From Pseudodesulfovibrio sp. (lineage in GTDB: Bacteria; Desulfobacterota; Desulfovibrionia; Desulfovibrionales; Desulfovibrionaceae): a DNA stretch of 58,720 nt. How positions within the stretch are numbered: the stretch's first letter is position 1; the number at the start of each line of letters is the position of its first letter. The position numbers were made by a program, and so were the translations under genes. Where the stretch lies: contig JAFLJT010000022.1 of assembly GCA_022712855.1 (NCBI GenBank), forward strand, positions 1 through 58,720, in the 5' to 3' direction. A model generated the notes under the pieces. That model made no database searches and was not told where the DNA came from. It saw only the letters and a list, made by a program, of their open reading frames with translations. This document shows positions 1 to 58,720 of this stretch, piece by piece.

Positions 1-18
1 CGAGCCTAATACATATAT

Positions 19-60
19 AAAGGGTCACGTCGATATTTTTTGACGTGACCCTTTATTTTT
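19..60 (+). terminator. Rho-independent terminator
   Basis: A perfect 13-bp inverted repeat (19-31 with 42-54) surrounds a 10-nt loop and is followed by ATTTTT, the usual layout of an intrinsic terminator reading rightwards. The gene it would end lies left of the window. On the other strand the stem is followed by a short AT stretch, so it may also stop transcripts leaving the transposase. Confidence 0.75.
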
Positions 61-138
61 GAAAAGCTATTTCACTATATGAAACAAGAAAGGCGAGAGA
101 GTTATCTCACAGATCGCCGCAAATTATCGCGCGGCGCT

Positions 139-870
139 TTATATTGGCGTCATATTTCCCAGGGATTCATGAGGACGATCCTCGTTGTACTCCAGGATGA
201 ACTCTTCTGTAGATTCTCGAACTTCGCTCAAGCTATTGAAGATATAGAAATCCAAGACTTCCTCACGATATGTACGGTTAAAACGCTCAAGATATGAGTT
301 CTGTGTTGGCTTTCCCGGTTGGATGAATTGTAGTTCAACGCCGTGCTGTTCAGCCCAGGCGGCCATGACTGTGCCGATAAATTCTGGGCCATTATCCATT
401 CTGATATTTTCCGGGTATTAACCTCCACGGCCAGAACCTCACGGTTATAGTCGTCAACAGCGTTGAAGGTCCTGAAAGTCCGACCGCTGTAGAGCGTGTC
501 GCGCATAAAATCGATCGACCAGCAAAAGTTAGCCGACAGTGGCTGAGCCAATGCTTTCCGAGCCCTTTGGGGAAGCCGCTTTTTCGCCTTACGCTTCAAA
601 TTCATTTTCAAAAGGCAATACACTCTCCAAACTCGTTTATGGTCCCACGGATGGCCCATGTTTCTTAGCCTGGTAAAAAGTTTGCTAAAGCCTCTGGCGG
701 GCTTCTTTTCTGCCAGTTCAATCAATGCAGTAACAACCTCACTGTCATCGCGAGGATGGGGCTTGTAGGCGTAATAGCTTCGACTGACACCCAAGACTGC
801 ACACGCTTTGCGGATGCTCATTTCATGCTCACAGATTGCGTGAGTCACGAATCCCTTTCGCTGAACTGGC
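139..870 (-). pseudogene. Broken IS3-family (IS407-type) transposase OrfB
   Basis: This is the catalytic half of an IS3-family transposase (rve integrase fold, DDE nuclease). The upstream part holds the helix-turn-helix-like start and the first catalytic Asp (WSIDFM). The downstream part, in another frame from about 399, holds the second Asp (MDNGPEF) and the Glu (YLERFN). At the join near 400-415 the protein goes from EVN straight to PENIRMDNGPE. Relatives have about 20 further residues there, so this looks like a small internal deletion that also shifts the frame, not a single-base error. Asp1 is therefore separated from Asp2 and Glu and the element should be inactive. OrfB has no good start of its own and would be made by -1 frameshifting from OrfA. 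Confidence 0.85.
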
Positions 871-871
871 T

Positions 872-1138
872 TCAGAGCTTTTTTTCAATGACATCCTTGA
901 GCATGGTGTTCTCAAGGCTGAGGTCGGCGAACATTTGCTTAAGCTTACGATTCTCGGCTTCAAGATCTTTCATCCGCTGGATGTCGGACGCCTCCATGCC
1001 ACCGTATTTTGACTTCCACTTGTAGTAAGTGGCGCTACTCACACCGTGCTCCCGACAAACATCAACGACCGTCCTGCCGCCTTCCACGGACTTCAAGATC
1101 TTAACGATCTGATACTCACTGAATTTTGACTTGCGCAT
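872..1138 (-). CDS. IS3-family transposase OrfA (IS407-type)
   Basis: An 88-aa DNA-binding subunit with an N-terminal helix-turn-helix (FSEYQIVKILKSVEGG, then VSSATYYKWKSKYGGME) and a C-terminal leucine-zipper-like coiled coil (LEAENRKLKQMFADLSLEN). This is the hallmark of OrfA in the IS407 group of IS3 elements, where it recognises the terminal repeats and heads the OrfAB fusion. Length and start fit the family. It looks intact, but its partner OrfB carries an internal deletion, so the element is probably dead unless helped in trans. The right inverted repeat probably lies around 1170-1215. I could not find a matching left repeat. Confidence 0.88.
   Translation of the reverse strand: MRKSKFSEYQIVKILKSVEGGRTVVDVCREHGVSSATYYKWKSKYGGMEASDIQRMKDLEAENRKLKQMFADLSLENTMLKDVIEKKL
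878..884 (-). promoter_or_regulatory. Programmed -1 frameshift site, OrfA/OrfB
   Basis: Read on the minus strand, the last OrfA codons are GAA AAA AAG CTC TGA. The heptamer A AAA AAG is a canonical -1 slippery sequence. Slippage gives KKALKPVQRKG and runs on into OrfB, as in other IS3-family elements. OrfA otherwise stops two codons later. Confidence 0.75.
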
Positions 1139-1643
1139 ATGAAACTCCTGCTCCTAGTTTGGAGCAGAAGTCTCTACTTTGCAATGGACCTATTATATGG
1201 GGACTTTATAGGTCGACCTGCTTGTGGAACCGAAGCCACCTCTTTCCTTTCTTTCATATTCCTCTTTTCATCTCGATTTACCTAGTTCTCTCAAACTTTG
1301 GGTTTTCTTGGTGGACTTTCGCTCTGCTGCGAAAATGCGGGTTCAGAGAGCCCTTGTCTCAACCTTGTCAAGCGAAATGTTGAATCAATTTAAGCAAGTT
1401 GCACTTGTGGATTCAAAACTATTCGAAACTAAGACTAATCGCTGAAAAACCAGGGGTAGGCTCCCAAAACCAAAGCGAGAGGGGCGCCGTATCCATGTGG
1501 ACGGCACTCGTTATCGACATAAACATACACTTGGTCCGGCAGACTTCGTTGGATCGAGAACCAAAAGAGTGCTCCTCAACAGCTTGAGCTTCGAGTCTGA
1601 TCTCTAGCTCATCAATGTAGAACCGGCCTTTAAGGAAAATACA
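1139..1643. other. Gap between insertion sequence and lysis cassette
   Basis: About 500 bases with no convincing gene. The right end of the insertion sequence must lie in its first part. From 1446 to 1607 one plus-strand frame is open and basic (it includes EGRRIHVDGTRYRHKH) but begins directly after a TGA and has no start codon or ribosome binding site. It may be the 3' end of a gene cut off by the insertion event. I cannot name its family. Confidence 0.4.
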
Positions 1644-2135
1644 ATGAGTTCAAACACACCACTGATCGATTTTGGGCTGAAATGGCGAGATTTTTTCTGC
1701 CCTATCTTCGACGAATTTTCGTTCAAAGCTTGTGGATCAGCCGTCATTGCTGTGTTGAGCTGGCTTTTGGGGGGTGTCGATCTGGCCTTCAAGGCTCTCG
1801 TGATTCTGTTTTTGGCAGATTATGCCCTAGGATTTTACTGTGCCTGGATGAACCAGAAGGTCAATTCGAGAAAGCTCTGGCGTGGTGTCGGCAAGTTTAT
1901 CTTATACGTAGCGGCCATCATGACCGCTCACATGCTGGATCTTGCTGTGGATGGAGCCATCTCTTGGCTCGATACTCCTGCCCGAGACTTCATGGTTTGC
2001 TACCTCGCCTTGAACGAATTTCTCTCTGTTTCCGAACATTTGGCGAAACTCGGCATGCGGATGCCGCCGTGGCTGTTGTCTCGCCTGAAGGCATATCGCG
2101 ACCAAGTGGACAATGGTGAAGGGGGCTTGAAATGA
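1644..2135 (+). CDS. Phage holin, phi29/Cph1-like (phage_holin_4) type
   Basis: A 163-aa small membrane protein with several hydrophobic segments (about residues 28-42, 45-65 and 85-105), a short polar loop between them (CAWMNQKVNSRKLWRG) and a charged C-terminus. The pattern, with GVGKFILYVAAIMTAHMLD in the middle, fits the toxin-secretion/phage-lysis holin family, which forms inner-membrane lesions that end the lytic cycle. It opens a lysis cassette placed directly before tail genes. Its TGA overlaps the next ATG (ATGA), which suggests coupled translation. Holin calls from topology are less certain than enzyme calls. Confidence 0.75.
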   Translation: MSSNTPLIDFGLKWRDFFCPIFDEFSFKACGSAVIAVLSWLLGGVDLAFKALVILFLADYALGFYCAWMNQKVNSRKLWRGVGKFILYVAAIMTAHMLDLAVDGAISWLDTPARDFMVCYLALNEFLSVSEHLAKLGMRMPPWLLSRLKAYRDQVDNGEGGLK

Positions 2136-2302
2136 AATACCGTCGACTACCTTCCATCCAAGATCGCTTCAACTCGCTTCATGTAGAATGTCGACTATTG
2201 CGGATCGGATTTTCGAGAAAATTCGCCAGATCGGTAGCCCTACTATGGGAGCGCATTTTTCACACAATCATCTACGGCAAAGGAGACTCTTTCCATGGTT
2301 GA
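2132..2302 (+). CDS. Small overlapping ORF in lysis cassette, unknown
   Basis: A 56-codon ORF that starts inside the holin stop (ATGA overlap), has GAAGGGGG shortly upstream, and ends 8 bases into the next gene, so it exactly fills what would otherwise be a 160-base gap. The product is strongly basic (MKYRRLPSIQDRFNS, then RIGFSRKFARSVALLWER) with a short hydrophobic patch near the end. I recognise no family. Overlaps on both sides and a good ribosome binding site favour a real gene, but the size leaves doubt. An accessory lysis protein is possible on context alone. Confidence 0.5.
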   Translation: MKYRRLPSIQDRFNSLHVECRLLRIGFSRKFARSVALLWERIFHTIIYGKGDSFHG

Positions 2303-2696
2303 ACTGACACTCGTTCGCGACAAAATGGATGACCGGGCCTCGCAGGGAAGGCTCTTCGTCAACGACAATTTTTTCTGTTTCACTATTGAGAATCCCTGGT
2401 TCGACAACGTGCCGTTCGAGTCATGCATCCCGGCAGAATCATACCAGTGCGGAAGGACGCTTTCCACCCGTTTTGGCCCCACCTTCGAAGTGATGGGAGT
2501 TGAGGGCCGGTCAAGAATTCTGTTTCATGCAGGGAATAGGACTAAGGACACTAGCGGTTGCATCCTGCTTGGCGAGAAACGGGGCGCGTTGGAAGGCGAT
2601 CCCGCCGTTCTGATCAGCCGCACTGCCGTGCATCTCTTTCTTGAGCGCCTTTGGGGCGTCGATGAATTTTTTCTCGAAATTACGGAAGAGAGTTAG
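2295..2696 (+). CDS. DUF5675 family phage protein
   Basis: A 133-aa soluble protein matching the DUF5675 pattern: an N-terminal strand pair ending in CFTIENPW, a central IPAESYQCG segment, and IRF/LFHAGNRTKDTSGCILLG, in which His, the Thr-Ser pair and Cys are the conserved cluster. This family is common among phage and prophage genes, often near lysis genes. An enzymatic role resembling L,D-transpeptidase folds (His...SxGC) is suggested by the HAGN...SGC layout, but I infer that only from motif shape. No other endolysin is visible in the cassette, so this is the best candidate for a wall-active lysis protein here. Confidence 0.7.
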   Translation: MVELTLVRDKMDDRASQGRLFVNDNFFCFTIENPWFDNVPFESCIPAESYQCGRTLSTRFGPTFEVMGVEGRSRILFHAGNRTKDTSGCILLGEKRGALEGDPAVLISRTAVHLFLERLWGVDEFFLEITEES

Positions 2697-2698
2697 CT

Positions 2699-3118
2699 AT
2701 GCCCATCCCCATTATCGGAGCAATTGCCGGACTGTTGGGTGCGGTTGTTGACGGAGTCAAAGACTCGGTCAAGCGCAAGCAGGAATTGAAGAAGGTAGTC
2801 ATGGAAAATCGCATGCGCCTTGCACGAAGTGATCAGGAGTTTAACCACGAGTGGGAAATGAAACAGCTCGAGAATGCTGGTTGGAAGGATGACGTTCTGT
2901 TCTTCGCTTGGATTGGATTCTTCGTCTGGAGCGGTTTCCGCCCCGAAGACGCTGCCGGGGTGATCAAGGCCTGGGAAATGCTCCCAGATTGGTTCCTGCA
3001 AATAACATTTTGGATTGTCGCCGCTGTACTCGGCGTTAAAAAAATTGGCGATTACCTGCCCGGCGTAATCCGGGGCGTCAAGGACGCTTCCGACCGAGTG
3101 AGCTCGGCAGGAAATTGA
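2699..3118 (+). CDS. 3TM-type holin (GTA_holin_3TM-like)
   Basis: A 139-aa protein with an N-terminal amphipathic or hydrophobic stretch (residues 1-20, IIGAIAGLLGAVVDGVKD), a charged coiled-coil-like middle, a tryptophan-rich hydrophobic segment (DDVLFFAWIGFFVWSGF) and a third one (FLQITFWIVAAVLGVKK). This matches the 3TM holin family first named from gene transfer agents and widespread in prophages. It starts 2 bases after the previous stop, so it belongs to the same transcript. It is the second holin-like gene in the cassette. One of the two may act as antiholin or regulator. Confidence 0.72.
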   Translation: MPIPIIGAIAGLLGAVVDGVKDSVKRKQELKKVVMENRMRLARSDQEFNHEWEMKQLENAGWKDDVLFFAWIGFFVWSGFRPEDAAGVIKAWEMLPDWFLQITFWIVAAVLGVKKIGDYLPGVIRGVKDASDRVSSAGN

Positions 3119-3166
3119 ATAACTGACAGAGGCCCCATGATTTCAACCTCAACTGGAGCGTGAACT

Positions 3167-3676
3167 GTGAGCAAGGAATTTACTCAGGTCCGCATACTGG
3201 CTGCCAATGCACTGACAGCTTCTCAGGAGATCTCGGACGTCGTGGAGGCTGCCTATGGTGGCGGAACTACGCTGACAGTCTTTCGGGAAATGGTGCCCGG
3301 CTTTGCCCCACAGGCCTTGGACCTGCCTGCGGTCGCTTTCCGGCCTTTAGCCCACGGGCAGGAAGCCGACAGGGCCGACCCTCATTCCATCATTCAGATG
3401 ATGGGTGTGGAGGTCTACTTAAACAAGGACGCCAGTTACTCGTCTTCCAACGGTGTGAAGACACTCCCGTCTTCTCCTGTCCTGGATGAACTGACTGGCT
3501 TGGTGGAGCAGGTGATTTTTCAGACCCTGGCCGCCAACGGTTACCCAATGGAGCTCGTTAGTTTCGAGCCCGAAACAGAGGACTGGCCGTATCTTACGGG
3601 AGTCTCAGTAGATTGGCAGACGTATTTGATGAGTTTCGCAAAAGCGAAAATCAGGATTCAACGTATTTTAACTTAG
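3167..3676 (+). CDS. Probable tail terminator/completion protein
   Basis: A 169-aa soluble protein starting at GTG with GGAG upstream. I recognise no strong domain. It sits immediately before the tail tube gene, exactly where lambda-type phages keep the tail terminator (gpU-like), which caps the finished tube. The mixed alpha/beta composition with an N-terminal helix (ALTASQEISDVVEAAYGGG) and a C-terminal strand-rich part is compatible. In a headed phage, head-tail connectors would come before it. Here holins do. The function is inferred from position. Confidence 0.55.
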   Translation: MSKEFTQVRILAANALTASQEISDVVEAAYGGGTTLTVFREMVPGFAPQALDLPAVAFRPLAHGQEADRADPHSIIQMMGVEVYLNKDASYSSSNGVKTLPSSPVLDELTGLVEQVIFQTLAANGYPMELVSFEPETEDWPYLTGVSVDWQTYLMSFAKAKIRIQRILT

Positions 3677-3684
3677 GAGGTTTT

Positions 3685-4842
3685 ATGGCTTTTTCTCAAA
3701 AATTGACCAAGCGTCAGGTGTTCCTTGACAAGATCGAGGCTGTTGCGGGCGAGAATGCCTACCCGGTCCCGGAGGCAGATGCCTGTCTGGCACTTTCCGG
3801 CGCAACCATCACCGCCGAAGGCGAAGTTATCGCCAATGATCGTCTTTCTTCGACCATGTCTCTGGAAGCGCATCAGATCGGCAAAGTTTCCAGCAAGCTC
3901 GAGCGCCGCGTAGAACTGCGTGGCGGCGGCATCACCGGCAGTGCTGTAAGCATGCCTGATTATGACGCCCTGCTGCAGTCCTGCGCCATGGCTCGTACCG
4001 ATATTGAGTCCCTTGCTATCGGTGTTGTTACCGGTGCTTTCGAACGCGGTGAAGTTGTGACCGGCGGTACTTCCGCTGCCACAGCCACTGTTATCGCTGA
4101 GCTTCCCGGTACTCTGCTTATCGAAGCCATCACTGGTACTTTCGATGCAGCCGAGGTCCTGACCGGCGGCACTTCCGCAGCGACGGTTTCCACTACTGCT
4201 ATTGCCGTCACCGGTTACCAGTACATGCCCATGTCCGACCCGGATGCCATGAAGACCATGACTTCCATCTACTACATGGACGGCCACAAGCATGTTCTGA
4301 CCGGTTGTCGTGCAGACTTCTCCATGTCCATTCCCGTCGGCCAGCCCGGCACCCTTACCTTCAATCAGCAGGGCCGTTTCGCCATTCCCGTTGAGGAGGC
4401 CATGCCTACCCCGACTCTGAATACCGCTCTGCCTCCGCTGGCCGTTGAAATGGGTCTGAAAGTCGGTGGCTATTCCCCCATGGGCGTCAATGAGATGACC
4501 CTGGCCATGGCAAACAAGATGACCAAAGATGAGGACATGAACGCTGTTGATGGCCTTGCTGGTTATTACATCTCCGGTCGCCAGCCCGTTGGTACTCTCA
4601 ATCCCAAGTCTGACAGCCTGGACAACTTCAACCCCTGGCAGGAATGGAAGACTGGCAACATGGCTATGCTCTCCTGCGTAATCGGTGCAGCAGCTGGTAA
4701 CCGCGTCTATATCGAGGCACCAAAAATCCAGTACACAACTCCCGCTTACGCCGACCGTGAAGGCGTCATGGGCAGCACTCTGAACTTCGAACTCAAAAAA
4801 GATGTAGCGGGCGACGACGAACTCCGCCTCATCTACTTCTAG
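3685..4842 (+). CDS. Major tail tube protein
   Basis: A 385-aa protein from ATG 3685, preceded by TAGGAGG. The same frame is open upstream, but this is the clear start. Size, position and beta-rich composition fit the phage tail tube subunit that stacks as hexameric rings. Residues about 112-180 contain two copies of a Gly/Thr-rich unit (GEVVTGGTSAATATV and AEVLTGGTSAATVST), which look like an inserted Ig-like or decoration domain exposed on the tube surface. Codon use is smooth and GC-rich, unlike the neighbouring tape measure N-terminus. Confidence 0.8.
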   Translation: MAFSQKLTKRQVFLDKIEAVAGENAYPVPEADACLALSGATITAEGEVIANDRLSSTMSLEAHQIGKVSSKLERRVELRGGGITGSAVSMPDYDALLQSCAMARTDIESLAIGVVTGAFERGEVVTGGTSAATATVIAELPGTLLIEAITGTFDAAEVLTGGTSAATVSTTAIAVTGYQYMPMSDPDAMKTMTSIYYMDGHKHVLTGCRADFSMSIPVGQPGTLTFNQQGRFAIPVEEAMPTPTLNTALPPLAVEMGLKVGGYSPMGVNEMTLAMANKMTKDEDMNAVDGLAGYYISGRQPVGTLNPKSDSLDNFNPWQEWKTGNMAMLSCVIGAAAGNRVYIEAPKIQYTTPAYADREGVMGSTLNFELKKDVAGDDELRLIYF

Positions 4843-4854
4843 GAGGAAATTACA

Positions 4855-5298
4855 GTGGCCGATCAGCGTAACACCTATGAGATTAACGGTACCGTTTACG
4901 AACTGCTCCCCCCCGTATTCGGGGTACTCAGACATGTAAATTTGTTTTGTGATGAAGCCGGAGGCGAAGTCGAAACGGTAGACGATCTGCGCGCTGTCCT
5001 GGCCGATCGAACGGGTGAGTTCGTTGCGGGGTTCATTACTCCACAGGGAACTCACCCAGCAGACCGGGATATGGATGGTATCGCACGAGACATCGACTGG
5101 GCCGCTGACGGCCATATTCCCTTCGAGGTTATCGAGAGTTTTTTCAGTCAGCCGGGCTTCGATCCCGGCAAGATCAAGAGTGCGGGACAGGCGATGCTTG
5201 TTCTGGGCGGGATGATCATGACGGATCGGGCGGCCAAACAGGCCCCCGGTCCTGGAGAGAAGGACGAGAAACAATCGACCGACACGTCTGTCTCCTAA
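4855..5298 (+). CDS. Tail assembly chaperone (lambda gpG-like)
   Basis: A 147-aa acidic protein from GTG, with AGGAGG 6-7 bases upstream, lying between tail tube and tape measure. In siphophages this slot encodes the tail assembly chaperone that coats the tape measure before tube polymerisation. The N-terminus (NTYEINGTVYELLPPVFGVL) is a small beta hairpin, and the C-terminus is low-complexity and charged (APGPGEKDEKQSTDTSVS), typical of the linker before the frameshift in gpG/gpGT pairs. The next open frame begins in the -1 frame without a usual start codon. Confidence 0.7.
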   Translation: MADQRNTYEINGTVYELLPPVFGVLRHVNLFCDEAGGEVETVDDLRAVLADRTGEFVAGFITPQGTHPADRDMDGIARDIDWAADGHIPFEVIESFFSQPGFDPGKIKSAGQAMLVLGGMIMTDRAAKQAPGPGEKDEKQSTDTSVS

Positions 5299-5300
5299 CC

Positions 5301-5555
5301 GGAGGCGACATCCTCAAACGTGACCAGGTTCTGTGGAACTGTGGTTACGCCGAAGCGGGCCTCTACCTAGAGGCCCGCCATCGGGAGGAAATTTTTCAGG
5401 AAGCGGTCCTGGGCGCCCTCGGAGTCGAGTGGCGCCAAAAGGACCGCAAGACGAACCAGGCCGTAGGTGAACACTGCGGCGGAGAAAATGTCGAAGAGTG
5501 CAGGGCCACCTTTGGCAACGCGCTGGAAGTCGTGTGTAGCACGTGCCCGGATTAA
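5301..5555 (+). CDS. T-like -1 frameshift extension of tail chaperone
   Basis: An 84-codon reading frame that has no ATG, GTG or TTG before its core, fills the gap between the chaperone stop and the tape measure, and lies in the -1 frame relative to the chaperone. It encodes a coherent soluble sequence (GDILKRDQVLWNCGYAEAG, then LEARHREEIFQEAVLGALG). Lambda and most siphophages make gpGT from exactly this layout by -1 ribosomal slippage. The C run at 5243-5247 allows tRNA-Pro to re-pair one base back, but no textbook heptamer is present. The alternative is initiation at ATC 5310 behind GGAGG 5301-5305. The start given here is the first codon after the chaperone stop region, not a proven start. 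Confidence 0.6.
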   Translation, partial: GGDILKRDQVLWNCGYAEAGLYLEARHREEIFQEAVLGALGVEWRQKDRKTNQAVGEHCGGENVEECRATFGNALEVVCSTCPD

Positions 5556-5565
5556 GGAGTGAGAA

Positions 5566-7521
5566 ATGGGAAAAATACTACCGACGAAGTTAGATCTCGC
5601 AATGGAAGCCATCACTCGTTTAGGTAAGCTTGACGCAAAAGTTGATCAAATGATGTTGGATGAGGATAAAATCATAACACAGATAATCCATATTATTAAT
5701 AAAGGAGAAGGCGGCGAACTCTCGATAGAAGATGCATACAAAATGGCTGAGGATTACGAGACGAAAACTGGTAATCACCGTCTTGAAGCTCTGAAATCAA
5801 TCGAAATCATGCTTCAAAAAGGCATACGTTCAAAGAAAAACATAATGGATGGCCTTGAAGCGTCTTTTTCAACATCAATTGGATTAAAAACAGATATAGT
5901 AACAGCAACTTCAACATACGCAGAGTCATTTAATGGTAATTTAGGAGAGCTTGAGAAGCTGATGATAGCTGGTGCTTTTACTAAAGAAGAGTTTGAGAAA
6001 CTCTCTATGCATCAAGGCAGTGGAGATTCTGCAGGCTATAGGGGGAATTATCGAAAAATTTTTGACAAAGGGCTGTTCGGCGGTTTGGACAAGACCACTA
6101 TTCAAGGGGATGCTGGGTTATACACAAAAACAGAGAATACAGTACATGAGGCTGTTAGACACTTTAACCTTGGTGGATGGTTAGAACCAGATACGACTCA
6201 AAGGGAGAAAGCCGAAGCCCAATTAGCAGATCTGAAAGATACCAAAAACAGAATTCAGTCTAAATTAGAAGGTCATCTTAGCGAAGGCGAACGGAAAATT
6301 ACAGAGGCTATATTTCAAGAGATAAGCAAGAATATTGATAGCCTGACAATGCTCTTAGAGGACTTAGACCAGGGAGACCGTGAAGCTTCAAAGAGAGCTC
6401 ATGCCAAAGAAACTCAAGCGTTTAAGGGCGGGGATAAACAAGAATCTGTTAGTGAGTCTGTCCAGTCTGAGGTTGCGAAATCAGTTGAGAAGATATCTGC
6501 TTCCTGCCCCTTCGCCGGTAAAAATATTGAAGACATCTGCTTTAAATGCGAGTGCGATTGCAGCGAAAAAGGCGAAGCTCCCAAAGAGGAGTTAAAACCT
6601 AAAGAAGATGTCCCAGAGGAACCAAAAGGGAAATCCACCCTTCCTTCCTCTCCGGAAGCCTTTGCCTCTGGTGGGTCGGCAATGGGCAACCACATCCCGA
6701 CATTTGCCCCTACAGACGGCCAAGGACAGTTGCCATTCATGGGGCTTACCGACCTGTTTACAGGCGAAATTGAAACCTGGACCACTAAATTCGACTTCCT
6801 AAACACATCTGTGTCCAAGATGTTCGGAGGTTGGCAGAAAGACCTTCTTTCCGTCTTCAGCCAGGGCAATTTCTCCATTGAAACTTTTGCCAACAAGCTT
6901 TTGAATCTCTCCGCCAACAACCCTCTTCAGGGATTCTTTGGTCAACTCCAAGGTTACATGAGCAGCCTGTCGAGTATGAACTTCGGCGGCGGCGGAGGCG
7001 GCGGATTCTTGGGGGGGCTCATGAATATCGCGGGATCGGCTATCGGAGCATATTTTGGCTATTCGGCTCCAGTTTCATCTGGTGGGACAGGTGGAGGTGG
7101 AAATAGCGCACCGCCTGTGTCTGGCCACACTATGGTGGCACATGATGGCGGCATTGTAGGAAATATTGCAACAACGCGTTATGCCCCCGCATCCTTATTC
7201 GCCAACGCACCAAAGTTTCATTCTGGCGGCTGGCTTGGCCCCGGTGAACGTCCCATAATCGCCAAGGACGGCGAGCTTATTCTCAATGCGGCGCAACAGA
7301 GAAATGTTGCAGGACGCATGAATGGCAGTATCAACGTGACTGTCCCTGTTATTGTCGAAAATCATTCCAAAGAAAAAGTTCAGTCGCAGGAAGAAACCGG
7401 TCCTGACGGCAAGAAACAGATCCGTATGCTCATTGGTGATGCTGTGAAAAAAGGCATTGCGTCCGGGCAGTTCGATACATCCATGAACCGGGCCTATGGC
7501 CTGTCCAGAAAGGGGTACTAA
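5566..7521 (+). CDS. Tail tape measure protein
   Basis: A 651-aa protein after the chaperone pair, preceded by AAGGAG. The last 180 residues are typical of tape measures: NPLQGFFGQLQGYMSSLSSM, a glycine run near 472, hydrophobic AGSAIGAYFGYSA, then HDGGIVG and FHSGGWLGPGERPIIAKDGE, the conserved C-terminal signature. The first 310 residues are helical and charged. Tape measure length sets tail length and 651 aa would mean a fairly short tail. Two oddities stand out: the N-terminal half (to about 6640) is visibly AT-richer than its neighbours, and residues about 313-340 hold a cysteine cluster (CPFAG, CFKCECDC) rarely seen in this family. Confidence 0.82.
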   Translation: MGKILPTKLDLAMEAITRLGKLDAKVDQMMLDEDKIITQIIHIINKGEGGELSIEDAYKMAEDYETKTGNHRLEALKSIEIMLQKGIRSKKNIMDGLEASFSTSIGLKTDIVTATSTYAESFNGNLGELEKLMIAGAFTKEEFEKLSMHQGSGDSAGYRGNYRKIFDKGLFGGLDKTTIQGDAGLYTKTENTVHEAVRHFNLGGWLEPDTTQREKAEAQLADLKDTKNRIQSKLEGHLSEGERKITEAIFQEISKNIDSLTMLLEDLDQGDREASKRAHAKETQAFKGGDKQESVSESVQSEVAKSVEKISASCPFAGKNIEDICFKCECDCSEKGEAPKEELKPKEDVPEEPKGKSTLPSSPEAFASGGSAMGNHIPTFAPTDGQGQLPFMGLTDLFTGEIETWTTKFDFLNTSVSKMFGGWQKDLLSVFSQGNFSIETFANKLLNLSANNPLQGFFGQLQGYMSSLSSMNFGGGGGGGFLGGLMNIAGSAIGAYFGYSAPVSSGGTGGGGNSAPPVSGHTMVAHDGGIVGNIATTRYAPASLFANAPKFHSGGWLGPGERPIIAKDGELILNAAQQRNVAGRMNGSINVTVPVIVENHSKEKVQSQEETGPDGKKQIRMLIGDAVKKGIASGQFDTSMNRAYGLSRKGY

Positions 7522-7522
7522 T

Positions 7523-7879
7523 ATGGCTGATGTAGTCTGGCCCACGGGCCTTCCTCAACATATTCAGATGCAAGGGTTTAGCGAGCAGCTGCCCAAGAAC
7601 ACAATCAAAAGCAAGATGGATCATGGCCCTGGCAAGGTTCGCCGCAAAGATGTGGCCGCTGTGACCGGGCTTCAATGTAAACAGATACTGACACGTGCAC
7701 AGCGTGGACTCCTGGTGCTCTTTTTTAGGGAAACAACGCATGATGGCGCATTGGCTTTTGATTGGGTCCATCCCGTGACTCAGGAATTCTGCGAAATGCG
7801 GTTCACTGAACCTCCATCCATTGCCCCCATGGGTAACGCACTCTTTTCCGCTTCTTACAAGCTGGAGGTGCAGCCGTGA
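7523..7879 (+). CDS. Minor tail protein, lambda gpM-like
   Basis: A 118-aa beta-rich protein starting at ATG 7523, one base after the tape measure stop. Its shape follows phage minor tail proteins of the gpM/distal tail class: a central segment around LTRAQRGLLVLFF, then an FDWVHPVTQEFCEMRFTEPP stretch and a C-terminal strand ending in SASYKLEVQP. It should sit at the distal end of the tube below the tape measure. It overlaps the next gene by 4 bases (GTGA), as is usual in this module. Confidence 0.68.
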   Translation: MADVVWPTGLPQHIQMQGFSEQLPKNTIKSKMDHGPGKVRRKDVAAVTGLQCKQILTRAQRGLLVLFFRETTHDGALAFDWVHPVTQEFCEMRFTEPPSIAPMGNALFSASYKLEVQP

Positions 7880-8346
7880 GACAACAGTCTGCAGCAGCGG
7901 TAAACGCGATGTTGAGCCAGGAAACGGAAGAGGTATTCCTCTCCTGCCTGCGCATTGAGCATCACGAACTGCCTGAATCACTTTGCTTTGTGAACAGTCG
8001 AGAGAATTTGACTCATAATGGTGAACAATACTTTGCTTTTCCATTTCGGATCGACCTACCCGATGACGATGCGGAGTCCATGCCAGAGATATCCCTGACT
8101 ATTGATAATGTGGACCGACAAATAGTTGAAACCCTGCGAGAGATATCCTCTCCGCCAACAGTCTCTCATTTTGTGGTCATGGCCAGTGCGCCCGACCAAA
8201 TCGAGGCCGGACCTTTCGACATGGCCCTGCGTGAGGCTGATTACAACTCAACCACAGTCACGGGCAAACTGGTTTGGGAGGATTTCCTCAACCAGAAATA
8301 CCCGGCCCACGACTATGCGCCGGCCAACTTCCCGGGGTTGTTCTAA
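7876..8346 (+). CDS. DUF1833 family minor tail protein (gpL-like)
   Basis: A 156-aa protein from GTG 7876. It matches the DUF1833 pattern found between the tape measure and NlpC/P60 genes in many siphophages: FLSCLRIEHHELPESLCFVN near the start, YFAFPFRIDLPDDD in the middle and SLTIDNVDRQIVETLREI after it. In lambda the equivalent slot is gpL, a tail-tip component with an iron-sulfur cluster, but I see no CxxC-rich tail here. It overlaps genes on both sides, which indicates a single translational unit with them. Confidence 0.75.
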   Translation: MRQQSAAAVNAMLSQETEEVFLSCLRIEHHELPESLCFVNSRENLTHNGEQYFAFPFRIDLPDDDAESMPEISLTIDNVDRQIVETLREISSPPTVSHFVVMASAPDQIEAGPFDMALREADYNSTTVTGKLVWEDFLNQKYPAHDYAPANFPGLF

Positions 8347-8762
8347 TGCTGCCCCAGTGGACTGAAAAATACGTGGGCATTCCTTATCGGGATCACGGGC
8401 GTAATCTCGAAGGCGGTCTTGACTGCTGGGGATTGGTTCGCCTGGTCCTGGAGGAAGAGGCCGATATCAAAATGCCACTACTAGAAAACCTTAAGTTCCA
8501 TCGAGGCTGTGATCGGCGCGCCTTGGGAAAGGCAATTGAAGAATATGACAAGACTGCCATCGATTGGAATCGCTTGAAAATGGATGACCCCGTCGATTGT
8601 TTAGACGTGATCTGGCTGCGTAACGGCGGCCCCATCCACTTTGGCGTTGTCGTGGCACCGGGCTGGATGCTCCATGTCGAAGAAGGCAGCGATTCTTGCC
8701 TGGAACGATATGACGGTCTTGTTTGGAAAAATAGAATCATGGGAGTGTTTCGCCATGGATAA
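8346..8762 (+). CDS. NlpC/P60 peptidase, tail-tip wall hydrolase (gpK-like)
   Basis: A 138-aa protein from ATG 8346 (TAATG overlap with the previous stop). The NlpC/P60 fold is shown by DCWGLVRLVLEEE, with the catalytic Cys at about residue 27, and HFGVVVAPGWMLHVEE, with the catalytic His and the third polar residue. It should cut D-glutamyl-meso-diaminopimelate bonds so the tail tip can pass the peptidoglycan layer. GIPYRDHGRN at the start is the usual lead-in. Order L-K-I/J is canonical. It overlaps the next gene by 8 bases. Confidence 0.88.
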   Translation: MLPQWTEKYVGIPYRDHGRNLEGGLDCWGLVRLVLEEEADIKMPLLENLKFHRGCDRRALGKAIEEYDKTAIDWNRLKMDDPVDCLDVIWLRNGGPIHFGVVVAPGWMLHVEEGSDSCLERYDGLVWKNRIMGVFRHG

Positions 8763-11700
8763 TAGTATGCAACTGTCAGTGTGTCCCCATCCTTTGAGGA
8801 CGCATGTAGAAAACTCCGTCGCCGAGTTCGGCGGCACAGTGGCCGATGTGCTATGCGAAGGGGGATATGAATACGTTCTCAACCCCAAGACCAATGCAAT
8901 AATCACAATTGAGCGCCCAGATGAAGTCATAGATTTGACTCATGATGAGTGCATGACCTTTACACCCATTCCGGGCGATACCATTGGTGTCCGCGTTCTG
9001 CCTTCTGGTGGTGGCGGAGGCGGAAAGAGCCCTGTACGTATGATATTGATGATCGCTGTTATGGTGGCTGTTGCGGTCTTTGCTCCCTATTTAGCTGGTG
9101 CAATGATGGGATTTACTGGATCGTTCAGTACAGTAGCAGCGGCAGGTCTGGCTGTTGGTAATGGTGCACTCGCGGCTGGGTTGGGTGGTGCAATGATGAT
9201 GGTTGGCAATATGATTGTTAATGCCATAGCGCCTCCCCCAATCCCCAAGGCCCCATCCCTTGGTGGTGCAGGCAACGGGCCCACTAACCCAACATATTCA
9301 CTGACCGGTAGCTCGAATAAAGCCAACAAGTATGGTCCTGTCCCACAAGCAATTGGTGGCGAATACCGCATTTTCCCACCGCACGCGGCAGAACCATACA
9401 CAGAGATATCTGGCGATGACACTTTCCTTCGCCAGCGGTTCGCCATGTATGGTCCCATGAAAATTTCCGATATGCGTATCGGCGATACACCCATTGACCA
9501 ATTTGAGGATGTTGAAATCGAGATCTGCGAAGGTTGGGCTACGGATATTGTTCCGACCCTCTATGCTGACGGTCAGGACTTTCACCAAGAGTCTTTGAGC
9601 ATTGACCTGCGTGAAGATACTGGCTGGGTGCAACGTCGTACAAATCCTGATGCCGATGAGATTATCTTTGATATTGCTTGTCCCAGCGGCTTGTATGAAA
9701 TTGGGAAGGGCAATGGAAAACGGGAGTCTACAACTGTTCAGTTCAAAGCGCAGTATGCTATAGTTGACCCCACTGCCGAATACTTTGACGCTGAAGATAT
9801 CGATAACTATGTGGCCCCGGAGGATCGGGGGTGGCAGGATTTCCCGGAAGCCTCCGGCGGCAATCTTTCCATTTCAGGCAAACACCTTTCCCGAACAGCC
9901 CGTTCCTTCAAAGCTCAGGTGGGGCGGGGTCAATACGATGTTCGCTGGCAGCGTACAACAGTTGATGACGAAACTGGTTACATTATTAATACTACCGCGT
10001 TGACCGCTATCCGGACTGTCACATCCCGTCCTGGTATTGATCGTGTGAACCTGCCGTCCATGGCACAGATTGATATCCGTATTCGTGCCAATGGTCAGCT
10101 TAATGGAACTCTTAATGAGTTCAACTTCCTGGGTGAGGCGTACTTACCTGTTTGGGACAGCGAAACTGAACAGTTCGTTATGCAGCTTTCCGACAATCCA
10201 GCTTGGGCATATGTTAACGTTTTGCGTGGTGCAGCCAATAAACGGCCTGTGCCTGATGATCGGCTCGATATGGACCGGATAATCGAGTGGGCACAATTCT
10301 GCGAAGACAACGATCTGCGTATTAATGCGGTCCTAGATTATTCGTCCACGGTCTGGCAGGTGTTGCACGATGTCGCCAGCGTCGGTCGGGCTAGCCGTTC
10401 CATGCGTGATAACCTGTATTCTGTCTGTGTCGACAACGAGAAATCTGTTGCCGTGCAGACCTTCACTCCGCGTAACTCCTGGGGCTTCGAAGGTAGCAAA
10501 GCTTTCCCGGACAAACCGCATGCATTGCGTTGTCGCTTTGTCAACGCCACAGAAGATTATCAGCAGGACGAGCGGTATGTGTATGCAGATGGCTATGACG
10601 AAACCAATGCAGAAGTCTTTGAAGATATTGATTTCTGGGGTGTCACCAATTCGGATCAGGCCTGGAGACAGGGCCGATTCCACTATGCTGATGCTGAACT
10701 GCGCCCTGAGACCTTTACCATCAACACGGATATCGAGAACCTGCGTTGCACACGTGGCGATCGTATCAAACTGGTACACGACGTTATCCTGATCGGCCTT
10801 GGATCTGCACGTATTCGTAACAGCTCCACCCGATATGTGGATGGCGTTGAGGTGGCTTATGATCCCATCCTGAAGGATGAGCAAGGCCGTGTGACCAGTG
10901 TTGAGATTGATTCTGAATGGATTATCGAGGAAGGAAAGACGTACAGCTGTGGCATTCAACTCATGAATGGCGAGAATGTAACGGCGACTTTGTCTAACAC
11001 GGTTGGTGATCATAAGGTTTTGACCTTTGTCGATCCCGTTCCGGCCACAGCAGCACCCGAAGGTGGAGAGCTGATCTGGTACGGCGAAGCAGGCAAGGAA
11101 GCTGAGGATTGTATCATTACGAAGATTGATGCCAATTCTAACTACACGGCACAAATGACGTTGCGTCACTATGCCCCTGAAGTCTTCAATGCTGATCAGG
11201 GAGAAATTCCGGCTTTCGAGTCGAACATCACCCGTGCCCCTGAAACCAAACGCAAGCCCGCAAAACCGGTGGTGCACTCGGTGCAGTCCGACGAGACCGT
11301 GCTCCTGCGTTTACCCAACGGTACGCTGCAGACCCGTATACTGATGTCGATTTCTAGTGCGCCTGGTGATCTCGATACCGAGTACTATCAAGTGCATTAT
11401 CGACCGATAGGTGGGGATTGGCTGACTGTCCCCAATCTTCCCGCTGACAGTGGTTCCGTTTCGCTTACAGGCGTTGAGGATGGGGATACCTATGATATTC
11501 GCATCAGGGCAGTATCCCATACCAACAAGGCCTCTGATTGGGCGTTGATCAACGCGCATACTGTGGTAGGCAAGACAACGCCCCCGCCTGATGTTCCGAC
11601 ACTGTTTATGACCAATGGCAAACTTGTCTGGACATATCCAGATGCACCGCTTGATCATGTTGGTTTTAAGATTCGTTTTAACTCCGGCCAAGATTCCATA

Positions 11701-12600
11701 TGGGAGCGAGGGACTGATCTCGACACTGGTTTGATTACGAACAACGAGCACGACATCTCGGATAAAAGCGGCCAGTTAACCTTTATGGTTAAGGCCTTTG
11801 ATTCGGCAGGATTTGAGAGCCAAGGCGCAGCCGTTCTCTATAAAGATATGGGCGATACAATTCCGGAAAATCTTGTGGAGACATTTGAAATGGCTCCTGA
11901 TTTTGAAGGAACCCCCTCAGGTGGCATCGTTACAGATGGTGTTCTCAAAGCCGAAGGGGCTCCCTTGTGGAGCGGTAACGACGGGAATCAGATCTGGTTA
12001 GGCATGGATCAAAGTAACTTCTGGTCAGATACTTTTGCCGAATTGAGCTACGAGTTCCGTGTTGAAGCTGACGAAAGTATGTTTGGTGCAAATATGACTC
12101 TGCTGACAGAAGGAGTGGAAGGGGATGGTCTTAAAATCCTCTATGCCACAGATTCTCAGCACCTTTTGTGGACCAGCCAACCTGCCAACGAGCTTTGGAC
12201 CGCCATTGCTGATGCCGATTGGTGGAATGGTCGTACGGACTGGGCAAATTGGCCCGGCGAGCTTCACACGATTGAGCCTCAGGCCCATTTCTTTAAAATA
12301 TCTCTGGCAGGAGGGCCTAGCCAGGGCATTATATCCCAAATTGGTTGTCAGCTAGATATGCCGGACATTGCTGAGTCTATAAATGATGTGGTGCTCGACC
12401 AAGTCGGGACACGTCTGCCCATCACCCAGAATTATCGGAAGATCAAGAATATCTCACTCACCATACAAGATGATGGTGGCAATGCTGACATGGTCAAAGT
12501 CTACGACAAGGACGCTGACCTCGGCCCGCTAGTCAGAGCCAAGGACGTGGCTGGCAATTACGTCGGTGCAACCATCGATGCAGTGGTGCAAGGCTACTAA
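8755..12600 (+). CDS. Tail tip/central fibre protein, fused I-J-like
   Basis: A 1281-aa protein from ATG 8755. Residues 1-80 resemble the small beta-grasp part of tail assembly protein I (VAEFGGTVADVL, then PIPGDTIGVRVLPSGGG). Next comes a hydrophobic stretch of about 70 residues (MILMIAVMVAVAVFAPYLAG onward) ending in a Pro/Ala linker, as in I-J junction proteins. The body follows host-specificity protein J: a tip-attachment region (PQAIGGEYRIFPP, RFAMYGPMKISDMRIGDTPI), a large baseplate-hub-like middle, a fibronectin type III region near 842-940 (YYQVHYRPIGGDW, TYDIRIRAVS) and a C-terminal stalk. It forms the tail tip and first receptor contact. Lambda keeps I and J as separate genes. Confidence 0.85.
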   Translation: MDNSMQLSVCPHPLRTHVENSVAEFGGTVADVLCEGGYEYVLNPKTNAIITIERPDEVIDLTHDECMTFTPIPGDTIGVRVLPSGGGGGGKSPVRMILMIAVMVAVAVFAPYLAGAMMGFTGSFSTVAAAGLAVGNGALAAGLGGAMMMVGNMIVNAIAPPPIPKAPSLGGAGNGPTNPTYSLTGSSNKANKYGPVPQAIGGEYRIFPPHAAEPYTEISGDDTFLRQRFAMYGPMKISDMRIGDTPIDQFEDVEIEICEGWATDIVPTLYADGQDFHQESLSIDLREDTGWVQRRTNPDADEIIFDIACPSGLYEIGKGNGKRESTTVQFKAQYAIVDPTAEYFDAEDIDNYVAPEDRGWQDFPEASGGNLSISGKHLSRTARSFKAQVGRGQYDVRWQRTTVDDETGYIINTTALTAIRTVTSRPGIDRVNLPSMAQIDIRIRANGQLNGTLNEFNFLGEAYLPVWDSETEQFVMQLSDNPAWAYVNVLRGAANKRPVPDDRLDMDRIIEWAQFCEDNDLRINAVLDYSSTVWQVLHDVASVGRASRSMRDNLYSVCVDNEKSVAVQTFTPRNSWGFEGSKAFPDKPHALRCRFVNATEDYQQDERYVYADGYDETNAEVFEDIDFWGVTNSDQAWRQGRFHYADAELRPETFTINTDIENLRCTRGDRIKLVHDVILIGLGSARIRNSSTRYVDGVEVAYDPILKDEQGRVTSVEIDSEWIIEEGKTYSCGIQLMNGENVTATLSNTVGDHKVLTFVDPVPATAAPEGGELIWYGEAGKEAEDCIITKIDANSNYTAQMTLRHYAPEVFNADQGEIPAFESNITRAPETKRKPAKPVVHSVQSDETVLLRLPNGTLQTRILMSISSAPGDLDTEYYQVHYRPIGGDWLTVPNLPADSGSVSLTGVEDGDTYDIRIRAVSHTNKASDWALINAHTVVGKTTPPPDVPTLFMTNGKLVWTYPDAPLDHVGFKIRFNSGQDSIWERGTDLDTGLITNNEHDISDKSGQLTFMVKAFDSAGFESQGAAVLYKDMGDTIPENLVETFEMAPDFEGTPSGGIVTDGVLKAEGAPLWSGNDGNQIWLGMDQSNFWSDTFAELSYEFRVEADESMFGANMTLLTEGVEGDGLKILYATDSQHLLWTSQPANELWTAIADADWWNGRTDWANWPGELHTIEPQAHFFKISLAGGPSQGIISQIGCQLDMPDIAESINDVVLDQVGTRLPITQNYRKIKNISLTIQDDGGNADMVKVYDKDADLGPLVRAKDVAGNYVGATIDAVVQGY

Positions 12601-12655
12601 ACAGACAATCCCAAACCAAATTGCGAAAGTCGTCACAAACCCGGTTTTGACCGGG

Positions 12656-12682
12656 GGCGAGCCGGATGAAATCCGGCTCGCC
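12656..12682. other. Strong intergenic hairpin
   Basis: A perfect 12-bp GC-rich inverted repeat (12656-12667 with 12671-12682) closes on a 3-base loop in the 119-base gap between the tip protein and the first fibre gene. No T tract follows, so it is not a standard terminator. It could be a processing site, a partial attenuator that lowers fibre expression, or a recombination scar at the boundary where fibre modules are exchanged. Confidence 0.6.
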
Positions 12683-12719
12683 TGGGCGACTATGCGCTAA
12701 AAAGCATGATGAGGAATAT

Positions 12720-14171
12720 ATGACCAAGCTACCTGAGATGACTTTTTTGGATGAACCCCGAACTGAAAGCGAACTTAAAAATCAGTTTTTTGGCAATATT
12801 GTAGGGATCCTGTCTGAGATGCTCGGTGGTGCCCCAGTGTCCAAGTTGTTTATTGCGTCGGGGACAGTTGTTCCGACGGCCGCCAACCATACACTCGACA
12901 CTGAAGGCGGTGTGTCTAGCGATGAACTGGCGACAGTTGATGTCATCAATCATCCCGAAGGGCGGATTTTGACTTTGTCCTGTGCGGATAACAGTCGGGC
13001 AATAACCATCAAGCACGGCATGGGCGGCTCTGGCCAGGTGATTTTGAATGACTTTCAAGATCTCACCCTGAATGACACCCGTGACCGCTTGTTTCTGCAA
13101 CGGGTCGATACCTACTGGGAAGAAATGTTCCGGGCAGGACCATCCTTTAAAAACGAACCGGTTGACCCCGATACCGTCGTGGCTCCGAGTGGCGTGTTGC
13201 CTGCACTGGATGGGAGTCAGCTAACTGGCTTGCCGAATCAAGATGTACCTAATTGGCTCATTCAATCCACCATGCGGAATACTATGCATCGTTTGACGGA
13301 TGAGGGGCTCTCAAAGTTTGGGTTGTCCGGTTCGACCATCGACGAGTTTGTCGATGAAACAGGAATCGACGCTACAGCCTGTTCGGGAGTTGTCTACACA
13401 TCAGGCCAGTACTCAAACTGCTCTTACGGGCAGACATCGATCATGCATACGGCCGGTGGCAGCATTACGGCTTCTGGTGAACGTGCTGGCACCTACGGTA
13501 AAGAAAAGGCCGCGGACGGCGGATCCAGCACGGAGTGGTATTCCGATCAAACATCCAATGTCTGGTGGAGCTATGACCTTGGCACTGGAAACGATAAACG
13601 TTTCTGGAAGTGGGGGTGCCGAATAACTATGTCATCTAGTTATGTTGGCGCGGCGCGTTGCCCCTCCCGCATAACCTTTCAGGGGTCCAATGACGGATCC
13701 ACTTGGACTGATATTGATGACCAGACAGGGTTGTCCTGGTCGTCCGCATTGCAGGTTCGATACTTTGAGGTCCCGATAACCTCTTCATATCGTTATATAC
13801 GATATGCCAATATGTCGGCGAGTACCAACCTCCTGATGAATGAGTTCTATGTATTTGATGCGGCGCTTAACGATATGATGCTTCAATCCAATACTCACAA
13901 TGCCCTTACTCCCCCTGAAACCGTTCATGCCCTTATTCGAGCCGAGTTTTCCGGTACGCTTAATGCGGATTTCAAGGGCGAAATATCCCGTGATGGCGGT
14001 ACGACTTGGACAGAGGGCGTTCTTTCAAAGATCGCTGACGAGGGAGCCGTAGACTACTACGAAACTCTGGTCGATGTGTCCGGACAACCAGCCGGGACTG
14101 ACATCAAATACAAGATCACTTCACACAATTTCGAAAATTTGATTGTCCATGCGGTTGGGCTGAACTGGTAG
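12720..14171 (+). CDS. Tail fibre protein with adapter and F5/8 type C domains
   Basis: A 483-aa protein from ATG 12720, with GAGGA just upstream. Residues 1-150 are the same domain that forms the start of the proteins at 14239 and 19301 (FLDEPRTESELKNQFFG, LSCADNSRAITIKHGMGG, LTLNDTRDRLFLQ, WEEMFRAGPSF). I read this as the part that docks on the tail tip. A collagen-like short linker (GVLPALDGSQLTGLP) follows, then a discoidin/F5-8C-type carbohydrate-binding module at about 260-390 (WWSYDLGTGNDKRFWKWGCR, ITFQGSNDGSTW, YRYIRYANMSA), and a C-terminal beta domain. Unlike the other two units it has no separate fibre or chaperone gene. Confidence 0.75.
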   Translation: MTKLPEMTFLDEPRTESELKNQFFGNIVGILSEMLGGAPVSKLFIASGTVVPTAANHTLDTEGGVSSDELATVDVINHPEGRILTLSCADNSRAITIKHGMGGSGQVILNDFQDLTLNDTRDRLFLQRVDTYWEEMFRAGPSFKNEPVDPDTVVAPSGVLPALDGSQLTGLPNQDVPNWLIQSTMRNTMHRLTDEGLSKFGLSGSTIDEFVDETGIDATACSGVVYTSGQYSNCSYGQTSIMHTAGGSITASGERAGTYGKEKAADGGSSTEWYSDQTSNVWWSYDLGTGNDKRFWKWGCRITMSSSYVGAARCPSRITFQGSNDGSTWTDIDDQTGLSWSSALQVRYFEVPITSSYRYIRYANMSASTNLLMNEFYVFDAALNDMMLQSNTHNALTPPETVHALIRAEFSGTLNADFKGEISRDGGTTWTEGVLSKIADEGAVDYYETLVDVSGQPAGTDIKYKITSHNFENLIVHAVGLNW

Positions 14172-14238
14172 CAGTTTGTGCCATGTTGACCGTGCCGTAT
14201 CTTTAATAAAAACACTATAATATAAATGGAGACTACCG

Positions 14239-15012
14239 ATGACTGACATTCCTAAAATTACCTATTTGGATGATGCCCGTACTGAAAGTGACCTAAAGAA
14301 TCATTTTTTTGGACCCATTACTAGCGTCTTATCTGAGATGCTGGGTGGAGCACCTGTGTCCAGATTGCCTCTCAGTTCTGGGGTGGCTATTCCTTTTGCA
14401 GCCAATCATACTATTGATACAGAGGCTGGTGCCTCCAGTGACGATCTGGAATCGTTGGATGCGAGCAACCATTCAGAAGGTCGTATTATTACTATTTCTT
14501 GCGCAGATAACAGCCGGAGCGTGGTTGTTAAGCATGGCAGTGGTAACGCGGGGCAGGTGCTCCTTCATGGCTATGAAGATCTTACTCTGAACGACACCCG
14601 TGATCGTCTTTTTTTGCAACTCATTGGCTCTAATTGGGAAGAACTGTTCCGAGCTGGCCCTTCCTTCATGAGTGAGCCTGCCGATTCTGACATTCTCAAA
14701 GCCAATGAGTTGGAAACTCTGGCAACCGCTTACTATGAAATATATGTCGATATCCCCGCAGACACCGTGGATTTCACCGCTTCCTGTAAGTTCAAGAAAA
14801 CATTGACCACGGCATGGACCCTCCCTGATTCCATTCCCGGCGGTCAGGGACAGTGGATTTTCCATGTCTATCCAGCAGGCAACGTATTAAGCATCCCGGT
14901 GTCTTATGCCGTCATCGGCGACGATCCTGATGTGAACGCGACCTACATCAAGATTGTTTATGACTATGACGGCACGACCAGGACTCTCTCCATTTGTAAC
15001 GTGGGAGTATAG
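14239..15012 (+). CDS. Fibre adapter protein, cassette 1
   Basis: A 257-aa protein. Residues 1-155 are a paralogue of the N-terminal domain at 12720 and 19301: FLDDARTESDLKNHFFG-like start, ISCADNSRSVVVKHG, LTLNDTRDRLFLQ and WEELFRAGPSF. Residues 160-257 form a second small beta domain similar to the one at the end of the 19301 protein (HVYPAGNVLSIPVSY here). It is followed 1 base after its stop by a long fibre gene. The arrangement suggests a separate connector subunit that joins a receptor-binding fibre to the tail tip. GGAG precedes the ATG, and an AT-rich TATAAT-containing leader resembles that at 19280. Confidence 0.65.
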   Translation: MTDIPKITYLDDARTESDLKNHFFGPITSVLSEMLGGAPVSRLPLSSGVAIPFAANHTIDTEAGASSDDLESLDASNHSEGRIITISCADNSRSVVVKHGSGNAGQVLLHGYEDLTLNDTRDRLFLQLIGSNWEELFRAGPSFMSEPADSDILKANELETLATAYYEIYVDIPADTVDFTASCKFKKTLTTAWTLPDSIPGGQGQWIFHVYPAGNVLSIPVSYAVIGDDPDVNATYIKIVYDYDGTTRTLSICNVGV

Positions 15013-15013
15013 C

Positions 15014-17953
15014 ATGCCTTTGACAAGCAAGGATGTTTTGAACAGTGGCGCGGGCAAGGTGTTCCCCGTCGATATTCCATACTCTGCCCTTCTTGAAAGC
15101 GGCTACTCTTCGACCGGAGCCGTAGCCACAGATGCAACCATAGCCCTCGGTTTTAAGCCCACAGCCGCTTCCACTGCACCACTCAATGATATGACGGCGC
15201 ACTACCTGCTGACCATTCAAAAGATCGGCTCCACGGTCCGCGTCTGGAAACAGGGCGTTGAATTGGCAAACTATACGGGCGGCGTGTTCACTTCAAACGC
15301 TGCTTTCTTGATAAGCGTGTTGACCGCCTACGCTGGCAGCGCCAAGGGCTACTACTCCCGTCTGGACGTTGTTGAACAGGAGATGGCTTACACTGACTTT
15401 TGGGAGTGTTCCGACTTCGTTACAGGTTTATGGGTAGCGAAAGAAGTTATTCTTCCTGTGTTCACAATTCCTGCGTCTTACTCAAATCCCGATGGCACAG
15501 GTAACCGCACAAGTACAATTATCACCTCTGAGGAGGGTGCGCCGTTTAAGACTGGTAGTCTTGCAACCCTGATCAATGGCACTAACTTGACTGACTCTTG
15601 GCTCGTCGAAGCCAAGGCAACTATCGGTAGCAGAATGATATGGCAATTCAGCACACCGAGAATAATAACAGAGGCTAAGTGGTTTCAGGAATACGGCACA
15701 GTGCAGGGTGTGTGGAAATGGCAGGGTAGTAACGATGGGGTTGAGTGGACTGACCTTTCGGCTGACTTTACCTTGGGTGGCGCAGCTTTGTCCGTGATGG
15801 GTGATCTCAGCGCAAATACTGAAGCTTTCCCCTACTACTGCATTAGCGGTGTCAGTGGGGTTACTCGTAGTGCTTCTTACACATACGAGGTGACCTTTAA
15901 AATTACTGACGCTGTTGAATACACCTACGGTCCCGGTGGCGGCAAGTACTACTTCGCTGATGCACTGAATCTTGGCGAAGATTCAAGTGGCAACGGCAAC
16001 AACTGGACGGTCAACGGCACACAGACGCTTGATACGCCGACTAATAACTACTGCACGCTGAATCCACTCCATAAGTACATCAACGCGGGAACTGTTTCTC
16101 TGTCAGAAGGCAATAACAGGGTTGTAGCGGGAACCGCTGACTACGGCCTTTACAATGGAGCATTCCAGTTGCCCACTTCTGGCAAGTGGTACTGGGAACA
16201 GGAGATGACTGGCGCAAATGGGACTGGTGGAATAGGAGCCGACACTACAATAAATATTAACAATGTTATAAGATTTGAAACTACGGCTCTTTACGGTAGT
16301 GCTTGGGCCACGGGTCAGTCGGGTTTATCCGCTATTCAGGCTGGTAACATAATGGGAATCTGCTATGACGCAGACGCTCAGACTGTACAGTTCAAACGGC
16401 AAAATTCGGATCATGGAACCCCAGTTGACCTATCGTCTGCTACTATTAGTTTATTCCCGATGGCTGGCGATTTTTGGAACGCACAAGCCACAGACTCAAC
16501 ACTGAACTTCGGCGCAACAGGCTTCACCTATACACCTCCTACTGGCTTCCTCGCACTCAACACAACCAATCTCCCAGACCCAACCATCCTCAAGTCCTCG
16601 ACTGTTGCTGACTTCGTAACGAGGGTTGGTACTGGCGATGGAATTACCAAGTTGACACTTGGCGGATTAGGGGTTGAATCTGTTAGTCGCACAAGTCAGT
16701 ATTCAAGCAATGGAGTATACACAGAAGATGGGACTGGTATTAATGATGGATGGCACAAATCTGCATCATTTAGTGCTGATTGGTTCCGCTATACTTTTAC
16801 GAATCCACAAATTTGTGACAGGTTGATAGTTGGCAACCGTACTGACCAGACTGCCTATAATATTACAGGTGGAACAATTCAGGCGTCACATGATGGTGCT
16901 GCATGGGATACCCTCGGCACTTTTTCTGGCCGCTCCCAATCTACACCAAACAGAACGGAACATGCGTTCACGAATACCACAGCGTATAAATATTATCAGG
17001 TATCCAGCCCTGTCAATGGAGGCAAAAGCTACATTGACGTATCATTCCTCGCCTTTGGTGTTTATGCCGAAACAGAAGTAGTCCTCCCTGATATGGAAGG
17101 TGGCCCTGACTTTGTGTCCACAAAGTCAACATCATTATCATCCGCGTGGGTTATAAATGACACCGTGCGCGGTGCGGGCGTGGAGATTTATACCAACGGA
17201 TCAGGAGCAGAATATGACAATCCTGATGGTATGCAATCCTTCACTAGCGATGGATATACATTAGGCTCAGGGTTCAACACCAATAGTGATACTGGTTCGT
17301 TCCTCGACCTCTGTCTCAAGGCTGGCGTTGACCAAGGGTTCGAGATTCAGGTGGAGAACAGCTTCGCAAGCGGGGTTACTAGACCCCACAGCTTGGGCAA
17401 GCCAATTACATTCGCGATTTACAAGCCCCTTACGGGAACGAGTGACTGGTTTGTTTGCCACAAAGACCTGCCAGCAGATAAATTCTTGCGACTCAACCAG
17501 ACCTACGCAGTCAGTACGACCAACCTAATGACCACCAATACATCCACAGGGTTCACACCGGATGGTCTGGCTGGTTGGAACGGTATCCCAATGGTCTTTT
17601 ACCTCTTCACCGACTCCGACATATTCAAGGCGTTCAGCTACATTGGCAACGGAGTAGCAGACGGGCCGTTTGCGAATCTCGGTGGGAAGCTATTGAGTGT
17701 GCCATTCTTGAAGAACGTTGATGTAGATGGCTACTGGCACAGCTTTCATACTGCGACTTCACCCGTTAATCCCGATACCAACTATCTGTTGCCAAGTGAG
17801 GCGCTAGCGCAGGGTACTTCCGGCGCATTTCAACGCAGTTATACATCTAACGGCATTAAGATTGAAGCCACGGACTCCCAACTGAACGGCTCCGGCAACC
17901 TGCATGTCGGCCTCGCAATCCTCGAATCAACAAAATATTCAAACTCATACTAA
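15014..17953 (+). CDS. Long tail fibre / receptor-binding protein, cassette 1
   Basis: A 979-aa protein from ATG 15014, directly after the adapter stop. It is a chain of binding modules. The first 160 residues are LamG-like (IPYSALLESGYSS, then SDFVTGLWV). An F5/8C-like module follows (RIITEAKWFQEYGTVQGVWK, WQGSNDGVEWTDL), then a SPRY-like module (LGEDSSGNGNNW, QTLDTPTNNYCTLNPL, SGKWYWEQEM). A second F5/8C-like module comes at about 550-690. The C-terminal region (AFSYIGNGVADGPFANLGGK) ends in GLAILESTKYSNSY. That end and the SPRY module are shared at the DNA level with the fibre at 20088, while the rest differs. It should bind surface glycans of target cells. Confidence 0.72.
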   Translation: MPLTSKDVLNSGAGKVFPVDIPYSALLESGYSSTGAVATDATIALGFKPTAASTAPLNDMTAHYLLTIQKIGSTVRVWKQGVELANYTGGVFTSNAAFLISVLTAYAGSAKGYYSRLDVVEQEMAYTDFWECSDFVTGLWVAKEVILPVFTIPASYSNPDGTGNRTSTIITSEEGAPFKTGSLATLINGTNLTDSWLVEAKATIGSRMIWQFSTPRIITEAKWFQEYGTVQGVWKWQGSNDGVEWTDLSADFTLGGAALSVMGDLSANTEAFPYYCISGVSGVTRSASYTYEVTFKITDAVEYTYGPGGGKYYFADALNLGEDSSGNGNNWTVNGTQTLDTPTNNYCTLNPLHKYINAGTVSLSEGNNRVVAGTADYGLYNGAFQLPTSGKWYWEQEMTGANGTGGIGADTTININNVIRFETTALYGSAWATGQSGLSAIQAGNIMGICYDADAQTVQFKRQNSDHGTPVDLSSATISLFPMAGDFWNAQATDSTLNFGATGFTYTPPTGFLALNTTNLPDPTILKSSTVADFVTRVGTGDGITKLTLGGLGVESVSRTSQYSSNGVYTEDGTGINDGWHKSASFSADWFRYTFTNPQICDRLIVGNRTDQTAYNITGGTIQASHDGAAWDTLGTFSGRSQSTPNRTEHAFTNTTAYKYYQVSSPVNGGKSYIDVSFLAFGVYAETEVVLPDMEGGPDFVSTKSTSLSSAWVINDTVRGAGVEIYTNGSGAEYDNPDGMQSFTSDGYTLGSGFNTNSDTGSFLDLCLKAGVDQGFEIQVENSFASGVTRPHSLGKPITFAIYKPLTGTSDWFVCHKDLPADKFLRLNQTYAVSTTNLMTTNTSTGFTPDGLAGWNGIPMVFYLFTDSDIFKAFSYIGNGVADGPFANLGGKLLSVPFLKNVDVDGYWHSFHTATSPVNPDTNYLLPSEALAQGTSGAFQRSYTSNGIKIEATDSQLNGSGNLHVGLAILESTKYSNSY
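17909..17953 (+). repeat. Fibre 3'-end direct repeat, copy 1
   Basis: The last 45 bases of fibre 1, encoding GLAILESTKYSNSY and stop, match 41 of 45 bases at 22344-22388, the end of fibre 2. Both copies are in the same orientation, so recombination between them would delete or duplicate a whole cassette. Further shared blocks lie about 15970-16060 and 20765-20860 (SPRY-like part) and in the region just before the repeats. Confidence 0.85.
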
Positions 17954-17967
17954 GAAGGAGTATTACT

Positions 17968-18624
17968 ATGGAAAATCTCATATTGAAATCGTCTGGCTGG
18001 TGGGTCGGTCCCTGGAATCGCACCGTAGTTGGTGGGCTGCCTGCAACCAAGGTCGAAGTCGAACGCGGCGGTATTGCTTGTGCCATCGCTGCAAATAAAC
18101 TTTCCAAGGAAGAACGCGAAATTTTAGGCATCTTGCCCTGGCAGGAATATGGAGTGGCCAAATTCCATGATGTCCTGGATTGGGAAGTCGTGGAAGAGGC
18201 CGGCATAAAGATCCGACGTCCCGTCCATGTCGAGTTCAAGGTTGGAGAGGCCAAGGCTGATTTGATGGCGAAGATTGATGGTAAACGAAAAGTTGTTGAA
18301 GAGGGCGGTTTCGTTTTTGATGAAGTGTTTTACGCCACCGATCAGAAAGGGCGCACTGCTTTAGAGAGTGCTCAAGCTGCTTTTGACCTTGATATCAATC
18401 ATGTGGAGACGGATTGGCTTGCACGCGCCCCCGAGACAAACGAGCGTGTCTGGGTTTCTATCGATTCGGCCAAGTATGCAGCACTCATGGTATCCATGCG
18501 GGATCATATTCGCGCCTGCTTTACTGAGCAGCGTCGTAAATCCGAGGAACTCGTCCCCTCTATCAATACCTATGACGATTATCTCTACTTCATCGAATTC
18601 GAGTTGGATTCCAGCTGGCAGTAA
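17968..18624 (+). CDS. Probable fibre assembly chaperone, DUF4376-like, cassette 1
   Basis: A 218-aa protein 14 bases after the fibre stop, with AAGGAG upstream. The C-terminal 95 residues (ALESAQAAFDLDINHVETDW, VWVSIDSAKYAALMVSMRDH, DDYLYFIEFELDSSW) follow the DUF4376 layout: a helical start, a variable loop and a segment ending in an aromatic strand. That domain is typically found in tail fibre assembly genes behind fibre genes. The N-terminal half is unfamiliar. It is not related to the chaperone of cassette 2 at 22401, so each fibre seems to travel with its own assembly factor. Confidence 0.55.
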   Translation: MENLILKSSGWWVGPWNRTVVGGLPATKVEVERGGIACAIAANKLSKEEREILGILPWQEYGVAKFHDVLDWEVVEEAGIKIRRPVHVEFKVGEAKADLMAKIDGKRKVVEEGGFVFDEVFYATDQKGRTALESAQAAFDLDINHVETDWLARAPETNERVWVSIDSAKYAALMVSMRDHIRACFTEQRRKSEELVPSINTYDDYLYFIEFELDSSWQ

Positions 18625-18698
18625 ACATAACTACTTTCATCACTTCTGCTGAATAATAAAGTAACCCCTTGATATAACGTTATTATGGCGCTTTGTAG

Positions 18699-18880
18699 CG
18701 GATTGAAAAACAGTCCGAACAGGAAAGTTGCGTCCTATGAAGCAGGTGTGAGTTGAAACGAGTGTAGCTGCGGAACGAACTTTTGAGGTTCCCGCTGTTG
18801 CCCCATGTAGTCTTCTTTTGGAGACGGGAGGCGCTGGTCTTTGCAGCCAGCCTGCAGATTCCTCCCGTCTCCGTACATGG
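18699..18880 (+). ncRNA. Highly structured untranslated stretch, unknown
   Basis: Several hairpins follow one another in the 282-base gap between cassette 1 and the acidic gene. A 7-bp stem with an AAAAA loop lies at 18699-18717. GCGGAAC pairs with GTTCCCGC (one bulge) at 18770-18795. A large element from 18803 to 18880 has CCATGTA pairing with TACATGG outside, an uninterrupted 12-bp GC-rich stem (18820-18831 with 18861-18872), and a 5-bp stem inside it. The ATG at 18907 follows 26 bases later. No T tract follows, so it does not look like a terminator. It could be a 5' leader controlling the acidic gene, or a small RNA. I know no matching family. Confidence 0.5.
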
Positions 18881-18906
18881 CTTGAAGAGTAAATGGAGAT
18901 CGAGGC

Positions 18907-19227
18907 ATGAGCGAAGAAAATGTAGAGCGCGATGATATTCCCATTCTGTCGGAAGATTTCATGATCGAAACGGCGGAAGAAGTTGGCGATGACAGTACTG
19001 GCGAATCCGAAGAATTGATTGATTATCTAGACGATATTGCTGGTTCTCATCTCGGTGGAGCTGACGAAGTCCCCGGGGACCATTTGGGTGGTCATTCTTT
19101 TGGACCAGAAAGGTCTGGGGCGGACGACAATCCCTTTCTCGGGGATCGGTATGCCGAATTGCGTATCGGATCAGCAGGACTGTCCGAGGTGGAAGACTAC
19201 ATTGAGGAGGTGGAATTGTACCGCTAA
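18907..19227 (+). CDS. Small acidic protein between fibre cassettes, unknown
   Basis: A 106-aa, strongly acidic protein (many Asp and Glu, very few Lys) without hydrophobic segments. It starts at ATG 18907 with TGGAG upstream, ahead of a cluster such as ENVERDDIPILSEDF. The middle has a repeat-like HLGGADEVPGDHLGGHSFG with paired Gly-Gly and His. No family is recognised. It lies between the structured stretch and the adapter of cassette 2 and has no counterpart before cassette 1. A chaperone-like or decoration role, or an anti-host or immunity protein tied to the fibres, are guesses. The open frame and ribosome binding site support a real gene. Confidence 0.6.
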   Translation: MSEENVERDDIPILSEDFMIETAEEVGDDSTGESEELIDYLDDIAGSHLGGADEVPGDHLGGHSFGPERSGADDNPFLGDRYAELRIGSAGLSEVEDYIEEVELYR

Positions 19228-19300
19228 ATCATCAGTCATTTCCTTCTGGCAGTGGCATAACAACAAAGTATTAGAACTATATAATATTAGGAGAATTTAA

Positions 19301-20086
19301 ATGACCACCATTCCTGACATTCAGTTTCTTGATCAGGCTCGGACAGAAAGCGAACTGAAAAACCAATTCTTTTCTGAAATTCTTGATTGCATCGCCGAAT
19401 TGCCTGGTGGCTCGGCTGTCAGCAATTTGACTATTTCTTCAGGGGCAGTCACGCCCGCGACTGCGGCGCATTCTGTGGATACCGAGCACGAAGACAGTTC
19501 AGATGATCTCGATCGTATTGCCGTGACTGAGCACCCTGAGGGGCGCATTCTCATGCTTTCCTGTGCCGATAACAGTCGTAGCGTGACCCTCAAACATGGC
19601 ATGGGTGGCTGGGGTCAGGTCTTGCTGAATGATGAGAGTGACCTTGTTTTGTCCGATACCCGCGATCGGATTGTCCTACAGCGTAAGGCCGATACTTGGG
19701 AGGAGGTATTCAGGGCTGGCCCCTCTCTCCAGTTTGAGATTGTGAATCCTGCCATTCTCAAGGCGGATATGCCGAATGTCATTGAAACAATGTTTAGCGA
19801 CGACTATCAGACGCACACCGGAACAGACCTGGCAGCCTTCACGCCCATTCGCAATAAGATCGAATGGACGTTGACCGCAGCTTCCACCTTTGACGAACTG
19901 TCTCAGGACAATCCCGTAAGCTTGGTGTTTTACATCAAGCCCGCCGGATTCACTTTGTCCTTCGCTGCTAGCGTTTATATCATGTACGGCGAGTCCTTCG
20001 ATGACACGGCTCCCGAGGTACGGGTGAGTGTGGATATTAATGGCTCTGACAAGCGCGTGACTATCGCCAACGCCAAGGCGGTATAG
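19301..20086 (+). CDS. Fibre adapter protein, cassette 2
   Basis: A 261-aa paralogue of the protein at 14239. The shared N-terminal domain is clear (FLDQARTESELKNQFF, LSCADNSRSVTLKHGMGG, LVLSDTRDRIVLQ, WEEVFRAGPS), and the C-terminal beta domain also corresponds (SLVFYIKPAGFTLSFAASVY). AGGAG sits before the ATG. It is followed one base after its stop by a long fibre gene, in the same ATG-after-TAG arrangement as in cassette 1. The function is inferred: an anchoring subunit linking the second fibre to the tail tip. Confidence 0.65.
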   Translation: MTTIPDIQFLDQARTESELKNQFFSEILDCIAELPGGSAVSNLTISSGAVTPATAAHSVDTEHEDSSDDLDRIAVTEHPEGRILMLSCADNSRSVTLKHGMGGWGQVLLNDESDLVLSDTRDRIVLQRKADTWEEVFRAGPSLQFEIVNPAILKADMPNVIETMFSDDYQTHTGTDLAAFTPIRNKIEWTLTAASTFDELSQDNPVSLVFYIKPAGFTLSFAASVYIMYGESFDDTAPEVRVSVDINGSDKRVTIANAKAV

Positions 20087-20087
20087 C

Positions 20088-22388
20088 ATGAGTCTGACAC
20101 CAAATTGCAGGGATACAGGAGGTGGGGCGGCTGCAATTTTCCCCTACCCCATCGACTACTCTGCACTGCTCAATGGCGGGTACATGTCTCGCACTCCCGC
20201 CGTGAGCGGAAACATGAAAACTTGGAGCTTTGGCACTTCGTTCAAGAGGTCTGAACTGAACGAGTACCACTACCTGTTACAAGTATTTACAGAAGGGGCA
20301 GATTACGTTGAAATTCGGATAGAGGACACTAATGTACTCCGCATTTACCTATCAAAAACCAGTGGTGTAAAACTACAACTGGCAACAACACTTGTACTGA
20401 GTGACCCTACAGATTGGTACAACCTCCTTTTTACCCTCGATACTTCTCTGGCAACGCCAGAATTTCACCTGTACTTGAACGAGAAGGAAGTAACAGCTTT
20501 TGATATAGAGACGAACAATCTTGTGCAGAACGAAGAATTCGTTGTGAACCAAGCGGGGCAAGTCCACTACCTATTCACCAAGTTCAACTTTCAATATTCA
20601 TTCAAGGACTACGTTGCGAACACGTATTTGGTAGATGGTACAGCCCTCGCGTTGTCCGATGTTGGTGAGTCTTCCGATCAGGTCACAGGCTTGTGGATTC
20701 TGAAAAACATTAGCTCACTCGATTTCGGTGACGAAGGTTCACTCCTTGAATTCGGCAACGCCATCGACCTCGGCGAAGATTCAAGCGGCAACGGTAACGA
20801 TTGGGCCGTGAGTGGTTCGCCTGTGCAGACGCTTGATACGCCGACGAATAAACACTGCACATTCAATCCGCTTATTGATTCGTGGAACTCCAACGACACC
20901 ACGCTGTCAAACGGCAACACAACCACCACCTCCCCGTCAAATTCAAACTTTGTCATGGCGATGGGTGACCAGCCGTTTAACCTATCAGAAGGCGTGTATT
21001 GGGAATTGGATTTGGACACGCTCACGACTTCGGCATCTTTCTACGCCGGGGCTGTGCAATTCGACTCCCCGTCAATCAACATGCTTATAGCCGGGAACAA
21101 CTATTTCACGGTTAATGAAAACAACTATTATGCTGATGGTGGTACGGCAATTCCGTGGTCCTCACCGGGGATAATTAGTACAGGTGACATACTCAGATTT
21201 GCCTTGAAAGACGGCAAGATGTGGGTTGGGATAAATAACGATTGGCTGGAAAGTGGCGATCCCGCTAATGACACGAATCCGCTTATGACCGGACTGCGGG
21301 ATAAGATGGTTCCTTTCGTTACAACCTATCGCACAGACCAGATTGTCACTCTGCAATCTGGTGCGAGAGGTTTTACATATGCCGCGCCAGCAGGGTTTAA
21401 CCCACTCGACAGTACTTCCATTGCTGTCCCCACCATCCTCAAGTCCGAAGAATATGTAGAAACAATCCTGTTCACCGCACCAACAGACACCACCGTTGAT
21501 TTGAAAATTGGTTGGGACGTTGGCTCGACTGATTGGCTGATGATTCTCAAAAACAGAGACTCGGTTGAAAGTTGGGTCTGGGTTGATACGGTGCGTGGCC
21601 TCAACAAATATTGGGAGAGTGACACAAGCGATGTGGAAGGTACGCTGACCACCGCTGTAACAGTCTCCGGCTCGACGGTAACAATCCCGGCTGACCTGAT
21701 CACAAACGGCGATGACTATGTGGTCACGTTTATCCGCTCTTGTCCTGAAAGCGGGTTGGATATTGTCAAATACACTGGTGATAGTACGTCTGGGAAGACT
21801 GTACCTCACGGCTTAGGCCAAGTTCCCACAGTGATGATCGTCAACAACCTCGAAGTCGCTGGCCAGCACTCGATGCTCTATCACGTTGATCTCGGGCCGA
21901 CGATGTATGTGAGGTTTAACCTAGACCTCGCTGCTGGTGTCTCTTCGGCTACATGGAATGACACCGCGCCTACCTCTACAGAGTTTACACTCGGCAGTAC
22001 CGGAAATGTTAATCAGAGTGGCTATGAACACGTCGCATACCTTTTTGCCGATGGCCCCATATTCAAGGCGTTCAGCTTTGAAGGTAATGGCCTTGCTGAT
22101 GGGCCGTTTGTGAACCTTGGTGGGAAGCCGCTGAGTCTGCCTTTTGTTAAGGCCGATGCTGCTGGCGCACAATGGTATAATTCAGATGCCGCTCGTAGTC
22201 CGTTAAATCCCGTTGATAAGGTCTTGTATTCCAACCTGCCTAATGCGGAGGTGGATAACGGCATTGGTTTTAACTTTGCTTCTACTGGGTTCAAGTTGGG
22301 TACAAATGACGGCAACATAAACCCTAGCGGTACTCTTGTAGTTGGCCTCGCGATCCTCGAATCCACCAAATATTCAAACGCATACTAA
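20088..22388 (+). CDS. Long tail fibre / receptor-binding protein, cassette 2
   Basis: A 766-aa protein from ATG 20088. The N-terminus is a LamG/concanavalin-like module (YPIDYSALLNGGYMS start, DWYNLLFTLDTSLATPEFHL). The SPRY-like module (LGEDSSGNGNDW, QTLDTPTNKHCTFNPL, GVYWELDLDTL) corresponds to the one in fibre 1. Residues about 440-560 hold a repeat-containing beta region, then a TSGKTVPHGLGQVPTVMIV segment typical of phage fibre tips, and a C-terminus almost identical to fibre 1 (AFSFEGNGLADGPFVNLGGK, GLAILESTKYSNAY). It lacks the two F5/8C modules of fibre 1, so the two should bind different surface sugars while using the same ends for anchoring and folding. Confidence 0.72.
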   Translation: MSLTPNCRDTGGGAAAIFPYPIDYSALLNGGYMSRTPAVSGNMKTWSFGTSFKRSELNEYHYLLQVFTEGADYVEIRIEDTNVLRIYLSKTSGVKLQLATTLVLSDPTDWYNLLFTLDTSLATPEFHLYLNEKEVTAFDIETNNLVQNEEFVVNQAGQVHYLFTKFNFQYSFKDYVANTYLVDGTALALSDVGESSDQVTGLWILKNISSLDFGDEGSLLEFGNAIDLGEDSSGNGNDWAVSGSPVQTLDTPTNKHCTFNPLIDSWNSNDTTLSNGNTTTTSPSNSNFVMAMGDQPFNLSEGVYWELDLDTLTTSASFYAGAVQFDSPSINMLIAGNNYFTVNENNYYADGGTAIPWSSPGIISTGDILRFALKDGKMWVGINNDWLESGDPANDTNPLMTGLRDKMVPFVTTYRTDQIVTLQSGARGFTYAAPAGFNPLDSTSIAVPTILKSEEYVETILFTAPTDTTVDLKIGWDVGSTDWLMILKNRDSVESWVWVDTVRGLNKYWESDTSDVEGTLTTAVTVSGSTVTIPADLITNGDDYVVTFIRSCPESGLDIVKYTGDSTSGKTVPHGLGQVPTVMIVNNLEVAGQHSMLYHVDLGPTMYVRFNLDLAAGVSSATWNDTAPTSTEFTLGSTGNVNQSGYEHVAYLFADGPIFKAFSFEGNGLADGPFVNLGGKPLSLPFVKADAAGAQWYNSDAARSPLNPVDKVLYSNLPNAEVDNGIGFNFASTGFKLGTNDGNINPSGTLVVGLAILESTKYSNAY
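22344..22388 (+). repeat. Fibre 3'-end direct repeat, copy 2
   Basis: The second copy of the 45-base block described at 17909-17953, with four mismatches. It encodes the last residues of fibre 2. The two copies are 4.4 kb apart and enclose the cassette 1 chaperone, the structured stretch, the acidic gene, adapter 2 and fibre 2. Confidence 0.85.
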
Positions 22389-22400
22389 AAGGAAAAGATC

Positions 22401-22829
22401 ATGTTTCGATATAATAACGGACAATTCAAACAGACACCCCCGGCCACGGTCGAATACCAGGGCTTCATGCGCACCTTCAGCGATCTCACCCGCGAACAAT
22501 GGGACGAGCTTGGTTACAACGAAGCCATTCTCGCTAAGCGCGAACCATTCACCACGTACACAACCCAATGGGTGAAAGGCAACGACCTGATCTATCGAGA
22601 GGAGATTCTTACAACCACGATGGACGAATCGGCACAGGCAAACGCCACGGCTGACACGGTACGGGCTGAGCGCGATAAGATGCTCATGGCTTCCGATTGG
22701 ACACAGCTTGCGGATTCCACTCTGAACGACGAAGACATGGCGCTCTGGAAGAGTTATCGCCAGACACTCAGGGATATGCCGCAACAGGTCGGATTCCCGC
22801 TTATGGTAAAGTTGCCTGTTGCACCTTAA
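22401..22829 (+). CDS. Tail fibre assembly chaperone (Phage_tail_APC-like), cassette 2
   Basis: A 142-aa protein 12 bases after fibre 2, with AAGGAAA upstream. The last 50 residues carry the phage tail assembly chaperone signature (RDKMLMASDWTQLADSTLND, LWKSYRQTLRDMPQQVGFP), in which the cDWTQ, WxxYRQxLRD and final proline elements are conserved. The N-terminal half is typical of fibre chaperones (FMRTFSDLTREQWDELGYNE). It should help trimerise fibre 2. It is unrelated to the chaperone of cassette 1. It is the last gene of the tail region. Confidence 0.8.
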   Translation: MFRYNNGQFKQTPPATVEYQGFMRTFSDLTREQWDELGYNEAILAKREPFTTYTTQWVKGNDLIYREEILTTTMDESAQANATADTVRAERDKMLMASDWTQLADSTLNDEDMALWKSYRQTLRDMPQQVGFPLMVKLPVAP

Positions 22830-23604
22830 GAATGTTTAGCAAGGAATCTCCCTTTCAATAAGAGTTTAAACTCCTGAACTATTCTTACCGTCACACTTTG
22901 GTGGTCAACTATATCTACCCCTATTTTGTGCTGCCAAAGTGTTCCGGTTTGTCGCCCCTCTTAATTTAATCGATATGTCTTTTAGGTGCAATAACTGGGC
23001 TTGGCGCTGGCGAAAGAGTTAACGCTATACGCTGAAATCTATATGTAAATTGGTCAGAATATTGCAATCGATCGACATTCGCTTTTGGAAGTGAGGATTA
23101 GTGTAAATTTTTACATGTATAAATGAGGTGAAACAGGTGAGACTATTGTGATCGTTCTTTTTGTAGCTTGTTGGATACACTGAAAAAGATAATTGTACTA
23201 ATTTTATATGTATCTATCCATTTGAGTTAAGAGTGGTTGGTGTCAAATCAATGATACTTGTTAATCAGATAAGTAACATTTCAGGTTGTTTATCCACTGC
23301 TCGCTGATATTATTAAATTACTACTTGGTAAGTATATAATTTACATAGTGTCGTGGCTTGCAAACTTACAACTATTAGTCAGAATAATTGTATAATTCAT
23401 ACAAGTTACCATTTGTATGTGAGAAGTCTATTTATGTTGAGTTGGGGTGTTTGATTCATTCTAGTGATGAATTTGTCGCAATAATTGTCACAATAGTCTG
23501 TGATTACGATATCGGTGTGGTCAGATGGGGGGAGGCAAATGTTAGCCGAGAAACATGATTATTGTTTCTTCTGACAAATTGTTATTGAATATGAGGTTAG
23601 GAAA
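22830..23604. other. AT-rich gene-free gap after the tail module
   Basis: About 775 bases without a believable ORF. A 9-bp inverted repeat (22893-22901 with 22934-22942, 32-base spacer) lies soon after the last tail gene and could help stop transcription, though no T tract follows. GAGTTTAAACTC at 22862 is a perfect palindrome. Two TATAAT boxes (23335 and 23391) could be -10 elements, but I see no convincing -35 partners. Base composition is clearly lower in GC than the tail genes. Confidence 0.5.
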
Positions 23605-23814
23605 ATGAAACGGTCTGAGTATATATTAAATGGAATGAATGAAATTTGTGCATATGTAGGAGGTTACTCTTCTCCCACTGTTCTAAAATGGATTCGACAA
23701 GGCTGTTTCCCTGCATGGCAAGAAAGAAGAGGTGGGGTCTGGAGGAGTGACACAAGGGCTATTGACGATTGGAATTTAAAAAAAACCAAAACCGCTACCA
23801 GGCAAGCTCATTAG
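23605..23814 (+). CDS. Small HTH DNA-binding protein
   Basis: A 69-aa protein with GAGGTTAGG ahead of the ATG. NEICAYVGGYSSPTVLKWIR is a MerR/excisionase-like winged helix-turn-helix, followed by a basic wing (PAWQERRGGVWRSD) and the usual IDDWN ending. Proteins of this kind in prophages act as excisionases or as small regulators. It stands alone in AT-rich DNA, transcribed in the same direction as the tail genes but downstream of them. It could regulate the tail locus or be a leftover of the integration module, whose integrase is not seen. Confidence 0.68.
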   Translation: MKRSEYILNGMNEICAYVGGYSSPTVLKWIRQGCFPAWQERRGGVWRSDTRAIDDWNLKKTKTATRQAH

Positions 23815-24481
23815 GTTTGAGAATAGGAGTCTGCATCTTACACCAGTATTGGGTCACTGTCTGGCAAATTAGGGTGAACTTGCAGTCCTTTGCTCCATGT
23901 CCTGAGTGGCCTATGGGCGCCCCCTTTATGGCGTTGTTATTGAACGTATCCCGTCCCCGAATGGATAGTGTTCTTAAACGCGATTGATGAAAAATTATGA
24001 GGGGATTGGAGGTACTATTCTCTCATGTAGGAGTGGCTGTGGTGGGTCCTAAGGTGGGCTTTTAAACCTCTTCGAGACTACTTTAAATTGCGTGTTGCGA
24101 CAAAAAATAATAAGTTCAATGCGTATAAGCTAAACCTCGTATCTGTCACGTCGGAGGCCGCGAGTTCGAGTCTTATTGCAAAAAAAGTGTCCCTCCTCCT
24201 GAGCACGCTGCTAAGTGTGTAATGGATAAGCTGCTTGATGAGGCTAGGTAGTCATTAAAACCTTTTTTGTGTCCTCTTTGTGTCCACATTCATAGATACA
24301 ACATGCATGAACCGACGATATCTGGCACACGATGCTCGCGTGCGCACTCTGCACAGGTTAGGATATACGGACGAAAACTCAGTTTTTTATAGTTGGTGAT
24401 TCAGTTTCAATTCCACAAGTTTCCTTGAATGGCATTCAAGAGGTCGTTGGGGTCGATTCTCTCCAACTCACTATATATTTT
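23815..24481. other. Gap without genes, partly decayed
   Basis: Roughly 670 bases hold no supported ORF. It contains the tRNA-like fragment listed at 24143 and, near 24270-24290, two close copies of TTTGTGTCC. The composition is mixed, as expected for the worn edge of an integrated element. Confidence 0.4.
24143..24172 (+). pseudogene. tRNA-Asp-like 3' fragment
   Basis: These 30 bases look like the second half of a tRNA: an anticodon-loop-like CTGTCAC (anticodon GTC, Asp), a variable region AGGCC and a T arm with GCGAGTTCGAGTC. The 5' half before it does not pair, and the T stem and acceptor beyond CTTATTG are degenerate, so it cannot be a working tRNA. Integrating elements that use tRNA genes often leave such fragments. 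A scar of an attachment site is the likely reading. Confidence 0.45.
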
Positions 24482-24514
24482 AAAGGCTTAGAATGAATAC
24501 ATTCTAAGCCTTTT
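24482..24514 (+). terminator. Intrinsic terminator-like hairpin
   Basis: A perfect 14-bp stem (24482-24495 with 24500-24513) with an AATA loop ends in CCTTTTCTC. This is a strong terminator for rightward transcription. No gene directly before it is evident; it may serve the HTH gene region or be inherited from a lost gene. Confidence 0.7.
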
Positions 24515-24924
24515 CTCATTGTATACACAAGAAGTGGTCCCGGTTGATCGGTGATCAGAGTTTGGTGCTTGCAAAATGATTCTGACCGCTTCGTATTATT
24601 TCGATATTATGACTTTTGGTGCGGATATTCTACGCATCGGCATGAAATAGCGAGTGGGTTTTTCAGTCTATTATTACTGGCTGCCATCGCCACCGCTTCC
24701 TTCAGAACCTACGCTGTCCCTTCCTCTGGAACGGCTGGAATCTGACCATCCTCTTGAACTCCCCCCCCCCCGGATGGCTGTCTAGTAGGCTTTCTGGATG
24801 CTGGCTGGTCCCACGAAACGACTGAAAGCAATCCTGTGGTCAGTGCGGAAAGAAGTGCAACAAGTCGTCAGACGTTTTTGCAGAAACTTAGGCTTACACG
24901 GATTTCAGGGTCTTGATTTGCGTA
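24515..24924. other. Gap without genes, with an 11-base C run
   Basis: No ORF here has a believable start and product. A run of 11 cytosines lies at 24761-24771. Such runs are prone to slippage and to sequencing error. The open plus-strand frame beginning at 24798 is opposite the HTH gene and looks like its shadow. Confidence 0.4.
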
Positions 24925-25131
24925 TTAGAAATTCCTGCTTCTGGTTCGTTGATAAACAACTCGACCTCGTAAGTGAGACTTCTGGGGCCCCTTTCCAAGT
25001 GAGTCGAGGTTTTGGAGGTATCCACGCTTGAAGGGCAAACCATGCTTTTCCGTAAGTTCGTTCCAACGAAATCGCCAAATGAGCGTTGGGAGTTTCTTTT
25101 TTAGGAAATCGAAATCAATAATTTTAGACAT
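24925..25131 (-). CDS. Small HTH (AlpA/excisionase-like) protein
   Basis: A 68-aa basic protein with the pattern of prophage and island DNA-binding proteins: MSKIIDFDFLKKKLPTLI start, then LTEKHGLPFKRGYLQNLDSL with GKGP directly after, matching the recognition helix and turn of AlpA-like helix-turn-helix proteins, and GRVVYQ as the wing strand. Relatives usually continue 10-20 residues further with an acidic helix, so this copy may be shortened. It lies 64 bases downstream of the 25196 gene on the same strand and may be co-transcribed with it. Confidence 0.6.
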   Translation of the reverse strand: MSKIIDFDFLKKKLPTLIWRFRWNELTEKHGLPFKRGYLQNLDSLGKGPQKSHLRGRVVYQRTRSRNF

Positions 25132-25195
25132 GAATACTCCTTTCGTTTCGATCAGAATGACTGAAACTGAAGGAGTTAGCGAAACACGTAAACGA

Positions 25196-25891
25196 TCATC
25201 GGGAAGGACCGCCAGCTATGACTTTCTCCGGCTTTTGGGGGTGCGCTTTTTGAGAGGTCGACCACTTTTTTTTGGTATTATTGGTCGTTTTGAGATATTC
25301 AGCCCTATGTATAGCTGCTGTTGCAGTCCTGAGGCAGCGGTCAAAGTGCGCAGTGTCATAATCATATAATTCGAAATACTTTGACGTGATATTTTCGATT
25401 GCTTCAGTTCTTGTACATCCATGAAGTTGCTTAGAGTCCCAAAGACAAAGGCCAATAGCTCTGTGTTTAGTCTCTAGGCGTATTCTCTGTACTATTTCGT
25501 GACTGAATATTTTTCCGTATTGGTGCTGCTGGTTGTAGTAGGCTTTGAGGCCTTCAGCATAAATCAAGCCATCCACTTCTTCAGAGTTGAAAACTACTTG
25601 GCGTTGGCCCTGATAATCAATCCATAGCTCGTCAAACTTTACCTGTTGCTTAGGTGATATTCTTGGAGGTTTATCTATAAGAAAGCATGGTGGAGTAGGG
25701 CGTTCCCAATAATTGAATTTATTACTAGAAATACGATTCAATATAACTTCAGAGTCATAATCTTGCAGCGGCCAAGCCACAAACATATTGTACTTTCTGC
25801 GGCTTTGCTCTGTTAAGAGATTCAGTTGATGAATTCCCTCCTTCATCTTTGAAAAAGGCTGCATGCCCTCCCTGAAAATGGAATTAGTCAA
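25196..25891 (-). CDS. Hypothetical protein of island origin
   Basis: 231 aa if started at the TTG that overlaps the preceding stop (TTGA), or 222 aa from ATG 25864, which has GGGAGG only two bases upstream. The sequence is soluble, rich in Tyr, Gln and Arg, with features such as WPLQDYDSEVILNRI and GLCLWDSKQLHGCTRTEAIE. The C-terminal 40 residues are basic (KKKWSTSQKAHPQKPEKV). I do not recognise the family. A DNA-binding or regulatory role would fit the basic tail and the HTH gene next to it, but this is inference only. The coding frame is clean over its full length. Confidence 0.5.
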   Translation of the reverse strand: MTNSIFREGMQPFSKMKEGIHQLNLLTEQSRRKYNMFVAWPLQDYDSEVILNRISSNKFNYWERPTPPCFLIDKPPRISPKQQVKFDELWIDYQGQRQVVFNSEEVDGLIYAEGLKAYYNQQHQYGKIFSHEIVQRIRLETKHRAIGLCLWDSKQLHGCTRTEAIENITSKYFELYDYDTAHFDRCLRTATAAIHRAEYLKTTNNTKKKWSTSQKAHPQKPEKVIAGGPSR

Positions 25892-26382
25892 ATGCGATTG
25901 TATTTGAAGTGGTGAAGCATGTAGTATTCCGACAAATCCAACGGGACGATGCTTTTGCGGATAGTATCGTTTTCAAGAATCTTTTCGGCTAATTTTTGAA
26001 TTTTGCGGTAGCCTGCATTTCGCTGAACGTACTGCCACCTCTAAAAATAAAAAGCGCGAATATGAGGAGCTTTAGTTAGGACTTCTGTCTTGTCTTTAGC
26101 AAATGGAATGAGACTTCCTGTGGGGGCAAATCCAGCGATTAACGATAGTAGCAAGTGACGTACACTCTCTGGAGGCACATCGTCGGCCAAGCTTGTTGCA
26201 AGGTTCTGACAAACGAGGAGCAGGGTGAGCGCTCGGAGACATTTGTCAGTAAATTCAGGCGAGTTGTCGTTGTGCAGTGGCTGTGAACGTAAAAAAGCTG
26301 CTTGGACCAAGTCTTCAATCACTATGTCTCCATAGTTGCTAAAAAACTTGACGAGTTCGTTAATAACACTTTGGTCTAATAT
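25888..26382 (-). pseudogene. Interrupted island gene with in-frame TAG
   Basis: One minus-strand frame runs from about 26382 to 25888 broken by a single TAG at 26041-26043. The first part is helical (INELVKFFSNYGDIVIEDLV, LRALTLLLVCQNLATSLADD). It has no ATG; GTG 26322 is the only usual start and cuts into the sequence, so the true start is probably lost. After the TAG the frame continues as WQYVQRNAGYRKIQKLAEKI and ends SEYYMLHHFKYNRI. WxxxxRNxxYRK resembles the start of short regulator-like proteins in alpha- and deltaproteobacterial islands. It is either one gene with a nonsense mutation or two joined fragments. The end overlaps the start of the next gene. Confidence 0.45.
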
Positions 26383-26621
26383 TTTTTAAGCTATTCAGCA
26401 GTATAACTATTCATCTTCTTTGCCACAAGCAATGCGCACAGCATTATGAAGGCGCTAAAACGAAAGCGTTTTTGATGTGAAGCGAAGGGGGGGGGCTGAT
26501 TAATGTGAGATGCAGCTGAGTCGGGTGTTTGGTCAGAAGTCATGATCAGCGCATTTAAGCAAGTATGACAAGATTATGCCGTACCGCCACCAATATCGCC
26601 ACTAAATCGCTATACAACAAG

Positions 26622-26653
26622 AAAAAGGCTTACGATTTTACTCGTAAGCCTTT
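26622..26653 (-). terminator. Terminator of tRNA-Asn
   Basis: A perfect 12-bp stem (26624-26635 with 26642-26653) with a 6-base loop; read on the minus strand it ends in CCTTTTTC. It lies 9 bases beyond the tRNA 3' end and should end its transcript. The island may begin just past it. Confidence 0.8.
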
Positions 26654-26661
26654 GATTTCGT

Positions 26662-26737
26662 TGGCTCCCCAGCACGGACTTGAACCGCGGACCTAGTGAT
26701 TAACAGTCACCCGCTCTGCCAACTGAGCTACTGGGGA
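26662..26737 (-). tRNA. tRNA-Asn (GTT)
   Basis: A 76-base cloverleaf on the minus strand. The acceptor stem TCCCCAG pairs with CTGGGGA, the D arm has AGCTCAGTTGGCAGAGC, the anticodon loop is CTGTTAA with anticodon GTT, and the T arm has GGTTCAAGTCC. CCA is encoded. It is complete. Its 3' end faces the decayed accessory region, the usual position for a tRNA used as an integration site. Confidence 0.96.
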
Positions 26738-26761
26738 ACATTTGCCGTTCAGGCGAAAAAA

Positions 26762-26790
26762 GGTCTAAACAAATCAGCAGTGGCGGTCAA
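26762..26790 (-). promoter_or_regulatory. Probable promoter of tRNA-Asn
   Basis: On the minus strand TTGACC (26790-26785) and TAGACC (26767-26762) are separated by 17 bases. The -35 box is near perfect, the -10 box weak. Transcription would begin about 18 bases before the tRNA. Confidence 0.5.
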
Positions 26791-26858
26791 GAGAAAATGT
26801 TGAGTTTTTTTATAAAAAGCAAAATAGCTCGGTTTCGGATGTTAAAGGGTTCATTTTC

Positions 26859-26887
26859 TTGACGTGAATCGTTATTTGGCTTACGGA
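26859..26887 (+). promoter_or_regulatory. Possible promoter of the lysS operon
   Basis: TTGACG (26859-26864) and TACGGA (26882-26887) are 17 bases apart. The -35 box fits sigma-70, the -10 box only partly. It sits about 50 bases before the lysS start and would serve the long envelope gene run. Confidence 0.35.
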
Positions 26888-26939
26888 TTCAACGTCTCTT
26901 GTTATTTTCTAGACTTTATAAGGGACAGGGAAAATAAAA

Positions 26940-28523
26940 TTGTCGCAGAACAAAAAAAAGAATAAGAAAATCAAGCTTGCAACCAAGTCGGCACACGCCG
27001 CTCGGTTCATGCCCATGCTCGAAGCCTTGCAAGCCAAGGACGAGCTCAATGCTGTCATTAAGAACCGTGTGGAAAAAGCATGTGGTCTTTTAGACGAGAA
27101 CATCCATCTATACCCCAATGATTTCAGGCGGGATACAGAAGTTCAATCCATAACGGATGAATACTCTGAATCCGATGCCGAAACCCTTGAGGCTACAGAG
27201 AGGGATTTTACCATTGCGGGTCGTGTCGTCTCCTACCGTTCATTTGGTAAGGTCACCTTTTTTCACTTGGAAGATCTTAGTGGAAAGATTCAGGTGTATG
27301 CTGCCAGAGATGATCTGGGAGTTGATGCGTACAAGTTGTTTAAGAAAACGGATATCGGTGACATCGTTGGTGTTACTGGTGATCTCTTTCGGACCAAGAC
27401 CGATGAGTTAACGCTCAAGGTTAAAAAGTTCCAACTCGTGACCAAATCCATGCGGCCGCTTCCAGAGAAGTATCATGGCCTTAAGGATGTGGAGACACGG
27501 TATCGTCAACGTTACGTTGATCTTATCGTAACACCGAGGACCAAGGAAATCTTCAAGATTCGTACAGCTATTGTGCGTGAGCTTCGGAGCATTCTGGACG
27601 AGAAAGGTTTCATGGAAGTTGAGACACCCATGATGCAAGCCATTCCCGGCGGTGCCACAGCCAAGCCATTTGAAACTCATCATAATGCTCTTGATATGAA
27701 ACTCTACCTGCGCATTGCGCCGGAATTGTATCTCAAGCGTCTTCTGGTTGGTGGCTATGAAAAGGTCTACGAGATCAACAGAAACTTCCGTAATGAAGGC
27801 ACCTCTACTCAGCATAACCCGGAATTCACTATGCTTGAATTCTACTGGTCGTATGCGAACTTTGAGGACCTTATGGACCTCACTGAAGAGATGTTCTCCC
27901 GTGTCGCCATAAAGGTGACTGGTTCGGCTAAGGTGCCGTATCAGGGAGAGGAGATTGATCTGTCCGTTGGCGCTTGGAACCGTGTGTCTTTCCATGACTC
28001 TCTGGAAAAGATCGGTGGCGTATCCCCGGATATTTTTGCTGACTACGAGAAGTGCAAAGCGTTTGTGAGAGAGAAGGGCGAGAAGGTTGTCGAGGGCGAA
28101 GTCCTCGGTAAGCTGCAGGCCAAGATCTTTGATATGTACGTGGAGCCCAAGCTCATTCAGCCGTATTTTATCTATCACTATCCGACTGATATATCTCCTT
28201 TGTCCCGTAGGAACGAGGAGAATCCTGATATCACTGATCGTTTCGAACTGTTCATGACAGGCCGTGAAATGGCGAATGCTTTCTCGGAACTGAATGACCC
28301 CGCCGACCAACGGGGCAGGTTTGAAGATCAGGTTAAGGAAAAGGAAGCTGGCGACGAAGAGGCCCACTTCATGGATGACGATTATATTCGTGCTCTTGAA
28401 TACGGTATGCCCCCGGCAGCCGGACAGGGTGTTGGTATTGACCGTCTCGTGATGCTGCTGACCGATAGCGCGTCCATCCGCGAAGTCATTCTGTTTCCGC
28501 TGCTTAGGCCGGAGGCTGGGTAA
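26940..28523 (+). CDS. lysS: Lysine--tRNA ligase, class II
   Basis: 527 aa from TTG. It charges tRNA-Lys with lysine using ATP. An OB-fold anticodon-binding domain at about 90-180 (IAGRVVSYRSFGKVTFFHLED) precedes the class II catalytic domain with motif 1 (GFMEVETPMM), motif 2 (FRNEGTSTQHNPEFTMLEF) and motif 3 (GVGIDRLVMLL). The TTG start with AGGGACAGGG upstream adds about 23 residues rich in Lys before MPMLEALQAKDELN. A later start at ATG 27009 would give a more usual N-terminus but has no ribosome binding site. It heads the closely packed envelope run, with lolC 25 bases downstream. Confidence 0.96.
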   Translation: MSQNKKKNKKIKLATKSAHAARFMPMLEALQAKDELNAVIKNRVEKACGLLDENIHLYPNDFRRDTEVQSITDEYSESDAETLEATERDFTIAGRVVSYRSFGKVTFFHLEDLSGKIQVYAARDDLGVDAYKLFKKTDIGDIVGVTGDLFRTKTDELTLKVKKFQLVTKSMRPLPEKYHGLKDVETRYRQRYVDLIVTPRTKEIFKIRTAIVRELRSILDEKGFMEVETPMMQAIPGGATAKPFETHHNALDMKLYLRIAPELYLKRLLVGGYEKVYEINRNFRNEGTSTQHNPEFTMLEFYWSYANFEDLMDLTEEMFSRVAIKVTGSAKVPYQGEEIDLSVGAWNRVSFHDSLEKIGGVSPDIFADYEKCKAFVREKGEKVVEGEVLGKLQAKIFDMYVEPKLIQPYFIYHYPTDISPLSRRNEENPDITDRFELFMTGREMANAFSELNDPADQRGRFEDQVKEKEAGDEEAHFMDDDYIRALEYGMPPAAGQGVGIDRLVMLLTDSASIREVILFPLLRPEAG

Positions 28524-28548
28524 GGCTTCGGCCCCCAGGCGAGAATCG

Positions 28549-29778
28549 ATGCGATTCGAAACTTTCATTGCAATGAGGTACCTGTTCGCACTGCGTAAGC
28601 AGGCGTTCATCTCCGTCATTTCTCTTTTCGCCATCTGTGGGGTGGCGATTGGTGTTGGTGCGTTGATTGTGGTCATCGGCGTTATGAACGGGTTTTCCAC
28701 AGACCTGAGAGAGAAAATTCTTGGTGTAAATTCCCATATCCTGGTGACCTCCCTGCGCGGTGGAATCAAGGATTACCGGGAATTGGCCAATGAAACCTCT
28801 AAAGTGTCGGGCGTTATTGGCGTGACACCTTTCATCTATTCCGAAGTCATGTTGTCCACCCGTAACGGCGTCAAAGGCGTCGTGTTGCGCGGGATCGATC
28901 CATCAACTTCGGGTTCCGTGCTGAGCTTGTCCAAAGACATGGTCAGCGGAGATGTGGCAAACCTTGAAGCGGGTAGCGATACTCCGGGTATCATCGTTGG
29001 CTCGGAGTTGGCGAAACGGCTTGGCTTGACCCAAGGGTCTGAAGTTAATTTGCTATCGTCCTCCGGCAGATCAAGTGCTGCTGGGCATACGCCGCGCGTT
29101 AAACGGTTCATCGTTGCTGGCGTGTTTCGTACAGGGATGTTCGAATATGATTCATCCCTCGGTTATGTGACTATTCCGGCGGCGAGAAAACTGTTGGGCT
29201 TCAAGGGGGATGTTGTTTCCGGGCTGGAAATCAGCGTGGACGATGTCTACAATGTGGAACAGATAAGCAAGGACGTGAGGGAAGCCGTCGGCTCTTTCAC
29301 AGTCTATGTACGGCACTGGCAAGAAATGAACGCCAATCTTTTTGCAGCTCTCGAACTGGAAAAGACGGCCATGTTCATTATTCTGGCCATGATCGTGCTG
29401 GTTGGTTCGTTCAGCATTGTGACGACTCTGGTTATGTTGGTAATACAAAAAACCAAAGATATAGCGGTGCTTATGTCTATTGGTGCTGACGTTGCGAGTA
29501 TCAGGCGAATATTTATGTTGCAGGGAACGTTCATTGGCTTGGCTGGTACATTCATAGGATTTTTGATTGGAGTGCCTATCAGCTTGTTGCTCAAGAAGTA
29601 TCAGTTCATCAAGCTACCGAGCGATGTGTACCCTATGGACTATCTGCCGGTGCGGCTTGAAGCATTTGATCTTATAGCTATTGGCGGAGCTGCTTTTTTG
29701 TTGTGTTTTTTAGCGACTATTTACCCGGCTCGCCGGGCGGCTGCTCTCAGCCCAAGCGAAGCCTTGCGTTATGAATAA
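28549..29778 (+). CDS. Lipoprotein-releasing ABC transporter permease, LolC/E family
   Basis: 409 aa. An N-terminal membrane helix (about 22-48, SVISLFAICGVAIGVGALIV) is followed by a periplasmic MacB/LolC-like domain of about 210 residues and three C-terminal helices (about 265-290, 320-345 and 370-395), the topology of the FtsX-like permeases. It works with LolD to pull lipoproteins out of the inner membrane and hand them to LolA. Only one permease gene is present, where E. coli has LolC and LolE, so it probably acts as a homodimer. The 3' end overlaps lolD by 8 bases. Confidence 0.9.
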   Translation: MRFETFIAMRYLFALRKQAFISVISLFAICGVAIGVGALIVVIGVMNGFSTDLREKILGVNSHILVTSLRGGIKDYRELANETSKVSGVIGVTPFIYSEVMLSTRNGVKGVVLRGIDPSTSGSVLSLSKDMVSGDVANLEAGSDTPGIIVGSELAKRLGLTQGSEVNLLSSSGRSSAAGHTPRVKRFIVAGVFRTGMFEYDSSLGYVTIPAARKLLGFKGDVVSGLEISVDDVYNVEQISKDVREAVGSFTVYVRHWQEMNANLFAALELEKTAMFIILAMIVLVGSFSIVTTLVMLVIQKTKDIAVLMSIGADVASIRRIFMLQGTFIGLAGTFIGFLIGVPISLLLKKYQFIKLPSDVYPMDYLPVRLEAFDLIAIGGAAFLLCFLATIYPARRAAALSPSEALRYE

Positions 29779-30454
29779 AGACCCTTTGTACCGCTTGGCT
29801 GCCGTGAGTAAGGAGTTTGAAGGACCGTCTGAAACGGTTCGCGTACTCCGCTCGGTTGATTTGAGCATTGAGCAGGGGGAATCGCTTGCCATTCTTGGGG
29901 CATCCGGTTCGGGGAAGACAACCTTGTTGCATATACTCGGAACGTTGGATAATTCGACGTCCGGGGAGATCTTTTTGAATGGTGTTGATCTGAGCACCTT
30001 GGGGAACAAACAACGGGCGGAATTGAGAAACCGAGATATGGGTTTTGTCTTTCAGTTTCATCACCTGCTGCCAGAGTTCTCCACGCTGGAAAATGTCGCT
30101 ATGCCCGCATTTATTGCAGGTAAAGGACGAAGCGAAGGTCTCAGATTGGCAAAAGAGGCTTTGGACATGGTTGGCTTGGCTCATCGGCAAGAGCACAAGG
30201 TAACAACCCTGTCTGGCGGAGAGCGGCAACGAGCTGCTATCGCACGGGCCATACTGCTTCGGCCAAAAGTTCTTTTGGCTGATGAGCCGACCGGGAACCT
30301 TGATGAAGAAAATGGCTCACGCATTGGTGAGTTGCTGGTTTCCCTTAATATTGAATTGGGTATGACTTTTATTGTTGTAACGCATAATCCCGAACTTGCC
30401 GGCATGATGCATCGGCGAGTGGAATTGCGCTCAGGAGAACTGTATGATCATTAG
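29771..30454 (+). CDS. lolD: Lipoprotein-releasing ABC transporter ATP-binding protein LolD
   Basis: 227 aa. All ABC ATPase motifs are present: Walker A GASGSGKTT, signature LSGGERQRAAIARAI, Walker B KVLLADEPTGNLD and the switch His in VVTHNPELA. It powers the LolC/E-type permease encoded just before it. Overlaps of 8 bases upstream and 11 bases with bamA downstream make a single translational unit of lipoprotein and outer-membrane-protein export. Confidence 0.95.
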   Translation: MNKDPLYRLAAVSKEFEGPSETVRVLRSVDLSIEQGESLAILGASGSGKTTLLHILGTLDNSTSGEIFLNGVDLSTLGNKQRAELRNRDMGFVFQFHHLLPEFSTLENVAMPAFIAGKGRSEGLRLAKEALDMVGLAHRQEHKVTTLSGGERQRAAIARAILLRPKVLLADEPTGNLDEENGSRIGELLVSLNIELGMTFIVVTHNPELAGMMHRRVELRSGELYDH

Positions 30455-33158
30455 TCGCTTTCGCAGCTTTGTAATTGGAGTCATTGTTACTCTTTTATTA
30501 CTCGCCACAGGTGTGGCGCAGGCTGCTGAAAATGTCACACAAGATGTGAAGGTCGCTGTATTACCTTTTATCGTTAATGCTGGTGATGATCTTTCATACC
30601 TTCAGGATAGTCTCCCTGAATTGATCGCTGATCGTTTGCGTGAAGCAGGCTTTGAAGTGGTCGATACCGAGGAAATCAATCGTCTGGTCGACGAAAAGGG
30701 CATCACTTCCGTTGACACTCGCACAGCCCGGGAACTTTCTTTGCTGACAGGCGCAGGATTTTCTATCCATGGTTCCTTGAATCAAATTGGTGATGACCTT
30801 ACTCTCGACGCTCGCTTGGTTGACGCTTATGGCACCAGCCCAGGCAAGAAAATGTCCGTGACCAAAGAAGGTTTGATCAACCTGCTTCCTGCTGTTGACT
30901 CTCTGGTTGACCGTATGAAGATGGACCTGCTCAGGCTCGATATCATCGCTGAAGTCGATGTTATTGGTAATAAGGTATTGGACAAAGATGTTGTTCTCAT
31001 GCGTCTCACTCTGCAAAAGGGTGACATGTTGACTGCCAAAGCAGTGAACACCGCGCTTAAAAATATTTACGATCTTGGGTATTTTGATGATGTAGAAGTC
31101 AAAGTTGATACCATTCCCGACGGCAAGAAGGTTATATTTGTCGTCGAAGAAAAACCGCGTATCCAGGCTCTTGGTGTGCGTGGTTCCGATGCTATTGATT
31201 CAGAAGATATCCTTGAGGCTGTTTCCACAAAGAAGGGTGGCGTCGTCAACCCGAAGGTGCTTGCTGATGACATTCGCGTCATTCGTGAAATGTACCGCAA
31301 AGATGGTTACTATAAAGCAAAAGTGACACACGAAGTCGAAAGCGCCGGAACCGGTGTTGCTCGATTGACTTACGTTGTCGATGAAGGTCCCAAGCTTTAT
31401 ATTGAAAATGTCGTTATTGATGGCGCCAAGCAGTTGGACCCGGACGATGTTAAAGATATATTGGCTCTTAAAGAACGTGGTATGTTCTCATGGATTGCCA
31501 ATTCAGGCGTGCTCAAAGAAGAGTTGCTTGATCGTGACGCCGCAGCAATTCAGGCTTTCTATCAAAGCAAAGGATTCATCGATGTCAAAGTTGGTCGGCC
31601 TGAAATAGAGATCAAGGAAGATGGTATTGATGTCATCTACCAGGTCTGGGAAGGCGAGCGTTACAAAATGGGTGACACTCTTTTCAAGGGAGACCTGATT
31701 GACGATCCTGCGCAGCTCATGGGAGTGACGGCAATTGATAAACTCAAAGAAAACGATGAATATTTTGACCGCTCTTTGCTGCAAGCCGACCAGGAAGCCC
31801 TGACTAACTATTACAATAACTATGGATATGCTTACGCCGACGTTCAGATAAATCTTCAAGATGATCCTGAAACAAAAATTGTTGATGTCGTTTATTCCAT
31901 TGAAAAGCATCAGCGGGTACATATTCGTCGAGTTCTGGTCGAAGGCAACACCATTACGCGTGATAACGTTATTATGCGAGATATGCGTCTTGCTGATGGC
32001 GACATGTTCAGTGGAGATAAGCTTAAGCGGTCTCATCAAAGGCTGAGCAATCTTGGCTATTTTGAAAAAGTTGACATATCTCCGGTTCCTACTGGAAATC
32101 CTGAAGAGATGGACCTTATCGTCAAGGTGAAGGACAAACCGACCGGTCGCGTCGGTGGTGGTCTTGGTTATTCCACCTATGAAAGCGTGTATTTGGCTGC
32201 AGATATTTCAGAGTCCAATCTTTTTGGTAAGGGATATCATCTTGGACTTAACGGTGCTTTTAGTGGTCGAAAGACTTCATTTGTCTTGAGTTTTAAGAAC
32301 CCACATATCAATGATACGGAGTTGGGCTTTGGTGCTAATGTGCATCATCGTTTGGAAGATTTTAACGACTACGAAAAAACATCGACAGGTGGCTCTGCCA
32401 ACTTCTTTTATCCAGTTGGTGAATATTCAAGAGTTAACTGGGGATACACCTCAGAGTACTACGTGCTGAGTAACATTAGTGAGGATGCTTCTGATTCGGT
32501 TAAAGAAGACGAAGGCACCCATTTTCTGAGTAAAGCATCTGGATCATTTACTCGCGATACTCGTGACTCATACCAGTATACAACCTCTGGAACAGTGACA
32601 TCAGTGGCGATGTTGTTTGGTGGTGGCCCGCTGGGTGGAACTGATGATTTTGTTAAATATCTTGGTACATTTGAGTCATATACTCCGGCCTTTGAAGAGG
32701 TTGTGTTTTATGCCAAATTCTGGGGTGGTTATGTTCACAAAAACTTTGGTGGTTCGACAATCCCAACTGCTCAGAGATTCAAGATTGGTGGTCTCGGAAC
32801 AGTTCGTGGTTATTCGCAGTATGCCATCACGCCCTTGGACGATGATGATGCAGCAGAGGGTGGCGACAAAGCCTTTTACCTCAACTTTGAGTTTAAAAGA
32901 ATGTTGAGCAAAGAGTATGGTATTGGTTCGTTGGTATTCTTTGATGCTGGTAACTCATGGAAAGAGGATGAAACTTTCATGTCCTCTCCGGAACGTGAAG
33001 GGAAAAGCCCGACTCTAGGACTGTATAAGAGTGTGGGTGCCGGTTTGAACTGGTACTCTCCCATGGGCCCGGTCGGATTTGTTTATGGATATGGAATTGA
33101 CCAGATTGGTACAAGTGGACGACATAAGTTTGAGTTGTTAATGGGACAACAGTTCTAG
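30444..33158 (+). CDS. bamA: Outer membrane protein assembly factor BamA
   Basis: 904 aa. A signal peptide (1-27, ending AQAA) is followed by an extra domain at about 34-160 (VKVAVLPFIVNAGDDLSYLQ, LPELIADRLREAGFEVVD) that resembles the CsgG/TolB N-terminal fold. Five POTRA domains begin at about 166, 237, 317, 405 and 491, each with a strand such as EVDVIGNKVLDKD or VLVEGNTITRDNV. The 16-stranded barrel starts near 570, with the conserved loop 6 motif GGLGTVRGY at about 782 and a C-terminal Phe (LLMGQQF). It folds outer-membrane proteins into the membrane. It is about 90 residues longer than E. coli BamA owing to the N-terminal domain. Confidence 0.95.
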   Translation: MIISRFRSFVIGVIVTLLLLATGVAQAAENVTQDVKVAVLPFIVNAGDDLSYLQDSLPELIADRLREAGFEVVDTEEINRLVDEKGITSVDTRTARELSLLTGAGFSIHGSLNQIGDDLTLDARLVDAYGTSPGKKMSVTKEGLINLLPAVDSLVDRMKMDLLRLDIIAEVDVIGNKVLDKDVVLMRLTLQKGDMLTAKAVNTALKNIYDLGYFDDVEVKVDTIPDGKKVIFVVEEKPRIQALGVRGSDAIDSEDILEAVSTKKGGVVNPKVLADDIRVIREMYRKDGYYKAKVTHEVESAGTGVARLTYVVDEGPKLYIENVVIDGAKQLDPDDVKDILALKERGMFSWIANSGVLKEELLDRDAAAIQAFYQSKGFIDVKVGRPEIEIKEDGIDVIYQVWEGERYKMGDTLFKGDLIDDPAQLMGVTAIDKLKENDEYFDRSLLQADQEALTNYYNNYGYAYADVQINLQDDPETKIVDVVYSIEKHQRVHIRRVLVEGNTITRDNVIMRDMRLADGDMFSGDKLKRSHQRLSNLGYFEKVDISPVPTGNPEEMDLIVKVKDKPTGRVGGGLGYSTYESVYLAADISESNLFGKGYHLGLNGAFSGRKTSFVLSFKNPHINDTELGFGANVHHRLEDFNDYEKTSTGGSANFFYPVGEYSRVNWGYTSEYYVLSNISEDASDSVKEDEGTHFLSKASGSFTRDTRDSYQYTTSGTVTSVAMLFGGGPLGGTDDFVKYLGTFESYTPAFEEVVFYAKFWGGYVHKNFGGSTIPTAQRFKIGGLGTVRGYSQYAITPLDDDDAAEGGDKAFYLNFEFKRMLSKEYGIGSLVFFDAGNSWKEDETFMSSPEREGKSPTLGLYKSVGAGLNWYSPMGPVGFVYGYGIDQIGTSGRHKFELLMGQQF

Positions 33159-33190
33159 AAAAAGAGTTTTAATTTTCAAGGAGATATACA

Positions 33191-33709
33191 ATGAAAAAGA
33201 TTTTATTTCTTGCCGCAATCTTTGTTCTTACATTGCAGGTAGCAGCTTTTGCAGAGTCAAAGATTGGCGCATTTAGCGTTCAAGCTACGCTGTTACGTTG
33301 TGATTACGGAAAGGCATTTACCGCTAAACTCAAAGCCAAGTTTGAGCCTATGTCAAAAGAACTTGAGCGCGATGCTGCTGCTATTCAGAAACTTGAGTCA
33401 GAACTCAAGAATCAAGATCTTGCATTAAAGCTGGAAGCCAAGCAAGACAAACAGCGTGAGTATCGTCGTAACGTCCGTGATCACCAGGATAGCGTTGTTG
33501 CATTTCGTCAGAAGTTCCAGATGGAATCCCAGCAGGGGCAGCAGCCTATCGTTGAAAAGATCATCCAAGTGGCTAACAAGTACGGCAAAGCAAATGGATA
33601 CACCTTGATTGTCGAAATGCAGCAAGTTGTTCTTTACGTGGATGATGCTGCTGATATCACCGATGAAATCATCGCAGAACTCAACAAGCTGAAGAAAGCT
33701 GGTAAGTAG
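33191..33709 (+). CDS. OmpH/Skp family periplasmic chaperone
   Basis: 172 aa with a signal peptide (1-21, cut after AFA) and a long charged helical hairpin at about 50-135, the tentacle-like arms of Skp. The C-terminal strand region ([20 protein letters not shown]) forms the trimer core. It holds unfolded outer-membrane proteins on the way to BamA. GGAGATATAC precedes the start. The bamA-ompH-lpxD order is conserved through many proteobacteria. Confidence 0.93.
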
Positions 33710-33714
33710 TTTTC

Positions 33715-34761
33715 ATGAAAATTCTGTTGTCGGCATTGGCTGAAGAGCTTGGACTCGAGTATACTGGTGACGATTTTGAGATCGTCGGGGTGAACACCCT
33801 GGATAAAGCCGGTCCCGATGAAGTCTCTTTTTTGGTCAATCCTAAATACGTACAACAATTGGATACGAGCCGGGCCGGATGTGTACTCACTTCCGGCCCG
33901 TATGCCGATAAGGTAGACAGGGCGCTCATTAGTTCCAATGTGTATATGGATCTTGCCAAGGTGGTAGACCTCTTTGCAGAACCTCAAGGGTGCCTTGATG
34001 GTATAAGTGAATTGGCCTTTGTGCATACTGATGCCAAAGTTGCCGAAGGTGTCACTGTCTATCCCTTCGCTTTTATTGGTGCCAATGCAGTCATTGGGCC
34101 AGATACAACGGTGTTTTCTGGATGCTATATCGGAGAAGATACTTCCATTGGTGCCAACTGCATCATGTATCCTAATTCTGTTGTCATGGGCGGTCTGACT
34201 GTAGGGGACAACGTCATTCTGCAACCAGGTTCGGTCATTGGCGGTGATGGCTATGGGTATGCTCAGACTCCAGCCGGGCACAAGAAAATTCCGCAGATCG
34301 GAACAGTCGTCATTGAAAACAATGTCGAAGTTGGATCCAATTCTGCCATTGATAGGGCCGCACTTGATGTCACGCACATCGGTGAAGGCACCAAGATCGA
34401 TAATCTTGTGCAGATCGGTCACAATGTTGAAGTTGGCAAGCATTGCCTGATCATTGGGCAAGCTGCTGTTGGCGGTAGTACAAAACTTGGTGACGGCGTC
34501 GTATTGGCCGGTCAGGTCGGTATTGCTGACAATTCAGATATTGGTGCAGGAGCTATGATCGGTGCCCAAAGTGGCGTCATGGGTAAAGTGAAGCCGGGGA
34601 GCAAACTGATAGGAAGCCCTGCTATGCCTGCTACGACATTTTTTAAGGCTGCTGGCGTATGTATGCCTAAATTGCCAGACCTCTTCAAGCGCGTGAAAAA
34701 GCTTGAAAAAGAACTTAAAGCAGTGAAAGAAGCTGCTGAAAATGGTGAAGATAATGAGTAA
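33715..34761 (+). CDS. lpxD: UDP-3-O-(3-hydroxyacyl)glucosamine N-acyltransferase
   Basis: 348 aa. An N-terminal uridine-binding domain (1-100) precedes a left-handed parallel beta-helix of hexapeptide repeats ([20 protein letters not shown] onward), and the catalytic His lies in [12 protein letters not shown]-terminal coiled helix ([18 protein letters not shown]) completes the trimer. It adds the second, N-linked acyl chain in lipid A synthesis. It overlaps fabZ. Confidence 0.96.
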
Positions 34762-35218
34762 TGAAATGCCTTTTGATATTAGAAAGATCATGGAGATGAT
34801 ACCGCATCGTTATCCTTTTCTGCTGGTAGATCGTGTTCTTGAAATCGAGCCCGGCGTTAGCCTTAAGGCGTATAAAAACGTCAGCATCAATGAGAATTAT
34901 TTCCAGGGTCATTTTCCTGGTTTGCCGGTTATGCCCGGCGTATTGCAGCTTGAGGCCTTGGCTCAGGCTGGCGCGGTCTTCGTTATGGGATCTTTTGATG
35001 ACGATGACGCTCTCGATGAGAAACTCTTTCTCTTTACCGGATTAAACAAAGTGAAATTCCGCAGACCAGTGGTTCCAGGCGATCAACTGATTCTGGAAGT
35101 TACTTTTATTAAGCGCAAGCTCAATATCTGGAAAATGAACGGAGTTGCTAAAGTAGATGGGCAGGTCACTGCTCAGGGCGAGTTTTCTGCTGCCATCGTC
35201 AATAAAGGGGATATGTAG
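34754..35218 (+). CDS. fabZ: 3-hydroxyacyl-ACP dehydratase FabZ
   Basis: 154 aa from ATG 34754, with GGTGAAG five bases before; the ATG at 34742 is also open but lies inside that signal. Hot-dog fold dehydratase: [18 protein letters not shown] with the catalytic His, [20 protein letters not shown] with the catalytic Glu. It dehydrates 3-hydroxyacyl-ACP in fatty acid synthesis and competes with LpxA/LpxD for the same substrate, which is why the three genes are kept together. It overlaps lpxD by 8 bases, and its stop overlaps the lpxA GTG by one base. Confidence 0.96.
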
Positions 35219-36030
35219 TGGCGACTGATATTCATTCCACTGCGGTCATTGATCCTTCGGCCGAACTCGGCGCTGATGTTCGCATTGGCCCCTTTGTTGT
35301 TGTTGGAGCTGAGGTTAAGATCGGTGATGGAACCTATCTTGAATCCCATTGTGTCATCAAAGAATTTACTGAAATGGGTGCTAATAACCATATTCATCCC
35401 CACGCCGTTATTGGCGGCGAACCGCAACATGCTGCCTACAAAGGCGAGAAAACATATACCCGTATTGGTGATGATAACATCATTCGTGAGTGTGCCACTA
35501 TTCATCGCGGTACTGCGCAAGGTGACGGTGAGACTCGTATCGGCTCCAATTGTATGCTGATGGCATACGTGCATATTGCTCATGATTGTATCCTTGGTGA
35601 CAATGTCATCATGGCAAACGCCGCTATGCTGTCCGGCCATGTTGAGATCGGCAACCACGTAATTGTCAGTGGCATGTCAGCCATTCAGCAGTTTATCCGC
35701 ATTGGTGAGTATGCATTTTGTGGCGGTGCTAGCGGGTATAAGCACGATGTTCCGCCTTACATGCTGGCGCACGGCGTACGCGGGAAACTTTTCGGTCCGA
35801 ATCTGATAGGGCTTCGACGCAATGGTTTTGACTCAGCTACTTGCAAGAGCCTTAAAAAGGCATACAAAATCATTTTTCGCTCTGGGCTGACTAAAGAAAA
35901 GGGACTGGCCCAAGTCGAACAGGAAATTACCGGGATTCCGCAAGTGGATAATCTCGTTGAGTTTATTCGCGCCAGTAAAATCGGTGTGGCTCCTGATCAC
36001 AAGCAACATGACGGGCATTCCGACTCCTAG
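35218..36030 (+). CDS. lpxA: UDP-N-acetylglucosamine acyltransferase LpxA
   Basis: 270 aa from GTG. Left-handed beta-helix of hexapeptide repeats (IHSTAVIDPSAELGADVRIG), the catalytic His in YVHIAHDC, and GGEPQHAAYKGEKT and GLRRNGF as family signatures. The helical C-terminus starts near 195. First committed step of lipid A synthesis: O-acylation of UDP-GlcNAc. The last 15 residues are charged (DHKQHDGHSDS). Confidence 0.96.
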   Translation: MATDIHSTAVIDPSAELGADVRIGPFVVVGAEVKIGDGTYLESHCVIKEFTEMGANNHIHPHAVIGGEPQHAAYKGEKTYTRIGDDNIIRECATIHRGTAQGDGETRIGSNCMLMAYVHIAHDCILGDNVIMANAAMLSGHVEIGNHVIVSGMSAIQQFIRIGEYAFCGGASGYKHDVPPYMLAHGVRGKLFGPNLIGLRRNGFDSATCKSLKKAYKIIFRSGLTKEKGLAQVEQEITGIPQVDNLVEFIRASKIGVAPDHKQHDGHSDS

Positions 36031-36038
36031 CCACGACC

Positions 36039-36878
36039 ATGTCTGAACAAGTGACCACCATCGGCCTGATTGCAGGCGGGCGACAATTTCCCATTATGGT
36101 AGCCGAAGGCGTCAAAGCCCGTGGCTACAAACTGGTTGTTGCCGGATTTACCGGACACACCAATATGGATGTTATTCCCCATGCCGATGTCTGGAAAGAG
36201 CTAAAGCTCGGTAAGCTTGGGAAACTCTTTGATTATTTCAAGTCCAATGGCGTGGACAAAGTTATCATGGCCGGGACTATTAATAAGCCCAAGGTCATGG
36301 ATATTCGCCATTTGGACATGCGAGCCATCAAGTTGGTTTTCAGCAGGAAGGACAAGGGTGACTCTGCCATACTTGGAGCTCTTGCCAATGAGTTTGAAAA
36401 AGAAGGCATGACCGTAGTTCCACCTCAAGAGTATCTCCCTGATCTGTTGACACCTGCTGGTGTTCTGACTCGTCGGGAACCCGATGCCCGCGAATGGGAA
36501 GACCTTCGTCATTCCTGGGGCTTGGCCAAAGAGCTTGGGCGGTTGGATATTGGACAGTGTCTGGTTCTTTTTGAAGGCATCGTTTCTGCGGTTGAGGCTC
36601 TTGAGGGAACTGATGCAACCATTAAGCGCGGCTGTGAACTTGCTGGTGCAGGGTGCGTTGTTGTCAAAGTGTTTAAACCCGGTCAACAAGAGCAAGTCGA
36701 TTTGCCGAGTTTCGGTCTCGATACCATCAAGGCCATGGCGGACGGCAAGGCAACATGCCTTGGCGTAGAAGCTGATAAAAGCCTTTTCTTTGATCGCGAA
36801 GAAGCGATTACCTTTGCCGACAAGCACGGTATTTCTATTGTTGGCATCACTGCCGACCAGTTCAATTTCTCAAAATAA
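36039..36878 (+). CDS. lpxI: UDP-2,3-diacylglucosamine diphosphatase LpxI
   Basis: 279 aa. The DUF1009/LpxI family is clear from IGLIAGGRQFPIMVAEGVKA at the start, MAGTINKPKV, the C-terminal GAGCVVVKVFKPGQQEQVDL and DLPSFGLDTI. It removes UMP from UDP-2,3-diacylglucosamine, the fourth lipid A step, replacing LpxH of enterobacteria. It lies 8 bases after lpxA. No lpxB is found in the window. Confidence 0.92.
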   Translation: MSEQVTTIGLIAGGRQFPIMVAEGVKARGYKLVVAGFTGHTNMDVIPHADVWKELKLGKLGKLFDYFKSNGVDKVIMAGTINKPKVMDIRHLDMRAIKLVFSRKDKGDSAILGALANEFEKEGMTVVPPQEYLPDLLTPAGVLTRREPDAREWEDLRHSWGLAKELGRLDIGQCLVLFEGIVSAVEALEGTDATIKRGCELAGAGCVVVKVFKPGQQEQVDLPSFGLDTIKAMADGKATCLGVEADKSLFFDREEAITFADKHGISIVGITADQFNFSK

Positions 36879-36908
36879 TCGGTTCTGTTTAACCGTTATA
36901 TGGTGACG

Positions 36909-36935
36909 CATCATCTTGCCAAGGGCAGGGTGATG
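36909..36935 (+). terminator. Possible terminator after lpxI
   Basis: A 12-bp stem with two G-U pairs (36909-36920 with 36924-36935) and a three-base loop lies 30 bases past lpxI. Only a short, broken T stretch follows (GATTATT), so it may be a weak or factor-dependent stop dividing lpxI from the DUF89 gene. Confidence 0.4.
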
Positions 36936-37011
36936 TGCGATTATTCGTGGGATTCTTCTGAAGTTTGATGTCACAATAGTTTTAAGTATTTATGCCATAT
37001 AGGAATCTTCG

Positions 37012-37923
37012 ATGAATACTGCACTTGAATGTATGCCATGTTTCATGAAAATGGCTCTGCGCGATGCCCGACTGGCGTGTCCAGATGACGAGGCTATGCA
37101 CCAGGAAATTGTCATGGCTTGGGGACGCATGCTTGGCGACCTTGATTTGAGTGTGCCACCGCCAGACATTGCCCGGCACCTTACTGATCTTATTCGCTCA
37201 AAAACCGGGTGTGAAGATCTGTATCGTGAAGACAAGTTGGAAGCCAATGCGCGAGTGCAGGAACTTTTACCCGGTTTGAAGGTGATGCTGGAAACGGAGC
37301 GGATTAAACCTGATGGTGATCCGTTAGCTCTCTCCTTGGAGTTGGCAATCATTGGGAATTATATTGATCGCGGGGTTGATCTCGGTGTGGACTGGGAAGC
37401 AGAGCTAGAGAATGTTTCTGACAGCGTCCCTACTTCAACCCTTGATGAATTTAAATCACTGGCAAAACCAGGCTCTCACATTCTTATTCTTGGCGACAAC
37501 ACCGGTGAAATCGTACTGGATATGCTCCTTGTAGAGGAGCTACAGCGCCAGCAATGTGTGGTAACTTACGCCGTACGTTCCAAGCCAGTCATTAATGACG
37601 CGACCATGGAAGACGCCATTGCTGTTGGCATGACCGCTTTGTGCGAAGTTGTGGAGAGCGGCGTTGATACCCCGGGTACTGTTCTCAGCCGATGTACGCC
37701 TGAGTTCTTGAAGCGCATGGAAGCCGCCGATATCATACTGAGCAAGGGGCAGGGGAACTTCGAATCTCTCGAAGGTGTTTGGCCCGGTGTCTTTTGCGCC
37801 TTTAAAGTAAAGTGCAAACGCGTGGCAGAAGATGCAGGTTTGCCCTTCGGTAGCAGTGCTTTTCTCAGAACATTTGGTCCGGATTCCAACGACAATAATT
37901 CAATGAAGAGGGGCGAGGGCTGA
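37012..37923 (+). CDS. DUF89/ARMT1-like family protein
   Basis: 303 aa. Family features are the N-terminal CMPCFMKMAL with a CxxC pair, the long helical first domain, and the metal and phosphate site GDNTGEIVLDMLLVEEL followed by RSKPVINDATMED and SKGQGNFESLEG. DUF89 proteins are metal-dependent damage-control phosphatases acting on sugar phosphates or nucleotides; those with the N-terminal CxxC are the prokaryotic group II. The substrate is unknown. It is 3 bases from the asmA-like gene and probably shares its transcript. Confidence 0.88.
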   Translation: MNTALECMPCFMKMALRDARLACPDDEAMHQEIVMAWGRMLGDLDLSVPPPDIARHLTDLIRSKTGCEDLYREDKLEANARVQELLPGLKVMLETERIKPDGDPLALSLELAIIGNYIDRGVDLGVDWEAELENVSDSVPTSTLDEFKSLAKPGSHILILGDNTGEIVLDMLLVEELQRQQCVVTYAVRSKPVINDATMEDAIAVGMTALCEVVESGVDTPGTVLSRCTPEFLKRMEAADIILSKGQGNFESLEGVWPGVFCAFKVKCKRVAEDAGLPFGSSAFLRTFGPDSNDNNSMKRGEG

Positions 37924-37925
37924 TC

Positions 37926-40900
37926 ATGCTCCGGCGCTCCTTGATCATATCTGCCGAGATAATTGGCATCACTCTGATCCTGTTGTCAGCAGGACTTTTC
38001 TGGGCGTCTTATTACGTTGATACCGATGAATTTCGACAACGCTTTTCCGATGCTGTTGAACAAATCACTGGAACGCCTGTTCGACTTGAGGGTGAACTTA
38101 ACATCGCGTTGTATCCTGCTTTGTCTCTGGAAGCTCTCGGATTAGTTGTTAATGGCGGGCCTGAAGATAACGATATTCCTCTTGTAAAATTCGATACACT
38201 GCGAGTCAGTATTCGCCTGCTGCCGTTGCTTTCTAATCAAGTCGATGTTCGATCGATCATTGTGCAGGGCATGGCTGTTAATATTGTTCAGAACGTTCAA
38301 GGGGAACTCAATTGGCAATCTCTGATTGATCGTTTTTCCGCTATGGCTTCCGATACTCCTTCAACAGGAAACGGTGCTACTGAATATTCACTCAGTGAAT
38401 TGGACGTGATGAACGCCACTATTGTTTATACTGATAAGAAAGAGGGGCAATCTTTCGGCCTGAGTGGAATCAATCTGAGAACAGGTGCCATAGTGCCTGG
38501 ACGCGTCGTTCCCTTTACTGCCAAGAGCCATTTTGCATTGAAAAGCGGTGAAGTTACCTCTGAGATCATCCTCAAGGGCATGATCAAAGGAACTGAATAT
38601 GAAGGTTTCACCCTTGAAGATTCGACTCTCTATGCCTCTGTTGGTGGCGCATTTTTACCGTCCGGGGCTAATCCTGGTGAAATGACTGCACGTGTGAACA
38701 TGGATTGGAAAAAACGTACTATCGCCCTTGATGGGGTCAGTGTGCGTTTTCTTGGCATAAGAGCCGAAGGAAATGTTCAGAGCGACAATTTTATTCAGAG
38801 TTTGACAGGATATGGGCATTTATCTGTTCTACCGTTTAAACCAGCAGATATCGTAAATCGGTATCTACCAGATGCCCCGACTTCTGATATCGATGGCCTG
38901 AAACATGGAGCCATTTCCTCGGACTTTCTGGTTGATGAAGCTGGTTTAACCCTGAAAAACCTCGTGGCGACCCTTGATGATTTGACCGTGCGTGGTGGCA
39001 TTTCGATGAAAGGGTATGCTCATCCTGCCTTTGCCTTTGATCTCCAGAGCGGCGTGGTTGATATTGACCGTTATCTTCCTTTGTTCACAGGGAGCACCAC
39101 TCCTGTTGTTTGGGACGATATTACTCTCGATTTTTTCAAAGCTATCCGGGCTCAAGGCAAAATCAAGGCAGACGGATTCAAGGCATTGGACAACACGCTT
39201 TCTGCTGTTCGCCTTGCCCTCAATGCTGACGATAAGGCGATCCGTATTGATGCTGAGGCCATACGGAAAGACCAAGGTGGGCTGGCTGGGAATGCTGTGT
39301 TCAGTATTGGACGCAATGAGACAACAAATATGCCGACTTTCGGCATGCGTGCACATTTAACCGCCCATTCTCAAGCCAATGGATTTGATTTTCTTAATAT
39401 TGAGCCGTTTAAAGTGACTGGAACTGGTCAACTGACAGCCTCCGTTAATGTCGCTCAAATGGATTGTCCTCCACAGGAAAATGTCATTGGGATTTTACGA
39501 CGTACCAGTGGAGAGATTGCGCTCAGCCTTGGGGCAGGAAAGGGTGCTTACACTCAGGACGCGTCATCCAAATTTTCCATATTGTATTCAAAGGCTGAAT
39601 GTGCACTTAAGCTGTCACCTGTGTTGGTCAGTAAGGAAGGAGCATATGGCTTCAACACTGACCTGACCCTCAGAGGGAATGGTGGCAAGACTGTCAGAAC
39701 TTTTTCACTGACGACCAAGGGGCCGCTCACTTGGGACATGGAAGAGAACCACTTAGCCAGTTCCGGTTTACAGGTGAAGGGAAGTGTTGCTGGAACGTTG
39801 TATACAGATATGTCGAGCCGGATTACTGCAAACGGCAAGGTGGCTTTTGATACAGAAAAGGGTGTGGCACAGATTGACGAGGCAACCGTTCGGACATTGG
39901 AGACGACCGTTAAGGGGGATGCAAAGCTGACTGACTTGAACACGTCATTCAAGGCGCAGGGTAAGGTGGAAGTGCCTGCCGCGAACTTGCGGCGTGTTGT
40001 GTATCTTCTCAGTAAATTTGCACTGAGGACAGGCACCCCAGAAGCTCTCAAAGTGTTCAAGCTTATGACGAATTTTACGGCTGACAAAGATGGCTTCAAG
40101 CTGACTGAACTTGAAGGTTCATTGGATGGCATGTCATTCAATGGTGAGATTGTTGGCCATGGTCTCAAAAATCCGAAATTGGCTTTTTCTCTTTCTGGTG
40201 GCGTTCTCGATATCGACCGATTTATCCCACCATCCTCCAAGCCGACTCTTGAGGAACGGCGTGCCGGGAAGAAGCATAAGGCACCGCCTGTTGATCTTCC
40301 GCTGGCATTTTTCCGTTGGCTTCCTATCGAAGGTAAGGTGTGGCTTGAAGGACTTAAACTCGCCAAAATCAATGCCACAAATGTTTCTGGTAACATCAAG
40401 GCGGACAATGGTGCGATTAATGTTTCTGATGTTCGAGGGAAGATATACGGCGGTTTGCTCAAAGCGGGTTGGGTCGGAGAAGTTGGCGAAAAGAGCCTGA
40501 CCACCCATCTCAAGTTGCACGTGGAAGACGCTCTGGCCGGACCGTTGATGAAGGACTTGGTGAAGAGGGATTATGTTCGTGGCGAAACCGATGTGGATTT
40601 GAACCTCAAGAGTTCTGGCACGACTGATGATGATATAGTTGCAAATCTTGGTGGTACTGCATGGGTTCGGATTCGTAATGGTTCATTCAAATTGAGCGGG
40701 TACGATAATTCAGCGCCTGCACATGATATTGAGAAGAACATACCGATTGGTGGGGTGTCGGAAACAAGGAAGCGCCGCACTGTTTTCCATAAAGCCATGG
40801 GCTACTTTACCGTTGAGAAGGGCGTGTTCACTGTCGATAAATTCCGCGTGGAATCTCCGCCAATATTGCAATCCTATGGACAGGGTAATTTCAGTTTGCC

Positions 40901-41090
40901 GGACGAGACTATTGATTTTGCTGTTCGCAACGATTTTGTGGCTGTTCCAAGTGTGACCATTGAGATAAAAGGCGACCTCTCCGATCCAGAGGTGACCGTT
41001 CCCAAGGGTAAAATTGTGGATGACACAGTTCGCAATATTTTAAGTTTGCCCGAAAAATCTTTTGAATTCTTTCGTGATCTTTTTCAATAA
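37926..41090 (+). CDS. AsmA family protein
   Basis: 1054 aa. An N-terminal membrane anchor (about 8-28) is followed by the AsmA N-terminal domain (GTPVRLEGELNIALYPALSL, PLLSNQVDVRSIIVQGMAVN) and long repeats of beta strands typical of bridge-like lipid transfer proteins. The C-terminal part (about 900-1040) holds the AsmA C-terminal region (VEKGVFTVDKFRVESPPILQ, DPEVTVPKGKIVDDTVRNIL). AsmA-like proteins cross the periplasm and move phospholipids to the outer membrane. This fits its place after BamA and lipid A genes. The frame is intact over its full length. Confidence 0.9.
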   Translation: MLRRSLIISAEIIGITLILLSAGLFWASYYVDTDEFRQRFSDAVEQITGTPVRLEGELNIALYPALSLEALGLVVNGGPEDNDIPLVKFDTLRVSIRLLPLLSNQVDVRSIIVQGMAVNIVQNVQGELNWQSLIDRFSAMASDTPSTGNGATEYSLSELDVMNATIVYTDKKEGQSFGLSGINLRTGAIVPGRVVPFTAKSHFALKSGEVTSEIILKGMIKGTEYEGFTLEDSTLYASVGGAFLPSGANPGEMTARVNMDWKKRTIALDGVSVRFLGIRAEGNVQSDNFIQSLTGYGHLSVLPFKPADIVNRYLPDAPTSDIDGLKHGAISSDFLVDEAGLTLKNLVATLDDLTVRGGISMKGYAHPAFAFDLQSGVVDIDRYLPLFTGSTTPVVWDDITLDFFKAIRAQGKIKADGFKALDNTLSAVRLALNADDKAIRIDAEAIRKDQGGLAGNAVFSIGRNETTNMPTFGMRAHLTAHSQANGFDFLNIEPFKVTGTGQLTASVNVAQMDCPPQENVIGILRRTSGEIALSLGAGKGAYTQDASSKFSILYSKAECALKLSPVLVSKEGAYGFNTDLTLRGNGGKTVRTFSLTTKGPLTWDMEENHLASSGLQVKGSVAGTLYTDMSSRITANGKVAFDTEKGVAQIDEATVRTLETTVKGDAKLTDLNTSFKAQGKVEVPAANLRRVVYLLSKFALRTGTPEALKVFKLMTNFTADKDGFKLTELEGSLDGMSFNGEIVGHGLKNPKLAFSLSGGVLDIDRFIPPSSKPTLEERRAGKKHKAPPVDLPLAFFRWLPIEGKVWLEGLKLAKINATNVSGNIKADNGAINVSDVRGKIYGGLLKAGWVGEVGEKSLTTHLKLHVEDALAGPLMKDLVKRDYVRGETDVDLNLKSSGTTDDDIVANLGGTAWVRIRNGSFKLSGYDNSAPAHDIEKNIPIGGVSETRKRRTVFHKAMGYFTVEKGVFTVDKFRVESPPILQSYGQGNFSLPDETIDFAVRNDFVAVPSVTIEIKGDLSDPEVTVPKGKIVDDTVRNILSLPEKSFEFFRDLFQ

Positions 41091-41169
41091 TCCACTGCAA
41101 CTTGCATCTATCGGCACTATGGATATATGGTTGTATTTCGAATGGTTCAACCCGGTATAGGGAGCAGAT

Positions 41170-42579
41170 ATGAACGCGGCCAAGCTTGAGCGGAAATCAA
41201 AGGAATTTAAACGCCATTTTTCAGAGGGCATCTGGATGCGCAATGCACCGGATACCCCGATCTATGTTCAACTGTGGCGTGGAGCTTGCCGTCTTTTGTA
41301 TTTGATAGGGTTTGGATTCGTAAAAGATCAGTGTATTATTCGCGCTGCGGCCCTGACATTTACAACCATTCTTTCCATTGTCCCATTCCTCGCTGTTGCC
41401 TTCTCTATTTCCAAGGGATTTGGCTTACAAAACTCCGAGAAGATGCGCGAGTGGGTCTTGGCCCTGACCGCAGGTCGCCCGGAAGTCGCCGACAAGATCA
41501 TCGAATATATTGATCGAACCAACGTCCAAGCCCTTGGTTGGGTCGGTGTCGCTACCTTGATTTTCACTGTTCTGTCCCTCGTTGGGACCATTGAAAAAGC
41601 GTTCAACACTATCTGGGGCGTGGAAAAGGGAAGAAGTGCCTGGCGGAGGATCGCGGACTTTTTCCCGGTTATCCTGTTTGGCCCACTTATTCTTTTTGTG
41701 GCATCGAGCTTCAATGTCAGCTTGCAGAAGCAAGATATAGTCGCTTCGGTCCTGAGCGTCGAGGCCATTGGCTATCTTGAAGCCATATTCTTGAAGGCTG
41801 CTCCGTATGCACTCATAATTATGGCTTTTTCCATGATGTACGCGTTCATCCCTTACGTTCGCGTCAAGTTGGTGTCAGCCGTACTCGGTGGTGCCGTGGG
41901 TGGCATACTCTGGCAGTTGGCGCAGTGGGCGTACATCTATTGGCAAATCGGCGCAGCAAAGTACAACGCCATTTATGGAAGCTTTGCCCAATTACCAGTC
42001 TTGCTTATTTGGATTTACATAAGCTGGGTCATCGTGTTGCTCGGGTCTGAGGTAAGCTACGCATGGCAGAACCTCAATTCGTTTGTGAAACAACGGTATT
42101 TCGGCAGAGCCACCCCTTTTGAGCGACAGAAGATCGCGGTATTAATGATGATCGTACTCGCCAAACGTTTCCAGGATGGCCGGCCATTGCCATCAGTAGA
42201 AGAAATTTCTGATGGCCTCATGGCACCAACCTCGCTGGTGTCAGATATTTTTACGCTGTTGCAAAAGGCGGGATACACCATCCTGACGGACATCAAAGGC
42301 TGCGAAGTGTATGCCCCGGCTCGTGCGCTTGATGACGTGCGGGTGCTTGATGTCATCCGGGTGATCAATATGGATGGGGTGAACAGAGTCTTTGAAGAGT
42401 TTGCCGAGAAGTTTGGTTTTCTTGATGCGCTTTTCAACAAACTGGGTCAGTCAACAATGACCAGCGAAGCGAATCTTACCTTGCTTGAATGTGCCGAGCA
42501 GTATCCATCCTATGTTCTCGATATCGATCCAGATGATGAATACGTCAAGCGATGCCATGAAGTGGGAAGCACTTCTTAG
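41170..42579 (+). CDS. YihY/BrkB family inner membrane protein
   Basis: 469 aa. Six membrane segments in the first 310 residues with the family signature ALTFTTILSIVPFLAVAFSI, IEKAFNTIWGVEKGRSAWRR and SWVIVLLGSEVSYAWQN. The C-terminal 120 residues form a winged-helix-like domain (PSVEEISDGLMAPTSLVSDI) seen in deltaproteobacterial members. It has been mislabelled RNase BN in the past; the true function is unknown. The last 4 bases overlap the convergent DUF218 gene, with no terminator between them. Confidence 0.9.
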   Translation: MNAAKLERKSKEFKRHFSEGIWMRNAPDTPIYVQLWRGACRLLYLIGFGFVKDQCIIRAAALTFTTILSIVPFLAVAFSISKGFGLQNSEKMREWVLALTAGRPEVADKIIEYIDRTNVQALGWVGVATLIFTVLSLVGTIEKAFNTIWGVEKGRSAWRRIADFFPVILFGPLILFVASSFNVSLQKQDIVASVLSVEAIGYLEAIFLKAAPYALIIMAFSMMYAFIPYVRVKLVSAVLGGAVGGILWQLAQWAYIYWQIGAAKYNAIYGSFAQLPVLLIWIYISWVIVLLGSEVSYAWQNLNSFVKQRYFGRATPFERQKIAVLMMIVLAKRFQDGRPLPSVEEISDGLMAPTSLVSDIFTLLQKAGYTILTDIKGCEVYAPARALDDVRVLDVIRVINMDGVNRVFEEFAEKFGFLDALFNKLGQSTMTSEANLTLLECAEQYPSYVLDIDPDDEYVKRCHEVGSTS

Positions 42580-43232
42580 CCGATCTTGTTACCGTCCGTT
42601 GATCTGAATGCTCCGCCCAAAATGTAGTGCATGGTTTTGGCAAATTCCAAAATCAGGTTTTGTGCTGACACCTGATCCTTCCACCAGCTCCTCTCGAATG
42701 CACCTTCTTCCGTTGTCGTCACGGCAATCCGACAGTCGGGCAGGATCTTTTCAAATATCATTTTAGCCCTGCGTGCATGATAGGGCGAAGTGACGATAAG
42801 CAAACTCGCCTTTTTGCCATTGAGGTGCTTTTTGAGAGCCTCAGCTTCTTCAACAGTGCTTATATGCCCATTACCAAAAGCTTCAAGTTTAGCGGAATCT
42901 GCACCGAGGGTTTGAAGAATAAGTGTTTGATATTGAGTCCGAGAGTACTGTGGATAGCCCATCTTCCGTTTAAGACGGTCTAGCCGTGTATGCGGAAATA
43001 CTATCGCATTACTCATGAGAATGGTCGGGGCGTATCCCTGTTTATACAGTTCGGCAGCACTGATTAATCGATTGTCATTACCTGCCAGCGGCAGGATGAA
43101 ATCAGCTTTAATCGGCTCGTCATTTACATCCATCCAAAGCCCTGCAAAAAGGAGCATTCCAAAGCTAACTACGAGGGTAAATAATGTCAGTGCTCCTAGA
43201 GCTTGCAGGGTGAATCTGATGAATTTTACCAT
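42576..43232 (-). CDS. YdcF/SanA-like DUF218 protein
   Basis: 218 aa. One N-terminal membrane helix (9-33) is followed by a DUF218 domain facing the periplasm: DFILPLAGNDNRLISAAELY, APTILMSNA, LEAFGNGHISTVEEAEALKK and IVTSPYHARRAKMIFEKILP, the conserved nucleotide-like pocket. Members such as ElyC and SanA affect envelope and peptidoglycan precursor stability. It is the third gene of the minus-strand nth-tgt operon, 3 bases after tgt. Confidence 0.88.
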   Translation of the reverse strand: MVKFIRFTLQALGALTLFTLVVSFGMLLFAGLWMDVNDEPIKADFILPLAGNDNRLISAAELYKQGYAPTILMSNAIVFPHTRLDRLKRKMGYPQYSRTQYQTLILQTLGADSAKLEAFGNGHISTVEEAEALKKHLNGKKASLLIVTSPYHARRAKMIFEKILPDCRIAVTTTEEGAFERSWWKDQVSAQNLILEFAKTMHYILGGAFRSTDGNKIG

Positions 43233-43235
43233 GAT

Positions 43236-44994
<1,759 letters not shown>

Positions 44995-45093
44995 TATTAC
45001 TCCGTCGTGTGAGGCTCTGGTTAGCACCTGTCTCTATCCGGCTCAAGTCTCAATTGAGAGCACTGCATAATTGCCCGATGGCGTCGTTGCTTC

Positions 45094-45145
45094 AAAAAGT
45101 TCAAACCCTAACGTACAGGAAGTACGCTTCGGTCTTGAACTTTTT
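45094..45145. repeat. Nested palindromic (REP-like) intergenic element
   Basis: An 11-bp perfect stem (45094-45104 with 45135-45145) encloses a second 5-bp stem (45112-45116 with 45122-45126), and both outer arms carry A/T runs so either strand ends in T5. It lies between the divergently read nth and cutA genes. It could be a two-way terminator or a copy of a dispersed genome repeat; I see no second copy in this window. Confidence 0.6.
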
Positions 45146-45305
45146 TCGCGCCTACCCAGCGAACAATTCTACATCACTCTCAAGAAAAAACAATTTCAAA
45201 TACCCGGCGAATCTCTTAAGTTACTTATATTAAACATAAAAAGGTTGCGCTTGATACTTTGTGTTATTTTACCGTGCAGTGATCTTCAATTGCGCTTGAA
45301 TCCAG

Positions 45306-45333
45306 TTGCGTCCGTTTTGGAAACATGTATCAT
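45306..45333 (+). promoter_or_regulatory. Possible promoter of cutA
   Basis: TTGCGT (45306-45311) and TATCAT (45328-45333) are 16 bases apart and stand 30 bases before the cutA ATG. Each box matches sigma-70 in four or more positions. Confidence 0.4.
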
Positions 45334-45362
45334 TCCTCCATTATCTATAAAGAGGGGAACCA

Positions 45363-45683
45363 ATGTCTGAATCCTTGATCTACATAACATGCGAAACCAA
45401 AGAAGAAGCTGAGAATATTGGGGCCATTATCGTGGAGCGCCGATTGGCGGCCTGCGTGAATATCCTCAGCGGAATGCAGTCCATGTACTGGTGGGAAGGC
45501 AAAGTGGAGAAGTCGGATGAAATCGTGCTTATCGCTAAAACCAGGACAACGCTTGTTGACGAATTGACCGAGGCGGTCACGGCTATGCACAGCTATGACG
45601 TCCCGTGTGTCGTTGCCATGCCGATTATAGGTGGCAATCCGCAATTCCTCAGTTGGATTCGGGAAGAGACAAAAGATGGGTGA
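45363..45683 (+). CDS. cutA: Divalent cation tolerance protein CutA
   Basis: 106 aa, with AGAGGGG before the ATG. Ferredoxin-like PII-type fold that forms trimers: YITCETKEEAENIGAIIVER, RLAACVNILSGMQSMYWWEG, VLIAKTR, and SYDVPCVVAMPIIGGNPQFL. Named for copper tolerance in E. coli, but its role is unsettled. It is probably the first gene of the plus-strand series leading to the kinases. Confidence 0.95.
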   Translation: MSESLIYITCETKEEAENIGAIIVERRLAACVNILSGMQSMYWWEGKVEKSDEIVLIAKTRTTLVDELTEAVTAMHSYDVPCVVAMPIIGGNPQFLSWIREETKDG

Positions 45684-45761
45684 TAGACCGTCTTCGTTGA
45701 CTCCACGGGCACAAGGCATTAGTCTCACGGCCAGCAAATAACGGTATCTTCAGGAGGAAGA

Positions 45762-46697
45762 ATGCAGATTTACATTTCCGGGTCACTCGCTTTTGACCGC
45801 ATCATGAATTTTCAGGACAAGTTTTCCAATCATATCCTGCCGGATAAACTCCATATTTTGAATGTATGTTTCCTCGTTGACGGCCTTGACGAGAAGTTTG
45901 GTGGCACAGGCGGTAACATTGCTTACAACCTGGCGCTGCTCGGCGAGAACCCGACGCTTCTCAGCCAGGTAGGCAAAGACTTTGCTCTCTATGATGAATG
46001 GTTACAAAAGCATGGCATTTCGGTGGCAGGCATCCGTACCGTTGAGACGGAGCATACTGCTGGTGCGTATATTACCACTGATCAGTCGGATAACCAGATC
46101 ACCGGCTTCAACCCCGGCGCCATGAAATATCCTTCTCAGTACAATATGGATTCCATTGATAAGAGCGAAGGGCTTGGCATCATCTCTCCCGGTAACCTTA
46201 CCGACATGATCGACCATCCTAAATATTACCGTGACAACGGCATCCCGTTCATCTTCGATCCGGGCCAGCAGATTCCCGCTTTTACAGGCGAGCAGTTGGC
46301 TGAAGCATTCAGCGGTGCCGAAATTCTGATCACCAATGACTACGAACTTGAGATGACCCTCAAATCCACTGGCATGACCAAGGATGAGGTCATTGATAGC
46401 GTGGCTTATCTGATCACGACTCTGGGCGAAAAAGGCTCGGTCATCAATTGCAAGGGCGAAGAAACAGCAGTGGAAGCCGCTCCTGTCACCGATGTGGTCG
46501 ATCCCACCGGCGCTGGCGATGCATTCCGCTCCGGCCTGCTCAAAGGGCTGGCCATGGGCAAGACTGTTGTCGAATCTGCCAAACTCGGTTCCGTTTGCGC
46601 CGCATATGCTGTAGAGTATAAAGGCACGCAGGAGCATTCCTTTACCATGGAAGAGTTCAACAAACGCTACGAGGCGAAGTTCGGGCCGATGGAATAA
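45762..46697 (+). CDS. PfkB family nucleoside/sugar kinase
   Basis: 311 aa, AGGAGG before the ATG. Ribokinase fold: IYISGSLAFDRIMNF, the GGTGGNIAYNLALLG entry motif and the catalytic DPTGAGDAFRSGLLKGLA with the base Asp. LVDGLDEKFGGTGGN resembles adenosine kinase-like members of this family, so adenosine or another nucleoside is the likely substrate. The start of a cluster of three phosphotransferase-type genes. Confidence 0.88.
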   Translation: MQIYISGSLAFDRIMNFQDKFSNHILPDKLHILNVCFLVDGLDEKFGGTGGNIAYNLALLGENPTLLSQVGKDFALYDEWLQKHGISVAGIRTVETEHTAGAYITTDQSDNQITGFNPGAMKYPSQYNMDSIDKSEGLGIISPGNLTDMIDHPKYYRDNGIPFIFDPGQQIPAFTGEQLAEAFSGAEILITNDYELEMTLKSTGMTKDEVIDSVAYLITTLGEKGSVINCKGEETAVEAAPVTDVVDPTGAGDAFRSGLLKGLAMGKTVVESAKLGSVCAAYAVEYKGTQEHSFTMEEFNKRYEAKFGPME

Positions 46698-46730
46698 CCG
46701 TTTCCTGACAGCAGCCTGATAGGGGGCGCT

Positions 46731-47816
46731 ATGATCCAATTGAAGCTTCAGAATATTGAGATGTATTTGAAACGAGCTTTTGGTGATGACGCCCAACTGA
46801 TCAAGGTTGGTGATATCGGCAATCTGGACGAGCAGGGCATGAAAGGCTTCGGCTATGGCAAGCCGCTGCTCATCCAGTTTAAAGTCGATGGAATAATCAA
46901 AGAGGCCGTACTGTCCCTTATGAAGGGGGACAAGTACGGCCATCAATTTTATTGGGACCGTGCAGCCATCCTCATGTTCCAATACGAGACTTCTGCTCGT
47001 ATGGAACGCCACGTCCGCCCAATGGGGCTTGGTTATGTGGATGAGGATGATACCCTCATTTCGGTCGATGCCCCCAAGGAGTTTTTCATTCTCAATGAAA
47101 AGCTTGAGGGGCATGACTACTTCCTTGATCTCGAACGCATAAAGAACGGTGGTTTCCGTGAATCCGATGTGGAAACTGCCCGCGAGTTTGCCCGGTGGCT
47201 GGCGCGGGTGCACAGTACTAAGCTTGATGATCCCCATCTATATTACCGCCGTATTCGCAATCTGATCGGTTCAAGCGAGTGTATTCTCGGCCTGATTGAT
47301 GAAGCGTTCCCCCATCCCTATCCAGATTTCAGCAATACGCAGTTCATGGCTTTGGAAAAACGGCTCATCGATTGGCGCTGGAAGCTCAAGAAGTATGCAC
47401 ATCGGCTGAGTGCCGTACATGGCGATTTCCACCCATGGAATGTGTTGGTGGATGACAGTGGTGATTTCTCCGTGCTGGACCGCAGTCGAGGCGAGTGGGG
47501 CGAACCGGGGGGCGATCTCGCTACCATGGCCGTCAATTATCTGTTGTGGAGTCTCTATGAGCATGATCATTTGAACGGACCGTATGAAATCATGTACCGG
47601 GCATATTTTGAGGAGTATCTTAAGCAGACCGGAGATACGGAAGTCTTTGAGGTTATGGCACCATTTTTTGTTTTCCGGGGCCTCGTCATTGCTTCGCCAG
47701 AGTGGTATCCTGATCATCCGAAGAGAGTACGTCAGCGACTTTTTAATCTCATAGTGAATGTGCTTGAGGACGATATTTTCGATTGGGAGAATATCAATAA
47801 GTATATGGAGTCATGA
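46731..47816 (+). CDS. Aminoglycoside phosphotransferase-fold kinase
   Basis: 361 aa, GGGGGC before the ATG. The APH/choline-kinase catalytic loop is clear in AVHGDFHPWNVLVDD (Asp and Asn), but the following metal motif, usually DFG or DFE, reads VLDRSRGEWGEPGGDLA: Asp is present while Phe-Gly is replaced. The N-terminal lobe is weak. Relatives phosphorylate small hydroxylated molecules and are not necessarily resistance enzymes. The end overlaps the APS-kinase-like gene by 4 bases (ATGA), so the two products may act together. Confidence 0.8.
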   Translation: MIQLKLQNIEMYLKRAFGDDAQLIKVGDIGNLDEQGMKGFGYGKPLLIQFKVDGIIKEAVLSLMKGDKYGHQFYWDRAAILMFQYETSARMERHVRPMGLGYVDEDDTLISVDAPKEFFILNEKLEGHDYFLDLERIKNGGFRESDVETAREFARWLARVHSTKLDDPHLYYRRIRNLIGSSECILGLIDEAFPHPYPDFSNTQFMALEKRLIDWRWKLKKYAHRLSAVHGDFHPWNVLVDDSGDFSVLDRSRGEWGEPGGDLATMAVNYLLWSLYEHDHLNGPYEIMYRAYFEEYLKQTGDTEVFEVMAPFFVFRGLVIASPEWYPDHPKRVRQRLFNLIVNVLEDDIFDWENINKYMES

Positions 47817-48403
47817 TCGTGTCAGGGTATGAAAATGGCTGGGCTGTTTGGTTTGTCGGCTTGCCGGGAAGCGGCAAAACCACGTTGGCGAAGGGTGTGC
47901 ATGAATATATGTATGCCCAAGGTTTGGACGTGGTCGGACTCCAGATGGATAAACGGCGTCATCTCTATTTCCCTGATCCGAAATATACCATCGAAGAACG
48001 CGAAAAAGCGTATGCCATGTTTGTTGATGAGGCTGCGCAGCTCGTTAAGCAGGGCAAGGGCGTTCTGATGGATGGATCGGCATACAAAGTTTCTATGCGA
48101 ACCTATGCCCGTCAGCGGATACCCCGGTTTGCCGAAGTATTTGTGCGTTGTGATCTTGATGAGGCCATAGTGCGTGAAGAGAATCGTCCAAACGGCGCTA
48201 TTATTGCCGATTTGTATAGAAAAGCGTTGCGTCGTCAGAAGACTGGTGAACAATTCGAGGGGCTTGGCGAGGTCATTGGCGTAGACGTCGAGTTCGAAGT
48301 TGATGCTGATGCGGAATTGATCATCGACAACACGCTTTTCACCAAAGAAGAAACCTTGGGAAAAACTCTGCACTTTCTGGACAGTTGGCGTACCAGTGTT
48401 TAA
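47813..48403 (+). CDS. Adenylylsulfate kinase-like P-loop kinase
   Basis: 196 aa. Walker A GLPGSGKTT, then VVGLQMDKRRHLYFPDPKYT where APS kinase has its LDGDxxR element, and VLMDGSAYKVSMRTYARQRI corresponding to the IxAxISP segment. The C-terminal half (EENRPNGAIIADLYRKALRR) is longer and different from CysC. So the fold is APS kinase-like, but the substrate loops diverge. Assimilatory PAPS synthesis is not needed for dissimilatory sulfate reduction, and the coupled APH-fold gene suggests a different small substrate. Confidence 0.75.
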   Translation: MIVSGYENGWAVWFVGLPGSGKTTLAKGVHEYMYAQGLDVVGLQMDKRRHLYFPDPKYTIEEREKAYAMFVDEAAQLVKQGKGVLMDGSAYKVSMRTYARQRIPRFAEVFVRCDLDEAIVREENRPNGAIIADLYRKALRRQKTGEQFEGLGEVIGVDVEFEVDADAELIIDNTLFTKEETLGKTLHFLDSWRTSV

Positions 48404-48476
48404 ATGCTGATTACGCGGATTGACTGTCAACATAACTCATAGGCTGCCCGTTAGCTAAGGGTAGGAAATCAAATAC

Positions 48477-49826
48477 ATGAAATTTCACATTATCACCTTC
48501 GGGTGTCAGATGAACGTGCACGACTCCGATTGGCTGACCCGTGCTTTGGAGAGTCGTGGCTGGGAAGTTGCGGACGAAAATTCGGCACAGGTTTATATAC
48601 TCAATACATGTAGTGTGCGCGATAAACCCGAGCAAAAAGTCTACAGCGAGCTTGGTCGCGTTGCCGCCCATCTCAAGCGGGATGAAAACATGTTCGCCGC
48701 AGTCGGTGGATGTGTGGGCCAGCAGATCGGCAAAGGCTTTTTTGAGCGCTTTCCGTTCGTGAAACTTGTTTTTGGGTCCGACGGTATTGCCAATGCACCC
48801 AATGCGTTGGAACGGATTGCCGAGGGCGCAGACGATCGCGTGGCGCTGCTCGACTTTGTCTCCATTTACGAAGAGCGGGAGAATCCGGAAGAACGCACCG
48901 TGACCATGCCGGAATCACGGCAGGCATTCGTTAATATCATGCAGGGTTGTGATAACTTTTGTTCCTACTGCATCGTCCCATATACTCGTGGCCGTCAGAA
49001 ATCACGGCACCCTGAAGCAGTCGTTGAAGAGTGTCGCGCACTGGTTAAATCCGGTGTGCGTGAAATCACGCTCCTTGGGCAGAACGTCAACAGCTTTGGC
49101 AAGGACAAGGGCGGCGTAGGCGTCAGTTTTGCCGATTTGCTGCATAGCGTGGCTGGAATTGAGGGGCTGGATAGGCTTCGGTTCACCACGTCCCATCCCA
49201 AGGATATTGCGCCCGAAGTTAAAGCGGCTTTTGGTGAGTTGGAGAACCTGTGTCCATCCCTGCACCTGCCGATGCAGGCTGGATCAGACCTTGTTCTCAA
49301 GGCCATGCGCCGCAAGTACACAATCGAGCATTATCTGAGCATTGTCGACGACTTGAAGAAGGCCCGTCCTGATATATCGTTAACTACCGACCTTATTGTC
49401 GGGTTCCCTGGCGAGACGGAAGAGGACTTTGCGCAGACCCTAGAAATGGTCGAGCGGATCGGTTTTGAATCGAGCTTTTCCTTCAAGTATTCCGACCGCC
49501 CCGGTGTGGCGGCTGTGAACATGGAACCGAAAGTTGAAGCAAAAGATGCCAAAGAACGTTTGATGCGCTTGCAGACATTGCAAAATAATATTACTAAAAA
49601 ATGTCTAGAGAATCTGGAGGGTCGAGAAACAGTCGCTTTCATCGAAGGTAAGAGCCGTCAGCAGCGTGGCGATTACACATGGTGGAAAGGGCGCGACCCG
49701 GCTGGACGAATCATCAATGTTGAAATGGAAGAAAGCGATGGTTTGGTTGGTTTGATGGTCCCGGTTCGTATAACCGAGGCCAAGAATCATTCACTCCTTG
49801 GCAAAAGGATTGGCAAGCCGTGGTAG
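48477..49826 (+). CDS. miaB: tRNA-2-methylthio-N6-dimethylallyladenosine synthase
   Basis: 449 aa. An N-terminal UPF0004 domain with three Cys (FGCQMNVHDSD, LNTCSVRDKPEQK, GGCVGQQ), the radical SAM cluster motif CDNFCSYCIVPYTRGRQKSR, and a C-terminal TRAM domain (about 380-445). It inserts a methylthio group at A37 of tRNAs decoding UNN codons. The last 7 bases overlap the next gene. Confidence 0.96.
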   Translation: MKFHIITFGCQMNVHDSDWLTRALESRGWEVADENSAQVYILNTCSVRDKPEQKVYSELGRVAAHLKRDENMFAAVGGCVGQQIGKGFFERFPFVKLVFGSDGIANAPNALERIAEGADDRVALLDFVSIYEERENPEERTVTMPESRQAFVNIMQGCDNFCSYCIVPYTRGRQKSRHPEAVVEECRALVKSGVREITLLGQNVNSFGKDKGGVGVSFADLLHSVAGIEGLDRLRFTTSHPKDIAPEVKAAFGELENLCPSLHLPMQAGSDLVLKAMRRKYTIEHYLSIVDDLKKARPDISLTTDLIVGFPGETEEDFAQTLEMVERIGFESSFSFKYSDRPGVAAVNMEPKVEAKDAKERLMRLQTLQNNITKKCLENLEGRETVAFIEGKSRQQRGDYTWWKGRDPAGRIINVEMEESDGLVGLMVPVRITEAKNHSLLGKRIGKPW

Positions 49827-50311
49827 AAGTAGAAATCTTTGGATTGGCGCTGGATGAGAAGACCAAATCCCCCATTCTTGTACTCAAGGATGAGAGCGGA
49901 AGTGCGCTTCCAATCTGGATCGGCGCTATGGAGGCCATGGCAATTTCCATGGCCATCAACAAGGTTCCTTTTCCACGCCCCATGACCCACGACCTGCTCT
50001 TGAATTCCATTCACGCTCTCGGGGGTACTGTCACCCGCGTTGAAGTGACGGATATCGAGAAGGGGACGTTTTTCGCCGAAATTATTGTTTCTATGGAAAA
50101 TGGTACCAAACGGATTGATAGCCGTCCGTCGGACGCAATCGCCTTGGCTGTTCGAGCCGAGTGTTCTATCCATGTGAGTGAAAACGTCATGGATGAAGCG
50201 GGAGCGCCGTTTCAGGAAACCGCCGAGGCTGTTATCAAGACCGTGGATTCCGATAAATGGATGGATGAGCTTGAAAAGCTCTCCGAAGAAGACTCTAAAT
50301 ACAAGATGTAG
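49820..50311 (+). CDS. Bifunctional nuclease family protein (DUF151)
   Basis: 163 aa from GTG 49820, overlapping miaB by 7 bases. The BFN domain shows as FGLALDEKTKSPILVLKDES, LPIWIGAMEAMAISMAINK, PFPRPMTHDLLLNSIHALGG and RIDSRPSDAIALAVRAECSI. Members occur widely and some have combined RNase and DNase activity; the role in bacteria is unclear. The C-terminal 30 residues are helical and acidic. Translational coupling to miaB hints at a link with RNA. Confidence 0.92.
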   Translation: MVEVEIFGLALDEKTKSPILVLKDESGSALPIWIGAMEAMAISMAINKVPFPRPMTHDLLLNSIHALGGTVTRVEVTDIEKGTFFAEIIVSMENGTKRIDSRPSDAIALAVRAECSIHVSENVMDEAGAPFQETAEAVIKTVDSDKWMDELEKLSEEDSKYKM

Positions 50312-50318
50312 GCTTATT

Positions 50319-50972
50319 ATGATCGACCTGCACACGCACACGGTTTTCAGTGATGGACAACTCATTCCGGCAGAGCTTGCTCGCCGGGCCGAAGTTGCCG
50401 GGTACAAAGGGCTTTGCATGACCGATCATGCGGACGAAGCGACTTTGTATCATGCTGTGGAAAATGTTCTTCGTTTCGTGCAGAAACACGGATTTTTCTA
50501 TGATATCAATCTGTTGGCCGGAGTTGAATTGACCCACATTCCCCCGGCTCTCATCTCAGAAATGGTGATTAAGGCCCGCGCTGCCGGTGCCCAGATTGTT
50601 GTCATGCACGGTGAAACGCCCGTAGAACCAGTGGCTCCCGGAACCAATCTGGCGGCCATTGAAGCGGGCGTTGATATACTGGCGCACCCCGGTCTTATTA
50701 CTAAAGAAGAAGTACAACTGGCCGCAGAGAGGGGTGTTGCTCTTGAGATCACCACTCGTGGCGGACACAGTTATACGAACGGCCATGTGGCAGCGCTGGC
50801 GCGTCAGTACGGCGCAAAACTGGTCGTGAATAATGACGCCCATGAGCCGCGAGATTTGATAAGCGCTGATTTGCGCAAGACCATTGCTCTGGGCGCTGGT
50901 TTGACGAAGGATGAATATCGTCAGACCGAGTCCAACGCTTGGGAGATCGTGCAGCGATGCATGAAAAAGTAA
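50319..50972 (+). CDS. PHP-domain phosphatase-like protein
   Basis: 217 aa from ATG 50319; the frame is open far upstream but only this start gives the family N-terminus. PHP metal motifs: MIDLHTHTVFSDGQL, CMTDHADE, GVELTHIP, QIVVMHGE, DILAHPGL and VVNNDAHEPRD. Similar genes are annotated as histidinol phosphate phosphatase-domain proteins. The substrate cannot be told from the sequence, and no his genes are near. It starts 7 bases after the nuclease-family gene. Confidence 0.88.
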   Translation: MIDLHTHTVFSDGQLIPAELARRAEVAGYKGLCMTDHADEATLYHAVENVLRFVQKHGFFYDINLLAGVELTHIPPALISEMVIKARAAGAQIVVMHGETPVEPVAPGTNLAAIEAGVDILAHPGLITKEEVQLAAERGVALEITTRGGHSYTNGHVAALARQYGAKLVVNNDAHEPRDLISADLRKTIALGAGLTKDEYRQTESNAWEIVQRCMKK

Positions 50973-51023
50973 GGAAAGGTCACGGATTCGTGACGATGGA
51001 AATGTGAATAATTGGTATTAACG

Positions 51024-51057
51024 GAAAGCCGTAGCCCTTGATGGCGCGGCTTTCTTT
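51024..51057 (+). terminator. Possible terminator before tolQ
   Basis: GAAAGCCG (51024-51031) pairs with CGGCTTTC (51047-51054) across a 15-base loop; TTT follows. The large loop and short T run make it a weak terminator that may separate the miaB run from tol-pal. Confidence 0.45.
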
Positions 51058-51117
51058 GCAAGAAGCAGGCTCCGCAAGGAACCATAAACATCGATTGAGT
51101 GCGAAAGGATAAATTGT

Positions 51118-51816
51118 ATGCCTGATAGCGACATTCTGACCCTACTCCTGGGCGCAACTCTGGCCGTAAAAATGGTGTTGATCTTCCTCGCACTGATGTC
51201 TGTGTGGAGTTGGACCATCATCTTCTTCAAATTTTTCACCATCGGGACGGCCCGTAAGAAAGTCATGACAGGCTATGATGCCTTCATGGATTCCGACGAC
51301 CTGACCACAGGTCTCAAGAAGCTGGGCGGCAAGGAAGATTCTCCCTTGGCGCGGGTCAGTACTCTGGCTGTGCAGGAATTTCGGCTACTGGAAAAAGCTG
51401 ACGTCAATCGCGAACGTAAACGCCTTTTGGTTAAGGATACACTTCGCAGAGTTTTGAAGCAGGGTATTACCAAGGAAATGCGTCACTTAACGCGTAACCT
51501 GCCGTTCCTTGCTACTTGCGCCAATGCCGCGCCGTTCATCGGTCTCTTTGGTACGGTTTGGGGCATCATGCACTCTTTCCATGCCATTGGCTTGGCCCAA
51601 TCCGCAGCATTGGCAACGGTTGCCCCCGGTATTTCCGAGGCGCTGATTGCTACGGCCGTCGGTCTGCTCGTCGCTATCCCGGCTACCATTTCCTACAACT
51701 ACTTTTTGGGTAAGCTCAACGAAGTCGAAACCGGCATGATTGATTTTGCTGGTGCCTTCCTCAACCGCGCCGAGCGTGAAATCGCCTGGGCGTCCAAAGG
51801 CGAGAAGAAGGACTAG
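51118..51816 (+). CDS. tolQ: Tol-Pal system protein TolQ
   Basis: 232 aa, MotA/TolQ/ExbB proton channel family. The first helix is at about 12-40 ([20 protein letters not shown]), followed by a large cytoplasmic loop and two helices near 130-160 and 172-195, with the family signature [19 protein letters not shown] and [20 protein letters not shown]. With TolR it uses the proton gradient to power outer-membrane constriction at division. tolR starts 2 bases after its stop. Confidence 0.95.
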
Positions 51817-51818
51817 CT

Positions 51819-52235
51819 ATGGCAATCAAAGCTGGCAACGGCTTCCTCAACGAAATCAACGTTACGCCCTTTGTGGACGTTATGTTGGTGCTGCTCATCA
51901 TTTTTATGGTTACAGCACCGCTCATGACGCAGGGGGTCGAGGTCAATCTGCCCACCACCAAGACGGTGAAGAACCTGCCGCAGGATTCCGAGCATCTGGT
52001 GCTTTCTATCAAGAAGGACGGCACGCTCTTTCTTGATGAATATCAGGTGGGGCACGACGAGTTGGAAGAACATTTGAAACGGCTTGTTGCCAAACAGAAG
52101 AAGCAGCTTTTCCTACGCGCTGATAAAGAAGTGGCGTATGGCATCGTGGTTCAGATTATGGGCGAGATCAAGTCTGCTGGAATCGACAGGCTGGGTATTG
52201 TCGCTGAACAGGCCAAGAAAGATAAAGATAAGTAA
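51819..52235 (+). CDS. tolR: Tol-Pal system protein TolR
   Basis: 138 aa, ExbD/TolR family. One membrane helix with the essential Asp ([20 protein letters not shown]) and a periplasmic domain ([20 protein letters not shown]). The C-terminus is lysine-rich. It pairs with TolQ to couple proton flow to TolA. Confidence 0.95.
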
Positions 52236-52256
52236 TCCTGAGGGATTCAATAGATT

Positions 52257-53120
52257 ATGCGGTTAAGTCTGGGCCTCGTATTTTCCATCGTATTTCACGT
52301 CACATTCCTGGCGTACGCCCTGTATTGGGCGGGCGGACAGAATGTGCGTGTGAACATGGATCGCCCTGTGTATCAGGTCGATTTGATTTCACTGGCTCCG
52401 CCTCCGCCCGGACCTACTCCGGTCATCGAGGTTGCGCCGGAAGCGTCGCCAGATGCCCTGGTTCCCGTGGTTGAAGCCGCAGCTATACCTGTTGCAGAAG
52501 CGAAGGCGACACCAGTGGTTGAAGCCAAGCCAGAACCAAAAGTCGAGAAGATCAGCCCGAAAAAGGTCGAAAAGAAGACCGTGGTCAAGAAGAAGAAAAA
52601 GCCGAAGCCTCAACCCAAGCCTAAACCTAAAAAGACTGCATCTCGGTTGCGTGCCGAAGCATTGGCCGCGGCCAAGGCGAGTGTAAAGAAACAAGAACAG
52701 AAAAAGAATACAGCTCTGCAAAATGAACTTGCTGCTTTGAAGAAAAAAGAAGGCGGCGATAAGGTCTATGCCCACGGTGGGCAGCCCGGTGGCGTGGAAG
52801 GCGGCACAGTGGGCGGCACTGTCGGTGGAACCGGTTCCGGTTTGTCCGAAGTGTATGCACTTATCGTCGGAACGGCGATCAAGAAAAATTGGCGCTATCC
52901 GAGTTTTGCGGGCGAGGCCAACCTCGTTGTCACTGTTGAAATGGTGTTGGACAAAGACGGAAAAATTTTATCCTCGAAAGTTATTGAATCGTCGGACAAT
53001 CCTGAGTTCGATAATTCAGCCCTTCGAGCCATTAGGGAAACAGAAGTGGTGGAGCGGCCCCGAACTGATCGAGATCGTGTTCTTCGCATTAATTTCAATA
53101 GCCAGGAACTCTCAGAGTAA
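52257..53120 (+). CDS. tolA: TolA/TonB family energy transducer
   Basis: 287 aa. An N-terminal membrane anchor (3-25), a proline- and alanine-rich stretch with PPPPGPTPVIE, a Lys/Glu/Pro-rich rod (KPKPQPKPKPKK), a Gly/Val linker (GGVEGGTVGGTVGGTGSG) and a C-terminal TonB/TolA domain (AIKKNWRYPSFAGEANLVVT, SSDNPEFDNSALRAIRETEV). Its place between tolR and tolB supports TolA rather than TonB. It spans the periplasm to reach Pal and TolB. Confidence 0.9.
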   Translation: MRLSLGLVFSIVFHVTFLAYALYWAGGQNVRVNMDRPVYQVDLISLAPPPPGPTPVIEVAPEASPDALVPVVEAAAIPVAEAKATPVVEAKPEPKVEKISPKKVEKKTVVKKKKKPKPQPKPKPKKTASRLRAEALAAAKASVKKQEQKKNTALQNELAALKKKEGGDKVYAHGGQPGGVEGGTVGGTVGGTGSGLSEVYALIVGTAIKKNWRYPSFAGEANLVVTVEMVLDKDGKILSSKVIESSDNPEFDNSALRAIRETEVVERPRTDRDRVLRINFNSQELSE

Positions 53121-53125
53121 TCGGT

Positions 53126-54436
53126 ATGAAACGAAATATTATTATAAGTGTTTTTAGTCTGTTAGCCCTGTGTGTGGCATCTGTTGCAATGGCAGCAGGG
53201 CCTTTGACCGTGGATATTCACGGCCCGGGTCAACGTATGGTGAACATTACCTTGTTGCCGCCAAAAGGACTTGATGATTCTCAAGTACCATCTGCACCAG
53301 CCAAGGCATTCGAGGAACTGGTTGCCAACAACTTGAGCTACATCCCGTTCCTTAAAATCGTCCCCATCTCTACGCTGCTTGGCGGTGATCCGAGTACGGG
53401 CGTGAAGGGTGTCGATATTGATTACAAACCCATGCGCCTTGCTCGAATCGACCTGGCCATGACCACTGGCTGGAATGGGAGCTACATCGAGGCTCGGGTT
53501 TTCGAGACATTCTCCGGCCGCCGCGTTGTGGGTAAATCCTACAATGATGTCGGCGCGATGACTTTGGCCCAAGCTGCTGACCGTTTCTGTTCTGCTTTTC
53601 TTGAAGAGTTGACCGGAAAGAAAGGGTTCTTTGATTCTCCCATCGCTTTTGTTCGTCAGGAGAATAAGACCAAGGAAATATTCACTGTCTTGCCGCAAGG
53701 GCGCGAGTTAAGGCGCATTACCAAACTGGGTGGCTTCAACCTGAGTCCTGCATGGTCCACCGATGGAACGAAAATCGCGTTTACGCACATAGGCAGGACC
53801 CGGCATGAATTGGGCATTTATGACAGCACAACAAAAAAGATTACGATGATGACCAAGGGATTGGGACAGACTGTCATCAGTCCGGTCTTTGGGCCAAGCG
53901 ATCGTCTTATCGTTGCGCTTAATCGAAATGGATCGACAAATATTCATGAGTTGGATGGAAGCTTCAAGCCGAAAAAAATGCTTGCTCGAAGCCCGTATAT
54001 CGATGTCTCACCGAGCTTTGACCGTACTGGTTCGAAAATGGCTTTTACCTCAGGCAGAGCGGGTAACCCCCATATATATATGATGGATATGAAGTCCGGC
54101 AAGGTGCGTCGCGTGACCACAACGGGCAAGTACAATACGCATCCCTGTCTCAGTCCCAATGGGCGGTATCTTGCGTATACGCATCGTACATCCAATGGAC
54201 ATCGTATCTATTTGCATGACCTGACCACCGGGCGAGAAAAGCAAATTACATTTGGTCCTGGGAACGATGAGTATCCGGCTTTCGGACCTGATGGCTACTT
54301 TGTTGCTTTCTCTTCGAGTCGATCTGGCGAGTATAAATTGTACCTTTCCACACGACATGGCGATACGCCTCGTAAAATATCCACAGGCAAGGGGCAGGCA
54401 TTCGCCCCGGCGTGGGATACGGCACTTCAAAGGTAA
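53126..54436 (+). CDS. tolB: Tol-Pal system beta-propeller protein TolB
   Basis: 436 aa. A signal peptide (1-24, cut after AMA), the TolB N-terminal alpha/beta domain (about 30-165), and a six-bladed WD40-like propeller with repeated LSPAWSTDGTKIAFTHIGR, SPSFDRTGSKMAFTSGRAG and LSPNGRYLAYTHRTSNGHRI. It binds Pal and is released through TolA. It starts 5 bases after tolA. Confidence 0.95.
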   Translation: MKRNIIISVFSLLALCVASVAMAAGPLTVDIHGPGQRMVNITLLPPKGLDDSQVPSAPAKAFEELVANNLSYIPFLKIVPISTLLGGDPSTGVKGVDIDYKPMRLARIDLAMTTGWNGSYIEARVFETFSGRRVVGKSYNDVGAMTLAQAADRFCSAFLEELTGKKGFFDSPIAFVRQENKTKEIFTVLPQGRELRRITKLGGFNLSPAWSTDGTKIAFTHIGRTRHELGIYDSTTKKITMMTKGLGQTVISPVFGPSDRLIVALNRNGSTNIHELDGSFKPKKMLARSPYIDVSPSFDRTGSKMAFTSGRAGNPHIYMMDMKSGKVRRVTTTGKYNTHPCLSPNGRYLAYTHRTSNGHRIYLHDLTTGREKQITFGPGNDEYPAFGPDGYFVAFSSSRSGEYKLYLSTRHGDTPRKISTGKGQAFAPAWDTALQR

Positions 54437-54553
54437 TTCCTGCGTTTAGGGTTGATTTTTATTGGAAAAAGGGTACACCATTAATACGGTTAATCCAGAA
54501 CTCAAAAGCTCAAATACTAATGGCCCGGCTGCGGTCTTACCCAAGGAGTGAGC

Positions 54554-55111
54554 ATGAAATCGAGATGGTCCCTTGCAATTATGGTTATTTTCGCTCTGGC
54601 GCTTGTCGTCAGCGCTGGCTGTGCCAAGAAGAAAACAACCAGCACGCCTCCTGACCCGCAAGTTGAAATCAAGGACGACACCAAGTGGACTCCGCCTCCG
54701 CCGCCCGTCGAGCCTAAGGTCGACGAAGCTGCTCTGGCTGCCGAAGCTGAAGTTCGCGCCAAGTCCGAAGCAGTTGAAGAGCTGACCAGTGTCACTATTC
54801 ATTTCGGCTTTGACTCTTACGAGTTGAGCGAAGAATCCCGCGCTATCCTGGCTCTTAAGGCCAACATCATGCGTAAGTACGACGATGTTCGTGTGGTCAT
54901 TGAAGGCCATTGTGATGAGCGTGGAACCGAAGAATACAACCTTGCCCTTGGTGAGCGCCGCGCGCGTGCCGCCTACGAGCATCTGGTCATTCTCGGCGTA
55001 AACCCCGAACGTATGTCCATCGTCAGCTTTGGCGAAGAGCGCCCGATCAATCCGGCGCACACCGAAATCGCCTGGGAAGAAAATCGCCGGTCCGAATTCG
55101 TTGTTCAATAG
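54554..55111 (+). CDS. pal: Peptidoglycan-associated lipoprotein Pal
   Basis: 185 aa from ATG 54554, with AAGGAG five bases upstream; the in-frame GTG 54548 is inside that signal. Lipoprotein signal with lipobox VSAGC, a Pro-rich linker (DTKWTPPPPPVEPKV), and an OmpA-like peptidoglycan-binding domain (ILALKANIMRKYDDVRVVIE, GHCDERGTEEYNLALGERRA). It tethers the outer membrane to peptidoglycan. A terminator follows. Confidence 0.95.
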   Translation: MKSRWSLAIMVIFALALVVSAGCAKKKTTSTPPDPQVEIKDDTKWTPPPPPVEPKVDEAALAAEAEVRAKSEAVEELTSVTIHFGFDSYELSEESRAILALKANIMRKYDDVRVVIEGHCDERGTEEYNLALGERRARAAYEHLVILGVNPERMSIVSFGEERPINPAHTEIAWEENRRSEFVVQ

Positions 55112-55133
55112 CTGAAATCAGTTTTGTAAAAAG

Positions 55134-55170
55134 AAACGCCGTCTCCACTTGGAGACGGCGTTTTTTATTT
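55134..55170 (+). terminator. Terminator of the tol-pal operon
   Basis: A 13-bp perfect stem (55134-55146 with 55151-55163) and an ACTT loop followed by TTTTTTATTT. It is a textbook intrinsic terminator, 22 bases after pal. The stem also lies just past the convergent lipoprotein gene. Confidence 0.93.
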
Positions 55171-55184
55171 GTCGTGGGTTTGTA

Positions 55185-55847
55185 CTACCTCAGTAGAGCA
55201 TCAAGCATTACTTGTGTGTCGATAAGTTGATCAAGTTTCTGTGAAAGTGCAGATGTGGCTGCATTCCTAGCGTAAGCTAATATATTGAACATGTCGCCAC
55301 CGAGTTTATCACTTCCAAAGGTCCTGTTTTCAGCGAGAAGGTTGCCTTCTTTGTCGTATACAAATGCTTGCAGGTCGTAAGAGAGGTATACAGAATAGTA
55401 TGAGTCTGTTTTCCATTTATTTATAACAATGAATAATGAACGTTCTTGTTCAAGGCTGAAAATAGCATCTTTTGCTTCTTGTGGGGTGGCAGTAAATGGT
55501 ATGGAAGTAAAGTTGGCATTGGATCCGATTTTATCGAGTCCGAGCTCCGCACTTACACTTACGTCGTTAGCAAAAGGATTGCCGGAGGCTGTTAATACAT
55601 CATATGGAATGCCAACTTGACTCCGCTGAAGCCCAACAAAATCGGGTTTTTTCTCGCCATCTAGTATAAATGATCTTTGATCAAGCGTACCCACGGCAAT
55701 AGTTGTTATTCCTGTCTGTGATATATCTGGATATGCGCCTTGAAGATTGTAATGGTAAACGGGTGTGCATGCAGTAAGTGACAAGATGAATGCAAGCATT
55801 AATAGGATCAGAATAATCTTGGCTGTAAATGGAAAAGTCCGGCGCAT
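55185..55847 (-). CDS. Predicted lipoprotein, unknown function
   Basis: 220 aa. A signal peptide with lipobox (LSLTAC, Cys about 27) marks an outer- or inner-membrane lipoprotein. The mature part has QTGITTIAVGTLDQRSFILD at the start and a later segment LFIVINKWKTDSYYSVYLSY and FVYDKEGNLLAENRTFGSDK, a layout like lipoproteins of the YajG kind, which it resembles in shape only. AGGAGA lies before the ATG. It is convergent with pal. Confidence 0.75.
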   Translation of the reverse strand: MRRTFPFTAKIILILLMLAFILSLTACTPVYHYNLQGAYPDISQTGITTIAVGTLDQRSFILDGEKKPDFVGLQRSQVGIPYDVLTASGNPFANDVSVSAELGLDKIGSNANFTSIPFTATPQEAKDAIFSLEQERSLFIVINKWKTDSYYSVYLSYDLQAFVYDKEGNLLAENRTFGSDKLGGDMFNILAYARNAATSALSQKLDQLIDTQVMLDALLR

Positions 55848-56015
55848 TAGCAGTCTCCTTGAATAAGCTATAATTCGACAAATATTCTATGCGAGATTAA
55901 AACAATTTACTGCCTTTATGCTGCGGTGCGATAAATATCAATAGATATTATTGAAAAACAGGATACAAGAGAGGGTTGTCCGTTATAACCACGAGGTATA
56001 ACCTGCGGGGAATGA

Positions 56016-56489
56016 TTATAAAAAATATGCAATGAGATGCAAAAATCCAAGCGCATAGAGTCCGGCCACGCCGTCATCAATCATGACTCCCAGGCCGCCG
56101 GGGAAGGCTGTTTCTGACCATTTGACGGGCCATGGTTTGAAGATATCGAAGAGGCGGAAGAGGACGAAGGCAACGGCGAGATACCAGATGGGGAAGCCGA
56201 CGAATAACACAATGGTAAGCCATTGGCCGAACAGCTCATCAATAATCACACAGCCCGGATCTTTCTTTCCTAAGACAATTTCTGCACGTGAGCAGGCCCA
56301 TGTGCCGACGACGAGAATCGCGATAAGAATTAGGATACGCCCCCACAACGGGAAGGGGAGGAAAAGCCACGGCGCGGCAATAATAGAAGCCAGTGAACCC
56401 CATGTTCCGGGGGCTTTGGGGAAATTGCCAATAGGACCGAGGGTGGCCAGAGCGGTGGCGAATATGTCGAGGGGGGATTGTTCTTTCAT
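56016..56489 (-). CDS. pgpA: Phosphatidylglycerophosphatase A
   Basis: 157 aa with four membrane segments. The PgpA signature is clear: LGPIGNFPKAPGTWGSLASI, the acidic site VIIDELFGQW, FRLFDIFKPWPVKW and GGLGVMIDDGVAGLYA, with the catalytic Asp and Glu. It dephosphorylates phosphatidylglycerophosphate to phosphatidylglycerol in the inner membrane. It begins 2 bases after maf. Confidence 0.94.
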   Translation of the reverse strand: MKEQSPLDIFATALATLGPIGNFPKAPGTWGSLASIIAAPWLFLPFPLWGRILILIAILVVGTWACSRAEIVLGKKDPGCVIIDELFGQWLTIVLFVGFPIWYLAVAFVLFRLFDIFKPWPVKWSETAFPGGLGVMIDDGVAGLYALGFLHLIAYFL

Positions 56490-56491
56490 CT

Positions 56492-57109
56492 CTATTTTTC
56501 TCTTGTTGCGACTATGCCGGCTTCAATTAATTCATCAAGTACCCGGGTAACCGGAAGTCCTACAACATTAGTATACGAACCGCGTACCCTCAGTACCAGA
56601 ATTTTTCCTATACCTTGAATGGCGTATGCTCCAGCTTTATCCATAGGTTCGCCTGTGGCGATATAGCTCTTGAGTGCCGTTTTACCAGAGGTACGCATGT
56701 CTACATCAGTGCTGACAGCTTGAACTATGGTTTCACCATTCGGCAGGATGATGCAGAAGCCTGTAATGACCTGATGCGTCTTGCCGGAGAGCGAGGAGAG
56801 CATTTTCAGCGCCTCGGCATCATCGGCAGGTTTGCCCATAATATGTCCGTCCAGAACAACGATGGTGTCGGCGCCGAGCACGGTCTTGTCGATGAAATGC
56901 TTGGCAACGTCCATGGTTTTCATTTCAGCCATGCGTTTGGCGTATTCTTCTGCGCCTTCGCCGGAAAGCGGGGCAGGTTCCTCTGCTTTACTGGGGTGCA
57001 CCTCGAAATCCAGGCCGAGATCAGCCAGCAGTTCGCGCCTGCGCGGTGAGCCTGAGGCGAGGATGATGGTGCCGTTTGTCGAAAATGGTCCGGTGTTTTT
57101 CTTTATCAT
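56492..57109 (-). CDS. maf: Maf family nucleotide pyrophosphatase
   Basis: 205 aa if started at ATG 57109; GGGAG lies about 13 bases upstream. In-frame ATGs at 57130 and 57136 would add 7-9 residues. Maf/YceF/YhdE family: ILASGSPRRRELLADLGLDF, the catalytic ADTIVVLDGHIMGKPADDAE and a C-terminal AGAYAIQGIGKILVLRVRGS with the conserved DKAGAYAIQG block. It hydrolyses non-standard or pyrimidine nucleoside triphosphates. It forms an operon with pgpA and is divergent from the MotB-like gene. Confidence 0.92.
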   Translation of the reverse strand: MIKKNTGPFSTNGTIILASGSPRRRELLADLGLDFEVHPSKAEEPAPLSGEGAEEYAKRMAEMKTMDVAKHFIDKTVLGADTIVVLDGHIMGKPADDAEALKMLSSLSGKTHQVITGFCIILPNGETIVQAVSTDVDMRTSGKTALKSYIATGEPMDKAGAYAIQGIGKILVLRVRGSYTNVVGLPVTRVLDELIEAGIVATREK

Positions 57110-57297
57110 AGTGTGACGTTCTTCTCCCATAATCATTGATGAGTCAATTCTTCCAACGAATGACGGTTTTTTGTCGTTTTGGAGTTGTGATATTTTGTCA
57201 CGGAAATACTCTGTATATTTGTTCAAACAAAACAGTATGTTCCAGTGATGGCAGAGTTTTTGCTTCATATCGTGCGCGGGCGACCGCAGGAGTATAA

Positions 57298-58014
57298 ATG
57301 CGAGATATTAAAAAGAGTTTTTGCAGTGATTTTTCTTCCTTCGAGCAGATCGAAGGACCACCCGTTGCTCGGGGTATGAACGATTGGGCCGTGCCATGGG
57401 CTGACCTGATGATGGTTATGTTCGTGTTGTTTGTGGTGCTGTTCATTTATGCCGAGAGTAATAAAGACGTGAAAGTCCTGTTTAGCCAGAGCAGCGCGGA
57501 TGAGGCACAGGCGACCAGCACCCTTGATCCGCTTATTGGTTTGATCGGCCAGATCGCCAGCCGGGCGGATACCAATGGCAGCCAGGAAGTCGTCCGTATG
57601 TCTGATAATCAGGTCTTGTACCGCTCTCGCACTGATGGCGTGTCTGTTGTTCGCGAAGGAGCGGGGAAAATTCGTGTCACCTTACGCGGCGATGTTTTTT
57701 TTGGAGCAAACGAGGATCAGCTCAAGGCTGATTCCGCATTGTATATTCAGGAGATCGCCGACGTGGTTCGGCTGAGCGTCGGCACGGTGCATGTTGTTGG
57801 GTACGCATCGGAAGATGAGTCCCAGGGGACGGCTAGCTTTACGCTTTCCACAAACCGGGCCGCTGATGTGGCTGACCATCTCATTGAAGAATTTTCGGTT
57901 AATCCCAAGCGGATTATCATCACAGGACGGGGATCATATGTCCCTGAGTTGCCGAGCACGTCCAAGGCCAATCAGGCCATGAACCGACGTGTTGAAATTA
58001 TCATTACAAATTAA
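57298..58014 (+). CDS. MotB-like OmpA-domain stator protein
   Basis: 238 aa, with AGGAG before the ATG. A single membrane helix carries the proton-binding Asp (WAVPWADLMMVMFVLFVVLF), as in MotB, and the C-terminal 110 residues form an OmpA/MotB peptidoglycan-binding domain (VHVVGYASEDES, LSTNRAADVADHLI, RIIITGRGSYVPELP). The plug region after the helix is present. It pairs with the MotA-like gene 23 bases downstream. It may be a flagellar stator or a stator-like unit for another machine. Confidence 0.85.
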   Translation: MRDIKKSFCSDFSSFEQIEGPPVARGMNDWAVPWADLMMVMFVLFVVLFIYAESNKDVKVLFSQSSADEAQATSTLDPLIGLIGQIASRADTNGSQEVVRMSDNQVLYRSRTDGVSVVREGAGKIRVTLRGDVFFGANEDQLKADSALYIQEIADVVRLSVGTVHVVGYASEDESQGTASFTLSTNRAADVADHLIEEFSVNPKRIIITGRGSYVPELPSTSKANQAMNRRVEIIITN

Positions 58015-58037
58015 TTCTGAATCGGTTGGAGGATTGT

Positions 58038-58720
58038 ATGAGTAAGAAGAATGTATTTGGAATCGCAATTAGTTTGCTGATTTTTGTAGGAAGCTTCCTG
58101 CTGACGGGCGCTGCTGGAGCCTATTGGAATGGAGCCGCTTTTCTCGTGGTCATTTCCGGCCTGACTGCGGCCATGCTTATCAGCTATCCGGTAGTCCATG
58201 TGAAGAACGCTTTTATGGTTGCCAAGAATGCTTATGCTAATGGCCACGCGACTTCAGAAGAAATCGTCAACACGCTTCTTGATCTGTCGGTCAAGAGCAA
58301 GGTCGATGGTGTGCTTTCTCTGGAACGTACGGAAGCCAGAGCTACAAGCTCGTTTCTCAAGAACGGCCTCATGCTGTTGGTAGACAATTATAAGGAAGAT
58401 GAAATCCGTGAGACTCTGAATTCGGAAATGGCTTTCTTTAACCTGCGTCGTCAGCAAAGTGAGCGCTTTTTCCAGACCATGGCGCGCATGTCTCCTGCGT
58501 TTGGCGTAGCTGGCAGTGTTATCGGCCTCATCGGCCTGCTTATGGGTATTAATGACACGGCTGTTATTCTCAAGAATATTCCGGTGGCGTTCATTTCTAC
58601 ATTATATGGGCTTGTTCTGAGCAATCTCATCTTTTCGCCCATAGCAGAAAATATTAATTATTCCACGCGGGCAGAGCTGCTTAATCAGAAGCTTGTCATG
58701 GAAGGTATTATTGCCATTAG
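58038..58720 (+). CDS. MotA-like proton channel protein (cut at window end)
   Basis: The frame starts at ATG 58038 with TTGGAGG upstream and stays open to the window edge, so at least 227 residues are seen. MotA/TolQ/ExbB family: helix 1 at about 5-27 (GIAISLLIFVGSFLLTGAAG), helix 2 at about 30-52, a charged cytoplasmic loop (ERTEARATSSFLKNGLMLLV) and the MotA-type segment ARMSPAFGVAGSVIGLIGLL. The gene order, MotB-like before MotA-like, is the reverse of the usual motAB. Confidence 0.85.
   Translation, partial: MSKKNVFGIAISLLIFVGSFLLTGAAGAYWNGAAFLVVISGLTAAMLISYPVVHVKNAFMVAKNAYANGHATSEEIVNTLLDLSVKSKVDGVLSLERTEARATSSFLKNGLMLLVDNYKEDEIRETLNSEMAFFNLRRQQSERFFQTMARMSPAFGVAGSVIGLIGLLMGINDTAVILKNIPVAFISTLYGLVLSNLIFSPIAENINYSTRAELLNQKLVMEGIIAI

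Follow-up and report, generated by a model that had tools for sequence, protein, structure and literature searches.

How can one phage tail carry several host-recognition fibers, and what determines which fiber is fitted where? The question is raised by a locus in Pseudodesulfovibrio sp. (assembly GCA_022712855.1, contig JAFLJT010000022.1, positions 1-58,720; this whole 58,720-nucleotide stretch is called the window, and its own genome, G000, is 88% complete), in which three receptor-binding units lie behind a tail-tip protein. The reading that we favor, with a probability of roughly 0.6, is that they form a host-recognition array of modular build, belonging to a siphophage of the lambda/J type and combining common docks, coupling of a socket to a plug, and genus-wide exchange with a resident podovirus-like gene set. 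The element itself is read as a prophage, or the remnant of one, of this lambda/J type.

Organization of the locus

All features described here lie on the forward strand. The tail-tip protein, which resembles the central fiber J (8755..12600, 1281 aa; phrog_31, E 5e-113; FNIII-A_GpJ, E 4e-19), is 76% identical to that of Pseudodesulfovibrio MC-09 and 47% identical to that of a prophage in genome G016. The open reading frames at 12720-14171, 14239-15012 and 19301-20086 are all present and open. Unit 1 (12720..14171) encodes a dock (aa 1-149) fused to a fiber in which aa 248-368 form an F5/8 type C lectin domain (E 5e-11). Unit 2 begins with an adapter (14239..15012) composed of a dock (aa 1-149) and a socket (aa ~147-257), followed by a 979-aa fiber (15014..17953) that starts with the plug MPLTSKDV..., contains an F5/8C-like stretch scoring under the Pfam cut-off, and carries DUF7483 near its C-terminus. 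Its chaperone (17968..18624; DUF4376, PF14301, E 4e-7, 31.0 bits against a cut-off of 25) is 70% identical to the MC-09 copy. Unit 3 likewise consists of an adapter (19301..20086; dock aa 1-149, socket aa ~148-261), a 766-aa fiber (20088..22388; plug MSLTPNCRDTGGGA, DUF7483) and a chaperone (22401..22829; Phage_tail_APC, PF16778, E 1e-21, 77 bits against 26.6). DUF7483 (PF24299) scored 111.7 and 156.7 bits in fibers 2 and 3, respectively, against a Pfam cut-off of 27 (E 5e-32 and 1e-45). Units 2 and 3 have the same adapter/fiber junction, TAG-c-ATG, and between them lies a gene for a 106-aa acidic protein (18907..19227) whose position is conserved in MC-09, where 86 aa align at 43% identity (E 4e-15).

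The initial annotation had described one fused unit and two split ones, and the domain content agrees: F5/8C in protein 1, and separate DUF7483 fibers with chaperones behind adapters 2 and 3. The description can be refined, since adapters 2 and 3 continue into a further domain (aa ~150-257), unrelated to the first and missing from the fused protein; a search with the socket found none in unit 1. An adapter followed by a separate fiber is the usual arrangement in the Pseudodesulfovibrio loci that we read, and unit 1 would represent a fused alternative to this split.

The putative docking domain

The N-terminal domains of the three proteins are paralogues of ~149-150 residues with 60-64% identity, as originally proposed. 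Over the first 149-150 residues, copies 2 and 3 are 64% and 60% identical to copy 1 (E 1.3e-65 and 4.5e-55), and 73 of 150 alignment columns are invariant across the three. The motifs quoted earlier can be recognized in every copy, but their letters vary (the third has LSDTRDRIVLQ and FRAGPSL). A whole-genome search of G000 (E up to 1) returned these three copies only, all at the locus behind J. Full-length copies occur in three genomes, in each case behind J; a fourth genome (G031) has a weak match to the core alone, in an ORF directly ahead of a fiber.

Outside the genus, the dock core (aa 48-139) has a counterpart in Achromobacter phage Axy11 (Schitoviridae), namely the last ~90 residues of a tail-fiber protein, so that the core is C-terminal there and N-terminal in the array. 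Because of this placement, aa 48-139 probably represent a general fiber domain, and the tail-specific part of the dock is likelier to be its first ~45 residues. Phage records matched the dock in its core domain only, and no relative emerged when viral contigs were scanned using J and two dock/adapter alignments. Neither split adapter had a Pfam match (E up to 1). Matches of the dock profile to 'Pizza' designed proteins were rejected: these are repeat proteins, and no single stretch passed alone.

Because this common domain opens every unit, the three are likely to share a single class of attachment site on the tail tip, with J as the presumed partner. The most probable outcome is that every one of the three fibers is produced and reaches the tail, either jointly or in competition with the others.

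The socket domain and its distribution

In their second half, adapters 2 and 3 carry a separate, putative coupling domain, here called the socket. Of 36 Pseudodesulfovibrio genomes, 31 contain it, against 0 of the 312 other genomes sampled in the class. The N-terminal docks in front of it are of four clearly distinct kinds: two of siphophages (one of these adapters has no family match), one T7-like (phrog_1640), found in podophages and in a genus-wide chromosomal gene set, and one of the myophage collar-fiber type (phrog_327), beside a tail sheath gene. A search of phage records with one socket sequence gave no match, and at the sequence level the socket profile matched no PDB chain.

Structure prediction was informative for the socket. 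Folded from a six-row alignment, the adapter reached a mean pLDDT of 48 overall, with the socket alone usable; in the unit 2 model the sole confident part is a beta-rich segment of the socket (aa ~181-257, block pLDDT 70-86), and the dock did not fold confidently as a single chain. A single-sequence fold of adapter 3 (mean pLDDT 33) was discarded. Foldseek found nothing in the PDB at E 0.001 or below; in BFVD it returned 11 matches at that threshold, mostly with poor superposition, the best clean one covering 72 columns at 2.4 A.

Co-variation of plug and socket

In units 2 and 3, the dock is followed by a socket into whose type the ~10-residue plug of the separate fiber would fit, with the cognate chaperone encoded next. 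The plug, defined as the first ~10 fiber residues, tracks socket type independently of fiber body and dock. Across 38 adapter/fiber units, socket and plug correlated at r = 0.71, and at 0.68 after controlling for body and dock (p = 2e-4; 0/5000 permutations); the corresponding partial correlations were 0.11 for socket and body (p = 0.10) and -0.13 for dock and plug. A set thinned to 18 units kept the correlation (0.56, p = 2e-4). In the main socket group, plugs deviate in 3 of 24 units (G008, G012 and G032). Units were left out where the adapter frame ends early (G023), where the match was the one at C13 (G031), or where the adapter/fiber assignment lacked confidence (G033, G015, G016:C23 and G020:C3). 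Regions L105-L109 repeat units already in the set and were not entered, and the MC-09 chromosomal unit, whose fiber lies off its contig, enters the socket rankings only.

Plug and socket adjoin in the DNA, their codons being only a few bases apart in most units, so some of this co-variation could reflect linkage. Taken to its limit, this explanation holds that recombination breaks just inside the fiber gene, that plug and socket make no contact, and that adapters carry fibers by some other surface. It draws on the exchange of chaperones and fiber ends described below, and on the correlation of socket with body, which was significant before controls (r = 0.31, p = 0.003). If linkage were the cause, however, the correlation should fall off in both directions from the junction, whereas the step profile is lopsided: the correlation is high over the last ~100 aa of the adapter (0.63-0.78, then 0.35-0.37) but drops within ~10 residues of the fiber (0.78 for residues 1-10, 0.26-0.49 further in). 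The unit pairs (703 in total, 323 of them in the four body/socket cells and the others intermediate) argue in the same direction. Where bodies were alike and sockets unlike, plugs differed (mean identity 0.32, 59 pairs); where sockets were alike and bodies unlike, plugs were largely kept (0.56, 52 pairs). We therefore consider linkage alone an unlikely explanation, and prefer to read the plug as the part that fits the socket.

DNA tracts shared with a chromosomal podovirus-like gene set

Positions 19746..20129 of the window share a tract of 73% DNA identity with a chromosomal podovirus-like cluster of the same genome (blastn against contig C106). It ends at module borders: it starts at codon 149 of adapter 3, where dock meets socket, and extends 14 codons into the fiber; its MC-09 counterpart, likewise shared with the chromosomal set, starts at this border and extends 17 codons into the fiber. 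Chaperones and fiber ends were exchanged too: positions 22328-22798, comprising the last 61 bp of the fiber 3 gene and most of the chaperone gene, are 86% identical to the cluster (blastn, C106). Comparison of unit 3 of the window (W3) with that of MC-09 (M3) yields a crossover pattern. The docks of W3 and M3 are 76% identical, and the N-terminal parts of the two chromosomal proteins 75%; the sockets of W3 and M3 are 77% and 76% identical to those of their own chromosomes, compared with 44% between W3 and M3 and 38% between the chromosomes. For the M3 socket, which belongs to the common type, the socket of its own chromosome holds rank 2 of 30. For unit 2, exchange with its own chromosome is unsupported, because the chromosomal socket ranks 21 of 30.

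The chromosomal set is conserved genus-wide, mostly as one close copy, and is dispersed among host genes. Its terminase was matched in 34 of 36 genomes (33 at >=68% identity, that is, at least 68%), and its tail tube B and head-tail adaptor each in 35 of 36; in G019, other genes, named by eye, lie between genes of the set. Judged from gene content and distribution, it looks like a gene transfer agent.

Because docks are machine-specific and sockets are shared across the genus, a socket with its plug, often together with fiber end and chaperone, could move between machines and still assemble. Prophages and the resident podovirus-like set would be the exchange partners, and the units look like exchangeable fiber cassettes. 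A broader proposal, which we advance tentatively and at slightly less than even odds, is that one socket/plug family serves as a genus-wide interchange standard for siphophages, podophages, myophages and the resident gene-transfer-agent-like particle, with units stackable on a tail. If so, a prophage could take over the fiber carried by its host's own particle, and that particle could likewise take up the fiber of the prophage; with prophages linked to such a set, domesticated particles and phages would trade host-recognition parts.

Assembly and state of the element

The three docks recur in MC-09 and are ordered as in the window, with identities of 78% for the unit 1 docks, 72% for adapter 2 and 62% for adapter 3. 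Docks 1 and 2 of MC-09 are 87% identical to each other, above their identity to the window docks, and thus cannot be matched one-to-one with these by sequence. Cargo at one position differs: a fused F5/8C fiber in the window, a separate glycine-rich protein in MC-09. This difference is expected if one docking domain takes alternative fibers, and that part of the earlier proposal is strengthened by it and by the paralogous domains behind J in three genomes. The suggestion that the fibers are switchable fared worse. Two short imperfect 17-nt inverted pairs were all that was found, with no template/variable repeat pair; the best direct repeat outside the docks spans 54 bp at 89% (self-blast of the first 26 kb), and, judged from these repeats, we rejected switching by inversion or template repeats. 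Scans for promoters (21 promoter-like sites, 14.3 expected) and terminators (6, 10.4 expected) were uninformative, and one tRNA was the only RNA family member in 12000-27000.

Three similar docks in a fixed order in two genomes might instead indicate serial assembly, in which the adapters form one compound structure, for example a heterotrimer or one with adapters 2 and 3 branching from unit 1; branched multi-fiber assemblies have been modelled for Klebsiella phages (PMC6872550). We regard this as improbable, given that the G016 prophage, whose contig also encodes a terminase (phrog_15) and a portal (phrog_21), copes with a single J-adapter-fiber-chaperone unit behind a J 47% identical to that of the window.

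A third possibility, also doubtful, is that the units are decaying duplicates in a broken prophage, with one of them working or none. The contig begins within a pair of transposase genes (HTH_Tnp_1, rve) next to the holin, and a search of G000 for terminase and portal found no head genes of the element: the G016 portal had no match, and the G016 terminase matched at 32% only, and the matching gene shares its contig with a tail sheath gene and so belongs to another phage. Unit 3 of MC-09, moreover, contains no chaperone-like ORF. Yet the array genes are open in the window, as are adapters and fibers in MC-09, and the dock residues invariant across all seven adapters are still retained.

It is very unlikely that the locus encodes a flexible tailocin (holin, lysis gene and headless tail) whose three fibers widen the target range among kin: the window does run from the holin (phrog_199) through a DUF5675 protein, presumably with a lysis role, and the tail genes and fibers to a tRNA and host genes (class II tRNA synthetase), with no head genes beside the holin on its contig or that of MC-09, but terminase and portal genes accompany the related locus in G016, the window and MC-09 contigs each have a transposase gene at the position expected for head genes, and the search covered terminase and portal alone in MAGs that are 82-88% complete.

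Relation to known systems

Adapters that hold fibers by a short peptide, and fibers shared between unrelated phages, are already known, and the earlier statement that no split-adapter layout had been described was too strong. In K1-5, K1E and SP6-type phages (PMC6872550), receptor-binding proteins join a separate adapter through conserved N-terminal peptides of 7 and 11 residues. The adapter gene adjoins those for the receptor-binding proteins, as in units 2 and 3 (unit 1 being fused), and a single adapter, which contains a T4gp10-like domain, holds two proteins of different specificity. The array differs in that each fiber has its own adapter, paralogous docks occur in one locus, there are several socket types, and its adapters lack a gp10-like match at the sequence level.

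Alteromonas phages A5, V22 and P24 are unrelated and morphologically different, yet have fiber and chaperone modules in common, including a DUF4376 chaperone like that of unit 2; the authors call it an open problem how these parts fit three different machines (PMC10579305). A machine-specific dock, a genus-shared socket and a ~10-residue plug would provide a concrete, testable answer, with the difference from the Alteromonas case that one partner is a genus-wide chromosomal set. DUF7483/SPRY fibers of marine phages (Pelagibacter phages, cyanophages and Roseobacter CRP-811) resemble those of the array in their bodies, and 62 phage records match fiber 3. Socket and dock profiles had no match among a few upstream proteins from four phages; in Roseobacter CRP-811, a separate gene for a 247-aa 'fiber protein' lies directly upstream of the fiber gene.

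Three paralogous docks behind the tail tip

The first ~149 residues of the proteins starting at window positions 12720, 14239 and 19301 are 60-64% identical to one another, with 73 of 150 alignment columns invariant, which bears out the paralogy proposed in the initial annotation. The layout it described, with one fused and two split units, was likewise confirmed: in protein 1 the shared domain (the dock) is followed by an F5/8C domain, whereas proteins 2 and 3 (adapters, 14239-15012 and 19301-20086) end at ~260 residues and are followed by a separate DUF7483 fibre and a chaperone. In both split units the fibre starts one base after the adapter's stop codon (TAG-c-ATG), and each long DUF7483 fibre is followed by a chaperone of the DUF4376 or APC type, families of fibre-folding chaperones. 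All three dock proteins are preceded by a J-like central tail protein (8755-12600). When the whole source assembly was searched (369 contigs, 88% complete, of which the window is contig C80 in full), the domain turned up exactly three times, in these proteins.

Residues 48-139 of the dock match the C-terminal ~90 residues of a tail-fibre protein from a Schitovirus and are therefore likely to be a general fibre domain, which leaves the first ~45 residues as the more probable tail-specific part. Structure prediction of adapter 2 returned no resolved model of the dock; the sole confident part lies in the second half of the protein (residues ~181-257), a beta-rich block with pLDDT of 70-86. A very acidic 106-aa protein is encoded between units 2 and 3 (18907-19227), as it is at the same place in the relative MC-09 (43% identity over 86 aa), and self-blast revealed a near-perfect palindrome of 32 bp (94%) downstream of the final chaperone (24482-24513).

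Distribution of the dock and its array

The dock is rare. It occurred in 3 of 60 relatives, own genome counted, and in one of 395 sampled phylum genomes, again its own; scans of viral contigs yielded no match. The host genus is Pseudodesulfovibrio: the sole match among named genome contigs was Pseudodesulfovibrio sp. MC-09, whose array has the same order as the window's: J, unit 1, unit 2, acidic protein, unit 3. Between the two genomes the unit 1 docks are 78% identical, and the full-length adapters 72% (unit 2) and 62% (unit 3); copies can be paired one to one with confidence in the case of the unit 3 dock (76%), the unit 2 socket (the second half of the adapter, 79%) and the unit 2 chaperone (70%). 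MC-09 docks 1 and 2 are nearest each other (87% protein identity; 91% DNA identity over 460 bp, the shared DNA stopping where the dock does), which argues that docks within one array also recombine.

Unit 1 cargo differs by genome: a fused F5/8C fibre in the window, and, in MC-09, an adapter that ends in a different domain, accompanied by a separately encoded glycine-rich protein of 359 aa and one of 128 aa. Unit 3 of MC-09 has adapter and fibre, with no chaperone-like ORF ahead of the transposase genes. A prophage in the third genome, G016, carries a single unit: besides J (47% identical) it encodes one adapter, one fibre and an APC-like chaperone that is 51% identical to the unit 3 chaperone. 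Terminase (phrog_15) and portal (phrog_21) genes lie on the same contig. In G031, a weak, core-only match to the wider adapter profile (aa 43-152, E 5e-6) falls in an ORF that is directly followed by a fibre-like ORF of 1004 aa.

The two genomes with arrays are both fragmented MAGs. No head genes accompany the window element on its contig, and a search found no G016-type portal elsewhere in its genome; on both array contigs, transposase genes occupy the place where head genes are expected. A transposase gene lies directly upstream of the holin in each (window 139-1138; MC-09 contig C464, 26111-26701), and the two differ in kind (HTH_Tnp_1/rve versus ISL3). The window's genome also holds a second prophage, on contig C15 (region L078), with terminase (phrog_15) and portal (phrog_21), which is contractile-tailed since a tail sheath (phrog_23) is among its genes.

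A genus-wide socket on different docks

A profile of the full adapter matched 31 of 36 Pseudodesulfovibrio genomes; once the three genomes with an array or prophage are set aside, almost every match was confined to residues ~143-254. A profile of the socket alone matched 31 of 36 genomes of the genus versus none of 312 other genomes of the class; one socket sequence queried against phage records gave no match. In most of those genomes a ~330-aa protein ends in the socket and has a separate fibre behind it, with a chaperone next in the fully read loci; the N-termini of three such proteins tested are of the T7-like tail-protein kind (phrog_1640).

The socket also ends adapters of other elements: podophage types with divergent T7-like N-termini in G005 (contig C43, phrog_1640, E 2e-7) and G031 (C1, phrog_2710), a siphophage in G005 (C147, with a tape-measure gene) whose adapter N-terminus is without a family match, and a myophage in G020 (C9, with a tail sheath gene) with a collar-fibre N-terminus (phrog_327). 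One and the same C-terminal module is thus joined to at least four N-terminal docks that differ clearly from one another. Glycine-rich fibre-like proteins with a common FGDGSDG start region lie behind split adapters in both a siphophage array (MC-09 unit 1, region L011, 12358-13437) and a myophage (G020, region L094, 10079-11311).

The fibre's first residues track the socket

The first ~10 fibre residues (the plug, start codon taken as M) vary with socket type. Units with the main socket type have an MLTPKE-like plug in 21 of 24 cases, the deviating ones being in G008, G012 and G032. MGLxxDL occurs in chromosomal units of G003 and G004, the G016 siphophage and the G031 podophage, the socket of this podophage being closest to those of the other MGLxxDL units (35-41%); MPLTSKDV in unit 2 of both arrays; MSLTPxCRD in window unit 3 and the chromosomal copy in the same genome; and MGLTPxx in G014 and G017.

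Across 38 units, socket similarity correlated with the first ten fibre residues at r 0.71, versus 0.31 (p 0.003) with fibre residues 21-80. With fibre body and dock controlled, the socket-plug correlation was 0.68 (p 2e-4), whereas socket-body fell to 0.11 (p 0.10); dock-plug was -0.13. Mean plug identity between units with alike sockets was 0.73 where bodies were alike (97 pairs) and 0.56 where they were unlike (52 pairs), compared with 0.32 (59 pairs) and 0.33 (115 pairs), respectively, for unlike sockets. The effect remained in a thinned set of 18 units with sockets <65% identical (0.56, p 2e-4). On the fibre side the correlation profile is a step (residues 1-10, r 0.78; 6-15, 0.49; later windows, 0.26-0.41), and on the adapter side it stays at 0.63-0.78 through the last ~100 residues and is 0.35-0.37 further in. 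Linkage of neighbouring codons is a possible, though less likely, source of this co-variation; it does not predict such an asymmetry between adapter and fibre.

We therefore favor a modular arrangement in which the dock would be seated on the tail tip, as its position behind J and its conservation suggest, and the socket would take the plug of a separate fibre, to which both the co-variation and the ends of shared DNA tracts point. The chaperone would fold the fibre, and the lectin-like parts (F5/8C, DUF7483) would bind surface sugars. All three docks might be occupied at once, which would make mixed tails, or they might compete; the switchable host range proposed earlier found no support as a genetic switch in self-blast repeats or an inverted-repeat scan.

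Phage K1-5 is described as having a separate adapter that holds two tail proteins via 7- and 11-residue N-terminal peptides (PMC6872550). The likeness is a separate adapter, to which the fibre would be joined through a short N-terminal peptide. The window system would thus work like K1-5, but is not classed as a K1-5-type member, because no T4gp10-like domain was seen in the split adapter sequences and these adapters are each paired with a fibre of their own. Roseobacter phage CRP-811 similarly has a separate gene, annotated 'fiber protein', ahead of a DUF7483-type fibre. A full-text literature search found no paper with 'DUF7483'.

Probable exchange with the host's chromosomal cluster

Between the window's genome and MC-09, the unit 3 docks are 76% identical and the two chromosomal adapters 75% identical in their N-terminal parts, whereas socket identity is 44% for the unit 3 pair and 38% for the chromosomal pair. 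Within each genome, the unit 3 socket is 77% (window) or 76% (MC-09) identical to the chromosome's own. Ranked among 30 chromosomal sockets, the own one came 1st for window unit 3 and the G005 podophage, 2nd for MC-09 unit 3, 3rd for the G005 siphophage and for MC-09 unit 2 (at 34% identity only), and 21st for window unit 2. Window unit 3 reads as the clear case of exchange with the own chromosome, because it alone has a rare socket type.

The DNA tract that it shares with the chromosomal cluster runs from adapter codon 149 to 14 codons into the fibre (73% over 384 bp), and its MC-09 counterpart from near codon 150 to 17 codons into the fibre (75% over 395 bp). In the window, a second shared tract spans the end of the fibre gene and the greater part of the chaperone gene (86% over 472 bp). 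The G005 siphophage and chromosomal cluster share the fibre end and chaperone (92% over 516 bp) and a tract from the socket to ~105 codons into the fibre (74% over 673 bp); shared tracts thus need not end at the plug. In Alteromonas, a fibre and its DUF4376 chaperone are described as exchanged among unrelated phages of one genus, in an account that leaves unanswered how fibre parts fit different tail machines (PMC10579305).

The cluster belongs to a dispersed podovirus-like gene set

The chromosomal cluster sharing the socket is part of a podovirus-like gene set retained almost throughout the genus. Its terminase was matched in 34 of 36 genomes (33 at ≥68% identity; G029, which we treat as MC-09, by a partial 50% match only), and tail tube B and the head-tail adaptor in 35 of 36 each. 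Most genomes have one close copy; matches fell in two pieces for the terminase of G023 and tail tube B of G024, G029 and G008, the last two being fragmented genomes. The set is dispersed, over contigs C106 (region L046), C63 (L079) and C79 in the window's genome and over C1:1,521,000-1,572,000 (L047, L055, L057) in G019, where terminase, tail tube B and head-tail adaptor lie within ~36 kb with other, by eye host-like, genes between them; gene names lacking a family call, for example in L055 and L056, were also assigned by eye. Terminase and tail tube B are about 11 to 94 kb apart in single-contig genomes.

This set looks like a gene transfer agent and is a candidate for one in the genus. Dd1 of Desulfovibrio desulfuricans, in a related genus, is described as such an agent, and a 'most likely podovirus-like' agent encoded in two operons was recently reported from Faecalibacterium (PMC12946183). 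The literature search found no paper combining 'gene transfer agent' and 'Pseudodesulfovibrio'.

Two small window genes (2295-3118), encoding a DUF5675/phrog_1501 and a phrog_2524 protein, have relatives among these dispersed genes: that of phrog_2524 adjoins the terminase on C63 (L079, 1807-2256), and that of phrog_1501 lies at L055 13426-13830. Both window proteins presumably have roles in lysis.
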